A DNA stretch of 64,000 bases from Limnobacter humi. Lineage in GTDB: Bacteria > Pseudomonadota > Gammaproteobacteria > Burkholderiales > Burkholderiaceae_B. The notes under the pieces were generated by a model. That model was not told where the DNA came from. It worked only from the letters and a program-made list of their open reading frames with translations, and did no database searches. Below are positions 1 through 64,000 of this stretch, piece after piece (position 1 is the first letter of the stretch; every line of letters begins with the position of its first letter). The position numbers were made by a program, and so were the translations under genes. The DNA lies in the NCBI RefSeq assembly GCF_024518835.1, contig NZ_JANIGO010000002.1, forward strand, positions 501,522 to 565,521, written 5' to 3'.

Positions 1-1
1 G

Positions 2-223
2 TCTGAAGTGGAAACACAACAAAACATGGCGGCCATTCAGGAGGCCATTGAAAACCTGCCGGAACGTCAACGTCAGGCCTTTCTGCTGCGTTATTGGGAG
101 GAGATGGACTTGGCGGAGACCGCAAAGATCATGGGATGCTCGGAGGGCAGCGTGAAAACTCACTGCTCTCGGGCCACGAAGGCGTTGGCGGCTGTGCTCA
201 AACAGCAAGGGTTTAGGTCATGA
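2..223 (+). CDS. ECF-type RNA polymerase sigma factor, C-terminal part (5'-truncated by window edge)
   Basis: The reading frame is open to the window edge, so only the last 73 residues are seen. They form a sigma-70 region 4 helix-turn-helix: LPERQRQAFLLRYWEEM is the conserved lead-in, followed by AETAKIMGCSEGSVKTHCSR, which should bind the -35 element. There is no region 2 in view. The stop codon overlaps the ATG of the next gene (ATGA at 220-223), which implies translational coupling with the DUF3619 gene. In Burkholderiales this sigma factor is usually followed by DUF3619, DUF3106 and RDD genes, as here. The GTG at position 8 is not needed as a start because the true start lies upstream. 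Confidence 0.9.
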   Translation, partial: SEVETQQNMAAIQEAIENLPERQRQAFLLRYWEEMDLAETAKIMGCSEGSVKTHCSRATKALAAVLKQQGFRS

Positions 224-723
224 ACGAGGAACGGCTTACCGCAGCAATCATTAAGCGGATGTTGGACGAATCGGTTAAATCACTGCCGTCCAACGTGCAG
301 TCACGCCTGGACGATTCAATCGCCAAAGCATTGCAGACGCATGCGCTGAAATCGGCCCAAAACGCCCAGAAATCATCGCCAGTGATGAAGGCTCTGCCCA
401 CCGGGGGTTTGACGGGCTTCTTCGAAACATTGTCAGGCTGGTTCAACCGCCCTGCACTGTCGCTGGCGCTCAGCGCTGCCTTTGTTGCCGTTTCCGTGGT
501 GGGCGTCGTGAAATATGGGACAGACACATACAACGCCAAGGTCACCGAAACAGCGGATCTGGACGCTGCCATTTTGTCGGATGACTTGCCACCAGACGCG
601 TACCTGGATTCTGGTTTTGTGAACTTCACCACGAAACAACCCAAAGAAGGCCAGTTACCGCCCGATGACGCCATTGATGAATGGATTCAGAAACTGGCCC
701 CAGAGGGCCAGGCTGCCATTTGA
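220..723 (+). CDS. DUF3619 family protein, possible membrane partner of the upstream sigma factor
   Basis: A 167-residue protein with a soluble N-terminal half rich in charged helices (about residues 1-55), a single hydrophobic segment (about residues 86-105, around SLALSAAFVAVSVVGVV) and a C-terminal tail ending in the LDSGFVNFTTKQP region typical of DUF3619. The topology, with an N-terminal cytoplasmic part and one membrane helix next to an ECF sigma gene, resembles an anti-sigma factor. That role is an inference; no zinc-binding anti-sigma motif (HX3CX2C) is visible. It overlaps the sigma gene by 4 bases and is followed within 20 bases by the DUF3106 gene. Confidence 0.85.
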   Translation: MNEERLTAAIIKRMLDESVKSLPSNVQSRLDDSIAKALQTHALKSAQNAQKSSPVMKALPTGGLTGFFETLSGWFNRPALSLALSAAFVAVSVVGVVKYGTDTYNAKVTETADLDAAILSDDLPPDAYLDSGFVNFTTKQPKEGQLPPDDAIDEWIQKLAPEGQAAI

Positions 724-740
724 ATCGGAGCCAGTTCACC

Positions 741-1166
741 ATGAACCACACAGTCATCCGTTTGAAACACTGGAGCTTGACGGCGGGCCTGCTGTTCATC
801 CTCGGGGTACAAACCACGGATGTATTTGCAAAAACACCGTGGAATCAGCTCAGTCCGAAGCAGCAGGAACTGTTGGAACCCATGCGCAACGATTGGAATA
901 ACATGACACCCGCTCAACAAGAGCGTTGGCTGCATGTGGGGAAAAAGTACGAGAATGAGGCCCCAGAGCGGCAAAACATGATGCGTGAACGCGTTAGTAC
1001 CTGGCGCGAGCTCAGTCCACAAGAAAAGGCCGCTGCACGCGCCAACTACAAAGCCCTGCAAGAAAAACAGCAAGGCGAGAAGAATTCAAGCTGGAACAGC
1101 TACCAAACCCTTCGACCGGAAGAGCGGGAGGGCTATCAGGAACGCCCCCGCGGCCGTGGCCGCTAA
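741..1166 (+). CDS. DUF3106 domain protein, secreted
   Basis: A 141-residue protein starting at ATG 741. The longer frame from 681 would begin inside the preceding gene and lacks the signal-peptide layout. Residues 1-30 look like a Sec signal peptide (basic start, hydrophobic core LTAGLLFILGVQT, then VFA). The mature part has repeated W-x-x-L-S/T-P-x-Q/E-x motifs (WNQLSPKQQ, WNNMTPAQQ, WRELSPQEK) that define DUF3106. The C-terminus is rich in Gly, Arg and Pro (RPRGRGR). The function is unknown. Its position as third gene of the sigma/DUF3619 operon suggests a periplasmic target or sensor of that sigma factor. Confidence 0.85.
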   Translation: MNHTVIRLKHWSLTAGLLFILGVQTTDVFAKTPWNQLSPKQQELLEPMRNDWNNMTPAQQERWLHVGKKYENEAPERQNMMRERVSTWRELSPQEKAAARANYKALQEKQQGEKNSSWNSYQTLRPEEREGYQERPRGRGR

Positions 1167-1175
1167 ACCACAACC

Positions 1176-1643
1176 ATGAATATCCGCATTTTAGACCATG
1201 GTCTGATATCGCCCAGTCGTAAGCGGCGCCTAGCCTGCATGCTCTACGAAACCATGCTGCTGTTCGGTGTGGTGTTTATCGCTGGCTATTTCTTCGACAC
1301 ACTCACCCAGAGCAAACATGCGCTGTACCTTCGCCATCAACGGCAGGCGTGGCTGTTTTTTGTCATCGGACTGTATTTTGTCTGGTTTTGGCGGCACGGT
1401 GGCCAGACCTTGGCCATGAAAACCTGGCACATCAAGTTGGTGAATGCCGAGGGCACTGCGGTCGGTTGGGGACAGGCTCTGTTTCGGTACTTGATCTGCT
1501 GGCCTTTGTCGCTCAGTGGCCTGGGTTTTATCTATTCCTGGTTTGATCCACAGGGCCAATTTGCGCAAGACAGACTTTGCAACACACGGCTGGTGAGCAC
1601 CAAGGCCCGCGCACGGGGCGTTGAAGAGGCCACACGTGTGTAG
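1176..1643 (+). CDS. RDD family integral membrane protein
   Basis: A 155-residue protein with three predicted membrane helices (about residues 22-42, 56-73 and 104-123). The opening SPSRKRRLACMLYETMLLFGVVF is the hallmark RDD start, with R/D-type residues in helix 1, and TLAMKTWHIKLVNAEG is the conserved loop after helix 2. RDD proteins are poorly understood; some have been linked to ion transport, but no substrate can be read here. It is the last gene of the four-gene run from the window start and is convergent with the next gene. No terminator hairpin is visible in the 20-base gap. Confidence 0.88.
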   Translation: MNIRILDHGLISPSRKRRLACMLYETMLLFGVVFIAGYFFDTLTQSKHALYLRHQRQAWLFFVIGLYFVWFWRHGGQTLAMKTWHIKLVNAEGTAVGWGQALFRYLICWPLSLSGLGFIYSWFDPQGQFAQDRLCNTRLVSTKARARGVEEATRV

Positions 1644-1663
1644 TCACCCAACAGCCGCATCGT

Positions 1664-2668
1664 TCAACCACCCCCCTTTACCTTGAGTTGTTTCCTCAGG
1701 CTGCGCAAGGCCAACTCCAGACGCAACCAATCCGCCTCGGTTTTCGGTACACCACAACGAATCAACACACCCTGCTCGGTTGGGTAGGTTCGAACCAGAA
1801 TTCCCAATCGCTCCAGCTGATGCGCCCAGGTTTCGGTGTCGACATGCCGAAATGCCACGAAGTAGCCTCCCTTGTACAGATCGTCCTCAACCCCGAGTGT
1901 GGTGGACCACAATCGTTCCAATCGCCCAACGGCCTCACGCAACCGCGCGCGTTGCTCCACCCGCCAGCCCGCTGCCTCAAAAAACTGCAACGCCAGCCAC
2001 CACTGAGGCGCTGACACCGCCTGTGTGCCCACCTCATTGAGCAAAGCGGAACAAACCGCCTTGGGCGCACACACAAAAGCCAGGTTAGCGCCCTGCAGAC
2101 CAGAGAACGGGGCCACCGAGCGCAGCACAATGGCCGGACAGTCATCAATCCAAGCCGCATAGCTGGGCTCATCGGTCCAATCCAGATAAGCCTCATCCAG
2201 AATGAGCCAACCGCCCTGTTGGCGCAATTGATGCGCCAGGGCCTTGACGCGCTCAATCGAGATCAATTCGCAGGTTGGATTGACCGGGCGAGCAAGGATC
2301 AAAACATCGCACTCTGGAATGTCTCCCTCCAGAATCATGTCCACGGGCCAATCCAGCACGATGTGACTGGCCCGTCGGAAGCGCTTGTCCCATTGATCAA
2401 AACTGGGCTCGGCCAACACGATGCGCATGCTGCCATACCAGGTTTGGAACAAACGCGCCAAACCCGAAATACCACTTTCAATGCCAGTGACGGCCAACAC
2501 CGATTCGCAATCAAAGAACTGGCGGGCACGCGCATGAAAATGGGAACGCAATACATCGGCCTTTGCCCAGATGTCTGCAGGCATGGGGGGAAGTGGCAAT
2601 TCATCGGGGGCAACAGAACCCGACAAATCGAGCTTTGCCGCCGCTGCAATCCGGGTGTCAATGAACAT
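1664..2668 (-). CDS. CobC/HisC-like aminotransferase-fold protein lacking the PLP-binding lysine
   Basis: A 334-residue fold-type-I PLP enzyme relative, closest in layout to threonine-phosphate decarboxylase or histidinol-phosphate aminotransferase. Visible landmarks are the NPT loop (RPVNPTCELIS), the cofactor-aspartate motif (LILDEAYLDW) and the C-terminal substrate-arginine motif (GVLIRCGVP). Where the family has RS-x-x-K-F-x-x-L-x-G-x-R-L-G, this protein reads RSVAPFSGLQGANLAF: proline (codon 2108-2110) replaces the Schiff-base lysine and Asn replaces the phosphate-binding Arg. It is probably not an ordinary PLP transaminase. The ATG at 2668 overlaps the end of spoVR by 11 bases; 2713 is an alternative start. 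It is the last gene of the prkA-yeaH-spoVR run. Confidence 0.85.
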   Translation of the reverse strand: MFIDTRIAAAAKLDLSGSVAPDELPLPPMPADIWAKADVLRSHFHARARQFFDCESVLAVTGIESGISGLARLFQTWYGSMRIVLAEPSFDQWDKRFRRASHIVLDWPVDMILEGDIPECDVLILARPVNPTCELISIERVKALAHQLRQQGGWLILDEAYLDWTDEPSYAAWIDDCPAIVLRSVAPFSGLQGANLAFVCAPKAVCSALLNEVGTQAVSAPQWWLALQFFEAAGWRVEQRARLREAVGRLERLWSTTLGVEDDLYKGGYFVAFRHVDTETWAHQLERLGILVRTYPTEQGVLIRCGVPKTEADWLRLELALRSLRKQLKVKGGG

Positions 2669-4124
2669 CAAGGGTTTCCAGATGAACCGGGAAGCCCCAG
2701 AGACGTTCCACATGGGCTAGGGTTTTTTCAGCTTCGCCATCGTTCAGTGGTCGCCCACGTCGACTCATATGACTCAGGGTCAAGGAGCGGTCTGTCATCC
2801 GTGCATACGATGTGACCTGAATGTCGGGCACTGTGCTTTCACGGGAATATTGATCGGCCAACAGGGTCCGAATGCGGCGATAGCCCTCGTCGTTGTGAAT
2901 GCTGTCAATGACCAGGTCGCTCTCATTGACGTGGTCCGCAATTGCGAACAAACGGAAATCACGAATCACTTTGGGAGACAAAAACTGCCGGATGAATGAT
3001 TCGTCCTTGAAGTTGCGCATGGCAAAGTCAATGGCTTTCAGCCAATCGCCTGTGCCGGCCAACTCGGGAAACCAGGCACGATCCTCATCGGTGGGCTTTT
3101 CACACAAGCGGCGAATGTCCGCAAACATGGCAAAGCCCAAGGCGTAGGGGTTCAGTGCACGGTAACGACCATCCCGTGAATCGGGTTGAAACACCACATT
3201 GGTGTGCGAGGTCAGGAACTCCAACATAAACCCGTCGGACACTTGCTTTCGATCGTAGAGCGTATTGAGCAGGGTGTAGTGCCAAAAACTGGCCCAACCT
3301 TCGTTCATCACCTTGGTCTGCCCCTGGGGATAAAAATATTGGGACATTTTGCGAACAATCCGAACCAGTTCACGCTCCCAATCCCGCAATTTGGGCGCCT
3401 CTTTTTCGATAAAGTAAAGCAGGTTTTCCACGGGCTCTGGCGGGTAGTTGTCTTGCTTGCGCTCAATCTTGGCCGCCTCCACCGGCGAGACTTTGGCCAT
3501 GATTTCATCGTACTGCCTGCGCTTTTCCTCGGCGAGATCATCCCGCCGGGCCCTTACTGACGCTTCCGATTCAAAACGGCGTTTGTAGCGGTCCACGCCA
3601 AAATGCTGAATGGCATGGGCGGCATCCAACACTTCCTCCACCGCATCGAAACCGTATTTCTCCTCGCACTCCATCACGTACTTTTTGGCAAACACCAGGT
3701 AGTCGATGATGGCGTCGGCCTGCGTCCACTGACGAAAGAGGTAATTGCCCTTGAAAAACGAGTTGTGACCATAGCAAGCATGCGCAATCACCAGGGTCTG
3801 CATGGTCATGGTGTTTTCTTCCATGAGGTAAGAAATGCAGGGATTGCTGTTGATGACCACTTCATAGGCCAGATTCTGCTGGCCTGTCTCGTACAGATGC
3901 TCGTTGACCGAAAAGGATTTGCCATAACTCCAGTGCGGGTACATTACAGGCATGGCACCGCTGGAATAGGCATCCAGCATTTGCTCGGCGCTGATGACCT
4001 CAATCTGGTTGGGGTAAGTATCCAGCTTGTAGGTATTGGCGGCGATGTCATGCACGGCCTCGTCGATGTCGCGAAGCAATTCGAATGTCCATTCATTGCC
4101 AGCGGAATCCAGGCGCTTGCCCAT
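2658..4124 (-). CDS. spoVR: SpoVR family protein
   Basis: A 488-residue protein of the SpoVR/YcgB family. Family segments include WTFELLRDIDEAVHDIA near the N-terminus, the PVMYPHWSYGKSF segment, YEVVINSNPC, GHNSFFKGN and NEGWASFWHY. The His/Glu-rich elements resemble metal-binding sites, but the biochemical role is unknown. The start is ATG 4124, preceded by a strong GGGAGGG ribosome site; an upstream in-frame TTG at 4139 lies before that site and is rejected. It is third in the prkA-yeaH-spoVR order that is conserved across proteobacteria, 18 bases after yeaH. Family members outside spore-formers belong to stationary-phase or starvation responses. Confidence 0.96.
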   Translation of the reverse strand: MGKRLDSAGNEWTFELLRDIDEAVHDIAANTYKLDTYPNQIEVISAEQMLDAYSSGAMPVMYPHWSYGKSFSVNEHLYETGQQNLAYEVVINSNPCISYLMEENTMTMQTLVIAHACYGHNSFFKGNYLFRQWTQADAIIDYLVFAKKYVMECEEKYGFDAVEEVLDAAHAIQHFGVDRYKRRFESEASVRARRDDLAEEKRRQYDEIMAKVSPVEAAKIERKQDNYPPEPVENLLYFIEKEAPKLRDWERELVRIVRKMSQYFYPQGQTKVMNEGWASFWHYTLLNTLYDRKQVSDGFMLEFLTSHTNVVFQPDSRDGRYRALNPYALGFAMFADIRRLCEKPTDEDRAWFPELAGTGDWLKAIDFAMRNFKDESFIRQFLSPKVIRDFRLFAIADHVNESDLVIDSIHNDEGYRRIRTLLADQYSRESTVPDIQVTSYARMTDRSLTLSHMSRRGRPLNDGEAEKTLAHVERLWGFPVHLETLDVH

Positions 4125-4142
4125 GGCTTTCCCTCCCAACGC

Positions 4143-5399
4143 TCAACGGCCGAATGCCGTCTCTTTTTTTTCAAACAATCCGCGAAACACTGGATAAATG
4201 TCGCGACGGTTGAACAGCTTGCGCATGGCGAAGTGCCCTGCACACTGTTCTTCAACGGCTTCGAAACTCTCCCACAAATCGGAGGCGCGCGCCATGCCAA
4301 ACATCGGTGTGGGCATGGTTTCTACGTAGGCGTAGTAACGCACATGGGGCATGATGTGTTGGATGAGGTAATCGGTACTGCGTTTGGCGTCCCGCGAGGT
4401 GGCATCGCCATCGGAAGCCTGGGCGACGTACACGTTCCAGGCGCTGCCGTGGTATCGCTTCTCGATGATGTCATGCACCAACTGCATGGCGGGCAAAATC
4501 TCGGTTCCGCCACTTTTTTTACCGTAGAAGAAATCTTCTTCAGTCACCTCTTCGGCTTCATCGGTGTGCCGAATAAACACCAACTTCACCTCCTCATATT
4601 TGCGCGTCAAAAACAAATACAGCAAGGTGTAAAAACGCTTTGCCAAATCCTTCTTGGCTTCATCCATGGAGGCGGAGACGTCCATCAAGCAAAACATGAC
4701 CGCATTGGTGGAGGGTTCGGGATACACCACGCGATGGCGAAACCGCAAATCCACTTCATCCAGAAACGGCACATATGGCCGCTTGGACGGGTCTGGCAAA
4801 TCCAGATCGAGTTGATCGTGCTGACCGTCGTCCTCTTCATCTTCTTCACGAGGCTCTAGTGCCACACGCCGCATTAGCGAAGCCTTCATGGTTCGAATGA
4901 CCGACAAGGCGGTTGGTGCGCCCGAGCGGGTGTAACCTGCATTGCGGCTTTTGAAGCGTTTGACAGAGGAAATTTCACGCTTGAGCAACTCGGGTAACTC
5001 AAGGTCGTCAAAGTAGAGGTTTAAAAATTCCTCACGCGACAACACAAAAGTGAAAGCATCTTCTCCACTGCCTTCCCCGGGGTCGTTACCACCCTGCCCT
5101 TGCCCGCCACCCTGCGGACGCGGAATGTGATCACCGGGCACAAAGTCCCGGTTACCCGGTACCACACGTTCGGTATCGCCCCCCTGCCCATACACAAAGG
5201 TGGGCTCAGACACCTCGCGTGTTGGAATACGAACCTTGACCTTACCATCGCCGCTGACATCGGAGATGGACGACTCGCCCGCCACATCCGACACCGCCTT
5301 TTTCAGCTGTGACTTGTAGCGACGAATGAACCGTTCCCGATTCGGCAAGCTTCGATGCTTGCCATTCAGCCTGCGATCAATGATGGTTGAATCGCCCAT
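4143..5399 (-). CDS. yeaH: YeaH/YhbH family protein (DUF444), VWA-type
   Basis: A 418-residue protein starting IIDRRLNGKHRSLPNRERFI, the conserved DUF444 opening; the ATG at 5399 is chosen because the family begins here and AAGGA lies upstream. A Gly-rich, charged linker (about residues 75-110, around GGGQGQGGNDPGEG) precedes the body. VMFCLMDVSASMDEAKK contains a MIDAS-like D-x-S-x-S motif, so the C-terminal half is a von Willebrand A fold. It sits between prkA and spoVR, 11 bases after prkA, and is expected to act with the kinase as a partner or target. Confidence 0.95.
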   Translation of the reverse strand: MGDSTIIDRRLNGKHRSLPNRERFIRRYKSQLKKAVSDVAGESSISDVSGDGKVKVRIPTREVSEPTFVYGQGGDTERVVPGNRDFVPGDHIPRPQGGGQGQGGNDPGEGSGEDAFTFVLSREEFLNLYFDDLELPELLKREISSVKRFKSRNAGYTRSGAPTALSVIRTMKASLMRRVALEPREEDEEDDGQHDQLDLDLPDPSKRPYVPFLDEVDLRFRHRVVYPEPSTNAVMFCLMDVSASMDEAKKDLAKRFYTLLYLFLTRKYEEVKLVFIRHTDEAEEVTEEDFFYGKKSGGTEILPAMQLVHDIIEKRYHGSAWNVYVAQASDGDATSRDAKRSTDYLIQHIMPHVRYYAYVETMPTPMFGMARASDLWESFEAVEEQCAGHFAMRKLFNRRDIYPVFRGLFEKKETAFGR

Positions 5400-5410
5400 G
5401 TCGTGAATCC

Positions 5411-7375
5411 TTACGACGCTTTCTTCACCCGCAAATGCCATTCGACCAGCAAGCGCACTTGCTTCTCGGTGTAACCCTTGGTGACCATGCGGTCCACAAA
5501 GTTGTCATGCTTGTCCTGATTTTCCTTGGAGCCTTTTGCGTCAAAGGAAATGACTGGCAGCAAGTCCTCGGTTTTGCTGAACATGCTGCGTTCAATCACT
5601 TCACGCAGCTTTTCGTAGCTGGTCCAAGAGGGCATTACACCCGCATTGCTGGCTTGGGCACGCAACACAAAGTTCACCACCTCGTTGCGGAAGTCTTTCG
5701 GGTTGGCAATGCCTGCAGGCTTTTCAATCCGGTTAAGCTCTTCGTTCAGCGATTCGCGGTCATAAATTTGACCGGTGGCCGGGTCGCGGAACTCTTCGTT
5801 CTGAATCCACTTGTCGGCAAACTGGATATAACGCTCGAACAGGTTTTGACCGTACTCGCTGTAGCTCTCCAGGTAGGCCGTTTGAATTTCCTTGGCCACA
5901 AACTCGGCGTATTTGGGTGTGAGGTAACTCTTTACAAAGTCCAGGTATTTCCGGGTTTGTTCTTCTGGCAGGTTGTCCTTGATCACTTGCTGCTCCAGCA
6001 CGTACAGCAGGTGTACCGGGTTGGCGGCAATTTCATGGTGATCAAAGTTAAATACCTTGGACAACACTTTGTAAGCCCAACGGGTGGACGAGCCCTGCAT
6101 ACCCTCATCCGGACCGGCTGCATCACGATATTCCTGCAAAGGCTTGGCATGTGGGTCGACGTCTTTCAGATTCTCACCGTCGTACACGCGCATTTTGCTA
6201 TACAGGTTGCTGTTGGCGGGTTCCTTCAGCCGCGTCAGCACACTGAACTGAGCCATCATGTTCAATGTGCCGGGTGCGCAAGGTGCTTTTTTGAGCGATG
6301 AATGCTCCAACAACTTTTCATAAATCTTGACTTCTTCGGACACGCGCAGGCAATACGGCACCTTGACGATATACACCCGGTCCAGGAAGGCTTCGTTGGT
6401 CTTGTTGTTGCGGAACTGCTGCCATTCAGACTCATTGCTGTGCGCCAGGATAATGCCGTCAAACGGAATGGAGCCGAAGCCCTCCGTGCCCTTGAAATTG
6501 CGTTCCTGCGTTGCGGTAAGTAAGGGGTGCAACATCTTGATGGGTGCCTTGAACATTTCCACAAATTCGAGCAGCCCCTGGTTGGCCAGACACAGACCAC
6601 CTGAAAAGCTGTAGGCATCGGGATCGTCCTGGCTGAACTGGTTCAACATGCGAATGTCGACCTTGCCCACCAAGGCGGAAATGTCCTGGTTATTTTCATC
6701 GCCTGGTTCGGTTTTGGCGATCGCCACTTGGTTAAGCGTCGATGGCATCAGGCGAACCACACGAAACTTGCGCAGATCACCGCCAAACTCTTTCATCCGT
6801 TTGGTGGCCCAAGGACTGGCGATGCCCGTCAGGTACCGTTTGGGAATGCCATATTTGTCTTCCAGGGATGAGCCGAACTGGGCTGGATCAAACAGCCCCA
6901 ATGGGCTTTCATTCACTGGCGAACCTTTGAGTGCATAAATGGGCATTTGCTCCATCAGGGCTTTCAGCCGCTCCGCCAGCGATGATTTGGCACTGCCCAC
7001 AGGCCCCAGCAGGTAAAGCACCTGTTTACGTTCCTCCAAGCCTTGCGCGGCGTGACGGAAGTAAGCCACGATGTTTTCAATCACCTCCTCCATGCCATAG
7101 AACTCTTTGAAGGAGGGATACCGGCGAAGTACCCGATTGGCAAACAGACGAGAGAGTCGAGGGTCGTTTCGGGTGTCGATGACCTCGGGCTGACCGATGG
7201 CATGCAGCATGCGTTCGGCAGCGCTGGCATAGGTCATGGGTTCGACCTTGCACAGTTCGAGATACTCCTCAAGGCTCATCTCGGTTTGTTGAAGGGATGA
7301 ATATCGGGACTGGAACTGACCAAATAGGTCTTCACCGCCGGAATTCACAGTTGGTTTGTCAAGCTCAGTGTTCAT
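5411..7375 (-). CDS. prkA: PrkA/YeaG family serine protein kinase with AAA+ domain
   Basis: A 654-residue protein matching the PrkA family over its whole length. An AAA+ ATP-binding module near residues 115-140 holds the Walker A motif LGPVGSAKSSL. Motifs such as RYPSFKEFYGMEE, KGSPVNESPLGLF and the C-terminal kinase-like region (GYTEKQVRLLVEWH at the end) are recognisable. PrkA-type proteins phosphorylate an unknown set of targets in starvation, and E. coli YeaG is linked to survival of nitrogen starvation. ATG 7375 is preceded by GGAGGG; an upstream GTG at 7390 in frame is rejected. It is the first gene of the operon, downstream of a sigma-54-like promoter at 7484-7499. Confidence 0.96.
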   Translation of the reverse strand: MNTELDKPTVNSGGEDLFGQFQSRYSSLQQTEMSLEEYLELCKVEPMTYASAAERMLHAIGQPEVIDTRNDPRLSRLFANRVLRRYPSFKEFYGMEEVIENIVAYFRHAAQGLEERKQVLYLLGPVGSAKSSLAERLKALMEQMPIYALKGSPVNESPLGLFDPAQFGSSLEDKYGIPKRYLTGIASPWATKRMKEFGGDLRKFRVVRLMPSTLNQVAIAKTEPGDENNQDISALVGKVDIRMLNQFSQDDPDAYSFSGGLCLANQGLLEFVEMFKAPIKMLHPLLTATQERNFKGTEGFGSIPFDGIILAHSNESEWQQFRNNKTNEAFLDRVYIVKVPYCLRVSEEVKIYEKLLEHSSLKKAPCAPGTLNMMAQFSVLTRLKEPANSNLYSKMRVYDGENLKDVDPHAKPLQEYRDAAGPDEGMQGSSTRWAYKVLSKVFNFDHHEIAANPVHLLYVLEQQVIKDNLPEEQTRKYLDFVKSYLTPKYAEFVAKEIQTAYLESYSEYGQNLFERYIQFADKWIQNEEFRDPATGQIYDRESLNEELNRIEKPAGIANPKDFRNEVVNFVLRAQASNAGVMPSWTSYEKLREVIERSMFSKTEDLLPVISFDAKGSKENQDKHDNFVDRMVTKGYTEKQVRLLVEWHLRVKKAS

Positions 7376-7483
7376 GGTTCCCTCCTGCACAACTCGCTTT
7401 CACCGCTCGTGCTTACGCACAATCTGACCTGCGCACGATTTCATTTCGCGCTCAAATCCAACATTCCCATCTGCCGATCAAGT

Positions 7484-7499
7484 TGCAAAAAGCAGGCCA
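7484..7499 (-). promoter_or_regulatory. Sigma-54 (RpoN) promoter for the prkA operon
   Basis: On the minus strand the sequence reads TGGCCTGCTTTTTGCA. This matches the -24/-12 consensus TGGCNNGNNNNTTGCW exactly at the GG and GC dinucleotides, which are separated by the required 10 bases. Transcription would start near 7474, giving a leader of about 100 bases before prkA. An imperfect NtrC-like dyad lies just upstream at 7518-7532. No enhancer-binding protein gene is in the window. Confidence 0.6.
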
Positions 7500-7602
7500 C
7501 CTTGCCAGTTTGCCCATGCGCTGTTTTGGTGCCTCAAACAGCGTTCGCCCTTCATCGCGGATTAATTCTTTCAGGTTCACTATCCCCTTATCAATCGCTT
7601 GC

Positions 7603-9390
7603 TCACATCCCTTGAGCGGGTTGGAGCATTCGTTTACTTAGACGCCAAATCGGCTGGGAAATTGCATGCTCATTCTTCAATTCTTCTTGAAATTCTAGAA
7701 TGCCCATGCTGACCCCTTTTTTGGCCAACACAGCAGGCATGTCATCCAGCCGATATTGTCGGCGCAAGAGTTCGTACATGGGTTTGTCGATGGCAATCGA
7801 GCGTTCCTCTTGCATGTGCGCAGCAATCTGGCGAATCAGTTCCTTTTGGGCATCCACTTCCGACAATTTGGTAAATTCAAGGATAAACCGGTGTTTTCGC
7901 ATCCAGGCCACAAAACGACTGGACTTCAGGCGCCCTGACAAAACGACGGTCATTTCCAGCGGAAGGCCGGCCATGCGGTGCAGATGGTTTTCATGCAACA
8001 AGGTTGGAAACACGATCAGGTGCCCACCCGGTTCGCCCAGGTGATCGACATCGGCCAGTTGTGGCAAATGGCGGCGCTGGACCTTGAACAACAGCGCAGC
8101 GCGCAGCACCACGTACGGTTGCTTGAACCACCACAAACCAAGCGCAACCGCATTAAGCGCCGTGACCGCTGAAAACACCCACACCACCTGGCCTTGCGTA
8201 CCCATCAAAATCGCGATGGCGAAGCCAGCAGAAACAACCATGAAAAATGAATTGACGATGTTGTTGGCAGACACCACTCGCGAGCGGGCCTCTTTGGGTG
8301 CCAAGGCTTGCATGGTGGAATACAGGGGCACGCTGTACAAGCCGACCCCAGCACTGATGGCTACAAACAGCAGAAGAATCCCGATGTTACGAACTTGCGA
8401 GAAAAACAGCAGCACACCTTGCTGACTGCCAACAGACGGATAGTTGATGAGAACCCCATGCAACAGCAAGCCGGAAAACACCATCACCACCAACCCGACC
8501 AGAACCAGGCCCATTTCAATTCGCTTGTGGGACAAACGCTCGCACCAAAACGCACCGATACCCAAGCCCACCGTGAACGAAAACAGCAAGACAGTGGCCA
8601 CACCGGCACTGGCATTGAACACGGTTTTGGTCAACAACGGAAATTGCGTAAGGTAAGTGGCCCCGACAAACCACAGCCAGGAAATACCCAACAAAGACGG
8701 CCAAACCGCCGAGAGCTGGGTGGCAAAACGCACATTGCGCCAAGTTTCAGACACCACGTTCCAGTTCACGATTAGACCGGCTGAATGAGAGGGTGTGAGC
8801 GGCATGCGATGGGCTGACCATACACCAGCCAGCGCCACCAACAAACCAAAACCGCACACCACATACACCACGGTGTGACCGGCATCTGCACTCATTAAAC
8901 CACCTGCGGCGATGGTGCCCAGCAGGATGGCCATGAATGTTGCGGATTCGACCACAGCATTGGCCATCACCAATTCATGCGGCTTGAGTTGGTCTGGCAA
9001 ATAGGCATATTTAGCGGGCCCAAAGAAGGCGGCCTGCGACCCCAATAGAAACACCGCAGTGACCAGCAATTCCACCGAATTCAGAACAAAGCCAAGGCCT
9101 GTGATGAGCACGATGAACGGCTCTAGCCATTTGGCCAGGCGCATCACTTTGGTTTTGTCGTATTTGTCAGCCAGCTGTCCACTGGTTGCCGAGAAGATCA
9201 CGAAAGGCAATATGAACAGACCCGCGATGAGATTGACCAGCAAACCAGCCGACCAGTCGCCGCGCAGCGCCTCGTTGTAGGTCACCGCCAGGGTGACTGC
9301 AAATTTCAAAAGATTGTCGTTGAACGCGCCGAGAAACTGCGTCCAGAAAAAAGCGCCGAAGCGTTTGTCGCGTATCAGTGAAAGGGCCAT
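7603..9390 (-). CDS. LplT-like MFS lysophospholipid transporter with C-terminal acyltransferase remnant
   Basis: A 595-residue protein. Residues 1 to about 415 form a major facilitator domain beginning with the LplT signature FFWTQFLGAFNDNLLKFA and with the loop SGQLADKYDKTKVMR between helices 2 and 3. LplT family members flip lysophospholipids across the inner membrane. The last 180 residues follow the layout of the acyltransferase part of LplT-Aas fusions (SSRFVAWMRKHRFILEF, then ERSIAIDKP), but the catalytic H-X4-D motif is not present, so it may be a decayed or non-catalytic domain. The ATG at 9390 is preferred to 9424-9426, which lies inside the fadE terminator. No strong ribosome site is visible. 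Confidence 0.85.
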   Translation of the reverse strand: MALSLIRDKRFGAFFWTQFLGAFNDNLLKFAVTLAVTYNEALRGDWSAGLLVNLIAGLFILPFVIFSATSGQLADKYDKTKVMRLAKWLEPFIVLITGLGFVLNSVELLVTAVFLLGSQAAFFGPAKYAYLPDQLKPHELVMANAVVESATFMAILLGTIAAGGLMSADAGHTVVYVVCGFGLLVALAGVWSAHRMPLTPSHSAGLIVNWNVVSETWRNVRFATQLSAVWPSLLGISWLWFVGATYLTQFPLLTKTVFNASAGVATVLLFSFTVGLGIGAFWCERLSHKRIEMGLVLVGLVVMVFSGLLLHGVLINYPSVGSQQGVLLFFSQVRNIGILLLFVAISAGVGLYSVPLYSTMQALAPKEARSRVVSANNIVNSFFMVVSAGFAIAILMGTQGQVVWVFSAVTALNAVALGLWWFKQPYVVLRAALLFKVQRRHLPQLADVDHLGEPGGHLIVFPTLLHENHLHRMAGLPLEMTVVLSGRLKSSRFVAWMRKHRFILEFTKLSEVDAQKELIRQIAAHMQEERSIAIDKPMYELLRRQYRLDDMPAVLAKKGVSMGILEFQEELKNEHAISQPIWRLSKRMLQPAQGM

Positions 9391-9426
9391 GCAATCAGCA
9401 TAGCGCAAATGCCCGGGAACAGACAT

Positions 9427-9455
9427 AAAAAAAGCCCGGCCTAGGCCGGGCTTTT
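9427..9455 (-). terminator. Rho-independent terminator of fadE
   Basis: A perfect 11-bp stem AAAGCCCGGCC / GGCCGGGCTTT with a 2-base loop lies 52 bases beyond the fadE stop. On the minus strand it is followed by a run of T residues. A short T run on the other side makes it partly bidirectional. Confidence 0.9.
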
Positions 9456-9506
9456 GAGCCGTTTTTACTACAACAAAGTCGCAGCAAAAAAACTTCCTTT
9501 GTTAAA

Positions 9507-12002
9507 TCAAGCAGCTTCCTTGTACTCGGACACAGGCTTGGCTTCAATGATTTCATCCGGGATTTGGCCGTTGGTGCGCAGGTAGTCCTTGCTGAAGTCA
9601 TCGGTGAGGATGGCGTCAAAGCGAATGGGCTCATATTCCCGAATACCTTGAGCCAATTCAGCGGAGATCAGCTTCTTGGCCACCGCGTCTTTCAGTTGGG
9701 CTTCCAGGCCTTCGCCAACCACTTTGCCAGACGACACGGCCTTCAGGAAGTTGCTGTAGCCGGGCTCAATCGAGAGCAGCTTGTCAGCGGCTTCCAGGAT
9801 ACGGCCGGTTGGATCGGACGAACCCTCACCAACAAATACCTTGTCCAGCAGACGCTCAGCAAACACGTTGCGTTCCATCATCAGGTCGGCCACTTGAGCG
9901 TTCAGCGTGTCGCTAGGACCGCGGGTCTTGCCCATGCCGAAGGGGAATGCCACGAAGTTCAGCAGACCACCAATCGCCTTCACGGGGAAATTGCGGTTGA
10001 ATTCAACAAAAGCTTTGTCGATTTCAGCGATGGAATCTTCAATGGCCCACTTGGCATGCGCCAGTTCTTCCTTGTTGCGGCCGTTGGTCTCGTAGTACTT
10101 GATCACGGCTGTGGCCATGTACAGGTGGCTCAACACATCGCCCAGGCGGGAAGACAGGCGCTCACGGCGCTTCAGTTCGCCACCCAACACACCCATGGCC
10201 ACATCAGCAGTGAAAGCCAATGCAGCGGAACGGCGCTCCAGCGCTTTGGCGTACACGGCCATTTCGCCAGACACAGGGCTCTTGGCCAGGCGGTTGCCAG
10301 TCAAGCCCAGTACCAAGGCACGCATGGCGCGGTTGAAAATGTGGCCCAAGTGACCAAAGAATGCCTTGTCAAAGTCGCGCAGACCTTCTGCCTTGTTGGG
10401 GTTCTGGGCAGCTTGCATTTCCTTCAACACCCAGGGATGACAGCGAATGGCACCCTGACCAAACACGATCAGGTTACGCGTCATGATGTTGGCACCTTCC
10501 ACGGTGATTGCCACCGGCATGGCCTGGTAGGCTTGGCCGAGGTAGTTGCGTGGGCCAAGAATGACGGTACGGCCGCCGTGTACGTCCATGGAGCGCAGAA
10601 TGATTTCGCGCATCATTTCGGTCATGTGGTATTTCATCATCGCAGTAACAACCGACGGTGCACATTCTGCACAAGCGGTGGCAGTCAACACACGGGATGC
10701 TTCCAACTTGTAGGTCAGGCCACCAATTTTACCCGTGGCTTCCTGAACGCCTTCAAATTTGCCAATGGGCAACTTGAACTGGCGACGAATGCGGGCATAG
10801 GCACCAGTGGCGAGGTACATGCCCCACCCGGATGCGGCTGACAAGGCGGGCAGTGAAATGCCACGGCCGGCCGACAGACATTCCACCAGCATGCGCCATC
10901 CCTTGCCGGCCATTTCACGGCCACCAATGATGGAGCTCAGTGGAATGTACACATCGCGGCCAATGATCGGGCCGTTCATGAACACGGCGCCCGGGAAGTG
11001 GCGGCGACCAATCTGTACACCAGCGGTGTCCGCGGGCAACAGGGCGCAAGTAATGCCGTAATCAGTTTTGCTGGCATCCCCAAGCAGGCCTTGTGGGTCT
11101 TTCAGTTTGAATGCCAAACCAACCACAGTGGCCACAGGAGCCAGGGTGATGTAGCGCTTGCTGAAGTTCAGCATAATGCCCAGCTCTTCTTTGCCGTTGA
11201 TGTTGCGCTTAACCACAACACCAGTATCAGGAATAGCGGAGGCATCGGAACCCACTTCGGGGCCGGTCAAACCGAAACAAGGAATTTCCCGGCCATCCAC
11301 CAAGCGAGGCAGCCAGTAGTCTTTCTGCTCTTGCGTGCCGTAGTGCATGATCAGTTCGCCTGGGCCCAGGGAGTTGGGAACCATCACGGTCACGGAGGCA
11401 GTCAGCGAACGGGTAGCGATTTTGGCCACCACACAGCTTTGTGCGTAGGGAGAGAAACCCAAACCGCCGTGCTCTTTGGCAATCAACATGGCGAAGAACT
11501 TGTTCTTGCCCATGAAATCCCACACTTCCTGAGGCAGATCCTTCAGTTCGAAGGTGATCTTCCAGTCGTCGAGCATTTTGCAGAGTTCTTCGGTTTCGTT
11601 CTCAAGGAACGATTTTTCGTCGGCGGTCAGCTCGGTGTACTTCACGTTCATGAGCTTGGACCAGTCTGGCTTGCCGCCAAACATTTCGGCTTCCCACCAG
11701 GTGTCGCCCGCTTCCAGCGCATCCTTTTCGGTTTGGCTCATGGCGGGCAAGGCTTTGGAAAATGCCTTGAAAATTGGAGAAGTCAACACACCACGACGCA
11801 GGGCCGGCACGTTGAGCACCACCGCCACAGGCACATACAGCACCGCGAAAATGGTGAGGCCAACCGTACCCAAACCACCCAGGGCATAGAAGCCCAAAGC
11901 AGCAGCGCCAACGGCAGCAGTGAAGGTCAGCAGGCTTGCGCCGCTGTAGACGAGGCCTACCAGCACAACGGCTGCGAAAAGACCAAAAAGAACGTTTGAC
12001 AT
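9507..12002 (-). CDS. fadE: FadE-type acyl-CoA dehydrogenase
   Basis: An 831-residue flavoprotein of the long FadE class, which performs the first step of fatty-acid beta-oxidation (acyl-CoA to trans-2-enoyl-CoA). The N-terminus carries hydrophobic segments (about residues 4-70) that should tie it to the membrane, as in E. coli FadE. The dehydrogenase core includes FGLTGPEVGSDASAIPDTG, the typical acyl-CoA dehydrogenase signature, and GGRTVILGPRNYLGQAY further on. The last third is the DUF1974 extension specific to this class. Length matches the family (about 815). AAGGGGA precedes ATG 12002. It is monocistronic, with a terminator downstream and a 395-base upstream region shared divergently with the SRPBCC gene. 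Confidence 0.96.
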   Translation of the reverse strand: MSNVLFGLFAAVVLVGLVYSGASLLTFTAAVGAAALGFYALGGLGTVGLTIFAVLYVPVAVVLNVPALRRGVLTSPIFKAFSKALPAMSQTEKDALEAGDTWWEAEMFGGKPDWSKLMNVKYTELTADEKSFLENETEELCKMLDDWKITFELKDLPQEVWDFMGKNKFFAMLIAKEHGGLGFSPYAQSCVVAKIATRSLTASVTVMVPNSLGPGELIMHYGTQEQKDYWLPRLVDGREIPCFGLTGPEVGSDASAIPDTGVVVKRNINGKEELGIMLNFSKRYITLAPVATVVGLAFKLKDPQGLLGDASKTDYGITCALLPADTAGVQIGRRHFPGAVFMNGPIIGRDVYIPLSSIIGGREMAGKGWRMLVECLSAGRGISLPALSAASGWGMYLATGAYARIRRQFKLPIGKFEGVQEATGKIGGLTYKLEASRVLTATACAECAPSVVTAMMKYHMTEMMREIILRSMDVHGGRTVILGPRNYLGQAYQAMPVAITVEGANIMTRNLIVFGQGAIRCHPWVLKEMQAAQNPNKAEGLRDFDKAFFGHLGHIFNRAMRALVLGLTGNRLAKSPVSGEMAVYAKALERRSAALAFTADVAMGVLGGELKRRERLSSRLGDVLSHLYMATAVIKYYETNGRNKEELAHAKWAIEDSIAEIDKAFVEFNRNFPVKAIGGLLNFVAFPFGMGKTRGPSDTLNAQVADLMMERNVFAERLLDKVFVGEGSSDPTGRILEAADKLLSIEPGYSNFLKAVSSGKVVGEGLEAQLKDAVAKKLISAELAQGIREYEPIRFDAILTDDFSKDYLRTNGQIPDEIIEAKPVSEYKEAA

Positions 12003-12209
12003 GGTAAATCCCCTTGAATGCCATCAAAGTTACTGGAGCGTAACATGCGCTTTCGGTGAACAACTGTCAACCTCATTGCAGCAAAAAAACCGCCTTTTTT
12101 CTAGAGGCTCAATTCGAAATCATTCAAGTTGTTGTGTTGCGTTGCACCAATAAAAACAAACACTTGGATGCAATCGCCTGAAAACCATACAATTCCTCGA
12201 TCGAACAGG

Positions 12210-12224
12210 TTTTGCAATGCAAAA
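12210..12224. repeat. Perfect inverted repeat, candidate operator
   Basis: TTTTGCA-A-TGCAAAA, a perfect 7-bp dyad about 17 bases downstream of the candidate -10 at 12188. This placement suits a repressor operator for the SRPBCC gene or for fadE. The cognate regulator is unknown. Confidence 0.45.
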
Positions 12225-12344
12225 GAGGCAATGTGAACAATCGTCAGGCCCAAGGTGTGCCCCGCAAAGCCGCAGCCGGGCGTGCAATAGTTGTGCAAAT
12301 GCCCTCACCATGCGGGCGAGAACCCGATACACTTCAAGCAACGC

Positions 12345-12363
12345 TCGGGGTGTATAACCCCGA
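12345..12363 (+). repeat. Leader hairpin or operator upstream of the SRPBCC gene
   Basis: TCGGGGT-GTATA-ACCCCGA is a perfect 7-bp stem with a 5-base loop, ending 34 bases before the start codon at 12398. There is no T run after it, so it is not a terminator. It may be a dyad operator or an mRNA leader stem. Confidence 0.4.
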
Positions 12364-12397
12364 CAAGAACAAACCACAACAAAGCAGAGAGGAGAAA

Positions 12398-12862
12398 ATG
12401 GCAGTCAACGTGAACGTAAAAATCGAACGCACATTCAATGTGGCCTGTTCGGCAAAAAAAGCCTTCGATCAACTGGCCAATGTGGCCGACACCACCACAC
12501 TCTTCCCCAAGCTCGACAAAATCGTGGAACTGAAAGACGGCGTGTGGCGCTGGGAAATGGAGAAAATTGGTGCGGGTGGTTTATCCCACCAAGTGAAATA
12601 CACCGTGAAGTACACCAATGATGGCGCGTCAAAGATCGACTGGAACCCCGCACCTGGAGATGGCAACGCACAGGTGTCTGGTGGTTGGGTGATCACGGCC
12701 AAGGGCGACAAGGCCTGTTCCATTGCTTTCCGGTCCAGCGGTGAATTTGAAATGCCTGTGCCCCGCCTGATGAAAGGCATTGCTGAAGGCATTGTGAAAT
12801 CGGAGTTTGAAGCCCAAGTGGGCACCTTCATTGACCGCGTCAAGGCCAAGCTCGAGTCCTGA
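12398..12862 (+). CDS. SRPBCC (START/polyketide-cyclase-like) family protein
   Basis: A 154-residue protein with the layout of a small ligand-binding SRPBCC/Bet v1-like fold: an N-terminal strand (VNVKIERTFNVACSAKKAFDQLANV), central beta strands and a long C-terminal helix (GIAEGIVKSEFEAQVGTFIDRVKAKL). The ligand cannot be read. The start at 12398 is set by AGAGAGGAG just upstream; the longer frame from 12212 runs through the regulatory region. The next gene, a saccharopine-dehydrogenase-like reductase, starts 66 bases later in the same direction and may be cotranscribed. Confidence 0.85.
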   Translation: MAVNVNVKIERTFNVACSAKKAFDQLANVADTTTLFPKLDKIVELKDGVWRWEMEKIGAGGLSHQVKYTVKYTNDGASKIDWNPAPGDGNAQVSGGWVITAKGDKACSIAFRSSGEFEMPVPRLMKGIAEGIVKSEFEAQVGTFIDRVKAKLES

Positions 12863-12928
12863 TCCACTGACCAATACGCATTGAATCGCCCTGGGGCCAC
12901 TGGGGCGATTTTCGCTTTAGGAGACGAA

Positions 12929-13984
12929 ATGCCCTGGATGATTTACGGTGCCAATGGGTACACCGGAGAACTGATCGCTCGAGAGGCGGCCAAACGCGGC
13001 CTGCGCCCCATTCTGGCGGGTCGGAACGCTGCAACCGTTGAAGCCCTGGCAGCTGAATTGAACTTACCCAGCCGAAGCTTTGGCTTGCAAGATGAATCAG
13101 CGTTGTTCGAGGGGTTGCAGGATGTTGACCTGGTGCTGAACTGTGCGGGTCCGTTTTCTCAAACCGCTGAACCCATGATGTTTGCCTGTATCCAGAATAA
13201 AACGCATTACCTGGACATCACGGGGGAAATTTCCGTATTTGAACTGGCCCAAAGCTTGAGCTCCAAGGCACGCAAAGCAAAAATTGTGTTGTGCCCAGGC
13301 GTGGGCTTTGATGTGATTCCCACCGATTGCGTGGCGGCACGCCTGAAGGAAACCTTGCCCGACGCCACCCACCTGACCCTGGGTTTCGACTCCCGCAGCG
13401 GATTGTCCTCTGGCACGGCTAAAACCACAGTGGAAGCCATGAAATTGGGCGGACGAATTCGTGCAGATGGTGAAATCAAAGCTGTGGGCCTGGGGTACAA
13501 AACCCGCGACATCAATTTTGGAAACGGCACCAAATTTGCGGTCACCATTCCTTGGGGCGACGTATCCACCGCCTTTCACAGCACCGGTATTCGGAATGTG
13601 GAAGTTTATATTCCCTCCTCAGCGAAGTCTGTTCGCATGATGCGTGCGGCCAATCTGGCGCGTCCGATTCTGGGTTTGGGCTTGGTCCAAGGCATCCTCA
13701 AAAGCCAGGCTGGAAAAGTAGAAGGCCCCAACGAGGAGCAGCGGGGAAAGATGCCGGCCTACGTGTGGGGTGAGGCCCGCAATGAAGCTGGACAAACAGT
13801 CGTCGCCCGCGTGAAGACAGCCAACGGCTACAGCCTGACCATCACCGGTTCATTGGCTGTGGCCAGTTACATCTTGATGGAGAAAAACATTCCCGGTGGC
13901 GCGTATACACCGTCCAAACTCATGGGCAGTGACTTTGTGGAGCGTCTGGATGGCTCAGGGAAAATCCAGATTTCGGATGTGTGA
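12929..13984 (+). CDS. Saccharopine dehydrogenase / trans-acting enoyl reductase-like protein
   Basis: A 351-residue protein opening with a Rossmann motif (MIYGANGYTGELIAREAAKRG), which binds NAD(P)H. ADLV-type downstream strands (VDLVLNCAGPFSQTAEPM) and HYLDITGEISVF match the saccharopine dehydrogenase-like family that includes mycobacterial trans-acting enoyl reductases. Its substrate is unknown; lipid or polyketide-like molecules are likely from family knowledge. ATG 12929 follows TTTAGGAGA, which sets the start rather than the upstream frame at 12881. A bidirectional terminator follows at 14015. Confidence 0.87.
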   Translation: MPWMIYGANGYTGELIAREAAKRGLRPILAGRNAATVEALAAELNLPSRSFGLQDESALFEGLQDVDLVLNCAGPFSQTAEPMMFACIQNKTHYLDITGEISVFELAQSLSSKARKAKIVLCPGVGFDVIPTDCVAARLKETLPDATHLTLGFDSRSGLSSGTAKTTVEAMKLGGRIRADGEIKAVGLGYKTRDINFGNGTKFAVTIPWGDVSTAFHSTGIRNVEVYIPSSAKSVRMMRAANLARPILGLGLVQGILKSQAGKVEGPNEEQRGKMPAYVWGEARNEAGQTVVARVKTANGYSLTITGSLAVASYILMEKNIPGGAYTPSKLMGSDFVERLDGSGKIQISDV

Positions 13985-14014
13985 TTAACCAACGGCTCTG
14001 ATTGGTCAATCAAT

Positions 14015-14048
14015 AAAAAAGCCCGTGCCATGCAGCACGGGCTTTTTT
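14015..14048. terminator. Bidirectional rho-independent terminator
   Basis: A perfect 8-bp stem GCCCGTGC / GCACGGGC with a 6-base loop, flanked by A6 on the left and T6 on the right. It lies between the convergent reductase gene (+) and the BamE-like lipoprotein gene (-) and can end both transcripts. Confidence 0.93.
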
Positions 14049-14064
14049 GTCAGGGCTTGTTCAA

Positions 14065-14895
14065 TTACTTGCTGAACTCTTCCCGTTCAATTTTCCATCC
14101 ACCGGAGGCTTTGGTCAATTTCAGGGTTTTGTGGCCCACATCCTTGAATTTGTTGGACACATATTCCTGCTTGAAGCTGACGGTTGCCATGCTGTCCGAA
14201 GCCATTTTCACCTGGATATCCGACAGGGTAACGCTGATGGTTTCGGGCGTGGACAGGCGCTGCTTGCGTTGCTTTTCCCAGGCCGATCGAGTCATTTTGC
14301 TGGGTTTAAAAGAATCGGCATAAAAGCCCATGTAACCGGCCACATCCTTGGATGACCAAGCTGCAGCCCAATTGCTCAACATGTCGGCAATGGCAGCACC
14401 ATCACCCACATCGGCACCGGCCGCAGGCGCTGGGTCGGATGCCAGCAAGTCAGCCGCTGGAACTGCTTCAGCGGGTGCAGCCGCAGGCGCAGCGGCTGCA
14501 TCGGCCTTGACCGTGCTTGCGGGTGGTCTTTCCAAGGCAGCAACGCGAACGACTTTGTCATCTTTGAAATACACGCCATAGGGCACGTATTCATCGCCAG
14601 CACCTTCCCCTTGCTTCACCACGTAATCCCAGCGGGACTGGTCTTCCGTATTGCTCAGCATGGGCGCACCAATTTTATTTTTCACTTGCAGCGGGCTCAT
14701 GCCCAGCTTGATGCGGGCAAGGTCCACTTTGGTGATGAAATCACGGGGCCCCACATTTTCAAATTCGGAATCCAGATACTCGGGCACATCCTTGAGTGAT
14801 TTGATCGAACCACAAGCCGCCAAGGTGGTGACGGACAAAACCAAACCAAGCGTGGACAGCAAACGAGAAGCGCGGAGGTGATCAAATGTGCTCAA
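14065..14895 (-). CDS. Outer-membrane-type lipoprotein with BamE-like and NTF2-like domains
   Basis: A 276-residue protein. The lipobox LAAC at about residues 25-28 follows a hydrophobic leader, so it is a lipoprotein. Residues 55-115 resemble BamE/SmpA (IKLGMSPLQVKNKIGAPML, then WDYVVKQG). An Ala/Pro-rich linker (about 125-165) leads to a C-terminal NTF2/DUF4440-like domain (WAAAWSSKDVAGYMGFYADSF ... GGWKIEREE) also found in cell-wall L,D-transpeptidase-associated proteins. The start is TTG at 14895, supported by AAAGGGAG five bases upstream; no ATG fits before the signal peptide. Such a pairing suggests envelope assembly or peptidoglycan-linked function, which is inference. Confidence 0.85.
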   Translation of the reverse strand: MSTFDHLRASRLLSTLGLVLSVTTLAACGSIKSLKDVPEYLDSEFENVGPRDFITKVDLARIKLGMSPLQVKNKIGAPMLSNTEDQSRWDYVVKQGEGAGDEYVPYGVYFKDDKVVRVAALERPPASTVKADAAAAPAAAPAEAVPAADLLASDPAPAAGADVGDGAAIADMLSNWAAAWSSKDVAGYMGFYADSFKPSKMTRSAWEKQRKQRLSTPETISVTLSDIQVKMASDSMATVSFKQEYVSNKFKDVGHKTLKLTKASGGWKIEREEFSK

Positions 14896-14932
14896 AGTTG
14901 TCTCCCTTTGATGTGTATTGTGTTTAAGTCAT

Positions 14933-14945
14933 CCGATAATATCGG
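14933..14945. repeat. Perfect inverted repeat in divergent promoter region
   Basis: CCGATA-A-TATCGG, extendable by one pair on each side to 7 bp, lies between the divergent lipoprotein and flavoprotein genes (38 bases from the TTG start, 143 bases from ATG 15088). It is a candidate operator for either gene. The rest of the 192-base gap shows no gene. Confidence 0.45.
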
Positions 14946-15087
14946 AATGTACACGGCTTTACGCGAAAGTAACGCGGAAAACAGCACTACAGCGTGCATC
15001 TTAGCGAATCACATTGATTTCTGTAAGTGCACGACAGCGCTCTGGTACAAGGCCGACCTGCAGAAACTCTAGAAGGATTTCACCCCC

Positions 15088-16230
15088 ATGAACACCACCA
15101 TCATTGGCAGCGGCGTGGCCGCATGGACCCTGGTGCGCGAATTGCGAAAAGCGTCACCCGACATGAACATTCGGGTCATCACGGCAGACAGTGGCGATTT
15201 TTACTCCAAACCAATGTTGTCCAACGCATTGGCCAGCAATAAAACCGCGGAAAGCCTGGTGATGACGCCCGCCGCCAAGCTGGCCGAACAACAAAAAGTG
15301 GAGCTGGTGGCCCATACCTCGGTCAGCGCCTTGGATATTCACAACAAAACCGTGCGGACCGCCGTCGGGAATTTCAATTTCGACAAGCTGGTGTTGGGCT
15401 TGGGTGCCGACACCATCAAATTGCCTTTGGAAGGCAGTGGCGCTGCCGATGTGGTCAGCGTGAATGACCTGACTGACTATGCCGCGTTTCGTCGTCTGCT
15501 GGAGGGTAAAACTGAAGTGGCGGTGTTGGGTGCCGGATTGATTGGCTGCGAATTCGCCAACGATTTGCTGAAAGCGAATGTACACACCACCGTGTTTGAC
15601 TTGGCAGACCGCCCCCTGCCCCGCCTGCTGCCGCCGGAGGGCAGTGCATTTCTGCTGAACAAGTTGCAGGCACAGGGTGTGAGCTGGAAACTGGGACGAA
15701 GCGTAAACCGCATTGAAAAAACAGGCGATGGGTACGTCATCACGGACTCAACCGGGGAGACCACGACAGCGCAATTGGTGTTGTCAGCCGTAGGGCTTGT
15801 GCCCCGCACGGGTTTGGCCAAAGCCTCGGGCTTAAACGTGAACCGCGGCGTGGTGGTGAATGGTTTGGGGCAAACCAGCCACCCGGACATTTTTGCGTTG
15901 GGTGACTGTGCAGAATACCTCGGCAAATTTGTATTGCCGTACATCATGCCGGTCATGCAAGCGGCCCGAGCCATGGCGCAAACCTTGGCGGGTAACCCCA
16001 CCGAGATCAAGTTCCCGGCCATGCCGGTGGTGATTAAAACACCCGACTGCCCCACGGTGGTCAATCCACCCCTGCCCGAACATGTGGGCGCCTGGGAAAT
16101 TACTGCGGATGACAACGGTGTGAAAGCACTATTTAAAGGCGCCGATGGTGCCCTGCTGGGCATGGCCCTGCTGGGTGAGGCCACCAAAGAGAGGCAAGCA
16201 TTGGCACCCCAGTTGCCCGCCTTGCATTAA
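15088..16230 (+). CDS. FAD-dependent NAD(P)H oxidoreductase, rubredoxin reductase-like
   Basis: A 380-residue two-dinucleotide-binding flavoprotein. The FAD site is TTIIGSGVAAWTLVRELRK at the N-terminus, the NAD(P)H site is VAVLGAGLIGCEFANDLLK (about residues 146-165), and the second FAD motif is HPDIFALGDCAEY (about 269-280). No redox CXXC is present. Length and motifs fit the rubredoxin-NAD(+) reductase class, whose members pass electrons to rubredoxin for alkane oxidation or oxygen defence. No rubredoxin gene is adjacent, so the acceptor is unclear. AGAAGGA precedes the ATG. Confidence 0.85.
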   Translation: MNTTIIGSGVAAWTLVRELRKASPDMNIRVITADSGDFYSKPMLSNALASNKTAESLVMTPAAKLAEQQKVELVAHTSVSALDIHNKTVRTAVGNFNFDKLVLGLGADTIKLPLEGSGAADVVSVNDLTDYAAFRRLLEGKTEVAVLGAGLIGCEFANDLLKANVHTTVFDLADRPLPRLLPPEGSAFLLNKLQAQGVSWKLGRSVNRIEKTGDGYVITDSTGETTTAQLVLSAVGLVPRTGLAKASGLNVNRGVVVNGLGQTSHPDIFALGDCAEYLGKFVLPYIMPVMQAARAMAQTLAGNPTEIKFPAMPVVIKTPDCPTVVNPPLPEHVGAWEITADDNGVKALFKGADGALLGMALLGEATKERQALAPQLPALH

Positions 16231-16263
16231 ACTCCTGCACAACCCTTTTTACACGGACTGGCC

Positions 16264-17925
16264 ATGGCCCAATACGTTTTTAGCATGAACCGCGTGGGGA
16301 AAATTGTTCCTCCCAAACGCCAAATTTTGAAAGACATTTCGCTGAGCTTTTTTCCGGGCGCCAAAATTGGCGTGTTGGGTTTGAACGGCTCCGGAAAATC
16401 AACCCTGCTGAAAATCATGGCTGGGGTGGACAAGGACATTGAAGGCGAAGCCGTGCCCATGCCCAACCTGAACATTGGCTACTTGAGCCAGGAACCTGAA
16501 CTCAACCCGGAGCACACCGTGCGCCAAGCGGTTGAAGAAGGCTTGGGTGATTTGGGCGTGGCTCAGCAAAAGCTGGAAGAAATCTACGCAGCCTATGCCG
16601 ACCCCGAAGCGGACTTCGACAAACTGGCTGAAGAGCAGGCCAAATGGGAAGCCGTGATTGCTGCGGCAGGCAATGATGTAGAACACCTGATGGAAATTGC
16701 GGCTGACTCGCTTCGCCTGCCTGCTTGGGAAGCCATTGTTGGCAATTTGTCTGGCGGTGAAAAGCGCCGCGTGGCCCTGTGCCGCTTGCTGATGAGCAAA
16801 CCCGACATGCTGCTGCTGGACGAACCCACCAACCACCTGGATGCAGAATCGGTTCACTGGCTGGAGCAGTTCCTGCACAAATTCCCGGGCACCGTGGTGG
16901 CTGTTACTCACGACCGCTACTTTCTGGACAATGCGGCCGAGTGGATTCTGGAATTGGACCGTGGCCACGGCATTCCCTGGAAGGGCAACTACAGCAGTTG
17001 GCTGGAACAAAAGGAAGACCGTCTGAAACAGGAAGAGGCCTCGGAAAGCGCACGCCAAAAAGCCCTGAAGAAAGAACTGGAGTGGGTTCGCCAAAACCCC
17101 AAGGGGCGGCAGGCCAAATCCAAGGCACGTATTGCCCGCTTTGAAGAATTGTCCAGCCACGAATACCAAAAGCGCAACGAGACCCAGGAAATTTTCATTC
17201 CCGTGGCTGAACGCCTGGGCAATGAGGTGATTGAGTTTGAAAATGTCAGCAAGGCTTTTGGTGACCGTTTGCTGATTGACAACCTCAGCTTCAAAATTCC
17301 ACCCGGCGCCATTGTGGGGGTGATCGGCCCCAACGGTGCGGGTAAATCCACCTTGTTCAAAATGATCGCCGGCAAGGAGCAACCCACCAGCGGCACCGTA
17401 AAAATTGGCCCCACAGTCAAGCTGGCCATGGTAGACCAGGCCCGCGATTCGCTGCCCAATGACAAAACCGTGTTTGAGGGAGTTGCCGAAGGTTCAGACA
17501 TTCTGACCGTGGGCAAGTTTGAAATGCCCTCCCGCGCCTACCTGGGCCGCTTCAACTTCAAGGGTGGCGACCAGCAGAAGATCATCGGCAACTTGTCGGG
17601 GGGTGAACGCGGCCGCTTGCACCTGGCCAAAACGTTGATTTCTGGCGGCAATGTGCTGATGCTGGACGAGCCGTCCAACGACCTGGATGTGGAAACCCTG
17701 CGTGCCCTGGAAGATGCACTGCTGGAATTTGCGGGCACCGTGCTGGTGACCTCACACGACCGCTGGTTCCTCGACCGCATTGCGACACACATTCTGGCTT
17801 GCGAAGGCGACTCACAGTGGGTGTTCTTCGATGGAAACTTCCAGGAATATGAGGCCGACAAGGTCAAACGCCTGGGTGAAGAAGGCGCCCGACCCAAGCG
17901 GGTTCGGTACAAACCCCTCAAGTAA
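16264..17925 (+). CDS. ettA: Energy-dependent translational throttle protein EttA (ABC-F ATPase)
   Basis: A 553-residue ABC-F protein with two ATPase domains and no membrane segments. Domain 1 has Walker A GLNGSGKSTLLKIM, signature LSGGEKRRVALCRL and Walker B MLLLDEPTNHLD. Domain 2 has GPNGAGKSTLFKMI, LSGGERGRLHLAKTL and VLMLDEPSNDLD. The opening YVFSMNRVGKIVPPKRQILKDISLSF is characteristic of EttA. It binds the ribosomal E site and gates the first peptide bond according to ATP/ADP ratio. Length equals that of the E. coli protein. It starts 33 bases after the flavoprotein gene and ends at a strong terminator. Confidence 0.97.
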   Translation: MAQYVFSMNRVGKIVPPKRQILKDISLSFFPGAKIGVLGLNGSGKSTLLKIMAGVDKDIEGEAVPMPNLNIGYLSQEPELNPEHTVRQAVEEGLGDLGVAQQKLEEIYAAYADPEADFDKLAEEQAKWEAVIAAAGNDVEHLMEIAADSLRLPAWEAIVGNLSGGEKRRVALCRLLMSKPDMLLLDEPTNHLDAESVHWLEQFLHKFPGTVVAVTHDRYFLDNAAEWILELDRGHGIPWKGNYSSWLEQKEDRLKQEEASESARQKALKKELEWVRQNPKGRQAKSKARIARFEELSSHEYQKRNETQEIFIPVAERLGNEVIEFENVSKAFGDRLLIDNLSFKIPPGAIVGVIGPNGAGKSTLFKMIAGKEQPTSGTVKIGPTVKLAMVDQARDSLPNDKTVFEGVAEGSDILTVGKFEMPSRAYLGRFNFKGGDQQKIIGNLSGGERGRLHLAKTLISGGNVLMLDEPSNDLDVETLRALEDALLEFAGTVLVTSHDRWFLDRIATHILACEGDSQWVFFDGNFQEYEADKVKRLGEEGARPKRVRYKPLK

Positions 17926-17944
17926 ATGGGTATCGAGGTAAACG

Positions 17945-17971
17945 AAGGGCTTCATCACGAAGCCCTTTTTT
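17945..17971 (+). terminator. Rho-independent terminator of ettA
   Basis: A perfect 9-bp stem AAGGGCTTC / GAAGCCCTT with a 5-base loop is followed by a T run, 19 bases after the ettA stop codon. Confidence 0.93.
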
Positions 17972-17998
17972 ATTGATCAGTGTGATTGAAAATCAGGC

Positions 17999-18865
17999 TC
18001 AAGGATTGAGCTTGTCCTGGGTTTTCAGGTCGAAGTCGCTGGCATCGTGCCGTTCAAACAACTGCTCTTCCGGTTTACCCCAGGCGCGGTTCACCATGCG
18101 GCCACGCTTGACTGCTGGTCGCTCCGCCAATTCATGGGTCCAGCGCAGTACGTTGGTGTAAGTGTGGGCTTCCAAAAACTCCGCTGCGTTGTACACCGCT
18201 CCCACCACAATGCCGCCATACCAGGGCCAACAGGCCATGTCGGCAATGGTGTATTCATCACCAGCTACAAAACGGTTTTTGGCCAACTGACGGTCCAAGA
18301 CATCCAGCTGGCGCTTCAGTTCCATGGTGTAGCGGTTGATGGGGTATTCGTACTTCTCTGGTGCGTATACATAGAAATGCCCAAAGCCACCGCCCACGAA
18401 GGCAGCACTGCCCATCTGCCAAAACAGCCAATTCAAGGTCTCGGTGCGTTTGGCGGGGTCTTGGGGCAGGAATTCACCAAACTTCTCGGCCAAATACAAC
18501 AGGATGGAACCTGACTCGAACACCCGTGTGCCGGGGCTGGTACTGCGGTCCAGCAGGGCTGGAATTTTGGAATTGGGGTTGATATCCACAAATCCGGAGC
18601 TGAATTGCATGCCTTCGTTGATCTTGATGAGGTGGGCATCATATTCGGCACTGGCATGCCCACGGGCCAACAACTCCTCCAGCATCACCGTCACTTTCAC
18701 ACCATTGGGCGTGGCCAGTGAATACAGCTGCAAGGGGTGCTTGCCGACAGGCAATTCCTTGTCATGCGTGGGCCCGGCAATCGGTCGGTTGATGTTGGCA
18801 AACTGACCGCCGCTGGCTTTGTCCCAGGTCCAGACTTTCGGTGGGGTGTAGGTAGCGTCACTCAT
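17999..18865 (-). CDS. yghU: Glutathione-dependent disulfide-bond oxidoreductase YghU (GST family)
   Basis: A 288-residue Nu-class glutathione transferase. The family opening TYTPPKVWTWDKASGGQFANINRPIAGPTHDKELPVGKH (read in pieces) is distinctive for YghU, followed by the thioredoxin-fold domain (LQLYSLATPNGVKVTVMLEEL; the TPNG segment binds glutathione) and the helical C-terminal domain (FVAGDEYTIADMACWPW). Such proteins show disulfide reductase activity and peroxide reduction using two glutathione molecules. AGGAG lies eight bases before ATG 18865. It is adjacent to, but about 60 bases upstream of, the end of the ccm operon on the same strand, with no terminator in between. Confidence 0.95.
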   Translation of the reverse strand: MSDATYTPPKVWTWDKASGGQFANINRPIAGPTHDKELPVGKHPLQLYSLATPNGVKVTVMLEELLARGHASAEYDAHLIKINEGMQFSSGFVDINPNSKIPALLDRSTSPGTRVFESGSILLYLAEKFGEFLPQDPAKRTETLNWLFWQMGSAAFVGGGFGHFYVYAPEKYEYPINRYTMELKRQLDVLDRQLAKNRFVAGDEYTIADMACWPWYGGIVVGAVYNAAEFLEAHTYTNVLRWTHELAERPAVKRGRMVNRAWGKPEEQLFERHDASDFDLKTQDKLNP

Positions 18866-18928
18866 CGGGATACTCCTGAATTCTGCGTTAACAACAAACT
18901 TGACCGATTGAGTGTACTTCGGATTTGA

Positions 18929-19321
18929 TCAAGGGCGGTCTTGGTATTGACGCTCAGCCCAATCCGGATCATCCATGGTCAGCATGGTTGGGGGGGCTTC
19001 CTGCCTGGGCTTCATGACCCTGCGCGCCAGAAGAACCGCCAGCAACAGCACAACAAACGGCCCACCCCACAACACGGCGTTACCCGGTGTGTAGGCTGGT
19101 TTGTACAACACAAACTCGCCATAGCGGTCCTGCATGTATTGCTTGATCTCCGCTTGGCTTTTTCCGGCATGCACTTGCTCGGCAATTTTCTCTTTCAGGT
19201 CGATGGCCAGGGACGCATGGGAGTCGGCGAGTGACTGATTTTGGCACACCAGGCAACGCAACTCGCTGGCCACATCCCGATAGACTGCTTGTTCGGCAGG
19301 GCTTAAATCATTGGGATTCAT
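18929..19321 (-). CDS. ccmH: Cytochrome c maturation protein CcmH, without visible signal peptide
   Basis: A 130-residue thiol-redox subunit of the haem lyase complex that reduces apocytochrome CXXCH cysteines. The active-site motif is LRCLVCQNQSLADSHA (C-x-x-C), with the LKEKIAEQV and YGEFVLYKP segments of the family. One membrane helix lies at about residues 83-102, followed by RRVMK. Unlike most CcmH proteins there is no N-terminal signal peptide: ATG 19321 has a good GGAGG site and the frame upstream meets a stop within eight codons. The helix may act as a reverse anchor placing the N-terminus in the periplasm. It overlaps ccmG by 14 bases and is the last ccm gene. Confidence 0.93.
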   Translation of the reverse strand: MNPNDLSPAEQAVYRDVASELRCLVCQNQSLADSHASLAIDLKEKIAEQVHAGKSQAEIKQYMQDRYGEFVLYKPAYTPGNAVLWGGPFVVLLLAVLLARRVMKPRQEAPPTMLTMDDPDWAERQYQDRP

Positions 19322-19895
19322 GCGTTGCCTCCAGGGTGGGCATCACCACCGTTTGCACATAATCCGGTGCGATGGGCCCCACCTGCTTGTGCAACACCAC
19401 ATTGTTGCTGCTCATCAAAAAAGTTTCCGGCACACCGTACACACCCAGCTCGATACCAAAATCACCCGTTTGATCAATCAAAACAAGGTCATACGGGTTG
19501 CCATGTTGAGCCAGCCATTGGCGGGTATCGTCCAGTTGGTCCTTGTAGGCCAGTCCAACCAGCCGGATGTGTTTATCCCTGGCAATGTCCAGCCAGTGGG
19601 GGTGTTCAACCAAACAGGCCTGGCACCAGGAAGCAAACACATTCAATACCCAGGGTTGGCCTTTGAGCGCATCAATGACTTGCAGGGTGTGTAGGTCCGC
19701 AATGTGTACCAGCCGGGCCTCTGGCCCTTGCAAGGCCAACACAGGCAAGGTCGCTTGCGGGATGGATTTGCCGATCAGGGCGGACGGCAGCTTCTTGGGG
19801 TCCAGCCACAAACCTTTGAGCAAAAAAACACCCAGCAACAACAGCACCAGCAGGGGCAATAACAAGCGCAGCAACGACGGTTTGGATATGTTCAT
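19308..19895 (-). CDS. ccmG: Thiol:disulfide interchange protein CcmG/DsbE
   Basis: A 195-residue membrane-anchored thioredoxin-fold protein. An N-terminal hydrophobic anchor (about residues 8-28, leucine-rich) precedes a periplasmic domain with the active site VFASWCQACLVEHP (W-C-x-x-C) and the cis-proline region YGVPETFLM. It reduces apocytochromes or CcmH during c-type cytochrome assembly. The ATG at 19895 is five bases after the ccmF stop; the longer frame to 19985 lies within ccmF and is rejected. Confidence 0.95.
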   Translation of the reverse strand: MNISKPSLLRLLLPLLVLLLLGVFLLKGLWLDPKKLPSALIGKSIPQATLPVLALQGPEARLVHIADLHTLQVIDALKGQPWVLNVFASWCQACLVEHPHWLDIARDKHIRLVGLAYKDQLDDTRQWLAQHGNPYDLVLIDQTGDFGIELGVYGVPETFLMSSNNVVLHKQVGPIAPDYVQTVVMPTLEATHESQ

Positions 19896-19900
19896 ACCGC

Positions 19901-21895
19901 TTAAATCCCCTGGCCTTTTCCGCGGTAACGACGGTCCATCACCGTGATAAAACCACCCAGAGCCATGAGTGCGCAGCCCCACCAAATGAGGTTGATGAGT
20001 GGCTTGTAATACACACGCACTCCCCAGCTTTGCGTTGCGCCAGCATTGTTGCCGCCTTGAACAGCCTCCCCGAGGCTGATGTACACATCCGAAAACCAGT
20101 CGGTGTGAATCGCTGCTTCGGTCATGACGTTGGACGACGACTGGTAACGACGCTTTTCAGGCTCCATCAGGTAAATCACATTGCCGGCACCGCGCGTGAG
20201 CTCAAACACACCCAGTGCCGCCACATGGTTTACCCGCTGCACGGAATCGACACCGATGAATGTGAGCCTCCAAGGACCGATTTCCTCGGTTTGACCTGGC
20301 TTCATGACCAAGTCTTTTTCCAATTCGAATGTTTTGACCGAGGACACCCCCAGTACAAACACTGCGACCCCCAAGTGTGCCAGCACCATGGCCCAGTAAG
20401 ACGGGCTCAGGCGTTGAGCCCGGTAGAGCCATCCGGTTTCGGGGCGTTGCTGTTGGAGTTGGTGTTGAGCCCGCTGCGCATGGGCCAAGGTACTCAACGC
20501 CAAAAAAGCTGCCGACACCACACCCAGGGCCCACAGGGCGCTGAAGTGCCCGCTATTTAACCAAGCCAGCCCCAACGCCACCAAGGAGAGCACCATGGCC
20601 AACGCCCCTGGTTTAACGTAACGTGCCAGAGGCGTTTCCCGCCAACGGCTGTCGGGCCCCAAGGCCATCAACAAGACCGCAGGCAACAGAAGTGGCACGA
20701 ACAAGGCCTCAAAATAGGGTTGACCCACCGACATTTTTCGGCCATTCAGCACTTCGACCACCAAGGGGTATAACGTGCCCAACATGACGGTGACCAATGC
20801 TGCACTCATCAGCACATTGTTGGACAACAGCAGCGCTTCACGGCCGCTTGCCTTGAAGGTGCCACCCTGCCCCACTTGGCCTGCACGCAGGGCGTACAGC
20901 AGGTAGGAGCCACCGACCACCAACAACAGAATCACCAAGATGAAAATGCCCCGTTTCGGGTCGGTTGCGAACGCATGAACGGAGGTGAGCACACCGGAGC
21001 GGACCAAAAATGTACCCAGCAACGACAACGCAAACGTGGTCAAGGCCAACAGCACGGTCCAGCTTTTCAGTGCACCGCGTTTTTCACTCACGGCCAGGGA
21101 ATGGATAAGCGCGGTACCTGCCAACCACGGCATGAGGGAGGCATTTTCAACCGGGTCCCAAAACCACCAACCACCCCAGCCCAACTCACGGTAGGCCCAC
21201 CAACTGCCCAGCGCAATTCCCACTGTGAGAAATGCCCAGGCAGTGTTGGCCCAAGGGCGGCTCCAGCGGGCCCAGCTCATGTCAAACCGGCCTTCCAGAA
21301 GTCCAGCCATGGCAAATGCGAACGACACTGCAAACCCCACATACCCCATGTACAGCATGGGTGGGTGGATGACCATGATGACGTCTTGCAACAGGGGGTT
21401 TAAGTCACGTCCATCCAGCGGCGCTGGACTGAGGTGCTCAAAGGGGTTGGACGCTAACAACAAATACAGCAAGAAGCCACTAAGCACCAGTTGTAGAATG
21501 CACAGCACCCGGGCCTTGAAGCTGGCAGACACATCAAACCGGGACCAGGACACCGCCTGCATCCATCCCGTGAACATCAGGATCCACAACAAAAATGAGC
21601 CTTCATGCGAACCCCAGCTGGCGGCCACTTTGTAGAAAAGGGGCAGGCTGAGATTGGAATTCTCGGCCACATTTCGCACTGAAAAATCGCTCAACATGAA
21701 GCTGGCGAGCAACCCGGCAAAAGCCACCACCACCAGGCTGAAAATACCTGCAACATGCCGCTGCGTTCCCAGCAACACCGGCTGAGCAACTGCATGGCCA
21801 CGCACCCCCCGCAAGGCGGCCAGTCCAGAACAAGCGCCGCTCACACACAACAACAAAGCCAAGGACAAGGCCCACTGGGCCAGGGTTGCAATCAT
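19901..21895 (-). CDS. ccmF: Cytochrome c haem lyase subunit CcmF
   Basis: A 664-residue polytopic membrane protein of the haem-lyase complex. The periplasmic haem-handling WWD motif is clear (LGWGGWWFWDPVENASLMPWL), and many membrane helices with conserved periplasmic histidines (VIHPPMLYMGYVG) surround it. CcmF takes haem from holo-CcmE and helps attach it to apocytochrome c delivered by CcmG/CcmH. The start codon overlaps the ccmE stop (ATGA). Length is normal for the family. Confidence 0.97.
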   Translation of the reverse strand: MIATLAQWALSLALLLCVSGACSGLAALRGVRGHAVAQPVLLGTQRHVAGIFSLVVVAFAGLLASFMLSDFSVRNVAENSNLSLPLFYKVAASWGSHEGSFLLWILMFTGWMQAVSWSRFDVSASFKARVLCILQLVLSGFLLYLLLASNPFEHLSPAPLDGRDLNPLLQDVIMVIHPPMLYMGYVGFAVSFAFAMAGLLEGRFDMSWARWSRPWANTAWAFLTVGIALGSWWAYRELGWGGWWFWDPVENASLMPWLAGTALIHSLAVSEKRGALKSWTVLLALTTFALSLLGTFLVRSGVLTSVHAFATDPKRGIFILVILLLVVGGSYLLYALRAGQVGQGGTFKASGREALLLSNNVLMSAALVTVMLGTLYPLVVEVLNGRKMSVGQPYFEALFVPLLLPAVLLMALGPDSRWRETPLARYVKPGALAMVLSLVALGLAWLNSGHFSALWALGVVSAAFLALSTLAHAQRAQHQLQQQRPETGWLYRAQRLSPSYWAMVLAHLGVAVFVLGVSSVKTFELEKDLVMKPGQTEEIGPWRLTFIGVDSVQRVNHVAALGVFELTRGAGNVIYLMEPEKRRYQSSSNVMTEAAIHTDWFSDVYISLGEAVQGGNNAGATQSWGVRVYYKPLINLIWWGCALMALGGFITVMDRRYRGKGQGI

Positions 21896-22296
21896 TTGGG
21901 CATTCCAGGGGGTGAATAGTTTTCGTCATGCTTGGCCAGTACTTCACTGGCAGTAAACACCTGTCCGTCCCAATGGCCGTCGGCCACCACGCCGGTACCC
22001 TCCTTGAACAGGTCAGGCAAGATACCGGTGTATTGCACCGGCACTTGTTGGTGCTGGTCTGACACCACAAAACGAACCTTCAGGCTGTGCGGTTCACGCT
22101 GAACAGACCCCTTCTCGACCAGCCCACCCAAGCGATAGCTGCCCTGGCCAACGGGGGTTTCGCCAGACAGGATCTGGCTGGGTGTGTAGAAAAAAACCAG
22201 GTTGTCGTTAAACACCTTCAGCAAGGCAAATGCAAAGCCGGCCGCCACGACCAACACAGCCAACAACCACAACACACGTTGTCCACGAAGCGTCAT
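21892..22296 (-). CDS. ccmE: Cytochrome c maturation haem chaperone CcmE
   Basis: A 134-residue periplasmic haem chaperone with an N-terminal signal anchor (VLWLLAVLVVAAGFAFALL) and an OB-fold. The covalent haem-binding motif is H-x-x-x-Y near the C-terminus (AKHDENYSPP). Other family segments are YTPSQI and RLGGLVEKGSV. It carries haem from the CcmABCD release complex to CcmF. It overlaps ccmF and ccmD by four bases at each end. Confidence 0.96.
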   Translation of the reverse strand: MTLRGQRVLWLLAVLVVAAGFAFALLKVFNDNLVFFYTPSQILSGETPVGQGSYRLGGLVEKGSVQREPHSLKVRFVVSDQHQQVPVQYTGILPDLFKEGTGVVADGHWDGQVFTASEVLAKHDENYSPPGMPK

Positions 22297-22481
22297 GGTG
22301 TGCCCTGTCCCGATGTTGAATCGGCCCCTTCAGCGCTTTTCATGCGCCGCTGTCGTGCATCCCGGCGAGCCTGTTCATGGGCCTGTACGTGGCCAGACCG
22401 GTGGGCGAGCCAGGCGTCCAGTGCAACGATGCCCACACCCAACGCAGTGCAGGTCAAGATGGTGAGCCAGATGGATGTCAT
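22293..22481 (-). CDS. ccmD: Haem exporter small subunit CcmD
   Basis: A 62-residue protein with one hydrophobic segment (TILTCTALGVGIVALDAWLA) followed by a basic, Gln/Arg-rich cytoplasmic tail, the usual CcmD layout. The start overlaps the ccmC stop and its stop overlaps the ccmE start, both as ATGA. CcmD is needed for release of haem-loaded CcmE from CcmAB-CcmC. The assignment rests on size, topology and position between ccmC and ccmE. Confidence 0.85.
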   Translation of the reverse strand: MTSIWLTILTCTALGVGIVALDAWLAHRSGHVQAHEQARRDARQRRMKSAEGADSTSGQGTP

Positions 22482-23194
22482 GGGCCCATGCTCCTCAAAA
22501 GTTTCATCGCCCGTCTGGCCAACAAGGCTTGACGGGCACGGTTCAACACCGTGCTGGCACAACACAGCCAGAACCCCAATACACACAATACCAGTGCCTG
22601 GGCAATGTCCGGGTGCAAACGGCTGCCCGACAGAGACACGCTGTAGCCTTGGTGCAGCGTGTTCCAAAACACCACAGAGCCGTAAATGAGCGGAATGTTG
22701 ACAGCGCCAATCAACAGGCCGATGGCCAATACACGATCGGACTTGGAAGCATCCGCACTGAGTTGCGACAGTGCCATTAAACCCAGGTAAATAAACAACA
22801 GCAGCAGTTCGGAGGTCATGCGCGCATCCCATACCCAGTAGGTGCCCCAGGTGGGTTTGCCCCACAACGAACCGGTGACCAAGGCCAGTGCTGTCATCCA
22901 CGCGCCAGTGGGTAACAGGGCGCGCATCATGACGGCGGAGACCGGGCCGCGATACACCCAGTTCATGCCCGCGTACAGACAGGCCACGAGGTACAGAAAC
23001 ATCGACATCCAGGCTGCCGGCACGTGCACATACAACACGCGATAGACTTCACCCTGTTGCGCATCCACTGGAGCGATGGCCAAACCCAGGTAGAGACCCG
23101 CCAGCATCAGCACCCAACCCAACATGCCCAGCACTTTCCAAAGCCTGCGAGTGGCTTCCAGAAACTTGGGCGGCGAGGCCCAGCTCAACCACAT
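22478..23194 (-). CDS. ccmC: Haem exporter / haem-handling protein CcmC
   Basis: A 238-residue six-helix membrane protein with the WWD-type motif WGTYWVWDARMTSELLLLF, which binds haem at the periplasmic face, and flanking conserved histidines (YVHVPAAWMSM and TLHQGYSVSLSG). CcmC transfers haem to CcmE. AGGAG precedes ATG 23194. It lies directly downstream of the fused ccmAB gene with a 3-base gap. Confidence 0.97.
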   Translation of the reverse strand: MWLSWASPPKFLEATRRLWKVLGMLGWVLMLAGLYLGLAIAPVDAQQGEVYRVLYVHVPAAWMSMFLYLVACLYAGMNWVYRGPVSAVMMRALLPTGAWMTALALVTGSLWGKPTWGTYWVWDARMTSELLLLFIYLGLMALSQLSADASKSDRVLAIGLLIGAVNIPLIYGSVVFWNTLHQGYSVSLSGSRLHPDIAQALVLCVLGFWLCCASTVLNRARQALLARRAMKLLRSMGP

Positions 23195-23197
23195 ACC

Positions 23198-24610
23198 CTA
23201 CTCCTGAACAAGAACACAGAGCCGGCGCGCAACAGGCACACCCAGCAAAAAACCCAAACTGCCCAAACCCCACAACACCATCAAGGGTGCCAATGCCGAG
23301 CGGCCCACGCTGGCGGCCTGGGTCGCTTCCAGACCAAACACCAACACAGGCAAAAGCAAAGGCAGACCCAGCACCAGCAACAGCGCGGTACCACCGCGGG
23401 TCAGTAACACCAGCAAGCTCAGCAAACCCAGCAAAGGCACCATGGCCAGAACCCCGCTGGCACCCGCCCATAGAAATTGCAAAGCCTGGCTACCCGTGAA
23501 TTGAAATTGAACCACCAGCAAACCAGCGACCGGCAATAAAACAGCCACATGCTGCAAGAGCTGCAACAGGCAACGCCCCAACCAGTACGCGCCCAAGCTA
23601 CCCGGTGATGCATGGAGCAACAATTGTAGCCATCCGATCCGATGATCTTCAGCGAACCAATCCTTCACGGTGAGCAACACGGCCAACAGCAGACTGACCC
23701 AGGCCAGGGTTCGAGCAGCTTGCAGCTCGGTGCGATGCAGGGCAAAACCGCACAGGCTGAGCACGATCCAAAAAAACAGGGCACTCCAGGCCACTGTTTG
23801 CAAGCTGCTGCCCAACAACCAGCGATCACGCTGAATGCTCAACCCCAGTGCTCGGGCCCAACCCAGTGCACGAGCGGGTCTGCTTGCCCAGGCAACAGGG
23901 CTGACCAAGTGAGGGTTGAACAGGCTTGGCTCCTCACTTTTTTGCAGACAACTGCCAGAAAACTGCCAGGTCACGCGGACACAGGCTGACCCACCGGCCA
24001 TGGGCGGCCAAGGATGATGGGAAGCCATCAGCACGCTGCCGCCTTGGGCCAAGTGGCGTTTGATCAGGCCATCCAGCAATTGTTGCCCCGCATGGTCAAG
24101 GGTGTTGAGGGGCTCATCCAACAGCCAAACGCGGGCTGGTGACAATAACAACACGCCCAACCCCAGCCGGGCCGTTTGACCAGAAGACAGGGTCGCGACA
24201 TATTCGTAACGCCAATCCATCAAACCCAGTTGTTCAAGAACACCGTCCAATGAACCCAGTGACAACTTGGGTTCAGGCGCATCAGATGAGCCCAGCCAGC
24301 TGGCATGAAGAGCCAATTGCTGAAGCACCGTCAGCTCACCACGAAAACCCATGGTGGTGTTCAGCAGCAGCGCCTGCCCCGGTGCCATCTGGTTCAGTGC
24401 ATTGGCCAGACCTTTGAGAAACGTTGATTTGCCACAGCCATTGCTGCCGCGTACCTGGCAAAGCTCACCGGCCGGCAGTGTCATTTCAATATTCCGGGCC
24501 AACTCCACACCGCCAGCCTGCAGCACCGGCCATTTAACCTGCAACTGCCCAGAGGGTAACCACTGGCAGTTGGGCTGATGTACCGGGCGTGACGGTTGGG
24601 TCATGACCAT
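23198..24610 (-). CDS. CcmA-CcmB fusion: ABC ATPase joined to its membrane subunit
   Basis: A single 470-residue frame that joins two normally separate proteins. Residues about 20-215 are the CcmA ATPase, with Walker A RGSNGCGKSTFLKG, signature LSSGQTARLGLG and Walker B VWLLDEPLNTLD. Residues about 245-470 are CcmB, with six hydrophobic segments and the family end LTRGGTALLLVLGLPLLLPVL then VFGLEATQA. The two parts use ATP hydrolysis to free haem-CcmE from CcmC/D. The linker has no stop or frame break, so it is a true fusion in this sequence. The start may be 24610 or 24604 (both ATG). It lies 3 bases after ccmI. Confidence 0.92.
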   Translation of the reverse strand: MVMTQPSRPVHQPNCQWLPSGQLQVKWPVLQAGGVELARNIEMTLPAGELCQVRGSNGCGKSTFLKGLANALNQMAPGQALLLNTTMGFRGELTVLQQLALHASWLGSSDAPEPKLSLGSLDGVLEQLGLMDWRYEYVATLSSGQTARLGLGVLLLSPARVWLLDEPLNTLDHAGQQLLDGLIKRHLAQGGSVLMASHHPWPPMAGGSACVRVTWQFSGSCLQKSEEPSLFNPHLVSPVAWASRPARALGWARALGLSIQRDRWLLGSSLQTVAWSALFFWIVLSLCGFALHRTELQAARTLAWVSLLLAVLLTVKDWFAEDHRIGWLQLLLHASPGSLGAYWLGRCLLQLLQHVAVLLPVAGLLVVQFQFTGSQALQFLWAGASGVLAMVPLLGLLSLLVLLTRGGTALLLVLGLPLLLPVLVFGLEATQAASVGRSALAPLMVLWGLGSLGFLLGVPVARRLCVLVQE

Positions 24611-24613
24611 GGC

Positions 24614-25867
24614 TTAAGGCTGCTCCAGTTCAAGCTGCAACAAGGAATTCACCATGGGCGTTTGCTGCCAATTTGATTGCAGATCGCCATCTGCCGGGGT
24701 GGGCGTGCCCTGCTGGGCCAAACGGGCCTGCACAAACACCGCTGACGTCGAGCCCATGGGCTGAGCTTGGGCCAACGCATCGGGCTGAATCAAGGTGTTC
24801 TCATCCAGGGTGACCTGGTTAATACCCGCTTTGAGCTGGCTCGCCGGCACACGAATGGCGGCAAGCGGCATGCCCGGGCCTGCCTGCCACTTGGCCACCA
24901 CGAACAGCACAGCCTTGGGCGACGCGCGCTGAATGGCATCGGCCGACAAGCGGACAGCCACCTGCACCTTAAAAACAGCTGGCCCAGCAGCAGGTGTGTC
25001 CGGTGATGTTGTGTTGCCTTCACCCTTCAAGCGCGTTTGCTGAACCTGGCTTAGCAGGTTCCAGTACATGCTGGCCTGCGCGGTGTGTCCAGACTGCTCT
25101 GCTGCAGTGGCGGCCAAGGCGAGTGCTTTTTCATGTTTGGGATCGCTCTTCAGTGCTTGCGCAATGTACTGCTCGGGCTCGCCGGTCAATACACGACCTT
25201 GGGCCATGGCCAACATGTCAGCCAGGTCGGCCAACAGATCAGGATGCGAGGGTGACCGCTGCAAGGCTTGCCGCAGGGACGCGGCCGCTTCGGGATATTG
25301 GGCCAGTGATGCCTGAGTACGGGCCAACAGCACCCAGCCTTGCAAATCATCAGGATTGGTTTTCAGACGCGATTGCAGACCAGCCAGTCGATCTTCCAGT
25401 TTGACCCCATCACCGGGATGGGCTTGATCGGAACGATCCACGGTCGACGACTGGATCTGAATGGCATCCCGCGTTTTCGCAGGCCAGCGAAGCGCATCGG
25501 AATGAAAGCCGCCGACGCCCCAGAGCAGCAGCAGGGAGAGCACCAACAGGCAAACCACCCATGCCCGTGTACCCGTGATCAACACGGGCGGGAGGCCTGC
25601 AAGCGTGGGGGATGCTTGGAGCAAGGGACGCGTATCGTTGGCCATGTGTCGCCACTGCGCTATCAAATCCGCCTTGGCATCGGCATCCAGCAGGGGGTCA
25701 GACTCGATTTCCTGCCGCCGCTGAACCAGGGCATTCCATTCCGGCGAATGCTCACCCGTGGCATGAACAGGTGGTTGAAGAACTCGAAAGGGCGAACCGA
25801 TCTGGTAAAGCGCCAAGGCCACACCTGCAAAAAGCGCTGCAAGAAGGAGAACAAGCCCCAGATCCAA
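24614..25867 (-). CDS. ccmI: Cytochrome c biogenesis protein CcmI
   Basis: A 417-residue protein with an N-terminal membrane helix, a cytoplasmic loop with the typical Q-x-x-E-x-D-x-x-D-x-D segment (EIESDPLLDADAKADLIAQW), a second helix (WVVCLLVLSLLLLWGVG) and a periplasmic TPR region (GWVLLARTQASLAQYPEAAASLRQAL) plus a C-terminal domain. CcmI holds apocytochrome c for the haem lyase. The start is TTG 25867 with GAGGTGA just upstream. It is first in this ccm operon, which is unusual because ccmI is often last, and faces the multiheme cytochrome operon across 137 bases. Confidence 0.93.
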   Translation of the reverse strand: MDLGLVLLLAALFAGVALALYQIGSPFRVLQPPVHATGEHSPEWNALVQRRQEIESDPLLDADAKADLIAQWRHMANDTRPLLQASPTLAGLPPVLITGTRAWVVCLLVLSLLLLWGVGGFHSDALRWPAKTRDAIQIQSSTVDRSDQAHPGDGVKLEDRLAGLQSRLKTNPDDLQGWVLLARTQASLAQYPEAAASLRQALQRSPSHPDLLADLADMLAMAQGRVLTGEPEQYIAQALKSDPKHEKALALAATAAEQSGHTAQASMYWNLLSQVQQTRLKGEGNTTSPDTPAAGPAVFKVQVAVRLSADAIQRASPKAVLFVVAKWQAGPGMPLAAIRVPASQLKAGINQVTLDENTLIQPDALAQAQPMGSTSAVFVQARLAQQGTPTPADGDLQSNWQQTPMVNSLLQLELEQP

Positions 25868-25903
25868 TTCTTCACCTCACTTTTTTCGGGAAAAAGGATA
25901 CTA

Positions 25904-25919
25904 ACACCGTGTCAGGTGT
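25904..25919. promoter_or_regulatory. Inverted repeat in the ccm / multiheme divergent promoter region
   Basis: ACACC-GTGTCA-GGTGT is a 5-bp dyad in the 137-base gap between the divergent ccm and cytochrome operons. On the minus strand a TAGTAT element for ccmI overlaps its edge. The dyad is short, so an operator role is only a suggestion. No clear FNR, ArcA or CRP site is seen in this gap. Confidence 0.25.
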
Positions 25920-26004
25920 CGTAACATTACGGACTGTAAGGACAGCGCCTGCAGTTCTGAACTTGCCTTACTTCTGATAACGACAACGACACGGCGTTTT
26001 GGCA

Positions 26005-26820
26005 ATGATTCAGGACAATCTGTTCAACTACAAGCACTTTGTGTTTCTCAAACTGGCCGTCGCCCTGGCCCTGATATCCGGCATTGCGTACCTGATACAC
26101 ACACCCGCCATCACAGCCAACGGCGGCACCTGGTTGGGCTACACCCTGGGAACCGTCGGCGCCCTGCTGATTGTGTGGCTCATGTGGCTCGGTGTGCGCA
26201 AGCGCCAATACAGCAACGAAACCGGTAATCTTCGGGCCTGGGTATCGGCACACATTTACCTTGGCTTGGCACTCACGGTGGTGGCGACGCTGCACACTGG
26301 TTTTCAAATTGGCTGGAATGTACACAGCCTAGCCTATGTGCTCATGATGGCCACCATTGCATCGGGGGGCTGGGGTTTGACACTGTATGTTCAAGGCCCC
26401 AAAGCAATGTCGGACGTTCTGAACCGTCAAAGTCCGGAAGAATTGGCCAGCTTGGTTGAACAGCTGGACCGTGAAGCAGCAAAAGCGAGCAAGCAGGCCG
26501 ACCAGGCTGTTCAAACATTGGTGGCGGCGTCGGCCGGCCAAGGTGTGTTCAACCAACGAACCGATGCCTGGCGTGGACACGTTTCTGCTTGCCTCACCGA
26601 CAACTGCGTTAATCAATTGCAACAAGCGCTGCAAGCCAATCCGGAATTGGCCGACCTCTATCGAAACCAGGTTCAGCGCTTGAGGGCATTGAAGCAACTT
26701 CGGCGTTATTATCACCTGCGTTTTTGGATGGATCTCTGGCTGTCGGTGCACGTGCCCCTGTCGTTTGGTTTGCTCGCGGCATTGCTGGCCCATGTGCTGT
26801 CTGTGTTCATTTACTGGTAA
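26005..26820 (+). CDS. Putative di-haem b-type membrane cytochrome (five helices)
   Basis: A 271-residue membrane protein not assignable by name. Predicted helices lie at about residues 14-32, 43-64, 80-100, 106-128 and 245-268. Helices 3 and 5 each contain a His pair 14 residues apart, HIYLGLALTVVATLH (H83/H97) and HVPLSFGLLAALLAH (H249/H263). This spacing is the hallmark of two bis-His b haems stacked across the membrane, as in bc1 cytochrome b. A helical, coiled-coil-like soluble insert (about 131-235, with two Cys at 196 and 201) lies between helices 4 and 5. It is first in the multiheme operon, so a quinol-to-cytochrome role is likely. TTG 25999 is an alternative start; the ribosome site is weak. 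Confidence 0.75.
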   Translation: MIQDNLFNYKHFVFLKLAVALALISGIAYLIHTPAITANGGTWLGYTLGTVGALLIVWLMWLGVRKRQYSNETGNLRAWVSAHIYLGLALTVVATLHTGFQIGWNVHSLAYVLMMATIASGGWGLTLYVQGPKAMSDVLNRQSPEELASLVEQLDREAAKASKQADQAVQTLVAASAGQGVFNQRTDAWRGHVSACLTDNCVNQLQQALQANPELADLYRNQVQRLRALKQLRRYYHLRFWMDLWLSVHVPLSFGLLAALLAHVLSVFIYW

Positions 26821-26829
26821 CCCTGTTTC

Positions 26830-28302
26830 ATGGCCGACCAATCCAACCACCCGCTTCAACAGGAAGTTCGCGCACTTCAAAAGCCTTTGGGCCTGAAACG
26901 TGTCGTGTCTTGGCTGCTGTTTGCGCCCATCTTGCTGGCTTTTTTGGTGCTGCCCTGGGCTGCCTCTTGGTGGCCAGAACCAAAGCCCGTGCAAACGGCT
27001 GCCTCCGCGCCTGAGAACCGGGCCATGCTGAACGCCAATACCCGAGTTTCGCAAACCCATGAACAAACTCGATATGCACTGGATGCAGTTTGGAATCCAG
27101 GCCCGTTGGCATCGGCACACGCCAATTTGGAGCAGGATTGCCGTGCATGCCATCAGGGCAATTTCTCCCGTGTGAAGGACGAAACCTGTACGCAATGCCA
27201 CCAGAACATGGGTGAGCATGTGACGCAACAAACAAGGTCTGATAGCCATTTCGAGGAAGGGCGTTGCGCATCCTGTCACCGGGATCACAAAGGCCGTGAA
27301 AGCCTGGCAGAGCAGAACAAACATTTTGTAGGGCGGGACTGCAGCAGTTGCCACAGTCAGATTGAACAAATTGCCCCGAATACCGAAACTCAAGCTGTTC
27401 GGGACTTTGCCGCCCAGGGTCATCCTGCCTTTCGTCTTACTGTGGCCACAGGGTCAGAGACCAGTGACCGCCGACGTATCCGAATGGAAAAAAATACCCT
27501 GCTGACCGAAAACACCGGCTTGAAGTTTCCGCATGATGTGCACCTGAACGCGAAAGGCATTGAAGGGCCCAAGAAACAGGTGGTGATGCAATGCGCCGAC
27601 TGCCATCGCCCCAACGACACCGGCACCAGCTTCAAGCCCGTTAACATGGCGGACCACTGCCAAAGCTGCCACAAGCTGAACTTTGAACCAGCGCTGCCAG
27701 ACAGGCAGGTGCCCCATGGGCCGGTGAGTGCGGTGTTGAGCACCGTCAGCGAATTTTACAGTTACCTGGCACTGCACCCGGAGGAAAAGGCCAAGGTGAA
27801 CAACCAACGGGCTGCGCTTCGTGCTCGCCCCGGTGAAAAAACCCCTCAGCGTTCAGCCCTGCAAAACCTGGCTGGCAACCCACAGGCCCAAGCGGTTTTT
27901 GCAACCCGGGAGCTGTTTGAAAAAACAGCCTGTTCGGTTTGCCATGCAGTGAAAGAAGCCCCGGCGCCTGCGGACCTGAACACCTCCGGCAAAGGTTTGC
28001 CGTATTACAACATTGCCGCAGTGGCACCTGCACACACCTGGTTACCCATGGCAAAGTTTGATCACAAAGCGCATGCATTGGAGTCCTGTGACAACTGCCA
28101 CGCGGCCAAAACCGCCAAGAAGGCCGAGCAAATCTTGATACCCGGCATCGAGAACTGCCAGACATGCCACGCGGGCCGGCAACCCGTTGCCCACAAAGTT
28201 CAATCCGATTGTGGTGTTTGCCATGGATATCATTTGCATCCATTGCCACCCAAAGAGGCTCAAACCATGAGCCCTCGTGCACACAACACATTCACGGAAT
28301 AA
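26830..28302 (+). CDS. Membrane-anchored decaheme cytochrome c
   Basis: A 490-residue protein with an uncleaved N-terminal membrane helix (about residues 24-46) and ten CXXCH haem motifs at Cys 104, 120, 146, 171, 255, 277, 368, 420, 443 and 461, e.g. CRACH, CTQCH, CASCH. Extra histidines (such as HFVGRDCSSCH and KFDHKAHALE) can serve as distal ligands. It is not a NapC/CymA type; the layout is closer to cytochrome c3-like repeats with a doubled CXXCH core. It should face the periplasm and take electrons from the b-type protein encoded nine bases upstream. The next gene starts seven bases downstream. Confidence 0.92.
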   Translation: MADQSNHPLQQEVRALQKPLGLKRVVSWLLFAPILLAFLVLPWAASWWPEPKPVQTAASAPENRAMLNANTRVSQTHEQTRYALDAVWNPGPLASAHANLEQDCRACHQGNFSRVKDETCTQCHQNMGEHVTQQTRSDSHFEEGRCASCHRDHKGRESLAEQNKHFVGRDCSSCHSQIEQIAPNTETQAVRDFAAQGHPAFRLTVATGSETSDRRRIRMEKNTLLTENTGLKFPHDVHLNAKGIEGPKKQVVMQCADCHRPNDTGTSFKPVNMADHCQSCHKLNFEPALPDRQVPHGPVSAVLSTVSEFYSYLALHPEEKAKVNNQRAALRARPGEKTPQRSALQNLAGNPQAQAVFATRELFEKTACSVCHAVKEAPAPADLNTSGKGLPYYNIAAVAPAHTWLPMAKFDHKAHALESCDNCHAAKTAKKAEQILIPGIENCQTCHAGRQPVAHKVQSDCGVCHGYHLHPLPPKEAQTMSPRAHNTFTE

Positions 28303-28309
28303 ATACCCC

Positions 28310-30283
28310 ATGTTTTTAAAACATCGATTGAACGCATTGAAGACCATCAAAATCCGAAACTGGGCATGGCCAGCCCTGGGGTTGAGTGTAACCATGGGTT
28401 TGCTGGCCTGTGGCGGTGGTGGAGGCGGCGGCTCCTCGGGCGGCGGTTTTTTTGTATCGCCTCTGGGCGTTGAGTTTCTGTCGGACACAGAAGTCAGCAA
28501 TATTGTTGGCCGTGCCATTCAGGCCTCACTGGATCGCAACCAAACCTCGACGATTGCCGTGGTGGACCGGGTGGGCAATGTGCTGGCGGTTTACCAAATG
28601 ACGGGCGCTGCCAACAACACCACCATCACCAGCGGACTAAACCCAACCACCGTCCAACTGGACGGGGCCGTCGTGCCCAGCACCCTGGCCGCCATCTCCA
28701 AAGCCATCACCGGTGCTTACCTGTCGTCGTCTGGGAATGCCTTCAGCACACGAACAGCCAGCCAAATTGTTCAGGAATTTTTTCAGCCTGGCGAAGTTGG
28801 TCAACCCAGCGGGCCACTGTATGGTGTGCAGTTCAGTCAGCTGCCCTGCTCCGACCTGAATGTGTGGCTGTCCCAGCATGCCACCATCGGCCCCAAACGC
28901 TCACCGCTGGGTTTGTCCGCCGACCCGGGGGGCTTTCCGATTTACGAAAATGGCCGCGTGGTGGGTGGCATCGGCATTATCGCGACGCCCAGTGGCAGTG
29001 CGGTCAACGGCACCTATGGTCTAGACCGAAATATTCTGGACAATGACCAAGACATTGAAGAGCAAATTGCCCAAGCAGCACTGCCAACCGAGATGCGTGC
29101 ACCCACCGATATTCGCGCCAATCGAATCACCGCCAATGGTCAAACCTTCCAATACACCAACAGCGACCCTGCACCGGCCAGTGCGGCATCGGTGCTGGCC
29201 AATGGTGCTTTTGTGGCGATCACCGGTTACAAATCGGTGTCTACACCCATTGCCGGCACAGCCTACGGTCAGGGAGCATCGGGGTATGTGGCCACGTCCA
29301 ATCCGGCATTCACGGGTTTGAATACTTTCAACCTGATCACCAACCCTGCCGACCCCACCACTGCCCGCTACCCTGCCACTGCAGGCGCTGGCGGCCTAAC
29401 CCAGGCAGAGGTTCAGAATATTTTGGTCGAGGGCATGAAAATTGCCAACCGCGCGCGGGCGCAAATTCGCCGCCCACTCGGTTCCCCAGCCGATGTAACC
29501 GTGAGTGTGGTGGACAGTGACGGCAGCATCCTCGGGCTGGTGCGTTCATCGGATGCGCCGATTTTCGGCACGGATGTGAGCGTTCAAAAGGCGCGGACAG
29601 CGCTGGCCTTTAGCAGCAACACCGCGCTGACAGACCTGCTGGACAGCGGCGACAACAGCAACGATGCCCTGGTGAATGCATTGAACACTTTTTTTGCACA
29701 ACAAGCTCAGGTATTGGACGGCACCGTGGCGTTTTCTGGCCGCGCAGTGGGCAATGTACACAGGCCCTATTTTCCGGATGGCGACACCAGCCAACCCAAA
29801 GGTCCGTTGTCCACAGCAATTTCTGAGGCGGGCAACAACTGGAGTCCGTTCAATGTGGGCTTCCAACTCAACGTGGTTTTGAACCAGGTGCTGTCCAATC
29901 TAGCCGGTACGGGCCGTGCAGCCAATGTATTTGATCCGGCACTGAACACCACCTGTGCAGACCCGACGGTGAATGCTGCACGCCAAAAGCGGTTTGCCAA
30001 TGGCATGCAGATATTCCCGGGTGGGTTCCCCATTTACAAAGGCGACACGCTGGTGGGCGCCGTGGGTGTATCGGGTGATGGCGTGGACCAAGACGACATG
30101 GTGGGTTACCTGGGCGTGATCAATGGTGCAACAGCCGCTGGCACCGCCAATATGCGTCCCTTCCCGGCCACCCTGCGTCGCGCGGATGGCTTGAGCAAAG
30201 GTGGGCAATTTCTGAAGTATGTGCAGTGCCCGCAAGCGCCTTTTAATGACAGCAATGCCACCAACGTGTGTCCAAACTCATGA
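28310..30283 (+). CDS. Lipoprotein with two HbpS/GlcG-like (haem-binding) domains
   Basis: A 657-residue lipoprotein: lipobox LLAC with Cys at residue 34, followed by a glycine/serine tether of about 15 residues. Two tandem domains follow. The first (about 60-275) has STIAVVDRVGNVLAVYQM and GGFPIYENGRVVGGIGI; the second (about 370-620) has VTVSVVDSDGSILGLVRSS, VSVQKARTALAF and GGFPIYKGDTLVGAVGV. These are GlcG/HbpS (DUF336) hallmarks; HbpS-type proteins bind haem or related cofactors. A cysteine pair near the C-terminus (PQAPFNDSNATNVCPNS) may form a disulfide. In this operon it may be an outer-membrane partner of the cytochromes. The start 28310 gives a proper signal peptide; 28277 does not. 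Confidence 0.85.
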   Translation: MFLKHRLNALKTIKIRNWAWPALGLSVTMGLLACGGGGGGGSSGGGFFVSPLGVEFLSDTEVSNIVGRAIQASLDRNQTSTIAVVDRVGNVLAVYQMTGAANNTTITSGLNPTTVQLDGAVVPSTLAAISKAITGAYLSSSGNAFSTRTASQIVQEFFQPGEVGQPSGPLYGVQFSQLPCSDLNVWLSQHATIGPKRSPLGLSADPGGFPIYENGRVVGGIGIIATPSGSAVNGTYGLDRNILDNDQDIEEQIAQAALPTEMRAPTDIRANRITANGQTFQYTNSDPAPASAASVLANGAFVAITGYKSVSTPIAGTAYGQGASGYVATSNPAFTGLNTFNLITNPADPTTARYPATAGAGGLTQAEVQNILVEGMKIANRARAQIRRPLGSPADVTVSVVDSDGSILGLVRSSDAPIFGTDVSVQKARTALAFSSNTALTDLLDSGDNSNDALVNALNTFFAQQAQVLDGTVAFSGRAVGNVHRPYFPDGDTSQPKGPLSTAISEAGNNWSPFNVGFQLNVVLNQVLSNLAGTGRAANVFDPALNTTCADPTVNAARQKRFANGMQIFPGGFPIYKGDTLVGAVGVSGDGVDQDDMVGYLGVINGATAAGTANMRPFPATLRRADGLSKGGQFLKYVQCPQAPFNDSNATNVCPNS

Positions 30284-32532
30284 TGCATTCCAACATGACC
30301 CAACAGCGCGCCGCCCCATGGACGCAAAAGCCGGTGGCCAGGCTGGCCGCCAGCCTGGTTGCGTTGGCCTTCACGCCATTGAACGCTGCTGCACAAATCC
30401 AACCCACGCTCATGGCCCAAGTGGGCAGTGCCCTGGGGCAAGTGGCCCAACGTGTGGAAAATGTCGGCAAACAAATCGTGGGCATTCCCGATGCTGCCGA
30501 GTTGCTGGGCGATGAGCGCCCGGTTGCACTGCTCCAAGTGTTCACCAAACGGATTGTGGTTCGCAGTGAGCCCAGCAGCAGTGCCCGTGGCATTGGTGAA
30601 TTTTTCAAAGGCCAATTGGTCGATGCGTTCGAAGAGAAAGACGGCTGGTACCGTGTTCGTATTCAAGGCAGCCTGCTGGGTGGCTCTGTGGGTTGGGTTC
30701 AGCAAACGCAAGGCGACTACGGCGACATGGCCCTGGGCCTGTTTGCACCACGGGTCTTCCCACACAATCCGTTGCTAGACCCACAAACCGACAGCAGTCT
30801 GCGTCCATCCACCACCGCCACTGCCGGCAGTGTGCCGGAATCTGTGCCTCGCGCCATTCCTGGTCGGGCCCAAAGTGTTCCGCCCCGGGATATCGCCATC
30901 CCGGTGATTGATCCGTCGCAGGTGCCGCCACCGCAGCCCAACCTGCCCCGTGAAACCGTGTCAGTGCCTGACCGTTGGCGCATCATGCAGTCGCTGGGTT
31001 TTAAATTTCCTATTTACGACCCCTACAACCAAAACCCGATCAAGGCCGATTTGCCAGTGCTGCGGGACGTGCTGGGACCCGACTGGTTTTTTAACCTGAA
31101 TGCGATTTCTGACACGCTCTATGAAGAACGTCGGTTCCCGGTGCCAGTACCACCCGTCACCTCCACCAAACCGGGACAAACCAGTATTTTTGGTGGGGGC
31201 GACCAGTCCATTTTTGCGCAAAACCTGATCGTTAGTTTGTCCCTGATCAAGGGCAACACCACCTTCCGGCCGCCAGACTATGAATTCAGGCTGGTGCCAG
31301 TATTCAATTACACCGACGTTCGGGTTCAAGAAGACCGTCTGCTCAAGATCAGCCCCACATCGGGCACCGAACGCAAAGAAGGGTTTGTCGGCATCCAGGA
31401 GGCCTTTGCCGACATCCACCTGCGCAACGTGTCAGACCGCTACGACTTCGACAGCCTGCGGGTTGGAATCCAGCCCTTCATCAGCGACTTCCGGGGCTTC
31501 CTGTTTCAGGACTTGCCCATTGGGGTGCGCCTGTTTGGTAACCGGGACAACAACCGCACCCAATACAATCTGGGTTATTTCAAGCGGATTGAAAAAGACA
31601 CCAACAGTGGCTTGAATGACATTCGCCAGCCGTTGCGGGACGATGATTTCCTGGTGGCCAACCTGTATCGACAGGACTTCCCGGTGGTGGGCTTTACCAG
31701 CCAGGTGTCCTACATTCACAACCGCAACCATGAAAATGACGGTCGGTATTTCGATGCCAACGGCTTTCAGGTGCGACCAGCCTCCATCGGTGACCAAAAG
31801 CCGTTTGCCTACCATGTGGACTATTTCGGCTTCAGTGGCGACGGCCATTTCGGACGCACCAACATCACCACCTCAACCTATTACGCCACAGGCAAGGTAG
31901 AGCGCGATCCCATTGCCCAACGGGAGCTGGACATCAGTGCCTGGTTCCATGCCACCGAGGTGTCTCGGGACTTTGACTGGATGCGTGTGCGGGGCAGCTT
32001 CTTGTATGCCTCGGGTGACAAAGACCCCTTCGATGGCAAAGCCGAGGGTTTTGATGCCATTTTCGAAAACCCGCAATTTGCGGGCGCTGACACCAGTTTC
32101 TGGATTCGCCAAAACATCCCGTTGGTGGGCGGTGGCGGTGTGGCCTTGTCGGGCCGCAACGGCGTTCTGCCCTCCTTGCGTTCCTCCAAAGAACAAGGCC
32201 AATCCAACTTTGTAAACCCTGGCCTGCTGTTGCTGGGCATTGGTGCCGACCTGGATGTGTTGCCGGAATTACGAATTGTTAGCAACTTGAACAAATTGCA
32301 GTTTGAGGACACCACCGTGCTGGGCGTGTTGCGTCAACAACGGCCGCCTTCCCGCGACATTGGTTATGACGCCTCGGTGGGATTCCAGTACCGGCCCTTC
32401 TTCACGCAAAACGTGGTGGTCAATGGCTCGATTGCGCGGCTCTTTCCAGGCGATGGCTACAAAGACCTGTTTGGTGCGGACAACGCCAAACGCCCTTACT
32501 CACTGTTGTTCAACGTGTTGTTGACATTTTAA
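30280..32532 (+). CDS. Putative outer-membrane beta-barrel protein with N-terminal SH3-like domain
   Basis: A 750-residue exported protein. A signal peptide ends near residue 38 (NAAAQ). Residues about 75-145 form a bacterial SH3-like domain (KRIVVRSEPSSSARGIGEFFKGQ ... GWYRVRIQGSLLG..VGWVQ, read in pieces), and a Pro-rich spacer follows (about 180-225). The remaining 500 residues show alternating polar/hydrophobic strands with aromatic belts (DYEFRLVPVFNYTDV, FTSQVSYIHNRN, ASVGFQYRPFF) and end in SLLFNVLLTF; a terminal Phe is the usual outer-membrane insertion signal. No named porin family is recognised. It could be the barrel of a porin-cytochrome conduit. ATG 30280 overlaps the preceding stop (ATGA). 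Confidence 0.78.
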   Translation: MMHSNMTQQRAAPWTQKPVARLAASLVALAFTPLNAAAQIQPTLMAQVGSALGQVAQRVENVGKQIVGIPDAAELLGDERPVALLQVFTKRIVVRSEPSSSARGIGEFFKGQLVDAFEEKDGWYRVRIQGSLLGGSVGWVQQTQGDYGDMALGLFAPRVFPHNPLLDPQTDSSLRPSTTATAGSVPESVPRAIPGRAQSVPPRDIAIPVIDPSQVPPPQPNLPRETVSVPDRWRIMQSLGFKFPIYDPYNQNPIKADLPVLRDVLGPDWFFNLNAISDTLYEERRFPVPVPPVTSTKPGQTSIFGGGDQSIFAQNLIVSLSLIKGNTTFRPPDYEFRLVPVFNYTDVRVQEDRLLKISPTSGTERKEGFVGIQEAFADIHLRNVSDRYDFDSLRVGIQPFISDFRGFLFQDLPIGVRLFGNRDNNRTQYNLGYFKRIEKDTNSGLNDIRQPLRDDDFLVANLYRQDFPVVGFTSQVSYIHNRNHENDGRYFDANGFQVRPASIGDQKPFAYHVDYFGFSGDGHFGRTNITTSTYYATGKVERDPIAQRELDISAWFHATEVSRDFDWMRVRGSFLYASGDKDPFDGKAEGFDAIFENPQFAGADTSFWIRQNIPLVGGGGVALSGRNGVLPSLRSSKEQGQSNFVNPGLLLLGIGADLDVLPELRIVSNLNKLQFEDTTVLGVLRQQRPPSRDIGYDASVGFQYRPFFTQNVVVNGSIARLFPGDGYKDLFGADNAKRPYSLLFNVLLTF

Positions 32533-32535
32533 GGT

Positions 32536-35500
32536 TTGGAAATACTGCCTGTGCCACATCAACCCGCCACTGCTGCCCCACTGTTAAGTCGCCAACGCCT
32601 GAGGGTGTTGGGCGCGGCTTTGGGCCTTGCCTGCATGTTGGGGCTGCTCACTGGCGAGCAGGAAGCCTGGTCATCCTCGGAAAAATTGTCCAACCGGGCC
32701 TACACCATGGCACCGGCTGCACCTGCCCGACAAACCGAAGCGCAGGCCCAACTGAAGTCCGAAGGCTGCATGAGCTGCCATACCCAAACCGACCAACACA
32801 CCATGCATGAAAACCCAGGTGTGGTGCTGGGCTGTACCGACTGCCATGGCGGCAATGCGTCGGTGAAATGGGCTGGCCCGGAAACCCCGGTGGGCAGCCT
32901 GGCCTTTGACCACACCCGTGCAGCCCGTGAACACGGTTACAACCCAGCCTACAGGGTTGCGTTGGACCAGGCTCATGTATTGCCCCGCAATGAAAAATTC
33001 TGGAACTACCCAGCCTCCGCCAACCCACAACGCAGCTTTGCAAAACTCAACAAGGAACACCCGGCGTACATTCGCTTTATCAACCCGGGTGATTTGCGCG
33101 TGGCGCGTGATGCCTGCGGGTCTTGCCATTTGCCCATCATTCAGGCTCAAGAAAGGAGCCTGATGAGCACCTCGGCCATGCTCTGGGGCGGTGCGTCCTA
33201 CAACAACGGCATTCTGCCGTTCAAGCGTTACATCGTGGGCGAGTCATACACCGCAGACAGTCAACCGGGCCTGCTGAAAAACCCGATTGAACCTTCGGAC
33301 GAACTGCACAAGTTCAAGGGTATTTTGCCCTCGCTGGCCCCCCTACCCGCCTGGGAAACTGCACCACCTGGCGATATTTTCCGGGTTTTTGAACGCGGTG
33401 GGCGTGTCATCAACTCCACGTTTCCGGAAGTGGGCCTGCCCAACGTGTTGGGCCAAATTCAGCGGCTGGACGAGCCCGGCCGCCCCGACATCAAACAGTC
33501 CAACCGGGGCCCTGGCACTGGCCAGCGCATTGCGGTGCCCCTGATTAACGTCACCAAAACCCGCCTGAACGACCCGCACCTGTGGTTCTTGGGCACGAAT
33601 GAACAACCGGGTGATTACCGGTCCTCCGGCTGCACCGCCTGCCACACGGTGTACACGAACGACCGTGACCCGCTGCATGCGGGCCCTTATGCCAAACTGG
33701 GCAACACCGGCACCACGCAAACCGTGGATCCAACGATTGCCAAAAATGAATCGGGGCACCCGGTGAAACACAGCTTCACACGGGCCATTCCCAGCTCGCA
33801 ATGCATGGTGTGCCACATGCACCAGCCCAATGTGTTTGTGAACAGTTTTTACGGCTACATCATGTGGGACTATGAAAGTGATGCACCCCACATGTGGCCG
33901 GAGAAACAGCGCTACCCCAGCGACGCTGAGATGCGGGAAATTCTGGACCGCAACCCGGAAGAAGCATCGGTGCGCGGCAAATGGAGTGACCCGGATTTCC
34001 TGAAAGACGTATCCACCCTGAACAGCAAACTGAAAGACACCCAATTTGCCGACTACCATGGCCACGGCTGGAACTTCCGGGCGGTCTTCAAGCGAAACCG
34101 CAAAGGCACCCTGCTGGATGCCAAAGGCAACCCGGTGTCGGATGATGATCCCAAAAAATTTGAAAAAGCCGTGCATTTGAGCTCCATTCACATGGACCTG
34201 GGCATGCACTGCGTGGACTGCCACTTTGCTCAAGACATGCACGGCAACGGCCACATTTATGGTGAAGTGGCCGCCGCCGTGGAAGTGGACTGCGCCGACT
34301 GCCACGGCACTGCCACGCAATACCCCACCCTGCGCACCAGTGGGCCTGCTGCGCCACCCGGCGGCACCGACCTCACCAAGCTGCGCACGCAAGACGGTCG
34401 CAAACGGTTTGAGTGGCGGGATGGCAAGCTTTACCAACGCGCCGCGCTAGACCCCGACAAAGAATGGGAAATGAGCCTGGTGAAAGACACCGTCAACCCC
34501 AATAACCCGCATTACAACGCCAAAGCCGCCAGGGCCAAATTGATGGCCGCCGGTGAAGAGGGCATGGACGGAAAATGGGGCCCCGGTGTGAAGGAACTTG
34601 CGCATGACAACAGCAAGATGACCTGCTTTACCTGCCACCTTAGCTGGACCACCAGCTGCGCCGGTTGCCACCTGCCGATTCAGGCCAACTGGAAAACCGA
34701 ACGGCTGCATTACGAGGGCGGAGAAACCCGCAACTATGCCACCTACAACCCGCAGGTGGCCCGCGACGACATGTTCCAGCTCGGCAAACATAGTCCAGTG
34801 AAAGGCAGCCGCATTGCGCCGGTGCGTTCCAGCTCGGCATTGGTGTTGTCGTCCACCAACGCCAACCGCGAGCGCATTTACATTCAGCAACCGCCGATCG
34901 CTGCCAGCGGTTTTTCGTCGCAGGCATTTGCCCCGCACTACCCGCACACCGAACGCAAAGAAGAAACCAAAACCTGCACGGATTGCCATGTGTCTCGCGA
35001 CGATGACAACAATGCCATCATGGCTCAGCTGCTGTTGCAGGGGACCAATTTTGTCAACTTCATCGGCTTCAATGCCTGGGTGGGTTCAACACAAGACATT
35101 TCGGCCATCACGGTGACTGAATGGGATGAACCACAAGCAGTGATTGGCAGCTACTTGCACCAATACGCCTACCCGGACTATTACGCCCGCCACCTGGCCC
35201 ATCAACGTGAATTGGCCGATGGTGAAATGCCCATGCTGCAAGACCACAGCACTGGTGGTGCAGCCTCGTGCATACAACTGCGCGGCGAATACGTGTTTGT
35301 GGCCGAGGGCAAAGGTGGCTTCCGTGTGTACGACGCGGCCAGCGTGGCCAACAAGGGCTACAGCCAGCGCATCGTGAGCGCCCCCTTCAGCAGCCTGGGG
35401 CAAGACACCCATGTGGCCAGCAAAAACGCCACCTGCATGGCCTTGCCCACCAACCAGAACATTGCCCCCGAGCGCAACCAGGGCGACCTGATGCGCAATA

Positions 35501-36459
35501 TCAACCAGGAACAAGCCTTCCACCCGATGTACCACTACGCCTTCATTACCGACAGTGAAGAAGGCTTGATTGTGGTGAACGTGGATACGCTCACCGACGG
35601 CGAAGCCCGCAACAATTTCTTGAAGCGTGCCACCACTTGGAACGACAAAGGGATACTCAACGGTGCCAGCCACATCACCCTGGCAGGCCATTATGCCTAT
35701 GTGGCCACGCCCAAAGGCTTGGTGTTTTTGGACATTGATGACCCATTGAAACCCCGCACCATCACCACCCTGCCCTTGCAGGATGTGCGGCACACCGCAG
35801 TTCAATTCCGGTACTTGATGGCCACCACCGCAAAGGGCCTGGAGGTGATTGACATCACCAACCCCGAGAAACCCGCGCACACAGGTGCAGTGGTGCCCTT
35901 GGCCAATGCACGGGGTGTGTACCTGGCCCGCACCTATGCCTATGTGGCGGCTGGCGCACAGGGCTTGGCCATCATTGACATAGAAAAGCCCCGTCAACCC
36001 AAACTTTATCAACTGTTCACAGCGGGTGGACAACTGAACGATGCACGCGACGTGGTGGTGGGCTCTACCAATGCATCCCTGTTTGCTTACGTGGCCGATG
36101 GCGTGAACGGATTGAAGGTGTTGCAACTGACCTCGCCCGAGAGTCAGCCCAAGTTTTACGGCTTTTCTCCCGACCCCAAACCCGCGCTGATTGCCTGGCG
36201 CAAAACCCACAGCCCAGCCATTGCGCTGTCCAAGGGCCTGGACCGTGACCGAGCCGTGGACGAAACCGGTGGTCAAATTGCGGTGTTTGGTCGAATCGGT
36301 GCGCGGCCGTTTAATCGCCAGGAAATGGAAGCGTTTTACCGGCGCCCGGATGGTCGACTGTGGACGGTCACCGACACGGTTGAAAAAGACAAATACGTGC
36401 CTTTGCTGGCCAGACGCCCGGCAGTGGACTCCGTGGCCTTCAAGAGGACAACACCATGA
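32536..36459 (+). CDS. Large decaheme cytochrome c with C-terminal LVIVD-repeat propeller
   Basis: A 1307-residue exported protein with a signal peptide (about residues 20-44). Ten CXXCH motifs are at Cys 78, 100, 194, 366, 423, 559, 586, 697, 708 and 814. From about residue 910 to 1230 there are at least five YVA-x-x-x-GL-x-x-x-DI repeats (YAYVATPKGLVFLDIDDP, YAYVAAGAQGLAIIDIEKP and similar), which define the LVIVD family and predict a beta-propeller. This combination of electron-transfer and propeller modules is not one I can name. The start codon is TTG 32536 or GTG 32551; the reading frame follows the barrel gene by three bases. It is likely periplasmic or surface-exposed. Confidence 0.88.
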   Translation: MEILPVPHQPATAAPLLSRQRLRVLGAALGLACMLGLLTGEQEAWSSSEKLSNRAYTMAPAAPARQTEAQAQLKSEGCMSCHTQTDQHTMHENPGVVLGCTDCHGGNASVKWAGPETPVGSLAFDHTRAAREHGYNPAYRVALDQAHVLPRNEKFWNYPASANPQRSFAKLNKEHPAYIRFINPGDLRVARDACGSCHLPIIQAQERSLMSTSAMLWGGASYNNGILPFKRYIVGESYTADSQPGLLKNPIEPSDELHKFKGILPSLAPLPAWETAPPGDIFRVFERGGRVINSTFPEVGLPNVLGQIQRLDEPGRPDIKQSNRGPGTGQRIAVPLINVTKTRLNDPHLWFLGTNEQPGDYRSSGCTACHTVYTNDRDPLHAGPYAKLGNTGTTQTVDPTIAKNESGHPVKHSFTRAIPSSQCMVCHMHQPNVFVNSFYGYIMWDYESDAPHMWPEKQRYPSDAEMREILDRNPEEASVRGKWSDPDFLKDVSTLNSKLKDTQFADYHGHGWNFRAVFKRNRKGTLLDAKGNPVSDDDPKKFEKAVHLSSIHMDLGMHCVDCHFAQDMHGNGHIYGEVAAAVEVDCADCHGTATQYPTLRTSGPAAPPGGTDLTKLRTQDGRKRFEWRDGKLYQRAALDPDKEWEMSLVKDTVNPNNPHYNAKAARAKLMAAGEEGMDGKWGPGVKELAHDNSKMTCFTCHLSWTTSCAGCHLPIQANWKTERLHYEGGETRNYATYNPQVARDDMFQLGKHSPVKGSRIAPVRSSSALVLSSTNANRERIYIQQPPIAASGFSSQAFAPHYPHTERKEETKTCTDCHVSRDDDNNAIMAQLLLQGTNFVNFIGFNAWVGSTQDISAITVTEWDEPQAVIGSYLHQYAYPDYYARHLAHQRELADGEMPMLQDHSTGGAASCIQLRGEYVFVAEGKGGFRVYDAASVANKGYSQRIVSAPFSSLGQDTHVASKNATCMALPTNQNIAPERNQGDLMRNINQEQAFHPMYHYAFITDSEEGLIVVNVDTLTDGEARNNFLKRATTWNDKGILNGASHITLAGHYAYVATPKGLVFLDIDDPLKPRTITTLPLQDVRHTAVQFRYLMATTAKGLEVIDITNPEKPAHTGAVVPLANARGVYLARTYAYVAAGAQGLAIIDIEKPRQPKLYQLFTAGGQLNDARDVVVGSTNASLFAYVADGVNGLKVLQLTSPESQPKFYGFSPDPKPALIAWRKTHSPAIALSKGLDRDRAVDETGGQIAVFGRIGARPFNRQEMEAFYRRPDGRLWTVTDTVEKDKYVPLLARRPAVDSVAFKRTTP

Positions 36460-37823
36460 TGACCTTCGCGACTTTTCATCGGTGGCCAGACCTCAAATCC
36501 GTGATGATATGGGCCTTGTGGGTGCTGACCTGTCTGGTGTGGACTGTGTCTGCAGCGCAGGCCCAAGTCATGCCGCACCAGTCCGGATTGAAATCCATGG
36601 GCACAGTAAATTGCGCCAGTAGCACCTGCCACGGCAGCATTGACGAGCGCAGCGCCACGCCCGTGCTGCAAAACGAATACACCACCTGGCTGCGGCAAGA
36701 CCCGCACACCCAAGCCTATGCGGTGTTGAAAAATGAGCAGTCACGCCGCATTGCCAAAAACCTCGGCTTGCCCAAACCAGCGCATGAATCCAAAGTTTGC
36801 CTGGATTGCCACAGCCACAATCCGCCTGCTGCCCAACGCGGCCCACGGTTTGATGCCACAGACGGCGTGAACTGCGAGGCCTGCCATGGCCCTGCCGAAC
36901 AATGGATCAAAACGCATGTGGAGCCCAACGCCACCCATGCCAAAAATGTGGCCAACGGCCTGTACCCCACCAATGAACCCTATGCCGTCGCCAAACTCTG
37001 CAGCAGTTGCCATGTGGGCGATGCCAGCAGGCCCATCACCCACCGCATCATGGGTGCCGGGCACCCGCGCATCTCCCTAGAAACCGATACTTTTCTGGCT
37101 TTGCAACCACCGCATTACCGAATCGACGCCGACTGGACCCAACGCAAAGGCGCTTTTGACAGTGCCAAAATTTGGGCCATGGGCCAGCTGGTGGCAGCAC
37201 AAAACCTGGCCGACCTGATGGCGGACCCGAAACGCAACCGGCAAGGCATACTGCCCGAGCTGATGGTGTTTGATTGCCATGCCTGCCATTCGCCCATGAG
37301 CAAAAAGGACTGGACACCCAAACTGGGCAGCAGCCCTGGCCAGGCCCGCATCAACGATTCCAGCCTTCTCATGCTTCAGGCCTTGTTGAAAGGCGCACGG
37401 CCTGAGCTTTATCCAACCTTGGCCAGCAAGGTGAATTCGGTGCATGTGGCAGCGACATCGCCCGCATCCAGCATGACGCAATTTGAAACAGCGGCCCGCG
37501 ATCTTCAGGCTCACTTGAAGAGCCTGCAACCTCAGTTGGCCTCCAGCAATTTCAATACAGCCCAACTGGACAATGTGTTGCGCGAATTGCTGAACCTCGC
37601 CGGCGAACAGCGCTTGACTGATTTTGCCGGGGCTGAGCAGGTGTATATGTCGATGTCAGCAGTGGCCAACGGCTTGCAAAGCCGAGGTAACTCGGCAGTG
37701 GGTAGCAAGGTTAATCAGCGCTTGCCCGCCCTACTGGCTTTTGTACGCAACGATGAAAGCTATGACCGCACCGCCTTCCAACAGGAGTTGGTCAAACTCA
37801 AAGCGTCTGTGGGAGGTCAATAA
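36456..37823 (+). CDS. Pentaheme cytochrome c, c554/c'-like
   Basis: A 455-residue exported protein with a signal peptide (residues 1-37, ending SAAQAQ). Haem sites are an atypical CX4CH at residues 53-59 (NCASSTCHGS) and four CXXCH at Cys 115, 140, 182 and 274 (CLDCH, CEACH, CSSCH, CHACH). The first motif and the GVNCEACHGPAEQWI segment resemble the cytochrome c554/c' group. A helical C-terminal half without haem sites (about 285-455) follows. It overlaps the preceding gene by ATGA and stops one base before the next start, so it is probably translated with them. Confidence 0.88.
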   Translation: MMTFATFHRWPDLKSVMIWALWVLTCLVWTVSAAQAQVMPHQSGLKSMGTVNCASSTCHGSIDERSATPVLQNEYTTWLRQDPHTQAYAVLKNEQSRRIAKNLGLPKPAHESKVCLDCHSHNPPAAQRGPRFDATDGVNCEACHGPAEQWIKTHVEPNATHAKNVANGLYPTNEPYAVAKLCSSCHVGDASRPITHRIMGAGHPRISLETDTFLALQPPHYRIDADWTQRKGAFDSAKIWAMGQLVAAQNLADLMADPKRNRQGILPELMVFDCHACHSPMSKKDWTPKLGSSPGQARINDSSLLMLQALLKGARPELYPTLASKVNSVHVAATSPASSMTQFETAARDLQAHLKSLQPQLASSNFNTAQLDNVLRELLNLAGEQRLTDFAGAEQVYMSMSAVANGLQSRGNSAVGSKVNQRLPALLAFVRNDESYDRTAFQQELVKLKASVGGQ

Positions 37824-37824
37824 C

Positions 37825-40305
37825 ATGCGCCCAACACCCAACAACAGCCAAACAGCCAAACCAATGTTTGCACACCTCACAGCCGATTACGACATTGCAA
37901 TTGTGGGTTCAGGCCCTGCGGGGTTGTCGGCCGCCTCACGCGCGCAGGAACTGGGCTGCAGCTACGTGCTGCTGGAGGCTGAAAACCACGCGTCTGACAC
38001 CATCTACAAATACCAGAAGGGCAAACACGTGATGGCCGAGCCCGGCTTTTTACCTCTGCGCAGTGGCATGTCATTCGAGGCAGGCAAGCGCGAAGCGATT
38101 TTGGGCACGTGGGACACACAACTTGCCCAGCAAGGCATACACATTCAATACAAAAAAAAGGTGTCGACCATTCAAAAACTGAATGGCGGGGAAGGCCCGT
38201 TTGCTCTGGCTTGTGAAGATGGCACGCAATGCACTGCCCGCACAGTGATTTTGGGTATTGGTCTGCAAGGCAACATTCGAACCATTGGTACAGCGGGTGA
38301 CGACCTGCCCAATGTGCAATACACCCTGAACGACCCCGATGAATTTCAGAACGAAACCATTGTGGTGATCGGCGCGGGCGATGCGGCGATTGAAAACGCA
38401 CTTGGCCTGATGAGCAAAAACACCGTGTTGTTGGTGAATCGCCGGGAAGAATTTGCCCGCTGCAAGGAAGGCAACCTGAATTTGATTCTGGCTGCCGACA
38501 GCAACGACGACCTGAAAATCCTGTACAACACCAGCACAGTACGCATTGAAGAAATTGCCGGCGCTACCGACAACGCCCCCAGCCTGCGCTATGTGTACAA
38601 AGGGCCCGATGGTGAGCGGACCCAGGATGTTCACCGCATTATTGCCCGCTTGGGTGCAACCCCACCCCGCCAATTGGTGGAGGGCTTTGGGGTGCAGTTT
38701 CCCAACAGCGATCCGAATGCGGTGCCAGCGCTCTCGGAAACCTATGAATCCAATGTACCAGGGCTGTTCATTGTGGGTGCGCTGGGTGGCTACCCCCTGA
38801 TTAAACAAGCCATGAACCAGGGTTATGAGGTGGTGGACACCATCATGGGCTTGCCGGTGGTTCCTGCGGATGAACCGCTGCTGGCTGACAAGTTCAAGAG
38901 CCTGGGTGACCGCAGTGTATCCGAGGTACTCGACCTGATTGCGCACAATGTGCCGGTGTTCTCGGGCATGACACGCCTTCAACTGCGTGAGTTCATGTTG
39001 GAATCTGCCGTGCTGAAACCCGCCAAAGGGCAGGTGGTGTTCAAGAAAAACGATTACACCAGCACTTTCTTTTCGATTGTGGAAGGGTCGGTGGACATTG
39101 AGTTGGTGGACAAGCAAGGCAAACCCTTCACGGTCAACCTGGGGCAAGGCCAGTATTTCGGTGAAATGGGGTTGATTTCTGGTCGGCGCCGAACTGCCAC
39201 AGTGCGCGCCGGTGCAGGCTGTGTGCTCGTGGAAACACCGCGCAAAGCCATGCTCAAGCTGATTGCCTCGGTTGACAGCGTTCGAAAAACCATCGATGAG
39301 GTGTTTGTGCGCCGGGCCATCAGCATGTACCTGGCCCCCTCGCTGGAAGCCACCGCGGTTGAAAAACTGCTAAGCGGTGGTATCGATGTTCGCCGCTATG
39401 CCAAAGGCGAGGTGCTGTTCAAGGACGGCGATGAGGCCGATGGCCTGTACCTGATTCGCCGTGGCTCGGTGGCTATTTCCAAGGTGATTGCCGGGAAGGA
39501 AATGGTGCTTTCCTATGTGTCTGCCGGGAACTACGTCGGCGAAATGGCCATGCTGAACAACAATCCGCGCTCAGCCACTGTCACAGCAGCCGTCATGACG
39601 GAAGCCCTGGTCTTGCCGGCAGGCCCGGTGCGCACAGTGCTGGATGAAAACCCACAGTGGCGCGCTGCCTTGCAACTGCAGGTGAGCAAACGCGTGCGCA
39701 GCAACATCTTCCGGGAGGACCAAGCCTACCGAGACAGCGACCTGGTGCGCTTCTTGATGCAAGAGGGTTTGGGTGAAGCCACCGATGCGCTCATCATTGA
39801 CGAAAACCTGTGCATTCAGTGCGACAACTGCGAAACCGCGTGTGCCGACACCCACGATGGCACATCCAGGCTGGACCGCAGTGCCGGCCCCACTTTCCAG
39901 AATATTCACATTCCCACATCCTGCCGGCATTGCGAACACCCACACTGCATGAAAGACTGCCCACCCGATGCCATTCGCCGAAACGAACACGGCGAAGTGA
40001 TGATCAATGACTCCTGTATTGGCTGTGGCAACTGCCAGCGCAACTGCCCCTATGGCGTGATTCAAATGGCGGTGAAAGCGCCCCCCAAGAAAGGCAATCT
40101 GTTGACCTGGCTGCTGTTTGGCTTGGGTGACAAGCCCGGTCAGCGCGTGGGTGAGTACGACCCAAATGCCATCAAAAAAGCGGTGAAATGCGACATGTGC
40201 CACGGCAGCAGTGGTGGACCGGCCTGCGTGCGGGCCTGCCCCACCGGTGCAGCCATCCGGATATCGCCTGAACAGTTCCTGATCAAGCCCAGTGAAACGG
40301 CTTGA
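37825..40305 (+). CDS. Fusion of NAD(P)H flavoprotein, two cyclic-nucleotide-binding domains and four-cluster ferredoxin
   Basis: An 826-residue cytosolic protein without membrane helices. Residues 20-345 are a thioredoxin-reductase-like flavoprotein with FAD motif AIVGSGPAGLSAASRAQ and NAD(P)H motif VVIGAGDAAIENALG, but no redox CXXC, so it is of the ferredoxin/YpdA-like type. Residues about 370-485 and 505-620 are two CRP/PKA-type cNMP-binding domains, each with a phosphate-cassette-like segment (YFGEMGLISGRRRTATV and YVGEMAMLNNNPRSATV). Residues 655-815 bind four [4Fe-4S] clusters (Cys 663-673, 700-712, 731-741, 789-805). It can pass electrons between NAD(P)H and a partner under cyclic-nucleotide control (inference). 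ATG 37825 is one base after the cytochrome stop and follows GGGAGG. Confidence 0.92.
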   Translation: MRPTPNNSQTAKPMFAHLTADYDIAIVGSGPAGLSAASRAQELGCSYVLLEAENHASDTIYKYQKGKHVMAEPGFLPLRSGMSFEAGKREAILGTWDTQLAQQGIHIQYKKKVSTIQKLNGGEGPFALACEDGTQCTARTVILGIGLQGNIRTIGTAGDDLPNVQYTLNDPDEFQNETIVVIGAGDAAIENALGLMSKNTVLLVNRREEFARCKEGNLNLILAADSNDDLKILYNTSTVRIEEIAGATDNAPSLRYVYKGPDGERTQDVHRIIARLGATPPRQLVEGFGVQFPNSDPNAVPALSETYESNVPGLFIVGALGGYPLIKQAMNQGYEVVDTIMGLPVVPADEPLLADKFKSLGDRSVSEVLDLIAHNVPVFSGMTRLQLREFMLESAVLKPAKGQVVFKKNDYTSTFFSIVEGSVDIELVDKQGKPFTVNLGQGQYFGEMGLISGRRRTATVRAGAGCVLVETPRKAMLKLIASVDSVRKTIDEVFVRRAISMYLAPSLEATAVEKLLSGGIDVRRYAKGEVLFKDGDEADGLYLIRRGSVAISKVIAGKEMVLSYVSAGNYVGEMAMLNNNPRSATVTAAVMTEALVLPAGPVRTVLDENPQWRAALQLQVSKRVRSNIFREDQAYRDSDLVRFLMQEGLGEATDALIIDENLCIQCDNCETACADTHDGTSRLDRSAGPTFQNIHIPTSCRHCEHPHCMKDCPPDAIRRNEHGEVMINDSCIGCGNCQRNCPYGVIQMAVKAPPKKGNLLTWLLFGLGDKPGQRVGEYDPNAIKKAVKCDMCHGSSGGPACVRACPTGAAIRISPEQFLIKPSETA

Positions 40306-40310
40306 TCCGT

Positions 40311-42566
40311 TTACTTGGTGTCGAACGTGGTAACGCCATCCCAATGGCTGCCTGGTGGATTTGATCTGAAGTGCTGGATGCGATCCCGATACAGCGTGTA
40401 CAGGGTGCTGTCTCCGTGCTCGTCGACCAATTGCTGAAGGATTTGTTCAGCCTTGTCCCATTCTTGGGCTCTGAACGCCGTGAGCAGCGCATGCCACTGG
40501 TCCAAGCGGGCTTGTTCGGTGGCCGTCATGCCGGCCTTGACCGCCACCGGGGCATAAATGGCCACCGGTTCCAGTTTGCCTTTTACCCGCACGGCATCCA
40601 GTTCCTGAAACACCCAAGAGGCCACAGCCTGCCGGGTTTGTGGCCCAACAATAACCCCGGCACCATAGGTTTTGGTGATGCCTTCCAGGCGTGAACCCAA
40701 ATTCACCGCATCGCCCATCACCGTGTAGGCCCGTCGAATTTTCGATCCCATGTCACCAACACGCATCACCCCTGTGTTCACGCCCACACCAATTGAAAAG
40801 GTGGGCCAGTTGCGGGCCTTGAACCGGGCATTCAGTTTGATCGCTTCTTCTTGCATGGCCACTGCGGCTTGTGTGGCCAGCGTGGCATGATCCACATCGG
40901 ACACTGGTGCGCCCCAAAAGGCCATGATGGCGTCACCAATGTACTTGTCCAGCGTACCCCGATGCGCACGAATGATTTCGGACATGGTCGTCAAATATTC
41001 GTTGATGTACTCGCGCAGCTCATTGGGTTCCAGGCTTTCCGAAATGCTCGTAAAACCCCGCACATCGGAAAACAACACGGTCAACTCCCGGCTCTCGCCT
41101 TCCATGGAATAGCGACTGGGGTCTGCAGCCATTTCGGTCACCAATTCGGGCGCTACATACTCGCCGAACAGGTTGACCATTTGGCGTTTGCTGCGGCTTT
41201 CCGCCAAATAACCGTAGGCCACATCGAACATGAAAATAGCCAGTACCAGCAACAGAACCACGGCCACTGGCAATACCAGGCTGGCTTGAAAATACAATGC
41301 AAAGTTGACAGCAATGGCACCCGACAACACCACCAATGCGGTCACCAGGGACCACACCGGGTTGAGAATGGGCATCAACAAGCTGAGGGTTAGACCAACC
41401 ACCAACACGGACACCAACACCAAGCCTTGAGAAAACTCGGGCTTCAGCTTGTAGTCCCCATCCAGCATGCTGGACAACACATTGGCATGTACCTCAACAC
41501 CCGGATAAGCGGGATTGACCGGCGTGCTTCGAAGATCAAGCAGGCCTGGGGCTGTGGTACCCACCAATACAATTCGGCCTTCAAATTGCTCAGGCTTGAA
41601 TTTTCCACCCAGAACATCGGCCGCCGACACGTATTGGTAAGCACCACCGGACGGCCCACCTTTCCCGCGAAAGTTGACTCGGCTGATCAAACCACGCTCC
41701 ACTGGAATATCCAGACTGACTTGGTCAGATCGAAGCGCCAGCAGCTCAACCGCCCCGTAATCGTCGGGAACACCTTCCGGGAATACGGGGATAACCTGCG
41801 GGTTGCCCAAGGCCCTGCGCAGCGTGGCCAGGGCCAGGCTTTGGTAGTACCCATCTTGATACTGAGCAACCAAAGGAATACTGCGCACAGTGCCGTCTTC
41901 ATCAATCATCGGGTTAAAAAAACCACCACCAGCCTTTTTTTGAAGCACTGGAATATTGCCGCCATACCCCTGCCACTGTGTGCTGTCGAGCGCCAGGCTT
42001 CCCAACTGGGCGCGCTTGAACAACACCGGCGGAAGCGCACCGTAGGTGGCTTGCGCATTCTGATTCAGGTAATAGCCGAGCACAACCGGACGCGATGCGA
42101 TGGTTTGCGCGAATTGCGAGTCCCGATCAAAGGCCTGTGCCAGCGCGGGCTGGATTTTGTCCAATGCGGGTTTGAGGGCCGGGTTCAGCGCTGCTGCCTC
42201 ACTCAGCGCCTGGGCTGCGTCGCTGGACTGCGGTTCGGCAAACACCACGTCAAAGCCCACCACGGCAGCCTGCAGGTGGTCGGTCAACTCCACCACCAAT
42301 TGGCTCAACACATCCCGAGACCAAGGCCAGCGCCCGACCTGACTCAAACTGTTCTCATCAATGTCCACGATGATGATGCGTGGATCGAGTTCCACCTGGG
42401 CGGCCGTGGTGCGCAAGCGCACGTCATAGATGAGGTGGTCCAAGCGCTGAACGATCTCTGAATGAGCAAGCCCCAACACATTCAGCACTGCGATCCCGGT
42501 GAAAGAAAACCCCACCAGGATACGGAACCCCTTGCCCAACCAACGTTGCCAGTGTTTCGCCATCAT
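40311..42566 (-). CDS. CHASE2-domain adenylyl cyclase (class III)
   Basis: A 751-residue membrane enzyme. After an N-terminal helix, residues about 40-350 form a periplasmic CHASE2 sensor (IIIVDIDENSLSQVGRWPWSR is its signature). Three helices follow (about 365-455), then a class III cyclase domain: LFSDVRGFTSI and IGDAIMAFWGAP carry the two metal aspartates, LDKYIGD supplies an adenine-specifying Lys, and MGDAVNLGSRLEG the Asp and the Asn/Arg pair. So ATP to cAMP is predicted. A helical tail (about 690-751) follows. The start ATG 42566 overlaps the FecR-protein stop. It converges with the cNMP-binding flavoprotein fusion, 5 bases apart. Confidence 0.93.
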   Translation of the reverse strand: MMAKHWQRWLGKGFRILVGFSFTGIAVLNVLGLAHSEIVQRLDHLIYDVRLRTTAAQVELDPRIIIVDIDENSLSQVGRWPWSRDVLSQLVVELTDHLQAAVVGFDVVFAEPQSSDAAQALSEAAALNPALKPALDKIQPALAQAFDRDSQFAQTIASRPVVLGYYLNQNAQATYGALPPVLFKRAQLGSLALDSTQWQGYGGNIPVLQKKAGGGFFNPMIDEDGTVRSIPLVAQYQDGYYQSLALATLRRALGNPQVIPVFPEGVPDDYGAVELLALRSDQVSLDIPVERGLISRVNFRGKGGPSGGAYQYVSAADVLGGKFKPEQFEGRIVLVGTTAPGLLDLRSTPVNPAYPGVEVHANVLSSMLDGDYKLKPEFSQGLVLVSVLVVGLTLSLLMPILNPVWSLVTALVVLSGAIAVNFALYFQASLVLPVAVVLLLVLAIFMFDVAYGYLAESRSKRQMVNLFGEYVAPELVTEMAADPSRYSMEGESRELTVLFSDVRGFTSISESLEPNELREYINEYLTTMSEIIRAHRGTLDKYIGDAIMAFWGAPVSDVDHATLATQAAVAMQEEAIKLNARFKARNWPTFSIGVGVNTGVMRVGDMGSKIRRAYTVMGDAVNLGSRLEGITKTYGAGVIVGPQTRQAVASWVFQELDAVRVKGKLEPVAIYAPVAVKAGMTATEQARLDQWHALLTAFRAQEWDKAEQILQQLVDEHGDSTLYTLYRDRIQHFRSNPPGSHWDGVTTFDTK

Positions 42567-44041
42567 GGCGCACACTTGGGGGCAGAAAACGGCGGTGACG
42601 ACAAGGTGTTGTCACGCACAATCACATCGGGTGGCGCAACCAACAGTTGTGGGGGCAAGTTGGTGAATGTCTGCACAAAAGCGCCCTCCCCACGGTTGAC
42701 CATGAGCGGCGGTTGTTGACCGTTGGTGATGACAATCGTGCCGTCGTTCACGGCCACAAAGAGCTGCGCAGAGTCTCCGGGTGGTGGCCCACCCTCAGGG
42801 CCCGTCATTGAACGCACCGGGGTGGATGACAAACTTTCAAAGTTCGGCGGTGTTTGTTCCGGCAATGGCCCTGCATTGGGTACGCGATTGAGCAGGTTCG
42901 ACACCCCATTTTGCAACTGAATATTTAGGTTACCTGGCAATAGCAACGCGGATTGCCCTGCACTGACAATCTGGTTCGACCCATTGTTGGACGTCAATTG
43001 AACCGAGCCGTCGCGCATGTCCAGCGTGAATTGGGCACCCGACGAACATTGCACCAGGATCACTCCACCACCGGAATCGGCTGCAGTGCAACTCATGTCC
43101 AGCGCGGTGCCCCGAATACCCACCGTGGCGGTCTCGGTAAAGAACTTCACATTCTTGGGTTCGGCTTTGCCAATGGCGCCAGTCACTGCTCGCACTGCCC
43201 CTTTCAGCAATTTAAAGGAGGCCACCGAGGTATCGGGCGAGGCTGGCGCATACCGGTAAGCCGCCACTTGCAGACTGCTGCCACCGGGCAATGTCAGGCG
43301 GGTTGAGTCAGCCATCACGAGCACGGCAAAGCCGCCGTCGGAGACCCGAACTTCATCGCCGGCAAAGACCGCACTACCCTTGGGAACAGCGCGTGATTTC
43401 CCCTTGCTGTCGGTGGCGGTCAATTCCCCGTTGAGTTGAGACACCCGCCCGGCCACATCGGCCATGGACGTGTTGGTGCTGGACGGCTTGTCGGACTCCG
43501 AAGACGCCAATCGGTTGCATTCATCGCCTTTGCAAATGCGCGCAGTAAAGTCGGTTCCGCGAATGCCAATCGTGGCGGTTTCACTTTTCATGGAAAATGC
43601 ATCGGCATTGCCGCGTTTTCCAATGAGACCGGTCAAAGTCCGCAAACCGCCTTTCACCAGCTTGAACTCTGCTTTGTCTGCAATCGGCTGCTCGGGTTGA
43701 TATTCATAGTTTTCAACCACAAAGCGGGACCCTGGCCGCAAAGCCACCTGCGTGCTGTCAATGAATTCAAGCACCGCCGTGCTTTTGGCCTGGGTATTGA
43801 TGATATCGCCTTTGTACAGAGCACTGCCCGCTGCAGCAAATCGGGATTTGCCAGCCGCACTTTGCAAATTCACCAAACCGGTTACCACCTTGATGGTTCC
43901 AACAGACTGAGCTTGTGGAACCACACTGGCAGATGCTGCCGGGCTCACGGTTTGAGCCTGCACAGTCCAGCTACACAAATGAACAGACAGGCCGACGGCC
44001 ATCCCGAGAACCGACCTGACGAGGTCATTGGACTGAGTCAT
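42563..44041 (-). CDS. Tandem FecR-domain periplasmic protein
   Basis: A 492-residue exported protein (signal peptide about residues 1-30, ending VQAQ). Two FecR-type domains repeat the same series of motifs: GTIKVVTGLVNLQ ... GSALYKGDIINT ... FKLVKGGLRTLTG ... ATIGIRGTDF in the first and GSAVFAGDEVRVSD ... FKLLKGAVRAVTG ... ATVGIRGTALDM in the second. The C-terminal third is Pro-rich and disordered-looking. No sigma factor or TonB receptor is linked, so it is not a classic FecR regulator; it may bind a surface polysaccharide or the exoprotein. ATG 44041 is set by GAGGAAG; it lies just after tpsA and overlaps the cyclase gene. Confidence 0.88.
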   Translation of the reverse strand: MTQSNDLVRSVLGMAVGLSVHLCSWTVQAQTVSPAASASVVPQAQSVGTIKVVTGLVNLQSAAGKSRFAAAGSALYKGDIINTQAKSTAVLEFIDSTQVALRPGSRFVVENYEYQPEQPIADKAEFKLVKGGLRTLTGLIGKRGNADAFSMKSETATIGIRGTDFTARICKGDECNRLASSESDKPSSTNTSMADVAGRVSQLNGELTATDSKGKSRAVPKGSAVFAGDEVRVSDGGFAVLVMADSTRLTLPGGSSLQVAAYRYAPASPDTSVASFKLLKGAVRAVTGAIGKAEPKNVKFFTETATVGIRGTALDMSCTAADSGGGVILVQCSSGAQFTLDMRDGSVQLTSNNGSNQIVSAGQSALLLPGNLNIQLQNGVSNLLNRVPNAGPLPEQTPPNFESLSSTPVRSMTGPEGGPPPGDSAQLFVAVNDGTIVITNGQQPPLMVNRGEGAFVQTFTNLPPQLLVAPPDVIVRDNTLSSPPFSAPKCAP

Positions 44042-44052
44042 GCGAAGCTTCC

Positions 44053-47000
44053 TCATTTGCACACCGCCGCTGGACGCTTGGGATCACTGGGCCCACCACG
44101 CAACATCAAATCTGGGTTTTGCTGTGACACCGGAACCGGACCAGTGTTCTGGCTGGCAAAATCGGATGCCTGCTTTTGTTCCTGGGGCGTTGGTTCACCG
44201 CTGTTGGGGCCAGTGGACCCGGGGGGTGGCGGTGGCGGTGGTGGTGGGTTTCCACTGCTGCTCAACGTGGAATTGGTGGGGGGCGGCAAAAATGCCTGGT
44301 TCAAGTTTTGACTGATGGGCGAGGTCGATGTGCTGCCTGTTGAGCCTGAGCCGATGGCGTTGGCTGGCGTATCCACCAGCGACGTGCTCAAGAAGGCACC
44401 ATTGCTGCTCATTCCCGCCACCGGTGCAGCAAAGGTGTACAACAAACCGGTGTTCACGGGTGAAACCGCCGCAAACTGGCCGGTGATGGCATTGGCCTGC
44501 AGGAAGGTGTAGGACGAGCCACTGGTGAGCGCACCGCCCCCACCGCCATTGGAAATGTCAATCAGATTCAATTGCCCATTCAGTGCAGCAGTACCGTTAA
44601 CCAGAATCACATCATAGTCCACCCCAGGCTGGCCTGCGGCGCGCACCTCAATGTCGGTGATGCTGCTGCTGTTCAGGGTCAAATTGCCGTTGACCGTCAC
44701 AGCCCCGGGAGAAGCGCCGGGCGCAAACCGTGTGTTGTTCAGGCTGATATCGCCCGCGAAATTGCCGAACCCGCGGAAAGCACCACCGTTGAACACCAGG
44801 TTGCCAGTGGTTACAGTGCCCGGTGCAAAGAAAGCGTTACCGGCCGATTGCTGGAACCCGATTGGACCGAAATTCAGCTGAGCGCCGTTGGATGTGAATT
44901 GACCACCGTTGGCGAGCCCCCCTTGCAGGTTGTAAGTTTGACCAACACTGCCTTGCAGCGTGAGCCCACCGGTGTTGTTGATGCTATTACCAACCGTGCC
45001 CGGTAAAGTGAATGTAAATTGGCCCGCATTCACAAACCCACCGGCACCGGCCATGGTGCCGTTGAACACATAATTGCCCGTGTTGTTCAGCGTGCCGTTG
45101 TTCAGCAATTGATTGCCAAGCACCGTGCCTTGGGTATTACTCAGTGTCAACACGCCGCTGTTGGAGATCGTTCCCACACCAGAGATTGGGCCAGACAAGG
45201 TGTAGTTGCCGGAAAAATCAACAGTCCCGTCATTCACAATCGCATTGCCCAGCACTTCATTGACCAGGTTAGCGCCGAACCGAACTGTAGAACCCATACC
45301 AGCCACCAGGCGCTTGCCAGAGGCCAAGTCGCTGGCACGAAGATCGTTAATCCCCGTCATGAACACAATGTCGGTATCGTTCACCGCAGCGAACTGAATT
45401 TGGGAGACATCGATCTGGGACGCAAAAGCCACACCACTGGTCGACAAACTTGGCGCAGTGGGATTAAGCGAACTCATGACCGAACCCGCAAAGCTGCCGG
45501 TTTGATCAACATCAAACTTCACGCACAGGTTGGTGACACTGCAATAAAAGTTGGGCACGCTGGAGAAGAACAGCGGATCGGGTGTACCGTCCACCACAAA
45601 GGATGGATTGGCGTAGGTGCCAAGAACAGTGCCAACCGGGGTGCCAGTGCCCGAATTGAACGACTCGTATTCGAATTGGGTCAGCAGCTCCAACGGCAAT
45701 TTGCCCACCGTGAACACCGGGCGCTGAGGCGGCGTTTGAATGCCGGACTGTAGGTAGTAATAACTCACCGCCGGTGAGTTGCTTGGATTGTTGCCGCTGA
45801 CCTGCAAACGAATGCCAGACCCCACATTCAAAACCATGGCATCGGGGATTGAGCCGGCCTGGGCAGCGTCATACAACTTGCGACCCGCCAACACCGCATT
45901 GCCCTGACTGGCTGATGTAAAGGTGGCTTGTCCATTCAGGTTGGCAATGCCATTGGCATCGGCCTCCACAATGATTGCATCATTGCCCGCCAGCGTCACC
46001 GTGCTTCCAGCAAAGACAGGTGCCGGTACTGCAGCACCTGTGTTGTCCTGGTTGCCCAGCAACAGCGCAGACCCCACACCCAAGTCAATGTTGGCTGCCA
46101 TGGTGATGTTGCGCAACTCCAGCAAGTTGTCCGATTCAACCGTGAGTTTCCCGGTGCCGTTGCCTGCAGACAGGTAGCCACCCTGAATGGTCAGGTCGTC
46201 AAACACGATGATGTTGCCTTTGGCCAAGGGGGAGTTGGTGGCTGCGTTCTGTGAGGTCACGGCGGTGTTGTCCCAACGCCCGGCCACCGCCAGCAGACCG
46301 CCATTGTTGCGCGCAATCGCATTCAGATCGGCACTGCGGAATCCGCCGTTGAACGACAAACCTGACGTGGCGCCATTCACCGTCATACTGCCACCGGTGG
46401 TGTTGATTTGTTGTCCACGCAGATTCACGCCACCGGAATTGATGTTCAGCGTTCCCAGAAACGAGAAACTCACGGTTGGGTCTGGCGTTGAATAGCCGCT
46501 CACCGATGATGGCGAAGTGGATGAATAATCGGGCCGTTGACCCATGAACAGACTTCTTTCCAGCGCACCGCCATTGACCTGGATGTTGGCCTGTTGGATG
46601 GACATGGTGGTGATGGGGGTGCTCACCGTGGTGCTGATGGGCGTCTGCGTTTGCGGGTCAATGCTGGTGACCGAATAGGTATTGTTCATGAAGGTTTCAA
46701 TGGCATTCTCAAAACCATTGACCTGGATGGCCACCGGTGCATTCAGTTGCCCATCCAGACCGTCCAGCGAAATCACTGCACCATGGGTTAGCGGGTTGAC
46801 AGCATTGGTCGAATTGTTGAAGGCATACGCCGGGGCCGTCAAACCGTTCATCACGATTGTTGATCCAGGCTGGGCAGTAAAACTGCCGTCTGAGGAAGAA
46901 CGCCCAGGCTGTGGGGTACCGGAATAATTGCCGCTGAGATTGACGCCCAGGTTCAAAAAGGATGGGCCATTCAGGGTCAATACCGAGGCTGAACCCATGG

Positions 47001-49353
47001 AAAGGTTTTGAATCGCAGCCGAACTTTGGTTGATGTTCAGCTTGCCATTGAGCAGCAGGTCTCCAGCAGCCAGGGTGCCATACGTGTTGCGGGTGGAATC
47101 GCTGTTCACGTTGATGGTGCCATTGACCAGTGCATCGCGGAAGAACACATAACCACCCTGGCTGTTCAACATGCCCGTGCTGCCCACGGTCAGGTTGTCA
47201 CCCGACAATGCACCACTGTTGCTGTTGCCGCTGCTGACATTCAACGCGCCGCTATTCACATTCACGGTTTGGATGTCATTGAATTCGATGAGGTTTGCCG
47301 TGCCACCGTTAATGTCCAGCTGATTCATGGACACGCCAGTGACGGACTCCACCAGCAAGGCTGGATCATTGGCGAACACGCCGCCTGTATTCACGCTGGT
47401 TTTTCGGACATCGAATGTGCTGCCCACCGTCAGCGAACCATTGCTGACTGTCAGCTCCAAGGGGATGGGCTGACCAGTGCTGGATTGAGGATCAATCTGC
47501 GCAAAAATCTCACCCATTCGAACAGATGAGTTCTGAATATTCACCTGAGCGAACTTGTTGCCATCGGAAAATACCGGAGGTACCGTGAGGGATGGGCCAA
47601 TCGCTGAGAAATCGCTTGAAACTTCTAACCTTGAGAATTGCGATGACACACTGGCATTGCTAGCTCCAGCGAGAAAGTTGACTCCCATGGCTGGAACACC
47701 AGCACCGCCAGGATTCGTCAGCACGCCCAAGGCGGACTGATCAAAAGGCACCAAATACAAGCCACCATCGCCCAAATTCAACGGTGCACGGATGTATACC
47801 GGCCGATCCACATCGAAAGACAGGCCAAGGTTCAGCCCAACAAAGTCCGATTGGTTGGGGGCAACCGAGATGGCAGCATTGATGTCAATTTTGCCATCGG
47901 CTTTTAGAATGAGATTAGGCAAATGCCCAGCGGCTCCTGTGCTGTTGGGTGTGCCTATTTGCAGGGGTGCTTCAATACTCAGATTTCCAGATGCCGTCTG
48001 CTGGCTATTGGGATCGAGCCCAGCAGTGGCCTCCAAAATAACCTGGCCATTGTTTTCCAAACCAGTTTTAAGTTCGGCGACATTCAAGTAGGATTCCACA
48101 CCGCTGACACTGGTTGGCCCTGCGACCACATGCAGATTCTGTGGGTCCAGCAACCAGGTGCCAGCATGCCCTTGGGGCGCGGATGTGTCGGCTGCGCGGC
48201 CGACAGTCAAGGTTTGTCGACCCGAGGTTTCAATGCGCCCCCCGTTGCCACCCTGCTGACCACCAGTCGCTTGCAATTGTCCATGCACGGCTGTGTGGGC
48301 TTCAGACCAGGCCACAACCTCACCACCTGCACCGTCAACGGTGGCATTGGCTGTAACTTGAGCACCGGCTTCTATGGTGGTGTTTTGTGCAGAGGACAAC
48401 ACCGACTGGTCACCCTGCCAGGCGCCGCCCAAACGCACCACGCCACCACCACTGCCCCCGTCGGCATGAATGCGGGCGGACGAATCCACCTGAACCGATT
48501 GCCCGGTGACCTCGATGGTGCCACCTTGACCCAAAGCTGAATTGGCGGTGAGCACGCCACCCACTTGAGCGGCACCGCCCAGTGCTTTGAACTGAATCAC
48601 CCCCCCTTGGTTCACCGAGGCACCTGTTGCCTCGACCACACCCGTGTTGCGAACGAGTGCGCTGAACACCGATGCCCGTTGACCGATGATTTGCCCCAGG
48701 TTAACCGCCTGCGAACCTGCCTGCGCCGTGATGCTCAAGCCCACCGTTGGATTCATGAGATCGACCACAGTCACACTGTGACCAGCGGCCAACAACACCT
48801 GACCATCGGCGCGAATCAAGCCAGAGTTTTCGACATTGGGGGCAATCAGCACGATGGAGCCGCCCTGCGAGGCCGATAAACTGCCCTGGTTGACAATGTT
48901 GCCAGCACTGCCATCGCTTGCAAATTTCAAATGCCCTTTCAACAAATCGGCATTGCTGGCTGCCAACGTACTGGCCAGAAAACCCGCCGTATCCACTTGC
49001 GCGCCCTGCCCGAAAACAATGCCAGCTGGGTTGATCAAAAACACTTGCCCATTGCTTTTCAGGGCTCCCAGGATGTGTGAAACATCGCCCCCGGTCACCC
49101 GGTTAAACACCTGGCTGGCCGAATGTTGCTGAAGAAACTGGGTTGTTTCACCCGCCCCGATGCTGAATTGTTGCCAGTTCAGAATGGCACCCGGCGTGTT
49201 GGTGATTTGTGTCAGTGCGCCAAGGTTCTGCACGGTGGCCTGACCTGCCACCACCGACAGCCCGCTGGGGTTGGCCCAAGCTGCAGTCGAGAGCACCGAT
49301 GCAATGGCCATCGACAGGGCTGTGCGACGAAAATTCTGGTTCAATGTGCGCAT
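44053..49353 (-). CDS. Two-partner-secretion exoprotein (TpsA, filamentous haemagglutinin N-terminal domain)
   Basis: A 1766-residue secreted protein. Signal peptide (ending AAWA near residue 29), then the TPS domain: GLSVVAGQATVQ, the FLQQHSASQVFNRVTGGD segment and LINPAGIVFGQGA, the NPXGI-type motif recognised by the TpsB transporter. The central part is long, Gly/Asn/Thr-rich and predicted beta-helical, with many short repeats. Near the C-terminus is a run of nine prolines (about 44221-44249) and a conserved-looking tail. The function may be adhesion or surface-layer formation. AAGGAGG precedes ATG 49353, 11 bases before the tpsB stop. Confidence 0.93.
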   Translation of the reverse strand: MRTLNQNFRRTALSMAIASVLSTAAWANPSGLSVVAGQATVQNLGALTQITNTPGAILNWQQFSIGAGETTQFLQQHSASQVFNRVTGGDVSHILGALKSNGQVFLINPAGIVFGQGAQVDTAGFLASTLAASNADLLKGHLKFASDGSAGNIVNQGSLSASQGGSIVLIAPNVENSGLIRADGQVLLAAGHSVTVVDLMNPTVGLSITAQAGSQAVNLGQIIGQRASVFSALVRNTGVVEATGASVNQGGVIQFKALGGAAQVGGVLTANSALGQGGTIEVTGQSVQVDSSARIHADGGSGGGVVRLGGAWQGDQSVLSSAQNTTIEAGAQVTANATVDGAGGEVVAWSEAHTAVHGQLQATGGQQGGNGGRIETSGRQTLTVGRAADTSAPQGHAGTWLLDPQNLHVVAGPTSVSGVESYLNVAELKTGLENNGQVILEATAGLDPNSQQTASGNLSIEAPLQIGTPNSTGAAGHLPNLILKADGKIDINAAISVAPNQSDFVGLNLGLSFDVDRPVYIRAPLNLGDGGLYLVPFDQSALGVLTNPGGAGVPAMGVNFLAGASNASVSSQFSRLEVSSDFSAIGPSLTVPPVFSDGNKFAQVNIQNSSVRMGEIFAQIDPQSSTGQPIPLELTVSNGSLTVGSTFDVRKTSVNTGGVFANDPALLVESVTGVSMNQLDINGGTANLIEFNDIQTVNVNSGALNVSSGNSNSGALSGDNLTVGSTGMLNSQGGYVFFRDALVNGTINVNSDSTRNTYGTLAAGDLLLNGKLNINQSSAAIQNLSMGSASVLTLNGPSFLNLGVNLSGNYSGTPQPGRSSSDGSFTAQPGSTIVMNGLTAPAYAFNNSTNAVNPLTHGAVISLDGLDGQLNAPVAIQVNGFENAIETFMNNTYSVTSIDPQTQTPISTTVSTPITTMSIQQANIQVNGGALERSLFMGQRPDYSSTSPSSVSGYSTPDPTVSFSFLGTLNINSGGVNLRGQQINTTGGSMTVNGATSGLSFNGGFRSADLNAIARNNGGLLAVAGRWDNTAVTSQNAATNSPLAKGNIIVFDDLTIQGGYLSAGNGTGKLTVESDNLLELRNITMAANIDLGVGSALLLGNQDNTGAAVPAPVFAGSTVTLAGNDAIIVEADANGIANLNGQATFTSASQGNAVLAGRKLYDAAQAGSIPDAMVLNVGSGIRLQVSGNNPSNSPAVSYYYLQSGIQTPPQRPVFTVGKLPLELLTQFEYESFNSGTGTPVGTVLGTYANPSFVVDGTPDPLFFSSVPNFYCSVTNLCVKFDVDQTGSFAGSVMSSLNPTAPSLSTSGVAFASQIDVSQIQFAAVNDTDIVFMTGINDLRASDLASGKRLVAGMGSTVRFGANLVNEVLGNAIVNDGTVDFSGNYTLSGPISGVGTISNSGVLTLSNTQGTVLGNQLLNNGTLNNTGNYVFNGTMAGAGGFVNAGQFTFTLPGTVGNSINNTGGLTLQGSVGQTYNLQGGLANGGQFTSNGAQLNFGPIGFQQSAGNAFFAPGTVTTGNLVFNGGAFRGFGNFAGDISLNNTRFAPGASPGAVTVNGNLTLNSSSITDIEVRAAGQPGVDYDVILVNGTAALNGQLNLIDISNGGGGGALTSGSSYTFLQANAITGQFAAVSPVNTGLLYTFAAPVAGMSSNGAFLSTSLVDTPANAIGSGSTGSTSTSPISQNLNQAFLPPPTNSTLSSSGNPPPPPPPPPGSTGPNSGEPTPQEQKQASDFASQNTGPVPVSQQNPDLMLRGGPSDPKRPAAVCK

Positions 49354-49363
49354 CGTGGCCTCC

Positions 49364-51034
49364 TTAGAGTGCTGTGGCAAAAGAGACATGCAACATCACA
49401 TCCCCTTGGGGTTGGATCGGAACGCCGGACACCACACGGGCCAGATCAACACGGAACTGCTGGCGCGGTGCAAAGGCAAATCGTGCACCGATGCCATAGG
49501 ACATCAAATGGGGCTCACTGGGTGAGCCAGAAGCAGCATTGTGAAGACGCACCTGCGCTGCTTCGGTGAACACCACCGGCATGAAACGTTCGAAAACACC
49601 GCCAAAACTTTTGGCCAGGTTCGGGCCTTGCAATTCGATCGATTCGCGAAGACCTGAATCACCCGACAACACCCGCTCCTCAAACCCCCGAACGGAATAC
49701 ATGCCCCCGGCACCAAACTGCTCACCGGAAATCAGTGCATTGCCGGAGTATTGGCCATCCACCTGGGCAGTGAAACGCCAGTTTCCCAGCCATTGATCGG
49801 ACCATGCCAGGCTCATGCGAAACACATCAAAATCGGCCCGCGCAGCACTGTTGGACTGGCTGTATCGCACCGTGGAGTTGTCGCCACCCGTGACATAATT
49901 TTTGAAATACGCGATCTGTGCGCTGCGCGTGCGGGTATCCTGGGCTTCGGTCAGACTATAGCTCACGCCAGTTGGGCGACTCTCCAGGTTCGGAACCAGA
50001 CTGGAACCCGAACCATTGAGCTGCACCTGGCTGACAAACTGCTTCAACTCCTGTGAAACCGTAACGCGCTGGTCAAAGCCAGCCAAACGGTCCATCAGAT
50101 AAGTCCAGCGCACCGCGTAGCTGGTACCTGCACCCTGCACTGAAATTGAACTGGCCCCCAAACTCAAACTGCCTGCATTCACATTGGAATCGCTGTAGGC
50201 CACTTCCAACATGGAATTGAGTTCGTAAAAGGGAATTTTGTAATTCAGACCGTACACTTCCACGTCAGACCAATGGCCCGGAGAAGTGACATACTGCAGT
50301 GACGCCATGTGGTCACGGTTCAAAAAGTTGTTGTGCTGAAGGGATACCCCCAAGCGGAAATCGCCCGTGGCGTTCGTCCCGGAATTGTCCAGACTGACAT
50401 AGGCTGCCAGGGGGGACTGATCGCTCACTTTCACCTTGGCATCCACCAAACCTGGTTTGTCACTGGGCTCCAGCTCAACCCGTACAATCCGGGATGGATT
50501 GTCATTGACCAGCCGGAGATTTTTATCCATGTCCACCGTGTTGATCAGTGCACCCTGCTTAAGCACTGGCAGGCTGGCAGCCACCCGTTCAGCGGGTAAA
50601 AAATCATTGCCTGACACCTGAACAACATCCAGGCGGGCATCCACAATCTGCAACTTCAGGCGTTGGCCAGGTTCCACATCCTGCTCTGGAATCAAAACCC
50701 GCACCACCTCAAAACCGGCCAAGGCATGCAGGCGTTCAACCGCTGCAGTGGCTGTTCTCAACTCGGAAAATGTGATGGGTCGACCGGAAAAACCAGCCAG
50801 TACAGCCATCACCTGATTGCGGGGAACCAGTTCTGGCCCTTGAACCTCAAAACCGGCGATTGAAAAGACAGGCTCATCGTCTGAGCCTGTGTCACTGTTT
50901 GATACGGCTTGTTGAACAGAAGGCAGCGGTGCGGCAGGTGTTGTGGAATCTTGCGCCCAGGACAATACCGGGTTCAGCATCATCAGGGTTGCCCAGGCTG
51001 TGGTGCAACGCTTCAGGTTGGATGTGTTGATCAT
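49364..51034 (-). CDS. Two-partner-secretion transporter (TpsB, ShlB/FhaC family)
   Basis: A 556-residue outer-membrane protein. After a signal peptide and a linker come two POTRA-like domains (FSIAGFEVQGPELVPRNQVM and VVQVSGNDFLPAERVAAS), then a 16-strand Omp85-type barrel with the conserved lid-loop motif SVRGFEERV and FGAGGMY. It should secrete the TpsA protein encoded next. The start codon ATG 51034 is 12 bases after the phosphodiesterase gene stop. Confidence 0.94.
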   Translation of the reverse strand: MINTSNLKRCTTAWATLMMLNPVLSWAQDSTTPAAPLPSVQQAVSNSDTGSDDEPVFSIAGFEVQGPELVPRNQVMAVLAGFSGRPITFSELRTATAAVERLHALAGFEVVRVLIPEQDVEPGQRLKLQIVDARLDVVQVSGNDFLPAERVAASLPVLKQGALINTVDMDKNLRLVNDNPSRIVRVELEPSDKPGLVDAKVKVSDQSPLAAYVSLDNSGTNATGDFRLGVSLQHNNFLNRDHMASLQYVTSPGHWSDVEVYGLNYKIPFYELNSMLEVAYSDSNVNAGSLSLGASSISVQGAGTSYAVRWTYLMDRLAGFDQRVTVSQELKQFVSQVQLNGSGSSLVPNLESRPTGVSYSLTEAQDTRTRSAQIAYFKNYVTGGDNSTVRYSQSNSAARADFDVFRMSLAWSDQWLGNWRFTAQVDGQYSGNALISGEQFGAGGMYSVRGFEERVLSGDSGLRESIELQGPNLAKSFGGVFERFMPVVFTEAAQVRLHNAASGSPSEPHLMSYGIGARFAFAPRQQFRVDLARVVSGVPIQPQGDVMLHVSFATAL

Positions 51035-51046
51035 GATGAGGTTGGC

Positions 51047-51826
51047 TTAAATATGGAATACCTGCCCAGCCGCCAATAATTTCAATGGCTGGGCACCCGG
51101 GTACTTCTGAAGCTGGTGTTGTATCCGCTCGAACTCTCGGGGTTTGAGATGACTAATCCAAACCTCACACGGCGTGCGAACTTTCTGAAGCTCATCGAAC
51201 AGCAACGCTGGGCACAGGTGTTTGGCCAGGTCTGCCAACCACTGTTCCTCATCCGGAAAGGCCGATTCGATGAACAGATAATCCACTGCCCGGCCTGCGT
51301 TGATCAACTCATACAACCGGTCTGTTCGGTGGGTATCCCCTGAAAAACACCACCGGCCGGTCGGGGTGCTCAGAAACACACCCACTGCAGGCACCGTGTG
51401 CTCCACCAACACCGTGTGAATGGTGCGATTGCCCAGCACAATGTCTGTTTCAGGTTCAATCACCACATATTCCATCACGGGATGGTCGGGCTCCGGAATC
51501 CGGGTGAAGTCGGGCCAAATGGATTCATTGAACACATGCTGGCGCAAGGCATGAATGGTCTGGGCAATGCCATACACTTTCAGGGGGGAAGCGCGCCCAA
51601 CACCCACGGAGTCGACCAGGAACGGCAGACCGCAAATGTGATCCAGGTGCGCATGGGTGATGAACACATGGTTGATTTTTTCAAGGCGCTGAAAATCGAT
51701 GTTGCACAAACCGGTGCCTGCATCGATCAGGATGTCCTCATCAATCAGAAAACTGGTGGTGCCTTCTCCGGGGATTCCGATACTGCCGCTGCACCCCAAC
51801 ACCTCAACGGTGGAGTGTTTCCGCAT
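51047..51826 (-). CDS. 3',5'-cyclic-nucleotide phosphodiesterase, class II type (metallo-beta-lactamase fold)
   Basis: A 259-residue metallohydrolase. The metal-binding motif ITHAHLDHICGLPFL, the FSGDTHRTD Asp/His segment and the C-terminal SHLKP motif are typical of the PDE1/COG5212 class that hydrolyses cAMP or cGMP. SIWPDFTRIP and VEHTVPAVGVFL are further class marks, and a generic beta-lactamase-fold enzyme would lack them. No signal peptide, so it acts in the cytoplasm. It sits between a cNMP-binding patatin and the TPS operon, and would oppose the adenylyl cyclase encoded 8 kb downstream. Confidence 0.85.
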   Translation of the reverse strand: MRKHSTVEVLGCSGSIGIPGEGTTSFLIDEDILIDAGTGLCNIDFQRLEKINHVFITHAHLDHICGLPFLVDSVGVGRASPLKVYGIAQTIHALRQHVFNESIWPDFTRIPEPDHPVMEYVVIEPETDIVLGNRTIHTVLVEHTVPAVGVFLSTPTGRWCFSGDTHRTDRLYELINAGRAVDYLFIESAFPDEEQWLADLAKHLCPALLFDELQKVRTPCEVWISHLKPREFERIQHQLQKYPGAQPLKLLAAGQVFHI

Positions 51827-51850
51827 AGCACCTCTTGGCTGGCGATGGTT

Positions 51851-53539
51851 TTATAGTGATTGTTCTATACGGCGTAGTATATCTTCAATTGCAAGTTTAC
51901 CCGCTTCGTAGCCCAACTGGATGATTTCTGCACGCCGTTCAAACTCCATCAGTCCGATGGACTGGATGGGCGGCTGAATCACCAGATCGCACACGTGGCG
52001 AGCCTGCCGTGCTTTTTCCAGACCGCCCAATTCAATGACCCGCATCATGGATTTGACCAAACCGGGCATCACCACCGCTTGCCCCTGGGCCATGTGGGCC
52101 GAGATGTCCTCCTCCATGCCCACATCCACGGCAATCACCCGCCGAACACCTTGGGCCCGCATCACATCCACTGGCAAGTTGTTGAGCATAGCACCGTCCA
52201 CCAAAACCTGTTGCTGATGCACATGAGGCTCAAACACCACGGGGATCGACGTGCTAGCCCGCACAGCCTGCCATTGCAAACCAGTGTCAAATATTTGAGG
52301 AGTGCCCAAGGTCAGATTGCAAGCCACAGCGTAATAAGGCACAGGCAGGTCCTCGATCATGTGTTGCCCAAAGGCTTTCAAATACACCTGGTCTGCAGCA
52401 CGCGACTTGATAAAACCATGGCGCGGTATCCAGTAATCCGTGAACTTGAAGGGCAAACCCTTTTTGAAATGGACGCTGAGTTGTTCAATCACCCAGTCAG
52501 CACCCTGCCCCTGCGCAATCAAACCGCCCACCAGTGCACCCATGGAGGTTCCGCCCACCCAGTCAAATTCAATGCCCGCTTCGTCCAGGGCTTTGAACAG
52601 GCCTGCATGGGCAAACCCTCGAGCACCGCCACCACCCAACACCAGGCCACGGGACAAACCCAGCACAATCCGGGCTGCACGGCGGTAGTCCTGGGCCTGA
52701 CCTTGCCGCAAATGCAACACCCGGCTATGCGGGCCACACAGGGAGCGCAGGCGGGCCGCCACATTGGGCTCCACCCAGGCCGCTTCGTGTACCAACAATA
52801 TCCAGACGGGTGTCAACTCGTCCAGCGCCTGCAAATCAGCTTCCAGTCGTCTGCACCAATCTTGGTTTTGAAGGGTGCTGGCGCAAACTGCCAACAGCAC
52901 GGCATCCGGTGCGTCTGGCATGCTCGCCTGGATGGCATCATGCGCATCCACCGCCACCCAACGAACAGTGAATGTCGGCTCAGACTGTGCCAGGCGACTC
53001 ACTGTTGTGCGGAACAGGGCTTCGGTTGATTCCGCCAACCCCTGAGGACGAACCAGGTTTTGAAACACCAGCGTTTGCTCGGTGCTCACGGTGGCGCTGT
53101 ACCCCAGTTCATGCTTGAACCGTGCCACCAAAATACGGATCAGATGCTGATAAATACCCGCACTGCGCTGACCAATCGACTCGATCACCGACTGGTCAAT
53201 CTCCAGCAGCACTGCATCCTTGCGTGCGGAAATGGTGAGGGTACGGGCCGACTGGTCAAAAAAACCCAGCTCGCCAATGATGTCGCCCGCAGAGAACAAC
53301 AGACTCAGGTCCAACTGTCCATCGGGGCGTCTTCGTTGTCCTTTCAGTTGCCCACTGGCAATGATGAAAAACGATTGGCTCACATCCCCCTGCTTGAACA
53401 ACACCTCGCCCTTGTTCAAGGTCCGGATGTGGGCCTGTTGAGCAATTTGTGCGACTTCAGCCAAGGGCAGCTTGAGCTTGTGCGCCAACACCTCGATGAC
53501 CGATGGTAGGATCATCGACGCCCGGGGCCCGGTGCTCAT
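51851..53539 (-). CDS. Patatin-like phospholipase with N-terminal cyclic-nucleotide-binding domain
   Basis: A 562-residue NTE-type enzyme. Residues about 12-130 are a CRP-like cNMP-binding domain (IRTLNKGEVLFKQGDVSQSFFI, IIGELGFFDQSARTLTISA). A central region (about 140-280) is unassigned. The patatin domain (about 290-480) has the oxyanion glycines LVLGGGGARGFAHAGLF, the nucleophile elbow GGTSMGALVGG (Ser in GXSXG) and the catalytic Asp in VDGAMLNNLP. It hydrolyses phospholipids or lysophospholipids, presumably switched by a cyclic nucleotide. The ATG overlaps the dnaQ stop (ATGA). The R of the canonical phosphate cassette is present (SARTLTI). Confidence 0.92.
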   Translation of the reverse strand: MSTGPRASMILPSVIEVLAHKLKLPLAEVAQIAQQAHIRTLNKGEVLFKQGDVSQSFFIIASGQLKGQRRRPDGQLDLSLLFSAGDIIGELGFFDQSARTLTISARKDAVLLEIDQSVIESIGQRSAGIYQHLIRILVARFKHELGYSATVSTEQTLVFQNLVRPQGLAESTEALFRTTVSRLAQSEPTFTVRWVAVDAHDAIQASMPDAPDAVLLAVCASTLQNQDWCRRLEADLQALDELTPVWILLVHEAAWVEPNVAARLRSLCGPHSRVLHLRQGQAQDYRRAARIVLGLSRGLVLGGGGARGFAHAGLFKALDEAGIEFDWVGGTSMGALVGGLIAQGQGADWVIEQLSVHFKKGLPFKFTDYWIPRHGFIKSRAADQVYLKAFGQHMIEDLPVPYYAVACNLTLGTPQIFDTGLQWQAVRASTSIPVVFEPHVHQQQVLVDGAMLNNLPVDVMRAQGVRRVIAVDVGMEEDISAHMAQGQAVVMPGLVKSMMRVIELGGLEKARQARHVCDLVIQPPIQSIGLMEFERRAEIIQLGYEAGKLAIEDILRRIEQSL

Positions 53540-54264
53540 GCTGCGTCGTTAACTGCAAGCGGTGTGGTGGTCAGCGTTGTCCAGATGCAGGCACCTTTGA
53601 CCTCTTTGTCCAGCGCCTGAACATAGCGGGCATGAAGCGCAAGCTCATCGGCGCCGGGTTCCGGCTCTGGAAGTTGCAGGCTGGCCAGCTCAATGGTGGC
53701 GTCAGTGGCCCCACCCTGGCCGGCCGACAGGTCGATCACCAGGCTGTCCTGACCGCGGGTCATGGCCAGGTAGACCTCCGCCAAAATCTGGGAATCCAGC
53801 AAAGCGCCGTGAAATTGTCGGTGACTGTTGTTGACACCCAGCCGGTCGCACAAAGCATCCAGGTTGTTGCGCTTGCCGGGAAACATCTCGCGGGCCATCG
53901 TGAGCGAGTCAATCACACCGTCGACGTGATCGGCCATCTTCCCGAGATTCAAACGGTCCAGTTCGCCATCCAGAAATCCAATGTCAAATGCGGCATTGTG
54001 AATGATCAAGGTGCTACCACGCACAAAATTCAGGAAGCGCTCCGCAATGGCGGAGAACACTGGCTTGTCGGCCAGCATCTCGTCCGAAATGCCGTGTACC
54101 TGGAATGCACCCTCGTCCACCGCGCGCTGCGGGTTGACATACTCGTGAAAGTGCTTGTTGGTGACCTGTCGGCCAGCCACCTCAATGCAACCAATTTCGA
54201 TGATCCGGTGCCCTTGACGTACCTCCAGACCCGTCGTTTCGGTGTCCAGTACCACATAGCGCAT
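53536..54264 (-). CDS. dnaQ: DNA polymerase III epsilon subunit, 3'-5' proofreading exonuclease
   Basis: A 242-residue DEDDh exonuclease. Exo I is YVVLDTETTGLE, Exo II is IHNAAFDIGFLDGEL, and Exo III is FHGALLDSQILAEVYLAM. These bind the two catalytic metal ions. It proofreads for polymerase III. Length is normal (E. coli 243). GGAGATCACC precedes ATG 54264. It follows rnhA by 15 bases, an arrangement common in proteobacteria, and is translationally coupled to the patatin gene. Confidence 0.97.
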   Translation of the reverse strand: MRYVVLDTETTGLEVRQGHRIIEIGCIEVAGRQVTNKHFHEYVNPQRAVDEGAFQVHGISDEMLADKPVFSAIAERFLNFVRGSTLIIHNAAFDIGFLDGELDRLNLGKMADHVDGVIDSLTMAREMFPGKRNNLDALCDRLGVNNSHRQFHGALLDSQILAEVYLAMTRGQDSLVIDLSAGQGGATDATIELASLQLPEPEPGADELALHARYVQALDKEVKGACIWTTLTTTPLAVNDAA

Positions 54265-54279
54265 GGTGATCTCCTTGTC

Positions 54280-54750
54280 TTATTCTGTTGTTCTGGCTTC
54301 ACGCAAGGCCACTTCAACGCCCTGATTGGCCAGCGCATCGGCCTTCTCATTGCCGGGGTCGCCCGCATGGCCCTTAACCCAATGCCAGCGAACCAGATGG
54401 CGGGCACTGGCATCGTCCAGAATTTGCCACAAATCCGCGTTTTTAACCGGCTTTTTATCGGCGGTTTTCCAGCCATTCATCTTCCAGTTGGGCATCCATT
54501 CCAGAACACCCTTTCGCACGTACTGGGAATCGGTGTAAACATCCACGCTGCAACGCTTTTTCAGGGCATTGAGCCCCTGGATGACCGCCGTCAGTTCCAT
54601 GCGATTGTTGGTGGTGTTCAATTCACCACCGCACAGTTCTTTGGCGTGGCTGCCAGACTTCAACCAAACGCCCCAACCACCCGGGCCGGGATTGCCTTTG
54701 CAGGCGCCGTCGGCATACATCACCACCGAGGAAATTTTCAAATCACTCAA
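54280..54750 (-). CDS. rnhA: Ribonuclease HI
   Basis: A 156-residue enzyme that degrades the RNA of RNA-DNA hybrids. Catalytic carboxylates are visible in [18 protein letters not shown] (Asp), [12 protein letters not shown] (Glu), YTDSQYV (Asp) and [15 protein letters not shown] (His and Asp). The start is TTG 54750, overlapping the methyltransferase stop as TTGA and preceded by AGGA; it gives the standard length. The ATG at 54720 would cut off the first strand. The much longer open frame upstream to 55140 is inside the methyltransferase gene. Confidence 0.95.
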
Positions 54751-55559
54751 GACAAGTCCTGCTGTTGGTTCAACGGGGCGCCCATTGTAGGCCCTTTGTT
54801 CAAGGCTTTGTTCGCCACGGGCTTGAGTTGTTTGACTGACAGCGATTTGTCTTTGAAAGCGGGGCCAATCAAGCGCATGCCACGAACGCGCTTGACCGCG
54901 CAAATCAGATACACACCGCCGCACACGGGCCACCAGCGGTCCCCGGCATGCTCCATAAAACCCATGCGATTCAAACCTGCATCGGTAAAAGAAGGAAAGC
55001 GGTAACAACCGAACCGACCAAACTCCGGCTCCAGAGACAGCAGTTTGAGCCAATCTTTCAAACGACTCAGGTGGATGGGCTGACAACCCTGAGGCCATAC
55101 CCTGGCCCAGCGCTTGAACATCCAGTGACGCAGGCCCCACAGGGACATCGGATTAAAGCCGGTGATCAGCACGCGCCCCTCGGGCATCAATACCCGCTCC
55201 ACCTCGCGCAGCAGTTGATGGGGGTCCGAAGAAAATTCAAGCACGTGGGGAAGAACCAGCAGATCCAGCGACTGGCTCTCAAACGGCAGGTCTTCGTAAT
55301 TGGCATAACAATCGGGAACCCGAGTGGCCGCGGGGCCGCCTTGCTCACGCAAACCGCCCGGCTGCTCCAGCAGCAACAGGTCTTGCACATAAGCCTTGTG
55401 GGGAATCCTGTTCTCGCGCAGTCCATCCACCCGCTGCGTACCCAACTGCACTGCATGCAGACCAAACAGATCCGGCACCACGGAATCGATCCACGCCTGT
55501 TCCTTGCGGACAAAGTACTGCCCGGCCGGACTGGACAACCAGTGGTCCAGTGCTACCAT
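54747..55559 (-). CDS. SAM-dependent methyltransferase of the type found beside rnhA-dnaQ
   Basis: A 270-residue class I methyltransferase. Family landmarks are [20 protein letters not shown] at the N-terminus, [21 protein letters not shown] and [19 protein letters not shown]. The classic glycine-rich SAM loop is degenerate, as in this family. The substrate is unknown. Its position upstream of rnhA and dnaQ, and divergent from gloB, is conserved in beta-proteobacteria. The ATG at 55559 is chosen because the family starts about eight residues before the first Trp and the longer frame (55607) would overlap the gloB start. Confidence 0.88.
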
Positions 55560-55597
55560 GGTCAGCCGTTGATCGTCGAAGGGTGACAGAGGTTCAG

Positions 55598-56374
55598 ATG
55601 GAATCATTCAAAGCATCTCAGGCATCGGATTGGGTGGTGCACGGCGTACCGGCATTTCAGGACAATTATCTTTGGATTATTGAGCACACGCCAAGTCGCC
55701 AGTGTCTGCTGGTCGACCCAGGCAGTGCACCCGATGTGCTGGCCTGGCTGCGGGCTCACCACCTGCAGTGTACTGGCATTTTGATCACCCATCACCACCT
55801 CGACCACATTGGCGGGGTGGAAGCCATCTTGGCGACAAGCGATGGGGAAGTGCCCGTCTTTGGAACCCGCACCGGCCGAATCGCCGCTGTGAATCAAGCC
55901 GTTGACGACGGCAGCATCGTGACCTGGCAAGGGTTGCAAATCCGTGTACTGGGTGTGCCTGGGCACACCCGGGACCACTTGGCCTATGCCATCGAACAAA
56001 CCACTGCGGGCGAACGCTTGCCAGTGCCCTGGCTATTCTGTGGGGACACCCTCTTTAGCGCCGGTTGCGGCCGACTCTTTGAAGGAACCCCGGCAGACAT
56101 GTTTGCCTCCCTTCAGAAAATCAATCAAATGCCCGAGCAAACACTGGTGTTTTGCGCCCATGAATACACCGAATCCAACCTGAGGTTCGCCTTGAGCATT
56201 GAACCGGACAACCCGGACATCCAAAACCGGATGCACGAAGTACAAAGAGTTCGGACAGCAAATTTGAGTACAATACCGACGACTTTGAGAATCGAGCGCC
56301 AAACCAATCTATTTGTTCGATCGAAAAATGCCAACGAGCTCAGAGATTTGCGTCTGAAAAAAGATCAATTTTAA
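55598..56374 (+). CDS. gloB: Hydroxyacylglutathione hydrolase (glyoxalase II)
   Basis: A 258-residue metallo-beta-lactamase fold enzyme that hydrolyses S-lactoylglutathione to lactate, the second step of methylglyoxal removal. Metal ligands are in THHHLDHIGGV, the GHTRDHLAY segment, CGDTLFSAGCGRLFEGT and the C-terminal FCAHEYTESNLRFA. Length is normal. ATG 55598 follows AGAGGTTC. Only 38 bases separate it from the divergent methyltransferase gene, so the two promoters must overlap. Confidence 0.96.
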   Translation: MESFKASQASDWVVHGVPAFQDNYLWIIEHTPSRQCLLVDPGSAPDVLAWLRAHHLQCTGILITHHHLDHIGGVEAILATSDGEVPVFGTRTGRIAAVNQAVDDGSIVTWQGLQIRVLGVPGHTRDHLAYAIEQTTAGERLPVPWLFCGDTLFSAGCGRLFEGTPADMFASLQKINQMPEQTLVFCAHEYTESNLRFALSIEPDNPDIQNRMHEVQRVRTANLSTIPTTLRIERQTNLFVRSKNANELRDLRLKKDQF

Positions 56375-56398
56375 GAACTTAGCAACTTTTAGAGTCGG

Positions 56399-56427
56399 TT
56401 TACATTCCTTGCAAACAGGGTTGAATA
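56399..56427 (+). promoter_or_regulatory. Candidate sigma-70 promoter for the lytic transglycosylase gene
   Basis: TTTACA at 56399-56404 and TGAATA at 56422-56427 are separated by 17 bases. The -35 is a fair match to TTGACA and the -10 is weak (TATAAT consensus). It lies in the gap between gloB and the mltD-like gene, the only likely start for that transcript. Confidence 0.35.
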
Positions 56428-56538
56428 ATGTGGTGATACCTCGTCGGTGAACCCGTTTACTACGGATTGACCCCACCGGAATATCGCCCTAGCATTCGAC
56501 TTCTCCCACCGTTGCGAAACCCACAGGACAACCCAGTT

Positions 56539-57888
56539 TTGAACTCAACATTGTTCAAAAAGCGAAGCTTTGCCCTGACTGCCGCACCCCTTGGTGCACA
56601 AGGCGGTTGGTGCGCATTGCGCTTGGCCCTGGGCTGGGTGCTGCTGGGCTTGCTCATTGCCAAACCTGGTTACGCGGCACCGCCACGGGACGAGCTGAGC
56701 TTGAACAGCAACAACGACGGTCAACTGTTTGGTTTGGTGTCTCCCAATTTGAGCAGCGTCAATGCCATGCCCAGTATTCAGTTGAAGCTGGTTCCCCCGC
56801 CTGTCCCGGTGACGGTGGACTTGAGTGTTCCGGCCGATGATGTGTGGACTGAATTGAAGCGGGGTTTCACCATCCCGGACATCGACAATGCGGAGGTTCG
56901 GGACCGGGAAGCGGTGTTGTTGAGAAGTACCCGCATGGTCAATGGCATGTTGGTTCGATCCAAACCGTACTTGTATTTCATCGCGCGAGAATGCGAAAAA
57001 CGGGGTTTGCCCACCGAGTTGGCCCTGATCCCTTTCATCGAGAGCCAGTTCAACCCGAATGCGCGATCACCCTCGGCTGCGGAGGGTTTGTGGCAGTTCA
57101 TCCCCAGCACGGGTCGGCAGTTCGACCTGAAACAAAACCGCTATGTGGATGAACGACGCGACCTGATCGCCTCAACCCGTGCAGCTCTGGATTACCTCAC
57201 CTACCTGTATGACATGCATGGTGATTGGCATTTGGCACTGATGTCGTACAACTGGGGAGAAGGCGCTGTTCTCAGAGCTGTCAAACGCACTCGAGAGATG
57301 GGGCAGGAACCCATCTGGAGCAATCTGGATGTACCCGCTGAAACGCGACAGTACTTGCCCAAACTGCAAGCGCTCAAGAATTTGATTCTGAATCCGGAAC
57401 GCTTCAACGTGGTCTTGCCGGAGGTACCGAACACGCCTTACTTCACAGAAATCAAAAAGCCTGGAAATCTAGATTTGCGGGAAATCGCCCGGCTGGCACA
57501 AATCGATCTGGAGTCGATCCAGAAACTAAACACCGCGCTGAACCAGCCTGTGCTCTATGCAGCGCAAACCGACACCTTGCTCGTGCCCATCTACCATGAA
57601 GACAAGGTGAAAGAGACTTTGGTGAATTACCAGTCACCGCGCCATTTTTCAAGCCCGACTGACCGACCGGGCAGGACCGCAACAAAAACGGAATACAAAC
57701 CCAGCAGCCCGAAGAGCTATCAAATTCGCCGGGGTGACACCCTGGCTGAACTGGCCACGCAATTCCGGGTATCGGTGGATGATCTTCTGAAGGCCAACAA
57801 GCTCTCCAAGCGCAGCGTGCTTCGGCCGGGCACCTCCATCCGCATACCGGCTGGCGAAGCACCCAGCGGGAAACGTCGCCACCATTGA
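56539..57888 (+). CDS. mltD: MltD-like membrane-bound lytic murein transglycosylase with LysM domain
   Basis: A lytic transglycosylase that cleaves peptidoglycan glycan strands. After a signal sequence (hydrophobic core LALGWVLLGLLI) the SLT domain contains ALIPFIESQFNPNARS, whose Glu is catalytic, followed by GLWQFIPSTGRQFDL and ALMSYNWGEGAV. The C-terminus carries a clear LysM module (YQIRRGDTLAELATQF ... LRPGTSIRIP), which binds peptidoglycan, and a more degenerate LysM-like segment before it. The start is uncertain: TTG 56539 has AGGA upstream and gives a typical signal peptide, while TTG 56467 adds 24 unusual residues. No lipobox is seen. It converges with the ABC transporter operon. Confidence 0.9.
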   Translation: MNSTLFKKRSFALTAAPLGAQGGWCALRLALGWVLLGLLIAKPGYAAPPRDELSLNSNNDGQLFGLVSPNLSSVNAMPSIQLKLVPPPVPVTVDLSVPADDVWTELKRGFTIPDIDNAEVRDREAVLLRSTRMVNGMLVRSKPYLYFIARECEKRGLPTELALIPFIESQFNPNARSPSAAEGLWQFIPSTGRQFDLKQNRYVDERRDLIASTRAALDYLTYLYDMHGDWHLALMSYNWGEGAVLRAVKRTREMGQEPIWSNLDVPAETRQYLPKLQALKNLILNPERFNVVLPEVPNTPYFTEIKKPGNLDLREIARLAQIDLESIQKLNTALNQPVLYAAQTDTLLVPIYHEDKVKETLVNYQSPRHFSSPTDRPGRTATKTEYKPSSPKSYQIRRGDTLAELATQFRVSVDDLLKANKLSKRSVLRPGTSIRIPAGEAPSGKRRHH

Positions 57889-57904
57889 TGAACCCTCCCG
57901 GCTG

Positions 57905-59728
57905 TTAAAACACGGGGGACGCCGCAATCAATTCACGGGTATACGGGTGCTTCGGATGCTCAAACAGCGCCTCAGCCCCGCCCCGCTCCACCACCGCACC
58001 AGCTTTCAACACCACCACCTCATCGGCAAAATATTGCACCACACCCAGGTTGTGGGTGATGAACAAAATCGCCACACCGGTGCGGGCCTGCAACTGCTTG
58101 AGCAAGTTCAGGATTTGAGCCTGAACGGACACATCCAGTGCAGAGGTTGGTTCATCACAGACCAATACTTGCGGTTCGCACACCAAGGCCCTGGCAATCG
58201 CAATCCGTTGCCGCTGCCCACCCGAAAACTCATGCGGGAACCTTTTCAGGGCCTCTTCCGGTAAACCGACCTGAACAATGGCCTGACGAACACGGGCCTC
58301 ACGCACTTGTGGCGTCAAATCGGGCCGGAGGTTCACCAGTGGTTCTTCCAGGATTTCAAGCACCCGGTGCCGTGGATTCAAGGACGCAAAAGGATCCTGA
58401 AACACAAACTGCACCCGCGCGCGCCAACCTTGCGGCCCCGACTTCGGCCAATGGCGCAGGGGCTTGCCATCCAGCAGCACGTCCCCATCGACTCGGGTAC
58501 CGTCTGCCAGTAGCCCCAGCACAGCCCGCGCAGCAGTGGTTTTTCCAGACCCGGACTCGCCCACCAGCGCGACGGTGCGGCCTGCATGCAGGGCAATGTC
58601 CAGGTGGCTCAGCACTGACTTGTAGCGTTTTCGCAGCAGGCCGGCCCGTTCGGGGTAGGCCACGCCCAGAGAGACTGTCTGCAGAACAGGTGACGGATTG
58701 TTCACCGTGGCCGAGGACGTTGTGGTGGAGAGTGGCGGCGCGACCACGGCGGTGAGCTGTCCAATGCGGCTGCAACGCACACGGTGGCCAGCGCTCACTG
58801 CATGCCAGTTCGGGGGTTCCTCCCGGCATTGGTCCGCCGCATGGGCACAGCGCTCGGCGAACCGGCATGCCTTGGGCGGATGAACCAGGCTGGGCACTCG
58901 GCCGTCCAGCGCATACAGCGCTTTGCCCCGCTGGGCCTGGCTCGGCAGCGACTGAATGAGCGCGTGTGCATAGGGATGCTGAGGCTTGGCAAAGAACTCG
59001 GCAGCGGGCGCCACTTCGATCAATTGACCGGCATACATCAAGCCCACGGTGTCAGCCATGTGTTTGACAATGCCCAGGTCATGGGTAATTAACAGCATGG
59101 CCATGCCCTGCTCTGCCTGAAGCTGTTTGAGCAGGCTCAACACTTGAGCCTGAATGGCCACATCCAGCGCCGTGGTGGGCTCATCCGCAATCAAAACATC
59201 CGGCTTCACACTCAAGGCCATGGCAATCATGACCCGCTGCTTTTGTCCGCCGGACAATTCAAACGGATACTGTGACAAACGGGCTTTGGGTTCTGGAATA
59301 CCCACACGGGTCAGCCATTGCTCAGCCAAATCCAGGGCCTCAGGACCACCCACACCTGTGTGCAGCTCGATGGCCTCGGTCATTTGCTGACCAATCGTCA
59401 TCACCGGGTTCAGGCTGGTGCCGGGCTCCTGAAAAATCATGGCAATGCGCTTGCCGCGCACCCGCCGCATGGCAGACTCGGGCAACTGCAACAGGTCATC
59501 GGTTGTGCTGGGGCCAGTCAAGTTGATGCGGCCCGCCACCACAGCACCTGCGTCGGGCAGCAGGCGCGCAATGCTCAGTGCCGTCATGGATTTGCCGCAA
59601 CCCGACTCGCCCACCAGCGCAAAGGTTTGGCCTGCTTCAATGCTCAGGCTTAATGCGTCAATCGCATGCACCCAACCACCCTCGCTGGCCAAACAGGTAC
59701 TGATTCCGTCGACATTCAACAAAGGCAT
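57905..59728 (-). CDS. Fused two-domain ABC transporter ATPase (YejF/dipeptide type)
   Basis: A 607-residue protein with two complete ATPase domains. Domain 1: GESGCGKSMTALS, LSGGQKQRVMIAMAL, VLIADEPTTALD, and a C-terminal Cys-containing oligopeptide-type tail (PKACRFAERCAHAADQCREEP). Domain 2: GESGSGKTTAARAVL, FSGGQRQRIAIARAL, VLVCDEPTSALD. It powers import by the two permeases encoded upstream. ATG 59728 is used; GTG 59734 overlapping the permease stop (GTGA) is an alternative. It is the last gene of the transporter operon. Confidence 0.93.
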   Translation of the reverse strand: MPLLNVDGISTCLASEGGWVHAIDALSLSIEAGQTFALVGESGCGKSMTALSIARLLPDAGAVVAGRINLTGPSTTDDLLQLPESAMRRVRGKRIAMIFQEPGTSLNPVMTIGQQMTEAIELHTGVGGPEALDLAEQWLTRVGIPEPKARLSQYPFELSGGQKQRVMIAMALSVKPDVLIADEPTTALDVAIQAQVLSLLKQLQAEQGMAMLLITHDLGIVKHMADTVGLMYAGQLIEVAPAAEFFAKPQHPYAHALIQSLPSQAQRGKALYALDGRVPSLVHPPKACRFAERCAHAADQCREEPPNWHAVSAGHRVRCSRIGQLTAVVAPPLSTTTSSATVNNPSPVLQTVSLGVAYPERAGLLRKRYKSVLSHLDIALHAGRTVALVGESGSGKTTAARAVLGLLADGTRVDGDVLLDGKPLRHWPKSGPQGWRARVQFVFQDPFASLNPRHRVLEILEEPLVNLRPDLTPQVREARVRQAIVQVGLPEEALKRFPHEFSGGQRQRIAIARALVCEPQVLVCDEPTSALDVSVQAQILNLLKQLQARTGVAILFITHNLGVVQYFADEVVVLKAGAVVERGGAEALFEHPKHPYTRELIAASPVF

Positions 59729-59730
59729 GT

Positions 59731-61122
59731 TCACACCCGAATCAAGGATTGTTTAAGCTGGCGTGCCCGGGGGTCAAATGCATCCCGCACCGCATCTGCA
59801 AACAGATTGGCCGACAACACCAACAACAACATGAAGACAAAGGCCGCTGCCAGCGCCCACCACACCATGGGCTCACGGCTGAGCTCCAGACGGGCCGCAT
59901 TGATCATCGTGCCGTACGAATACATGCTGGGGTCCACACCAACCCCCACATACGACAACACAGCTTCAGCCAGCACCAGGCCAGAAAAATCCATGACCAT
60001 GGTGATGAGAATCAGGTGCATGAGGTTGGGCAACAAATGGCGAAACAGCACACCCACATGCGAGACGCCACTGGCCCTTGCAGCCAGCACATAATCTTGG
60101 TCGCGCATTTTCAGAACCTCACCACGCAGAAGCCGTGCAAGTCCAGTCCAACTGGTCAGGCCCAAAATGGCACACAGGAAAAACAGCCGCAAATCTGCTT
60201 TTTCGATGGACGATGCAAATGCATCGGGATTGGCGTCCAGCGCCACTTGCAGCATGAGCACGGTGGCAGCAATCAGCAAGACCGATGGAATGGAGTTCAA
60301 GGTGGTGTACACATACTGAATGATGTCATCCACCCAACCACCAAAGTAACCAGCTGCCAAGCCCAGGGCCACGCCCACCGGCAAGGTCAGCAAGGTGGTC
60401 AGCAGGCCAATGAGCATGGCTGTGCGCAAGCTTTTGAGCGCGCTGTACAGTACGTCCACCCCCACTTTGTCGGTGCCCAGCACATGGTAAACCGGTGCCC
60501 ATTGCGCAATCACGCCACCAGCCACGCACACCAGGAGCAATGTCCACACCAGGGTTTTGTAGGCAGGGCTGCCCGTAAACACCATCACGGATGATTCACC
60601 CATGGCAGCAGCCCGCCGAATGGTCCACAAGGCAATGAGCAACACCAGCCAACACACACCCCCTTTGAGCACGCCCGCATACGCACGCTGGGCCAGGTCA
60701 TCAGGCTGATCCGCGACACGCTTGAGATGCGCACCACCGTATTTCAATCGGGGGTAGTCGCGCACCGGCTTGCCATCCACTTGCAGGGTTTCCTTCGACA
60801 GTGCGTGGATGGCCAACGGAGCGGAGTAGGATTTCTCGCGCTGATAGGCCAGGGGCCCAACGGCCAGGTCAAGCGCTGACACAATCGGCACGCCATAGCG
60901 GGTTTGCTGATCGGATGTGACACGAACATGCACGCTATCCAGCAAGGCAATGCCCACGGCCACCAACAAAACCACTGCACTGGCGGTCGCAATGCTGGAT
61001 TCAAACACCAAAGCCCACGATGCACGGGACAAGGGGTTGCGCCACACGGAACGGGCATAGGCCAGCACCAGCAACACCAGCAGCCAGATTAACGCATCGG
61101 TCAACAACAAAATCGGCGTCAT
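59731..61122 (-). CDS. Peptide-type ABC transporter permease (DppC/YejE-like)
   Basis: A 463-residue membrane protein. The last 300 residues are a standard DppC-type permease with the EAA-type loop YVLAARASGVSHVGVLFRHLLPN. The first 160 residues are an extra region with two hydrophobic segments and a long periplasmic stretch, making it about 120 residues longer than E. coli YejE. ATG 61122 is chosen after GAGG; TTG 61131 lies too near that site. It is between the DppB-like permease and the ATPase. Confidence 0.9.
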   Translation of the reverse strand: MTPILLLTDALIWLLVLLVLAYARSVWRNPLSRASWALVFESSIATASAVVLLVAVGIALLDSVHVRVTSDQQTRYGVPIVSALDLAVGPLAYQREKSYSAPLAIHALSKETLQVDGKPVRDYPRLKYGGAHLKRVADQPDDLAQRAYAGVLKGGVCWLVLLIALWTIRRAAAMGESSVMVFTGSPAYKTLVWTLLLVCVAGGVIAQWAPVYHVLGTDKVGVDVLYSALKSLRTAMLIGLLTTLLTLPVGVALGLAAGYFGGWVDDIIQYVYTTLNSIPSVLLIAATVLMLQVALDANPDAFASSIEKADLRLFFLCAILGLTSWTGLARLLRGEVLKMRDQDYVLAARASGVSHVGVLFRHLLPNLMHLILITMVMDFSGLVLAEAVLSYVGVGVDPSMYSYGTMINAARLELSREPMVWWALAAAFVFMLLLVLSANLFADAVRDAFDPRARQLKQSLIRV

Positions 61123-61133
61123 GCTGGGCAACC

Positions 61134-62111
61134 TCAGGACAGGCGGACCCGAGGGTCGGCAATGGTGTAGGCAATGTCGGTCAATATGAGCCCCACGAGA
61201 TACAAGGCTGAACCAATAAAGACCATGGCCCGAACAACGCCAAAGTCTTGTGACTGAATGGCTTCGATGGTGTAACTGCCAAGACCAGGAATGCCAAAGA
61301 AGGATTCAGAAATCAGTGAACCCATGAACAGCAATGGGATGACCGACACGGAACCGGTGAGGATGGGAATCAGTCCGTTGCGCAGCACGTGGCGGCTCAG
61401 AACTTGAGCCTCCGACAATCCTTTGGAGCGCGCGGTGCGCACATAATCTTTGTTGATTTCTTCCAGGAAAATGGTGCGGTACCAACGGGTGCCCGCGCCC
61501 ACACCACCTAGCACACCGATGAAGACGGGCAGTATCAGAAAACGCCACGCCTGGCCACCGGGCGCATAGCCCGAAATGGGCACCAGCGCCAAGGTTTTGG
61601 AAAACAGAAACTGCCCACCAATGATGTAAAACAGCCCGGAAATGGACATGGCCAGCACACACAGCACCACGCCGCTTAAGTCCAGGTAGGTACCCCGGAA
61701 AAAGGTCAGCAACAATGCGAATGCGATGTTGACCAACAAACCCAACACAAACACTGGCACGGCCAGGGCCAGGCTGGGCCCTGCCCTGCGGAGGATTTCG
61801 TCAGCAATGTTGCGGCCATCGTCTGCACTGCCAAATTCGCCCACAAACATGGGCATGGACTTTTGAAAGAAAATGGTTTGAGTGAATTGATCAGTGCCCT
61901 GAACAGCAGTGTTGAACAACAGGGGCAAGTCATACCCTTTCTCGCGCTTCCATTGTTCAATCGCCTGCTCGGTCACACGCTTGCCACCCAAGGCCATGCG
62001 GGCCATGTCGTCGGGGGAGTTCACTTTAAAAAACAGCACAAAAGTGATGAGGTTGACACCCAACAACACCAGCAACCCATATAACACACGTCGAACCAGG
62101 TAGTTGCTCAT
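61134..62111 (-). CDS. Peptide-type ABC transporter permease (DppB/YejB-like)
   Basis: A 325-residue membrane protein with the DppB opening NYLVRRVLYGLLVLLGVNLITFVLFF and the EAA loop YVRTARSKGLSEAQVLSRHVLRN. A periplasmic insert (about residues 40-90) follows helix 1, as in YejB. The start codon overlaps the stop of the substrate-binding protein gene (ATGA), so the two are translated together. Confidence 0.93.
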   Translation of the reverse strand: MSNYLVRRVLYGLLVLLGVNLITFVLFFKVNSPDDMARMALGGKRVTEQAIEQWKREKGYDLPLLFNTAVQGTDQFTQTIFFQKSMPMFVGEFGSADDGRNIADEILRRAGPSLALAVPVFVLGLLVNIAFALLLTFFRGTYLDLSGVVLCVLAMSISGLFYIIGGQFLFSKTLALVPISGYAPGGQAWRFLILPVFIGVLGGVGAGTRWYRTIFLEEINKDYVRTARSKGLSEAQVLSRHVLRNGLIPILTGSVSVIPLLFMGSLISESFFGIPGLGSYTIEAIQSQDFGVVRAMVFIGSALYLVGLILTDIAYTIADPRVRLS

Positions 62112-64000
62112 TGCACACCCTCCGCATTGGAGGCCAGGTGGGCCAAATCACGCCGCACACCCATCTGTCGCTCACGCCGTTTCCAGGCAGCCCAGGCGGG
62201 CCATGCAAAAACCAAGGCGGCGAGTAACAGCAGGGGAATGGGCCACCACTGGGGCCTGTTCCAGGCTTTGCGTGCAACGGCACGGGCGGCCACATCAATG
62301 GTTTTGTACTTCAGATCATTTCGCGCCATGTCGTTGGGCTTGACGTTGCCCATCCAGTGGTGGATCAATCCAAATTGTTTGGGCACAAATGCAAACAACC
62401 AAGGGACATCGTGTTGCACCAGTTGGGTCATCTCGGCAATCAAACGCGCCCGCTCGTCTGAATTGGGCATGGTCTTCATGCGTTCAAACAGCGCATCATA
62501 TTGACCATTCGAATAGTTCGATGCGTTCTCACCCGCTGTTTTGGCGCGGCTGTTGGGGCCATACAGCAGGAACATGAAGTTTTCCGGGTCCGGATAATCG
62601 GCATTCCAGCCCAGAAAAAACAATTGCGCATTGCCCTTTCGGATTTTTTCCTGGAAGCGGTTCCAGTCGGTGGCACGAATTTCAAGCTCGATGTTGAGCT
62701 TGGCAAATTGCTTGCGATACCAGTCAAAACGGGCTTTGTCGCCTGGACCTCCCCCAGTGGTATCCAAGGCCAGCGTGAGCGGTTTGCCGGTGCGGGGGTC
62801 GGTGCCGTTTTTATAGCCCGCTTTCTCCAACAAGGCCATGGCCTGCTCAATCGGCTTGCGCACCGGTTTTCCCTCAACCACGTCGTAGACCTGCGTATTT
62901 AACCCGTCTGGACCCGGTTGATAACCAAAAATACCCGGCGGTAGGGGGCCATGCGCGGGTATGGCACGGCCGTTGGTGAAAATTTGCGAAAACTCTTCCC
63001 AATCCACTGCAATGGCAATCGCCTGGCGCAGCAAACGGGCCCGTTCAGCCTCAGAAGGCGACTTGCCAGGCCCCACCACCGGGTCTAGCCAGTTAAAGCC
63101 CAGGTAGTAAATGCTGGTGGCCACCGAGCTTTCCAAACGAATCTGCTTGTCCAGCATCTCGGGCGTCAGTTGGGATGCTCCGTCCGCACTGGCGCGGATC
63201 ACCTGATCGAAGGTGTCGGCACTGATGCCCGAGGAATCGTAATACCCCTGCAAAAATTTATTCCAGTACGGAATGCCCTCTTTTTCCCGCGTAAACACCA
63301 CACGGTCAATGAACGGCATGGTCTTTCCAGCATCTTTGAGCAACCCGGCTTGCGCATCACCCGGCTCACCTTCCGACGGATAGGGTTCGCCCCGGAAATT
63401 CGGGTTGCGGGTAAGCACCATGCGGGCGTTGGGGTCGTTCTCGGTCAACATGTAAGGGCCTGTGCCCACGGGCCACCAGTCCAGCGTCAGGTTGTTTTTT
63501 ACCAAGCCTGGTTGGCTATAAAACGCATCCGCTTCCCACGGTATGGGTGCAAAAAACGGCATGGCCAGCCAATACAAAAACTGGGGGTATTTCCCCTTCA
63601 CCCGCAATTGCAGGGTGTGGTCATCCAGCGCTTTGGCACCCGGCAAATCAAATGGCCGCAAATCGAGCCATGGCAGCTGGTCGGTCGATGGCGCAAAGGC
63701 ACCGCCGGTTTTTTTCTGGATATCCGCTTTCAGGGCCTCATCCTGTTGTTTCAAGCTGGCGGCCAATTCACCCAACCCTTCGATGTACTCACCCATGTGC
63801 CCCAGGATGGGCGAGACAATCCGCGGACTGGCCAAACGCTTGATTTCGTAAACATAGTCGTTGGCTGTGAGCTCACGCGTACCCTGTTGCTCAAATTGGC
63901 TGGGTGAGCGATAGCGGGCTGCCGTGTCGCCAAGATTCAAATACAGCGGCTGTCCGTCGCTGCTCCGAGCAAAAGCGGGGTGGGGTTGAAAGCGTATTCC
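62108..64000 (-). CDS. Family 5 peptide-binding protein of an ABC transporter, C-terminally membrane-anchored (N-terminus outside window)
   Basis: At least 630 residues; the frame remains open to the window edge, so the start and signal peptide are not seen. Segments such as VGTGPYMLTENDPNARMVLTR and YYLGFNWLDPVVGPG and the DWEEFSQIFTNGRAIPAHGP stretch are characteristic of the SBP family 5 (oligopeptide, YejA-like) fold. The C-terminus carries an unusual hydrophobic helix (WWPIPLLLLAALVFAWPAWAAW) followed by a basic tail, so the binding domain is tethered to the inner membrane instead of being free or lipid-anchored. It is first of the sbp-dppB-dppC-dppDF transporter operon. Confidence 0.9.
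   Translation of the reverse strand, partial: GIRFQPHPAFARSSDGQPLYLNLGDTAARYRSPSQFEQQGTRELTANDYVYEIKRLASPRIVSPILGHMGEYIEGLGELAASLKQQDEALKADIQKKTGGAFAPSTDQLPWLDLRPFDLPGAKALDDHTLQLRVKGKYPQFLYWLAMPFFAPIPWEADAFYSQPGLVKNNLTLDWWPVGTGPYMLTENDPNARMVLTRNPNFRGEPYPSEGEPGDAQAGLLKDAGKTMPFIDRVVFTREKEGIPYWNKFLQGYYDSSGISADTFDQVIRASADGASQLTPEMLDKQIRLESSVATSIYYLGFNWLDPVVGPGKSPSEAERARLLRQAIAIAVDWEEFSQIFTNGRAIPAHGPLPPGIFGYQPGPDGLNTQVYDVVEGKPVRKPIEQAMALLEKAGYKNGTDPRTGKPLTLALDTTGGGPGDKARFDWYRKQFAKLNIELEIRATDWNRFQEKIRKGNAQLFFLGWNADYPDPENFMFLLYGPNSRAKTAGENASNYSNGQYDALFERMKTMPNSDERARLIAEMTQLVQHDVPWLFAFVPKQFGLIHHWMGNVKPNDMARNDLKYKTIDVAARAVARKAWNRPQWWPIPLLLLAALVFAWPAWAAWKRRERQMGVRRDLAHLASNAEGVQ

Follow-up and report, generated by a model that had tools for sequence, protein, structure and literature searches.

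The question raised by this locus is whether seven closely spaced genes of Limnobacter humi encode a line that carries electrons across the Gram-negative envelope and, if so, of which kind. The window, i.e., the whole stretch of DNA analysed (64,000 nucleotides), had been proposed to contain a trans-envelope conduit running between the cytosol or quinones and the outer membrane. The seven-gene run on the (+) strand, at 26005..40305, is real and encodes 25 c-type haem sites, in agreement with the minimum of 25 announced by the original prediction. Its genes are:

g1, 26005..26820 (+): b-type cytochrome, an inner-membrane protein with two HX13H pairs and SGXXG
g2, 26830..28302 (+): decahaem c cytochrome with an N-terminal membrane segment and c7/c3-type modules
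g3, 28310..30283 (+): lipoprotein with HbpS-like (DUF336-type) regions
g4, 30268..32532 (+): predicted outer-membrane beta-barrel of 18 strands (about 31084-32526), with an N-terminal SH3-type domain
g5, 32536..36459 (+): exported decahaem cytochrome with haem sites up to residue 818 and a predicted C-terminal beta-propeller (about 35065-36243)
g6, 36456..37823 (+): exported pentahaem cytochrome of the c554 kind (4 CXXCH and 1 CX4CH)
g7, 37825..40305 (+): cytosolic protein made up of a thioredoxin-reductase-like FAD/NAD(P)H oxidoreductase domain, two cNMP-binding domains and four [4Fe-4S] sites

By their CXXCH and CX4CH counts, g2, g5 and g6 are the two decahaem cytochromes and the pentahaem cytochrome that had been foreseen; g1, with its two HX13H pairs, is the di-haem b-type membrane protein, and g3, HbpS-like according to Pfam, the haem-binding-type lipoprotein. 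The anticipated cytosolic NAD(P)H/Fe-S fusion is g7, borne out by Pfam, and it carries the two cNMP-binding domains besides. A lone CXXCH of g7 falls in the 4Fe-4S region and was rejected as a haem site. On balance, we think that the operon encodes a multi-part line that links NAD(P)H to the outer membrane and carries electrons through the Gram-negative envelope.

Haem supply and gene order

A set of genes for cytochrome c maturation lies upstream, on the opposite strand, with CcmC, CcmE, CcmF and the redoxin occupying 19308..23194:

24614..25867 (-): CcmH/CycH-type TPR protein of System I (Pfam TPR_CcmH_CycH, E 3e-18; Ig_CycH, E 3e-15)
23198..24610 (-): CcmA-CcmB fusion, haem exporter (NCBIfam ccmA at residues 31-201 and ccmB at 273-453, both under curated cut-offs)
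22478-23194 (-): CcmC (Pfam Cytochrom_C_asm; name inferred with the help of position)
21892-22296 (-): CcmE (Pfam)
19901-21895 (-): CcmF (Pfam)
19308-19985 (-): redoxin/CcmG-like protein (Pfam Redoxin; CcmG name inferred with the help of position)

CcmE was present in nine of the ten g5-bearing genomes of an order-level sample (n=200), and in seven of those nine its sole copy was located ~10-11 kb from g5. The window's genome also encodes ResB/CcsA (System II). A promoter scan retrieved 2 promoter-like sites where shuffled sequence averaged 5.1, and neither site lies ahead of g1; a terminator scan gave 19 terminator-like sites against 20.9 for shuffles.

The seven proteins, proposed as a set, do show conserved synteny. 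Among the best 80 of 263 relatives of g5, 59 loci contained g1-g5, 58 of them in one common order, and 51 of the 59 held all seven genes; nearly all of the other 21 loci, with less than g1-g5, were cut by a contig end. One uncut locus of 23.7 kb (L051) had g3-g5 only. Genes absent from a locus were usually found elsewhere in the same genome: g1 in two of three cases (L051 and L014, not L083) and g6 in four of five (not L058), the latter with a mixed profile, as four rows of the g6 alignment came from PCC4-like loci. In genome G214, [g7-g1-g2] and [g6-g3-g4-g5] are separated (positions by tblastn), and in locus L119 g7 and g1 are fused into a single ORF of 1118 residues (a Rosetta fusion). Gene order, co-retention, the split into two modules, this fusion, the similar chain of PCC4-like clusters (see below), the predicted barrel and the haem supply all count in favour of a conduit.

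Genomes were sampled at the level of the phylum (299 and 398), the order (200) and the genus (16). Across the phylum the system has a patchy distribution, with g5 in 11 of 398 genomes, but in the genus it is nearly fixed (14 of 16); it is strongly conserved and modular. All 11 g5-bearing genomes of the phylum sample fall within the 15 of 398 having a strong g1, and three genomes with a strong g1 had no g4 or g5 match. Several of the named carriers are cultured and mostly aerobic bacteria, which would make electron carriage and its direction in PCC3/PCC4-type conduits testable in ordinary strains instead of slow iron bacteria. The alignments used below comprised, window row included, 56 rows for g4, 60 for g5, 44 for g1, 35 for g7, 25 for g2 and 21 for g6.

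The inner module and its PCC4-like relatives

The original prediction did not recognise the combination of proteins, but three of its pieces, namely g1, g2 and the cNMP/Fe-S segment of g7, have relatives in clusters already described. As judged from sequence comparison, the inner half of the block is related to a type of predicted conduit named in 2017, PCC4 (He et al. 2017, PMC5566968), and the outer half is different. Loci matched to the published description of PCC4 contain a similar chain, made up of an FAD-NAD(P)H protein, a cNMP-FeS protein, a b-haem IMP and a decahaem protein. The IMP, the decahaem protein and the cNMP plus [4Fe-4S] protein are homologous to those of the operon; also in common are a small multihaem protein of c554 type, a module for NAD(P)H and FAD, and an outer-membrane-type protein in the cluster.

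The window's g1 sequence has the two WX3HX13H motifs and the SGXXG that characterise PCC4 IMPs. It is homologous to the IMPs of PCC4-like clusters (hhalign E 6e-18) and of PCC3-like ones (hhalign 98.5% with three PCC3-like loci), and by likeness to published IMPs it probably has about five helices. At least two HX13H pairs occur in 59 of 59 homologues and the complete signature in 53 of 59; the match to Pfam Ni_hydr_CYTB (E 4e-5) was below the cut-off. The decahaem protein g2, homologous to that of PCC4-like loci, has 10 CXXCH motifs, as do 59 of its 62 homologues (the other 3 have 9); it matches Pfam Cytochrome_C7, and 3ov0 is its closest solved chain. Pfam recognised Pyr_redox_3, cNMP_binding (2 stretches) and Fer4 in g7, whose C-terminal part has 16 invariant Cys in the 35-row alignment. 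Its cNMP-FeS part aligned with the PCC4-like cNMP-FeS protein with an hhalign E of 2e-54, and g7 also contains Fer4_11 (pfam13247), the Fe-S protein family listed for PCC4 Subgroup II only (PMC5566968).

There are also differences from the PCC types. Here the NAD(P)H-FAD module resembles thioredoxin reductase and forms one protein with cNMP-FeS, whereas PCC4-like loci have a separate FAD/NAD/2Fe-2S protein; among homologues of g7 with the GSGPAG string, no CxxC occurs in the FAD/NAD region. The conserved haem counts of 10, 10 and 5 depart from the 4, 5 and 10 of PCC4 periplasmic cytochromes and from the medians of 34 and 21 haems of PCC3 (PMC5566968). We found no match to g3, g4 or g5 in the PCC4-like loci examined, and hhalign of the g4 alignment against two putative porins from them gave a probability of 0.1% each, a comparison of two single sequences in a class of proteins where barrels diverge fast. 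In profile comparison, g7-g1-g2 are homologous to PCC4-like clusters, and g3, g4 and g5 do not appear to be.

The outer module

The putative barrel withstood structural scrutiny: AlphaFold2 predicts 18 long strands in g4, with an AlgE/OprD-like fold (AlgE/OprD head a fold list that rules out no other barrel family), and the C-terminal residue is F, Y or W in 75 of 75 homologues. The N-terminal domain matches Pfam SH3_3, and no barrel family was matched in the Pfam scan. MtrB forms a barrel of 26 strands, and the narrower g4 counts against a haem wire in its lumen. The operon shares with MtrCAB, MtoAB and PioAB the logic of a barrel plus multihaem proteins; it has an extra NAD(P)H module, and g4, with 18 predicted strands and no match to a Pfam barrel family, may be a barrel of another type. 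Membership of the MtrA/DmsE family was rejected (TIGR03508: g2 27.8 bits, g6 22.4 bits, cut-off 192.2).

In g5, the haem part has about 80 residues per haem and the whole protein is strongly conserved, propeller included, which makes it resemble an enzyme more than a surface discharge cytochrome. Readable starts of g5 show an ordinary Sec-type signal, and no lipobox recurs among them, so that a surface location is conjectural. PDB sequence searches retrieved no solved-structure relative of g4 or g5, singly or as profiles, and the rows returned by the g5 fold search were propeller proteins, covering the propeller and not the haem part. In an alternative reading, the system is a periplasmic multihaem enzyme, and g4, a solute channel of the AlgE/OprD fold, is its pore: g4 would admit the substrate, g3 bind it and g5 reduce or oxidise it in the periplasm, and the electrons, none of which would cross the outer membrane, would come from or go to g7-g1-g2-g6. 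We consider this alternative rather unlikely: inner-module homologues in PCC4-like loci also accompany several multihaem cytochromes, in two of those loci (L120 and L128) together with a protein with an outer-membrane-type C terminus, and no active site can be named in g5, which has no relative of solved structure by profile.

The pentahaem g6 (Pfam Cytochrome_C554, E 8e-10) is constant in its motifs, with 4 CXXCH in 67 of 67 homologues and CX4CH in 66 of 67. The lipoprotein g3 has four HbpS-like stretches (Pfam, E 9e-24) and an N-terminal lipobox, LLAC, with a stretch of Gly after it; a lipobox pattern occurs within the first 60 residues in 42 of 64 homologues, with uncurated starts. In locus L083, the gap between g2 and g4 is too small for g3, which may thus be dispensable. 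The HbpS-like domains could mean that g3 captures haem or ferric iron at the cell surface and that the line reduces it in an assimilatory role, prior to uptake, and He et al. remarked a FRE/NOX-like pattern in the b-haem protein (PMC5566968). However, 25 haems are a heavy iron cost, and among the 13 recurrent neighbour families listed (most without library scan) none was by eye an iron-uptake gene, which makes this role very improbable.

Direction of electron flow and possible role

The trans-envelope conduit remains the best reading in view of the barrel and the synteny, with the crossing of the outer membrane, the direction of flow and the partner as parts that we infer. The FAD of g7 would oxidise NAD(P)H, and the electrons would move through the four [4Fe-4S] clusters of that protein to g1. 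The two b-haems of g1, for which exchange with quinol is a further possibility, would hand them on to the inner-membrane-anchored g2. In the outer module, g6 would bridge to g5, seated at the barrel g4, and g3 would be a surface or periplasmic partner binding the terminal acceptor or a cofactor. This suggests a direct route from NAD(P)H to the outer membrane; textbook conduits begin at quinol. A loose NADPH-type motif pattern matched 36 of 63 g7 homologues, so we made no choice between NADPH and NADH.

Flow is probably outward and would give heterotrophs that we take to be aerobic or oxygen-limited a side exit through which to release reducing power; the cNMP domains of g7 might gate this flow. 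The phosphate-cassette pattern of these domains occurs in at least two copies in only 34 of 63 g7 homologues (at least one in 48 of 63), which counts against this explanation. Limnobacter, Halieaceae, Steroidobacter, Silanimonas and others among the carriers are presumably aerobic heterotrophs. It is a tentative proposal that many aerobic heterotrophic Proteobacteria possess, as a standard part, an NAD(P)H-powered, cyclic-nucleotide-gated electron exporter with an outer module of propeller-bearing decahaem protein, narrow 18-strand barrel and HbpS-like lipoprotein. If true, bacteria not counted as electroactive would be regulated electron dischargers. Our literature search gave nothing on the hosts as electroactive bacteria and no physiological data on the system for any host.

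The opposite direction, with quinone or NAD(P)+ receiving electrons that enter from Fe(II), Mn(II), a mineral or a second cell, seems improbable to us. In the schemes of He et al. (2017), PCC3 and PCC4 lead from a donor outside the cell to the quinone pool (PMC5566968), and a PCC-bearing Limnobacter MAG (SAR200), whose PCC group is not stated in the relevant passages, dominates a groundwater community (PMC13264449). However, electrons from high-potential donors would require energy input to reach NAD(P)+, and we recognised no energy-coupling subunit in the operon. Moreover, the named hosts are mostly heterotrophs or thiosulfate users, in the case of Limnobacter also according to passages of PMC13264449, which suggest export in the mostly heterotrophic MAGs of that study.

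The system has probably been flagged in part in print already. The 2026 metagenome paper describes group 1 porin-cytochrome clusters with a decahaem gene of 4-5 kb adjoining a ~20-strand porin, and a ferredoxin-NADP reductase nearby in 7 of 11 (PMC13264449). Compared by text description alone, group 1 is probably the same system, although the g5 gene (3.9 kb) is slightly shorter and the sections covered describe no b-haem protein, HbpS lipoprotein, propeller or cNMP domains. No description of an LVIVD-cytochrome or of the complete gene set was found in the literature searched, mostly without subscription papers, bioRxiv and supplements. Two candidate precedents were dropped, going by the parts of each paper that bore on them: in the Idiomarina paper the supposed DUF336 match was DUF3365, and the Methylobacter conduit paper describes an MtrAB-type set.

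Downstream of g7, the genes for a CHASE2 cyclase, FecR and haemagglutinin-like proteins (40311-49389) were rejected as parts of the system; among the best 80 of 263 g5 relatives, the CHASE2 cyclase was matched in 5 loci, and the tree places all five in the Limnobacter clade.

Organization and conservation of the operon

The seven ORFs at 26005-40305 (g1 to g7, below) are separated by intergenic gaps of only -16 to +9 bases and contain no internal stops, in agreement with the single tight (+) run of seven genes originally predicted.

g1, (+): b-type membrane protein with the signature WX3HX13H / SGXXG / WX3HX13H
g2, (+): N-anchored decahaem cytochrome with c7/c3-type modules
g3, (+): HbpS-like lipoprotein
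g4, (+): predicted barrel with an SH3-type domain at the N terminus
g5, (+): exported decahaem cytochrome with an LVIVD propeller at the C terminus
g6, (+): c554-like pentahaem protein
g7, (+): fusion of an FAD/NAD(P)H domain, two cyclic-nucleotide-binding domains and four [4Fe-4S] sites

The count of at least 25 c-type haem sites also held: we found 24 CXXCH motifs and one CX4CH, against a mean of at most 0.053 sites per protein in shuffled proteins. The g5 of this 3.24 Mb genome has its nearest named relatives in Limnobacter (82-85% identity), with which it clustered in the g5 tree with support 100; the genome probably belongs to this genus.

A scan with g5 yielded 263 relatives, the best 80 of which were used for synteny counts. 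Among these 80, g1-g5 occurred together in 59 loci, with the order g1-g2-g3-g4-g5 in 58 of them (the exception being L058), and all seven genes in 51. The conserved synteny proposed as a check in the original prediction was thus found, and the system is real and conserved. The Burkholderiales-type arrangement, seen in 22 of the complete loci, has g7 after g6, and most gamma- and alphaproteobacterial loci have it before g1; the g5 tree requires 13 changes between arrangements, against a shuffle mean of 34.1. The g5 of Silanimonas (Lysobacteraceae) fell within the Burkholderiales-rich part of the tree, which suggests transfer between lineages. Four loci (L022, L027, L046, L048) lie on contigs labelled Klebsiella pneumoniae, Mycobacteriaceae and Candidatus Marinimicrobia; their g5 grouped with beta/gamma- or alphaproteobacterial sequences, and they are probably mislabelled bins. 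Some loci carry additional neighbours: PP2C phosphatase and FHA-domain proteins after g6 in gammaproteobacteria (L053, 15003-17081, identified with Pfam in this locus alone; homologues in 8-9 loci), and, where the arrangement is of the alphaproteobacterial type, a small protein (138-209 residues) encoded between g2 and g3 (L048, 5843-6361, the copy scanned, without Pfam match; homologues in 7 loci).

Two modules and haem supply

In genome G214, [g7-g1-g2] and [g6-g3-g4-g5] lie ~670 kb apart on a single contig, which shows that the gene set consists of two modules. For some genomes, genes missing from a locus were sought elsewhere: g1 was found outside the locus for L051 and L014 and was not found beyond that of L083 (where the g2-g4 interval is too short to hold g3), and g6 was found in 4 of the 5 genomes searched, the one miss being that of L058.

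The g5 gene was detected in 14/16 genomes of the genus, 10/200 of the order and 11/398 of the phylum, counts that are not independent as the genomes within these samples are related. The g1 profile matched 29 of the 398 phylum genomes, 14 of them weakly; the 15 strong matches include every one of the 11 g5-bearing genomes. G154, with strong g1 and without g5, has g4 near an apparent contig end. Neither g4 nor g5 matches were found in G001, G034 and G153, also with strong g1; the regions read in G001 and G034 contain g7-g1-g2, that of G001 stopping shortly past g2.

The opposite strand facing the operon encodes CcmF, CcmE, CcmC, a CcmA-CcmB fusion, a CcmH-type TPR protein and a redoxin. This stretch (19308-25867) holds a full-looking set for cytochrome c maturation System I, including the CcmA-CcmB fusion ORF; a ResB/CcsA pair (System II) is located elsewhere in the genome (L118). 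In 14 of the best 80 loci a CcmAB or CcmH homologue directly precedes g1; in two of them it is a mere fragment at the contig edge. In the order sample, CcmE was present in 122/200 genomes and in 9 of the 10 bearing g5 (it was not found in G566, 82% complete). The lone CcmE copy lies ~10-11 kb from g5 in 7 of the 9 genomes with both, so that System I looks tied to the operon in these lineages; G459 and G526 carry their CcmE on a different contig. G399, of the same genus and 100% complete by estimate, keeps CcmE without g5 and is a natural loss of g5 usable for comparison.

Kinship with porin-cytochrome clusters

Among the weak g1-match regions fetched, four (L120, L125, L126, L128) contain, in a single run, a c554-type small multihaem protein, a g7-profile match, a b-haem inner-membrane protein of the g1 kind (IMP) and a decahaem protein. 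Pfam identified an FAD/NAD/2Fe-2S protein in L120 and L128, and position and a similar C terminus suggest it also in L125 and L126. The cNMP + 4Fe-4S composition, identified with Pfam in L120, aligns across all four; L126 and L128 encode a 5-haem protein, and L120 and L128 a protein whose C terminus is of the outer-membrane type. Compared by description, these regions fit the published text on PCC4, namely a porin, 4-, 5- and 10-haem cytochromes, an IMP and a pfam13247 protein (PMC5566968). Their proteins matched ours in hhalign comparisons: the IMP with g1 (99.0%, E 6e-18), the decahaem protein with g2 (99.4%, E 1e-21, limited to the N-terminal part) and the cNMP-FeS protein with the cNMP-FeS part of g7 (100%, E 2e-54). 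However, none of the four regions had matches to g3, g4 or g5, and no kinship was detected between g4 and two candidate PCC4 porins. By these sequence comparisons, the operon has its inner module in common with PCC4-like clusters, and its outer one appears different. The gene combination, not recognized initially, is thus recognizable in part, its inner module having PCC4-like homologues.

Three other regions (L122, L123, L130) are PCC3-like, with an IMP (98.5% over 96 columns against g1, hhalign) and 21-24-haem proteins; the other weak-match regions, L124, L127, L129 and L131, were left unassigned. L130 (G364, same order) has 24-, 11- and 13-haem proteins beside the IMP and a further protein that ends in an outer-membrane-type C terminus. 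The system belongs to the IMP-type porin-cytochrome kind, as a variant.

The accessible text of PMC5566968, which defines PCC3 and PCC4, mentions further IMP-multihaem clusters, with porins of 24 strands in Leptothrix cholodnii and 25 strands in C. ferrooxidans, which, judged by description, could be relatives. That of PMC13264449 describes a group 1 of 11 clusters, in which a large gene for a decahaem protein adjoins that for a ~20-strand porin, 7 of them near a ferredoxin-NADP reductase, and a groundwater dominated by a PCC-bearing Limnobacter MAG, the group of its PCC not being stated there. By text description, group 1 is probably the same system, whose existence would thus have been glimpsed in print. 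Our searches of the literature, which left out most subscription papers, bioRxiv and supplements, turned up no account of its full anatomy, PCC4 kinship or module structure.

Proposed electron path

We infer the function of the system from sequence, and its electron order (g7-g1-g2-g6-g5) from homology, a fusion and the modules. Electrons would pass from NAD(P)H to FAD and four Fe-S clusters, all within g7, then to the two b-haems of g1, the anchored decahaem g2, the pentahaem g6 and the decahaem g5 at the barrel g4, with g3 as putative partner. In L119, an FAD-cNMP-FeS protein and the IMP are fused in a single 1118-residue ORF, which directly supports that g7 feeds or drains g1. We favour outward flow on two grounds: flavin modules of the NAD(P)H type recur, each time in another form, within or next to three related kinds of cluster (the PCC3-like kind being represented by a single divergent neighbour read in L122), and the named hosts are mostly heterotrophs. 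The main doubt about the conduit is whether any electrons cross the outer membrane, since the class to which the predicted g4 barrel belongs is known to transport solutes and g5 conservation is enzyme-like.

The two cyclic-nucleotide-binding domains of g7 point to a possible control by cyclic nucleotides; the strict cassette pattern occurs at least once in 48/63 and at least twice in 34/63 g7 homologues. Five bases past g7, a convergent cluster (40311-49389) encodes a CHASE2 adenylate/guanylate cyclase, a FecR-domain protein and a large filamentous-haemagglutinin-like protein, the latter identified by eye. The cyclase might be linked to the adjoining g7 with its two cNMP-binding domains.
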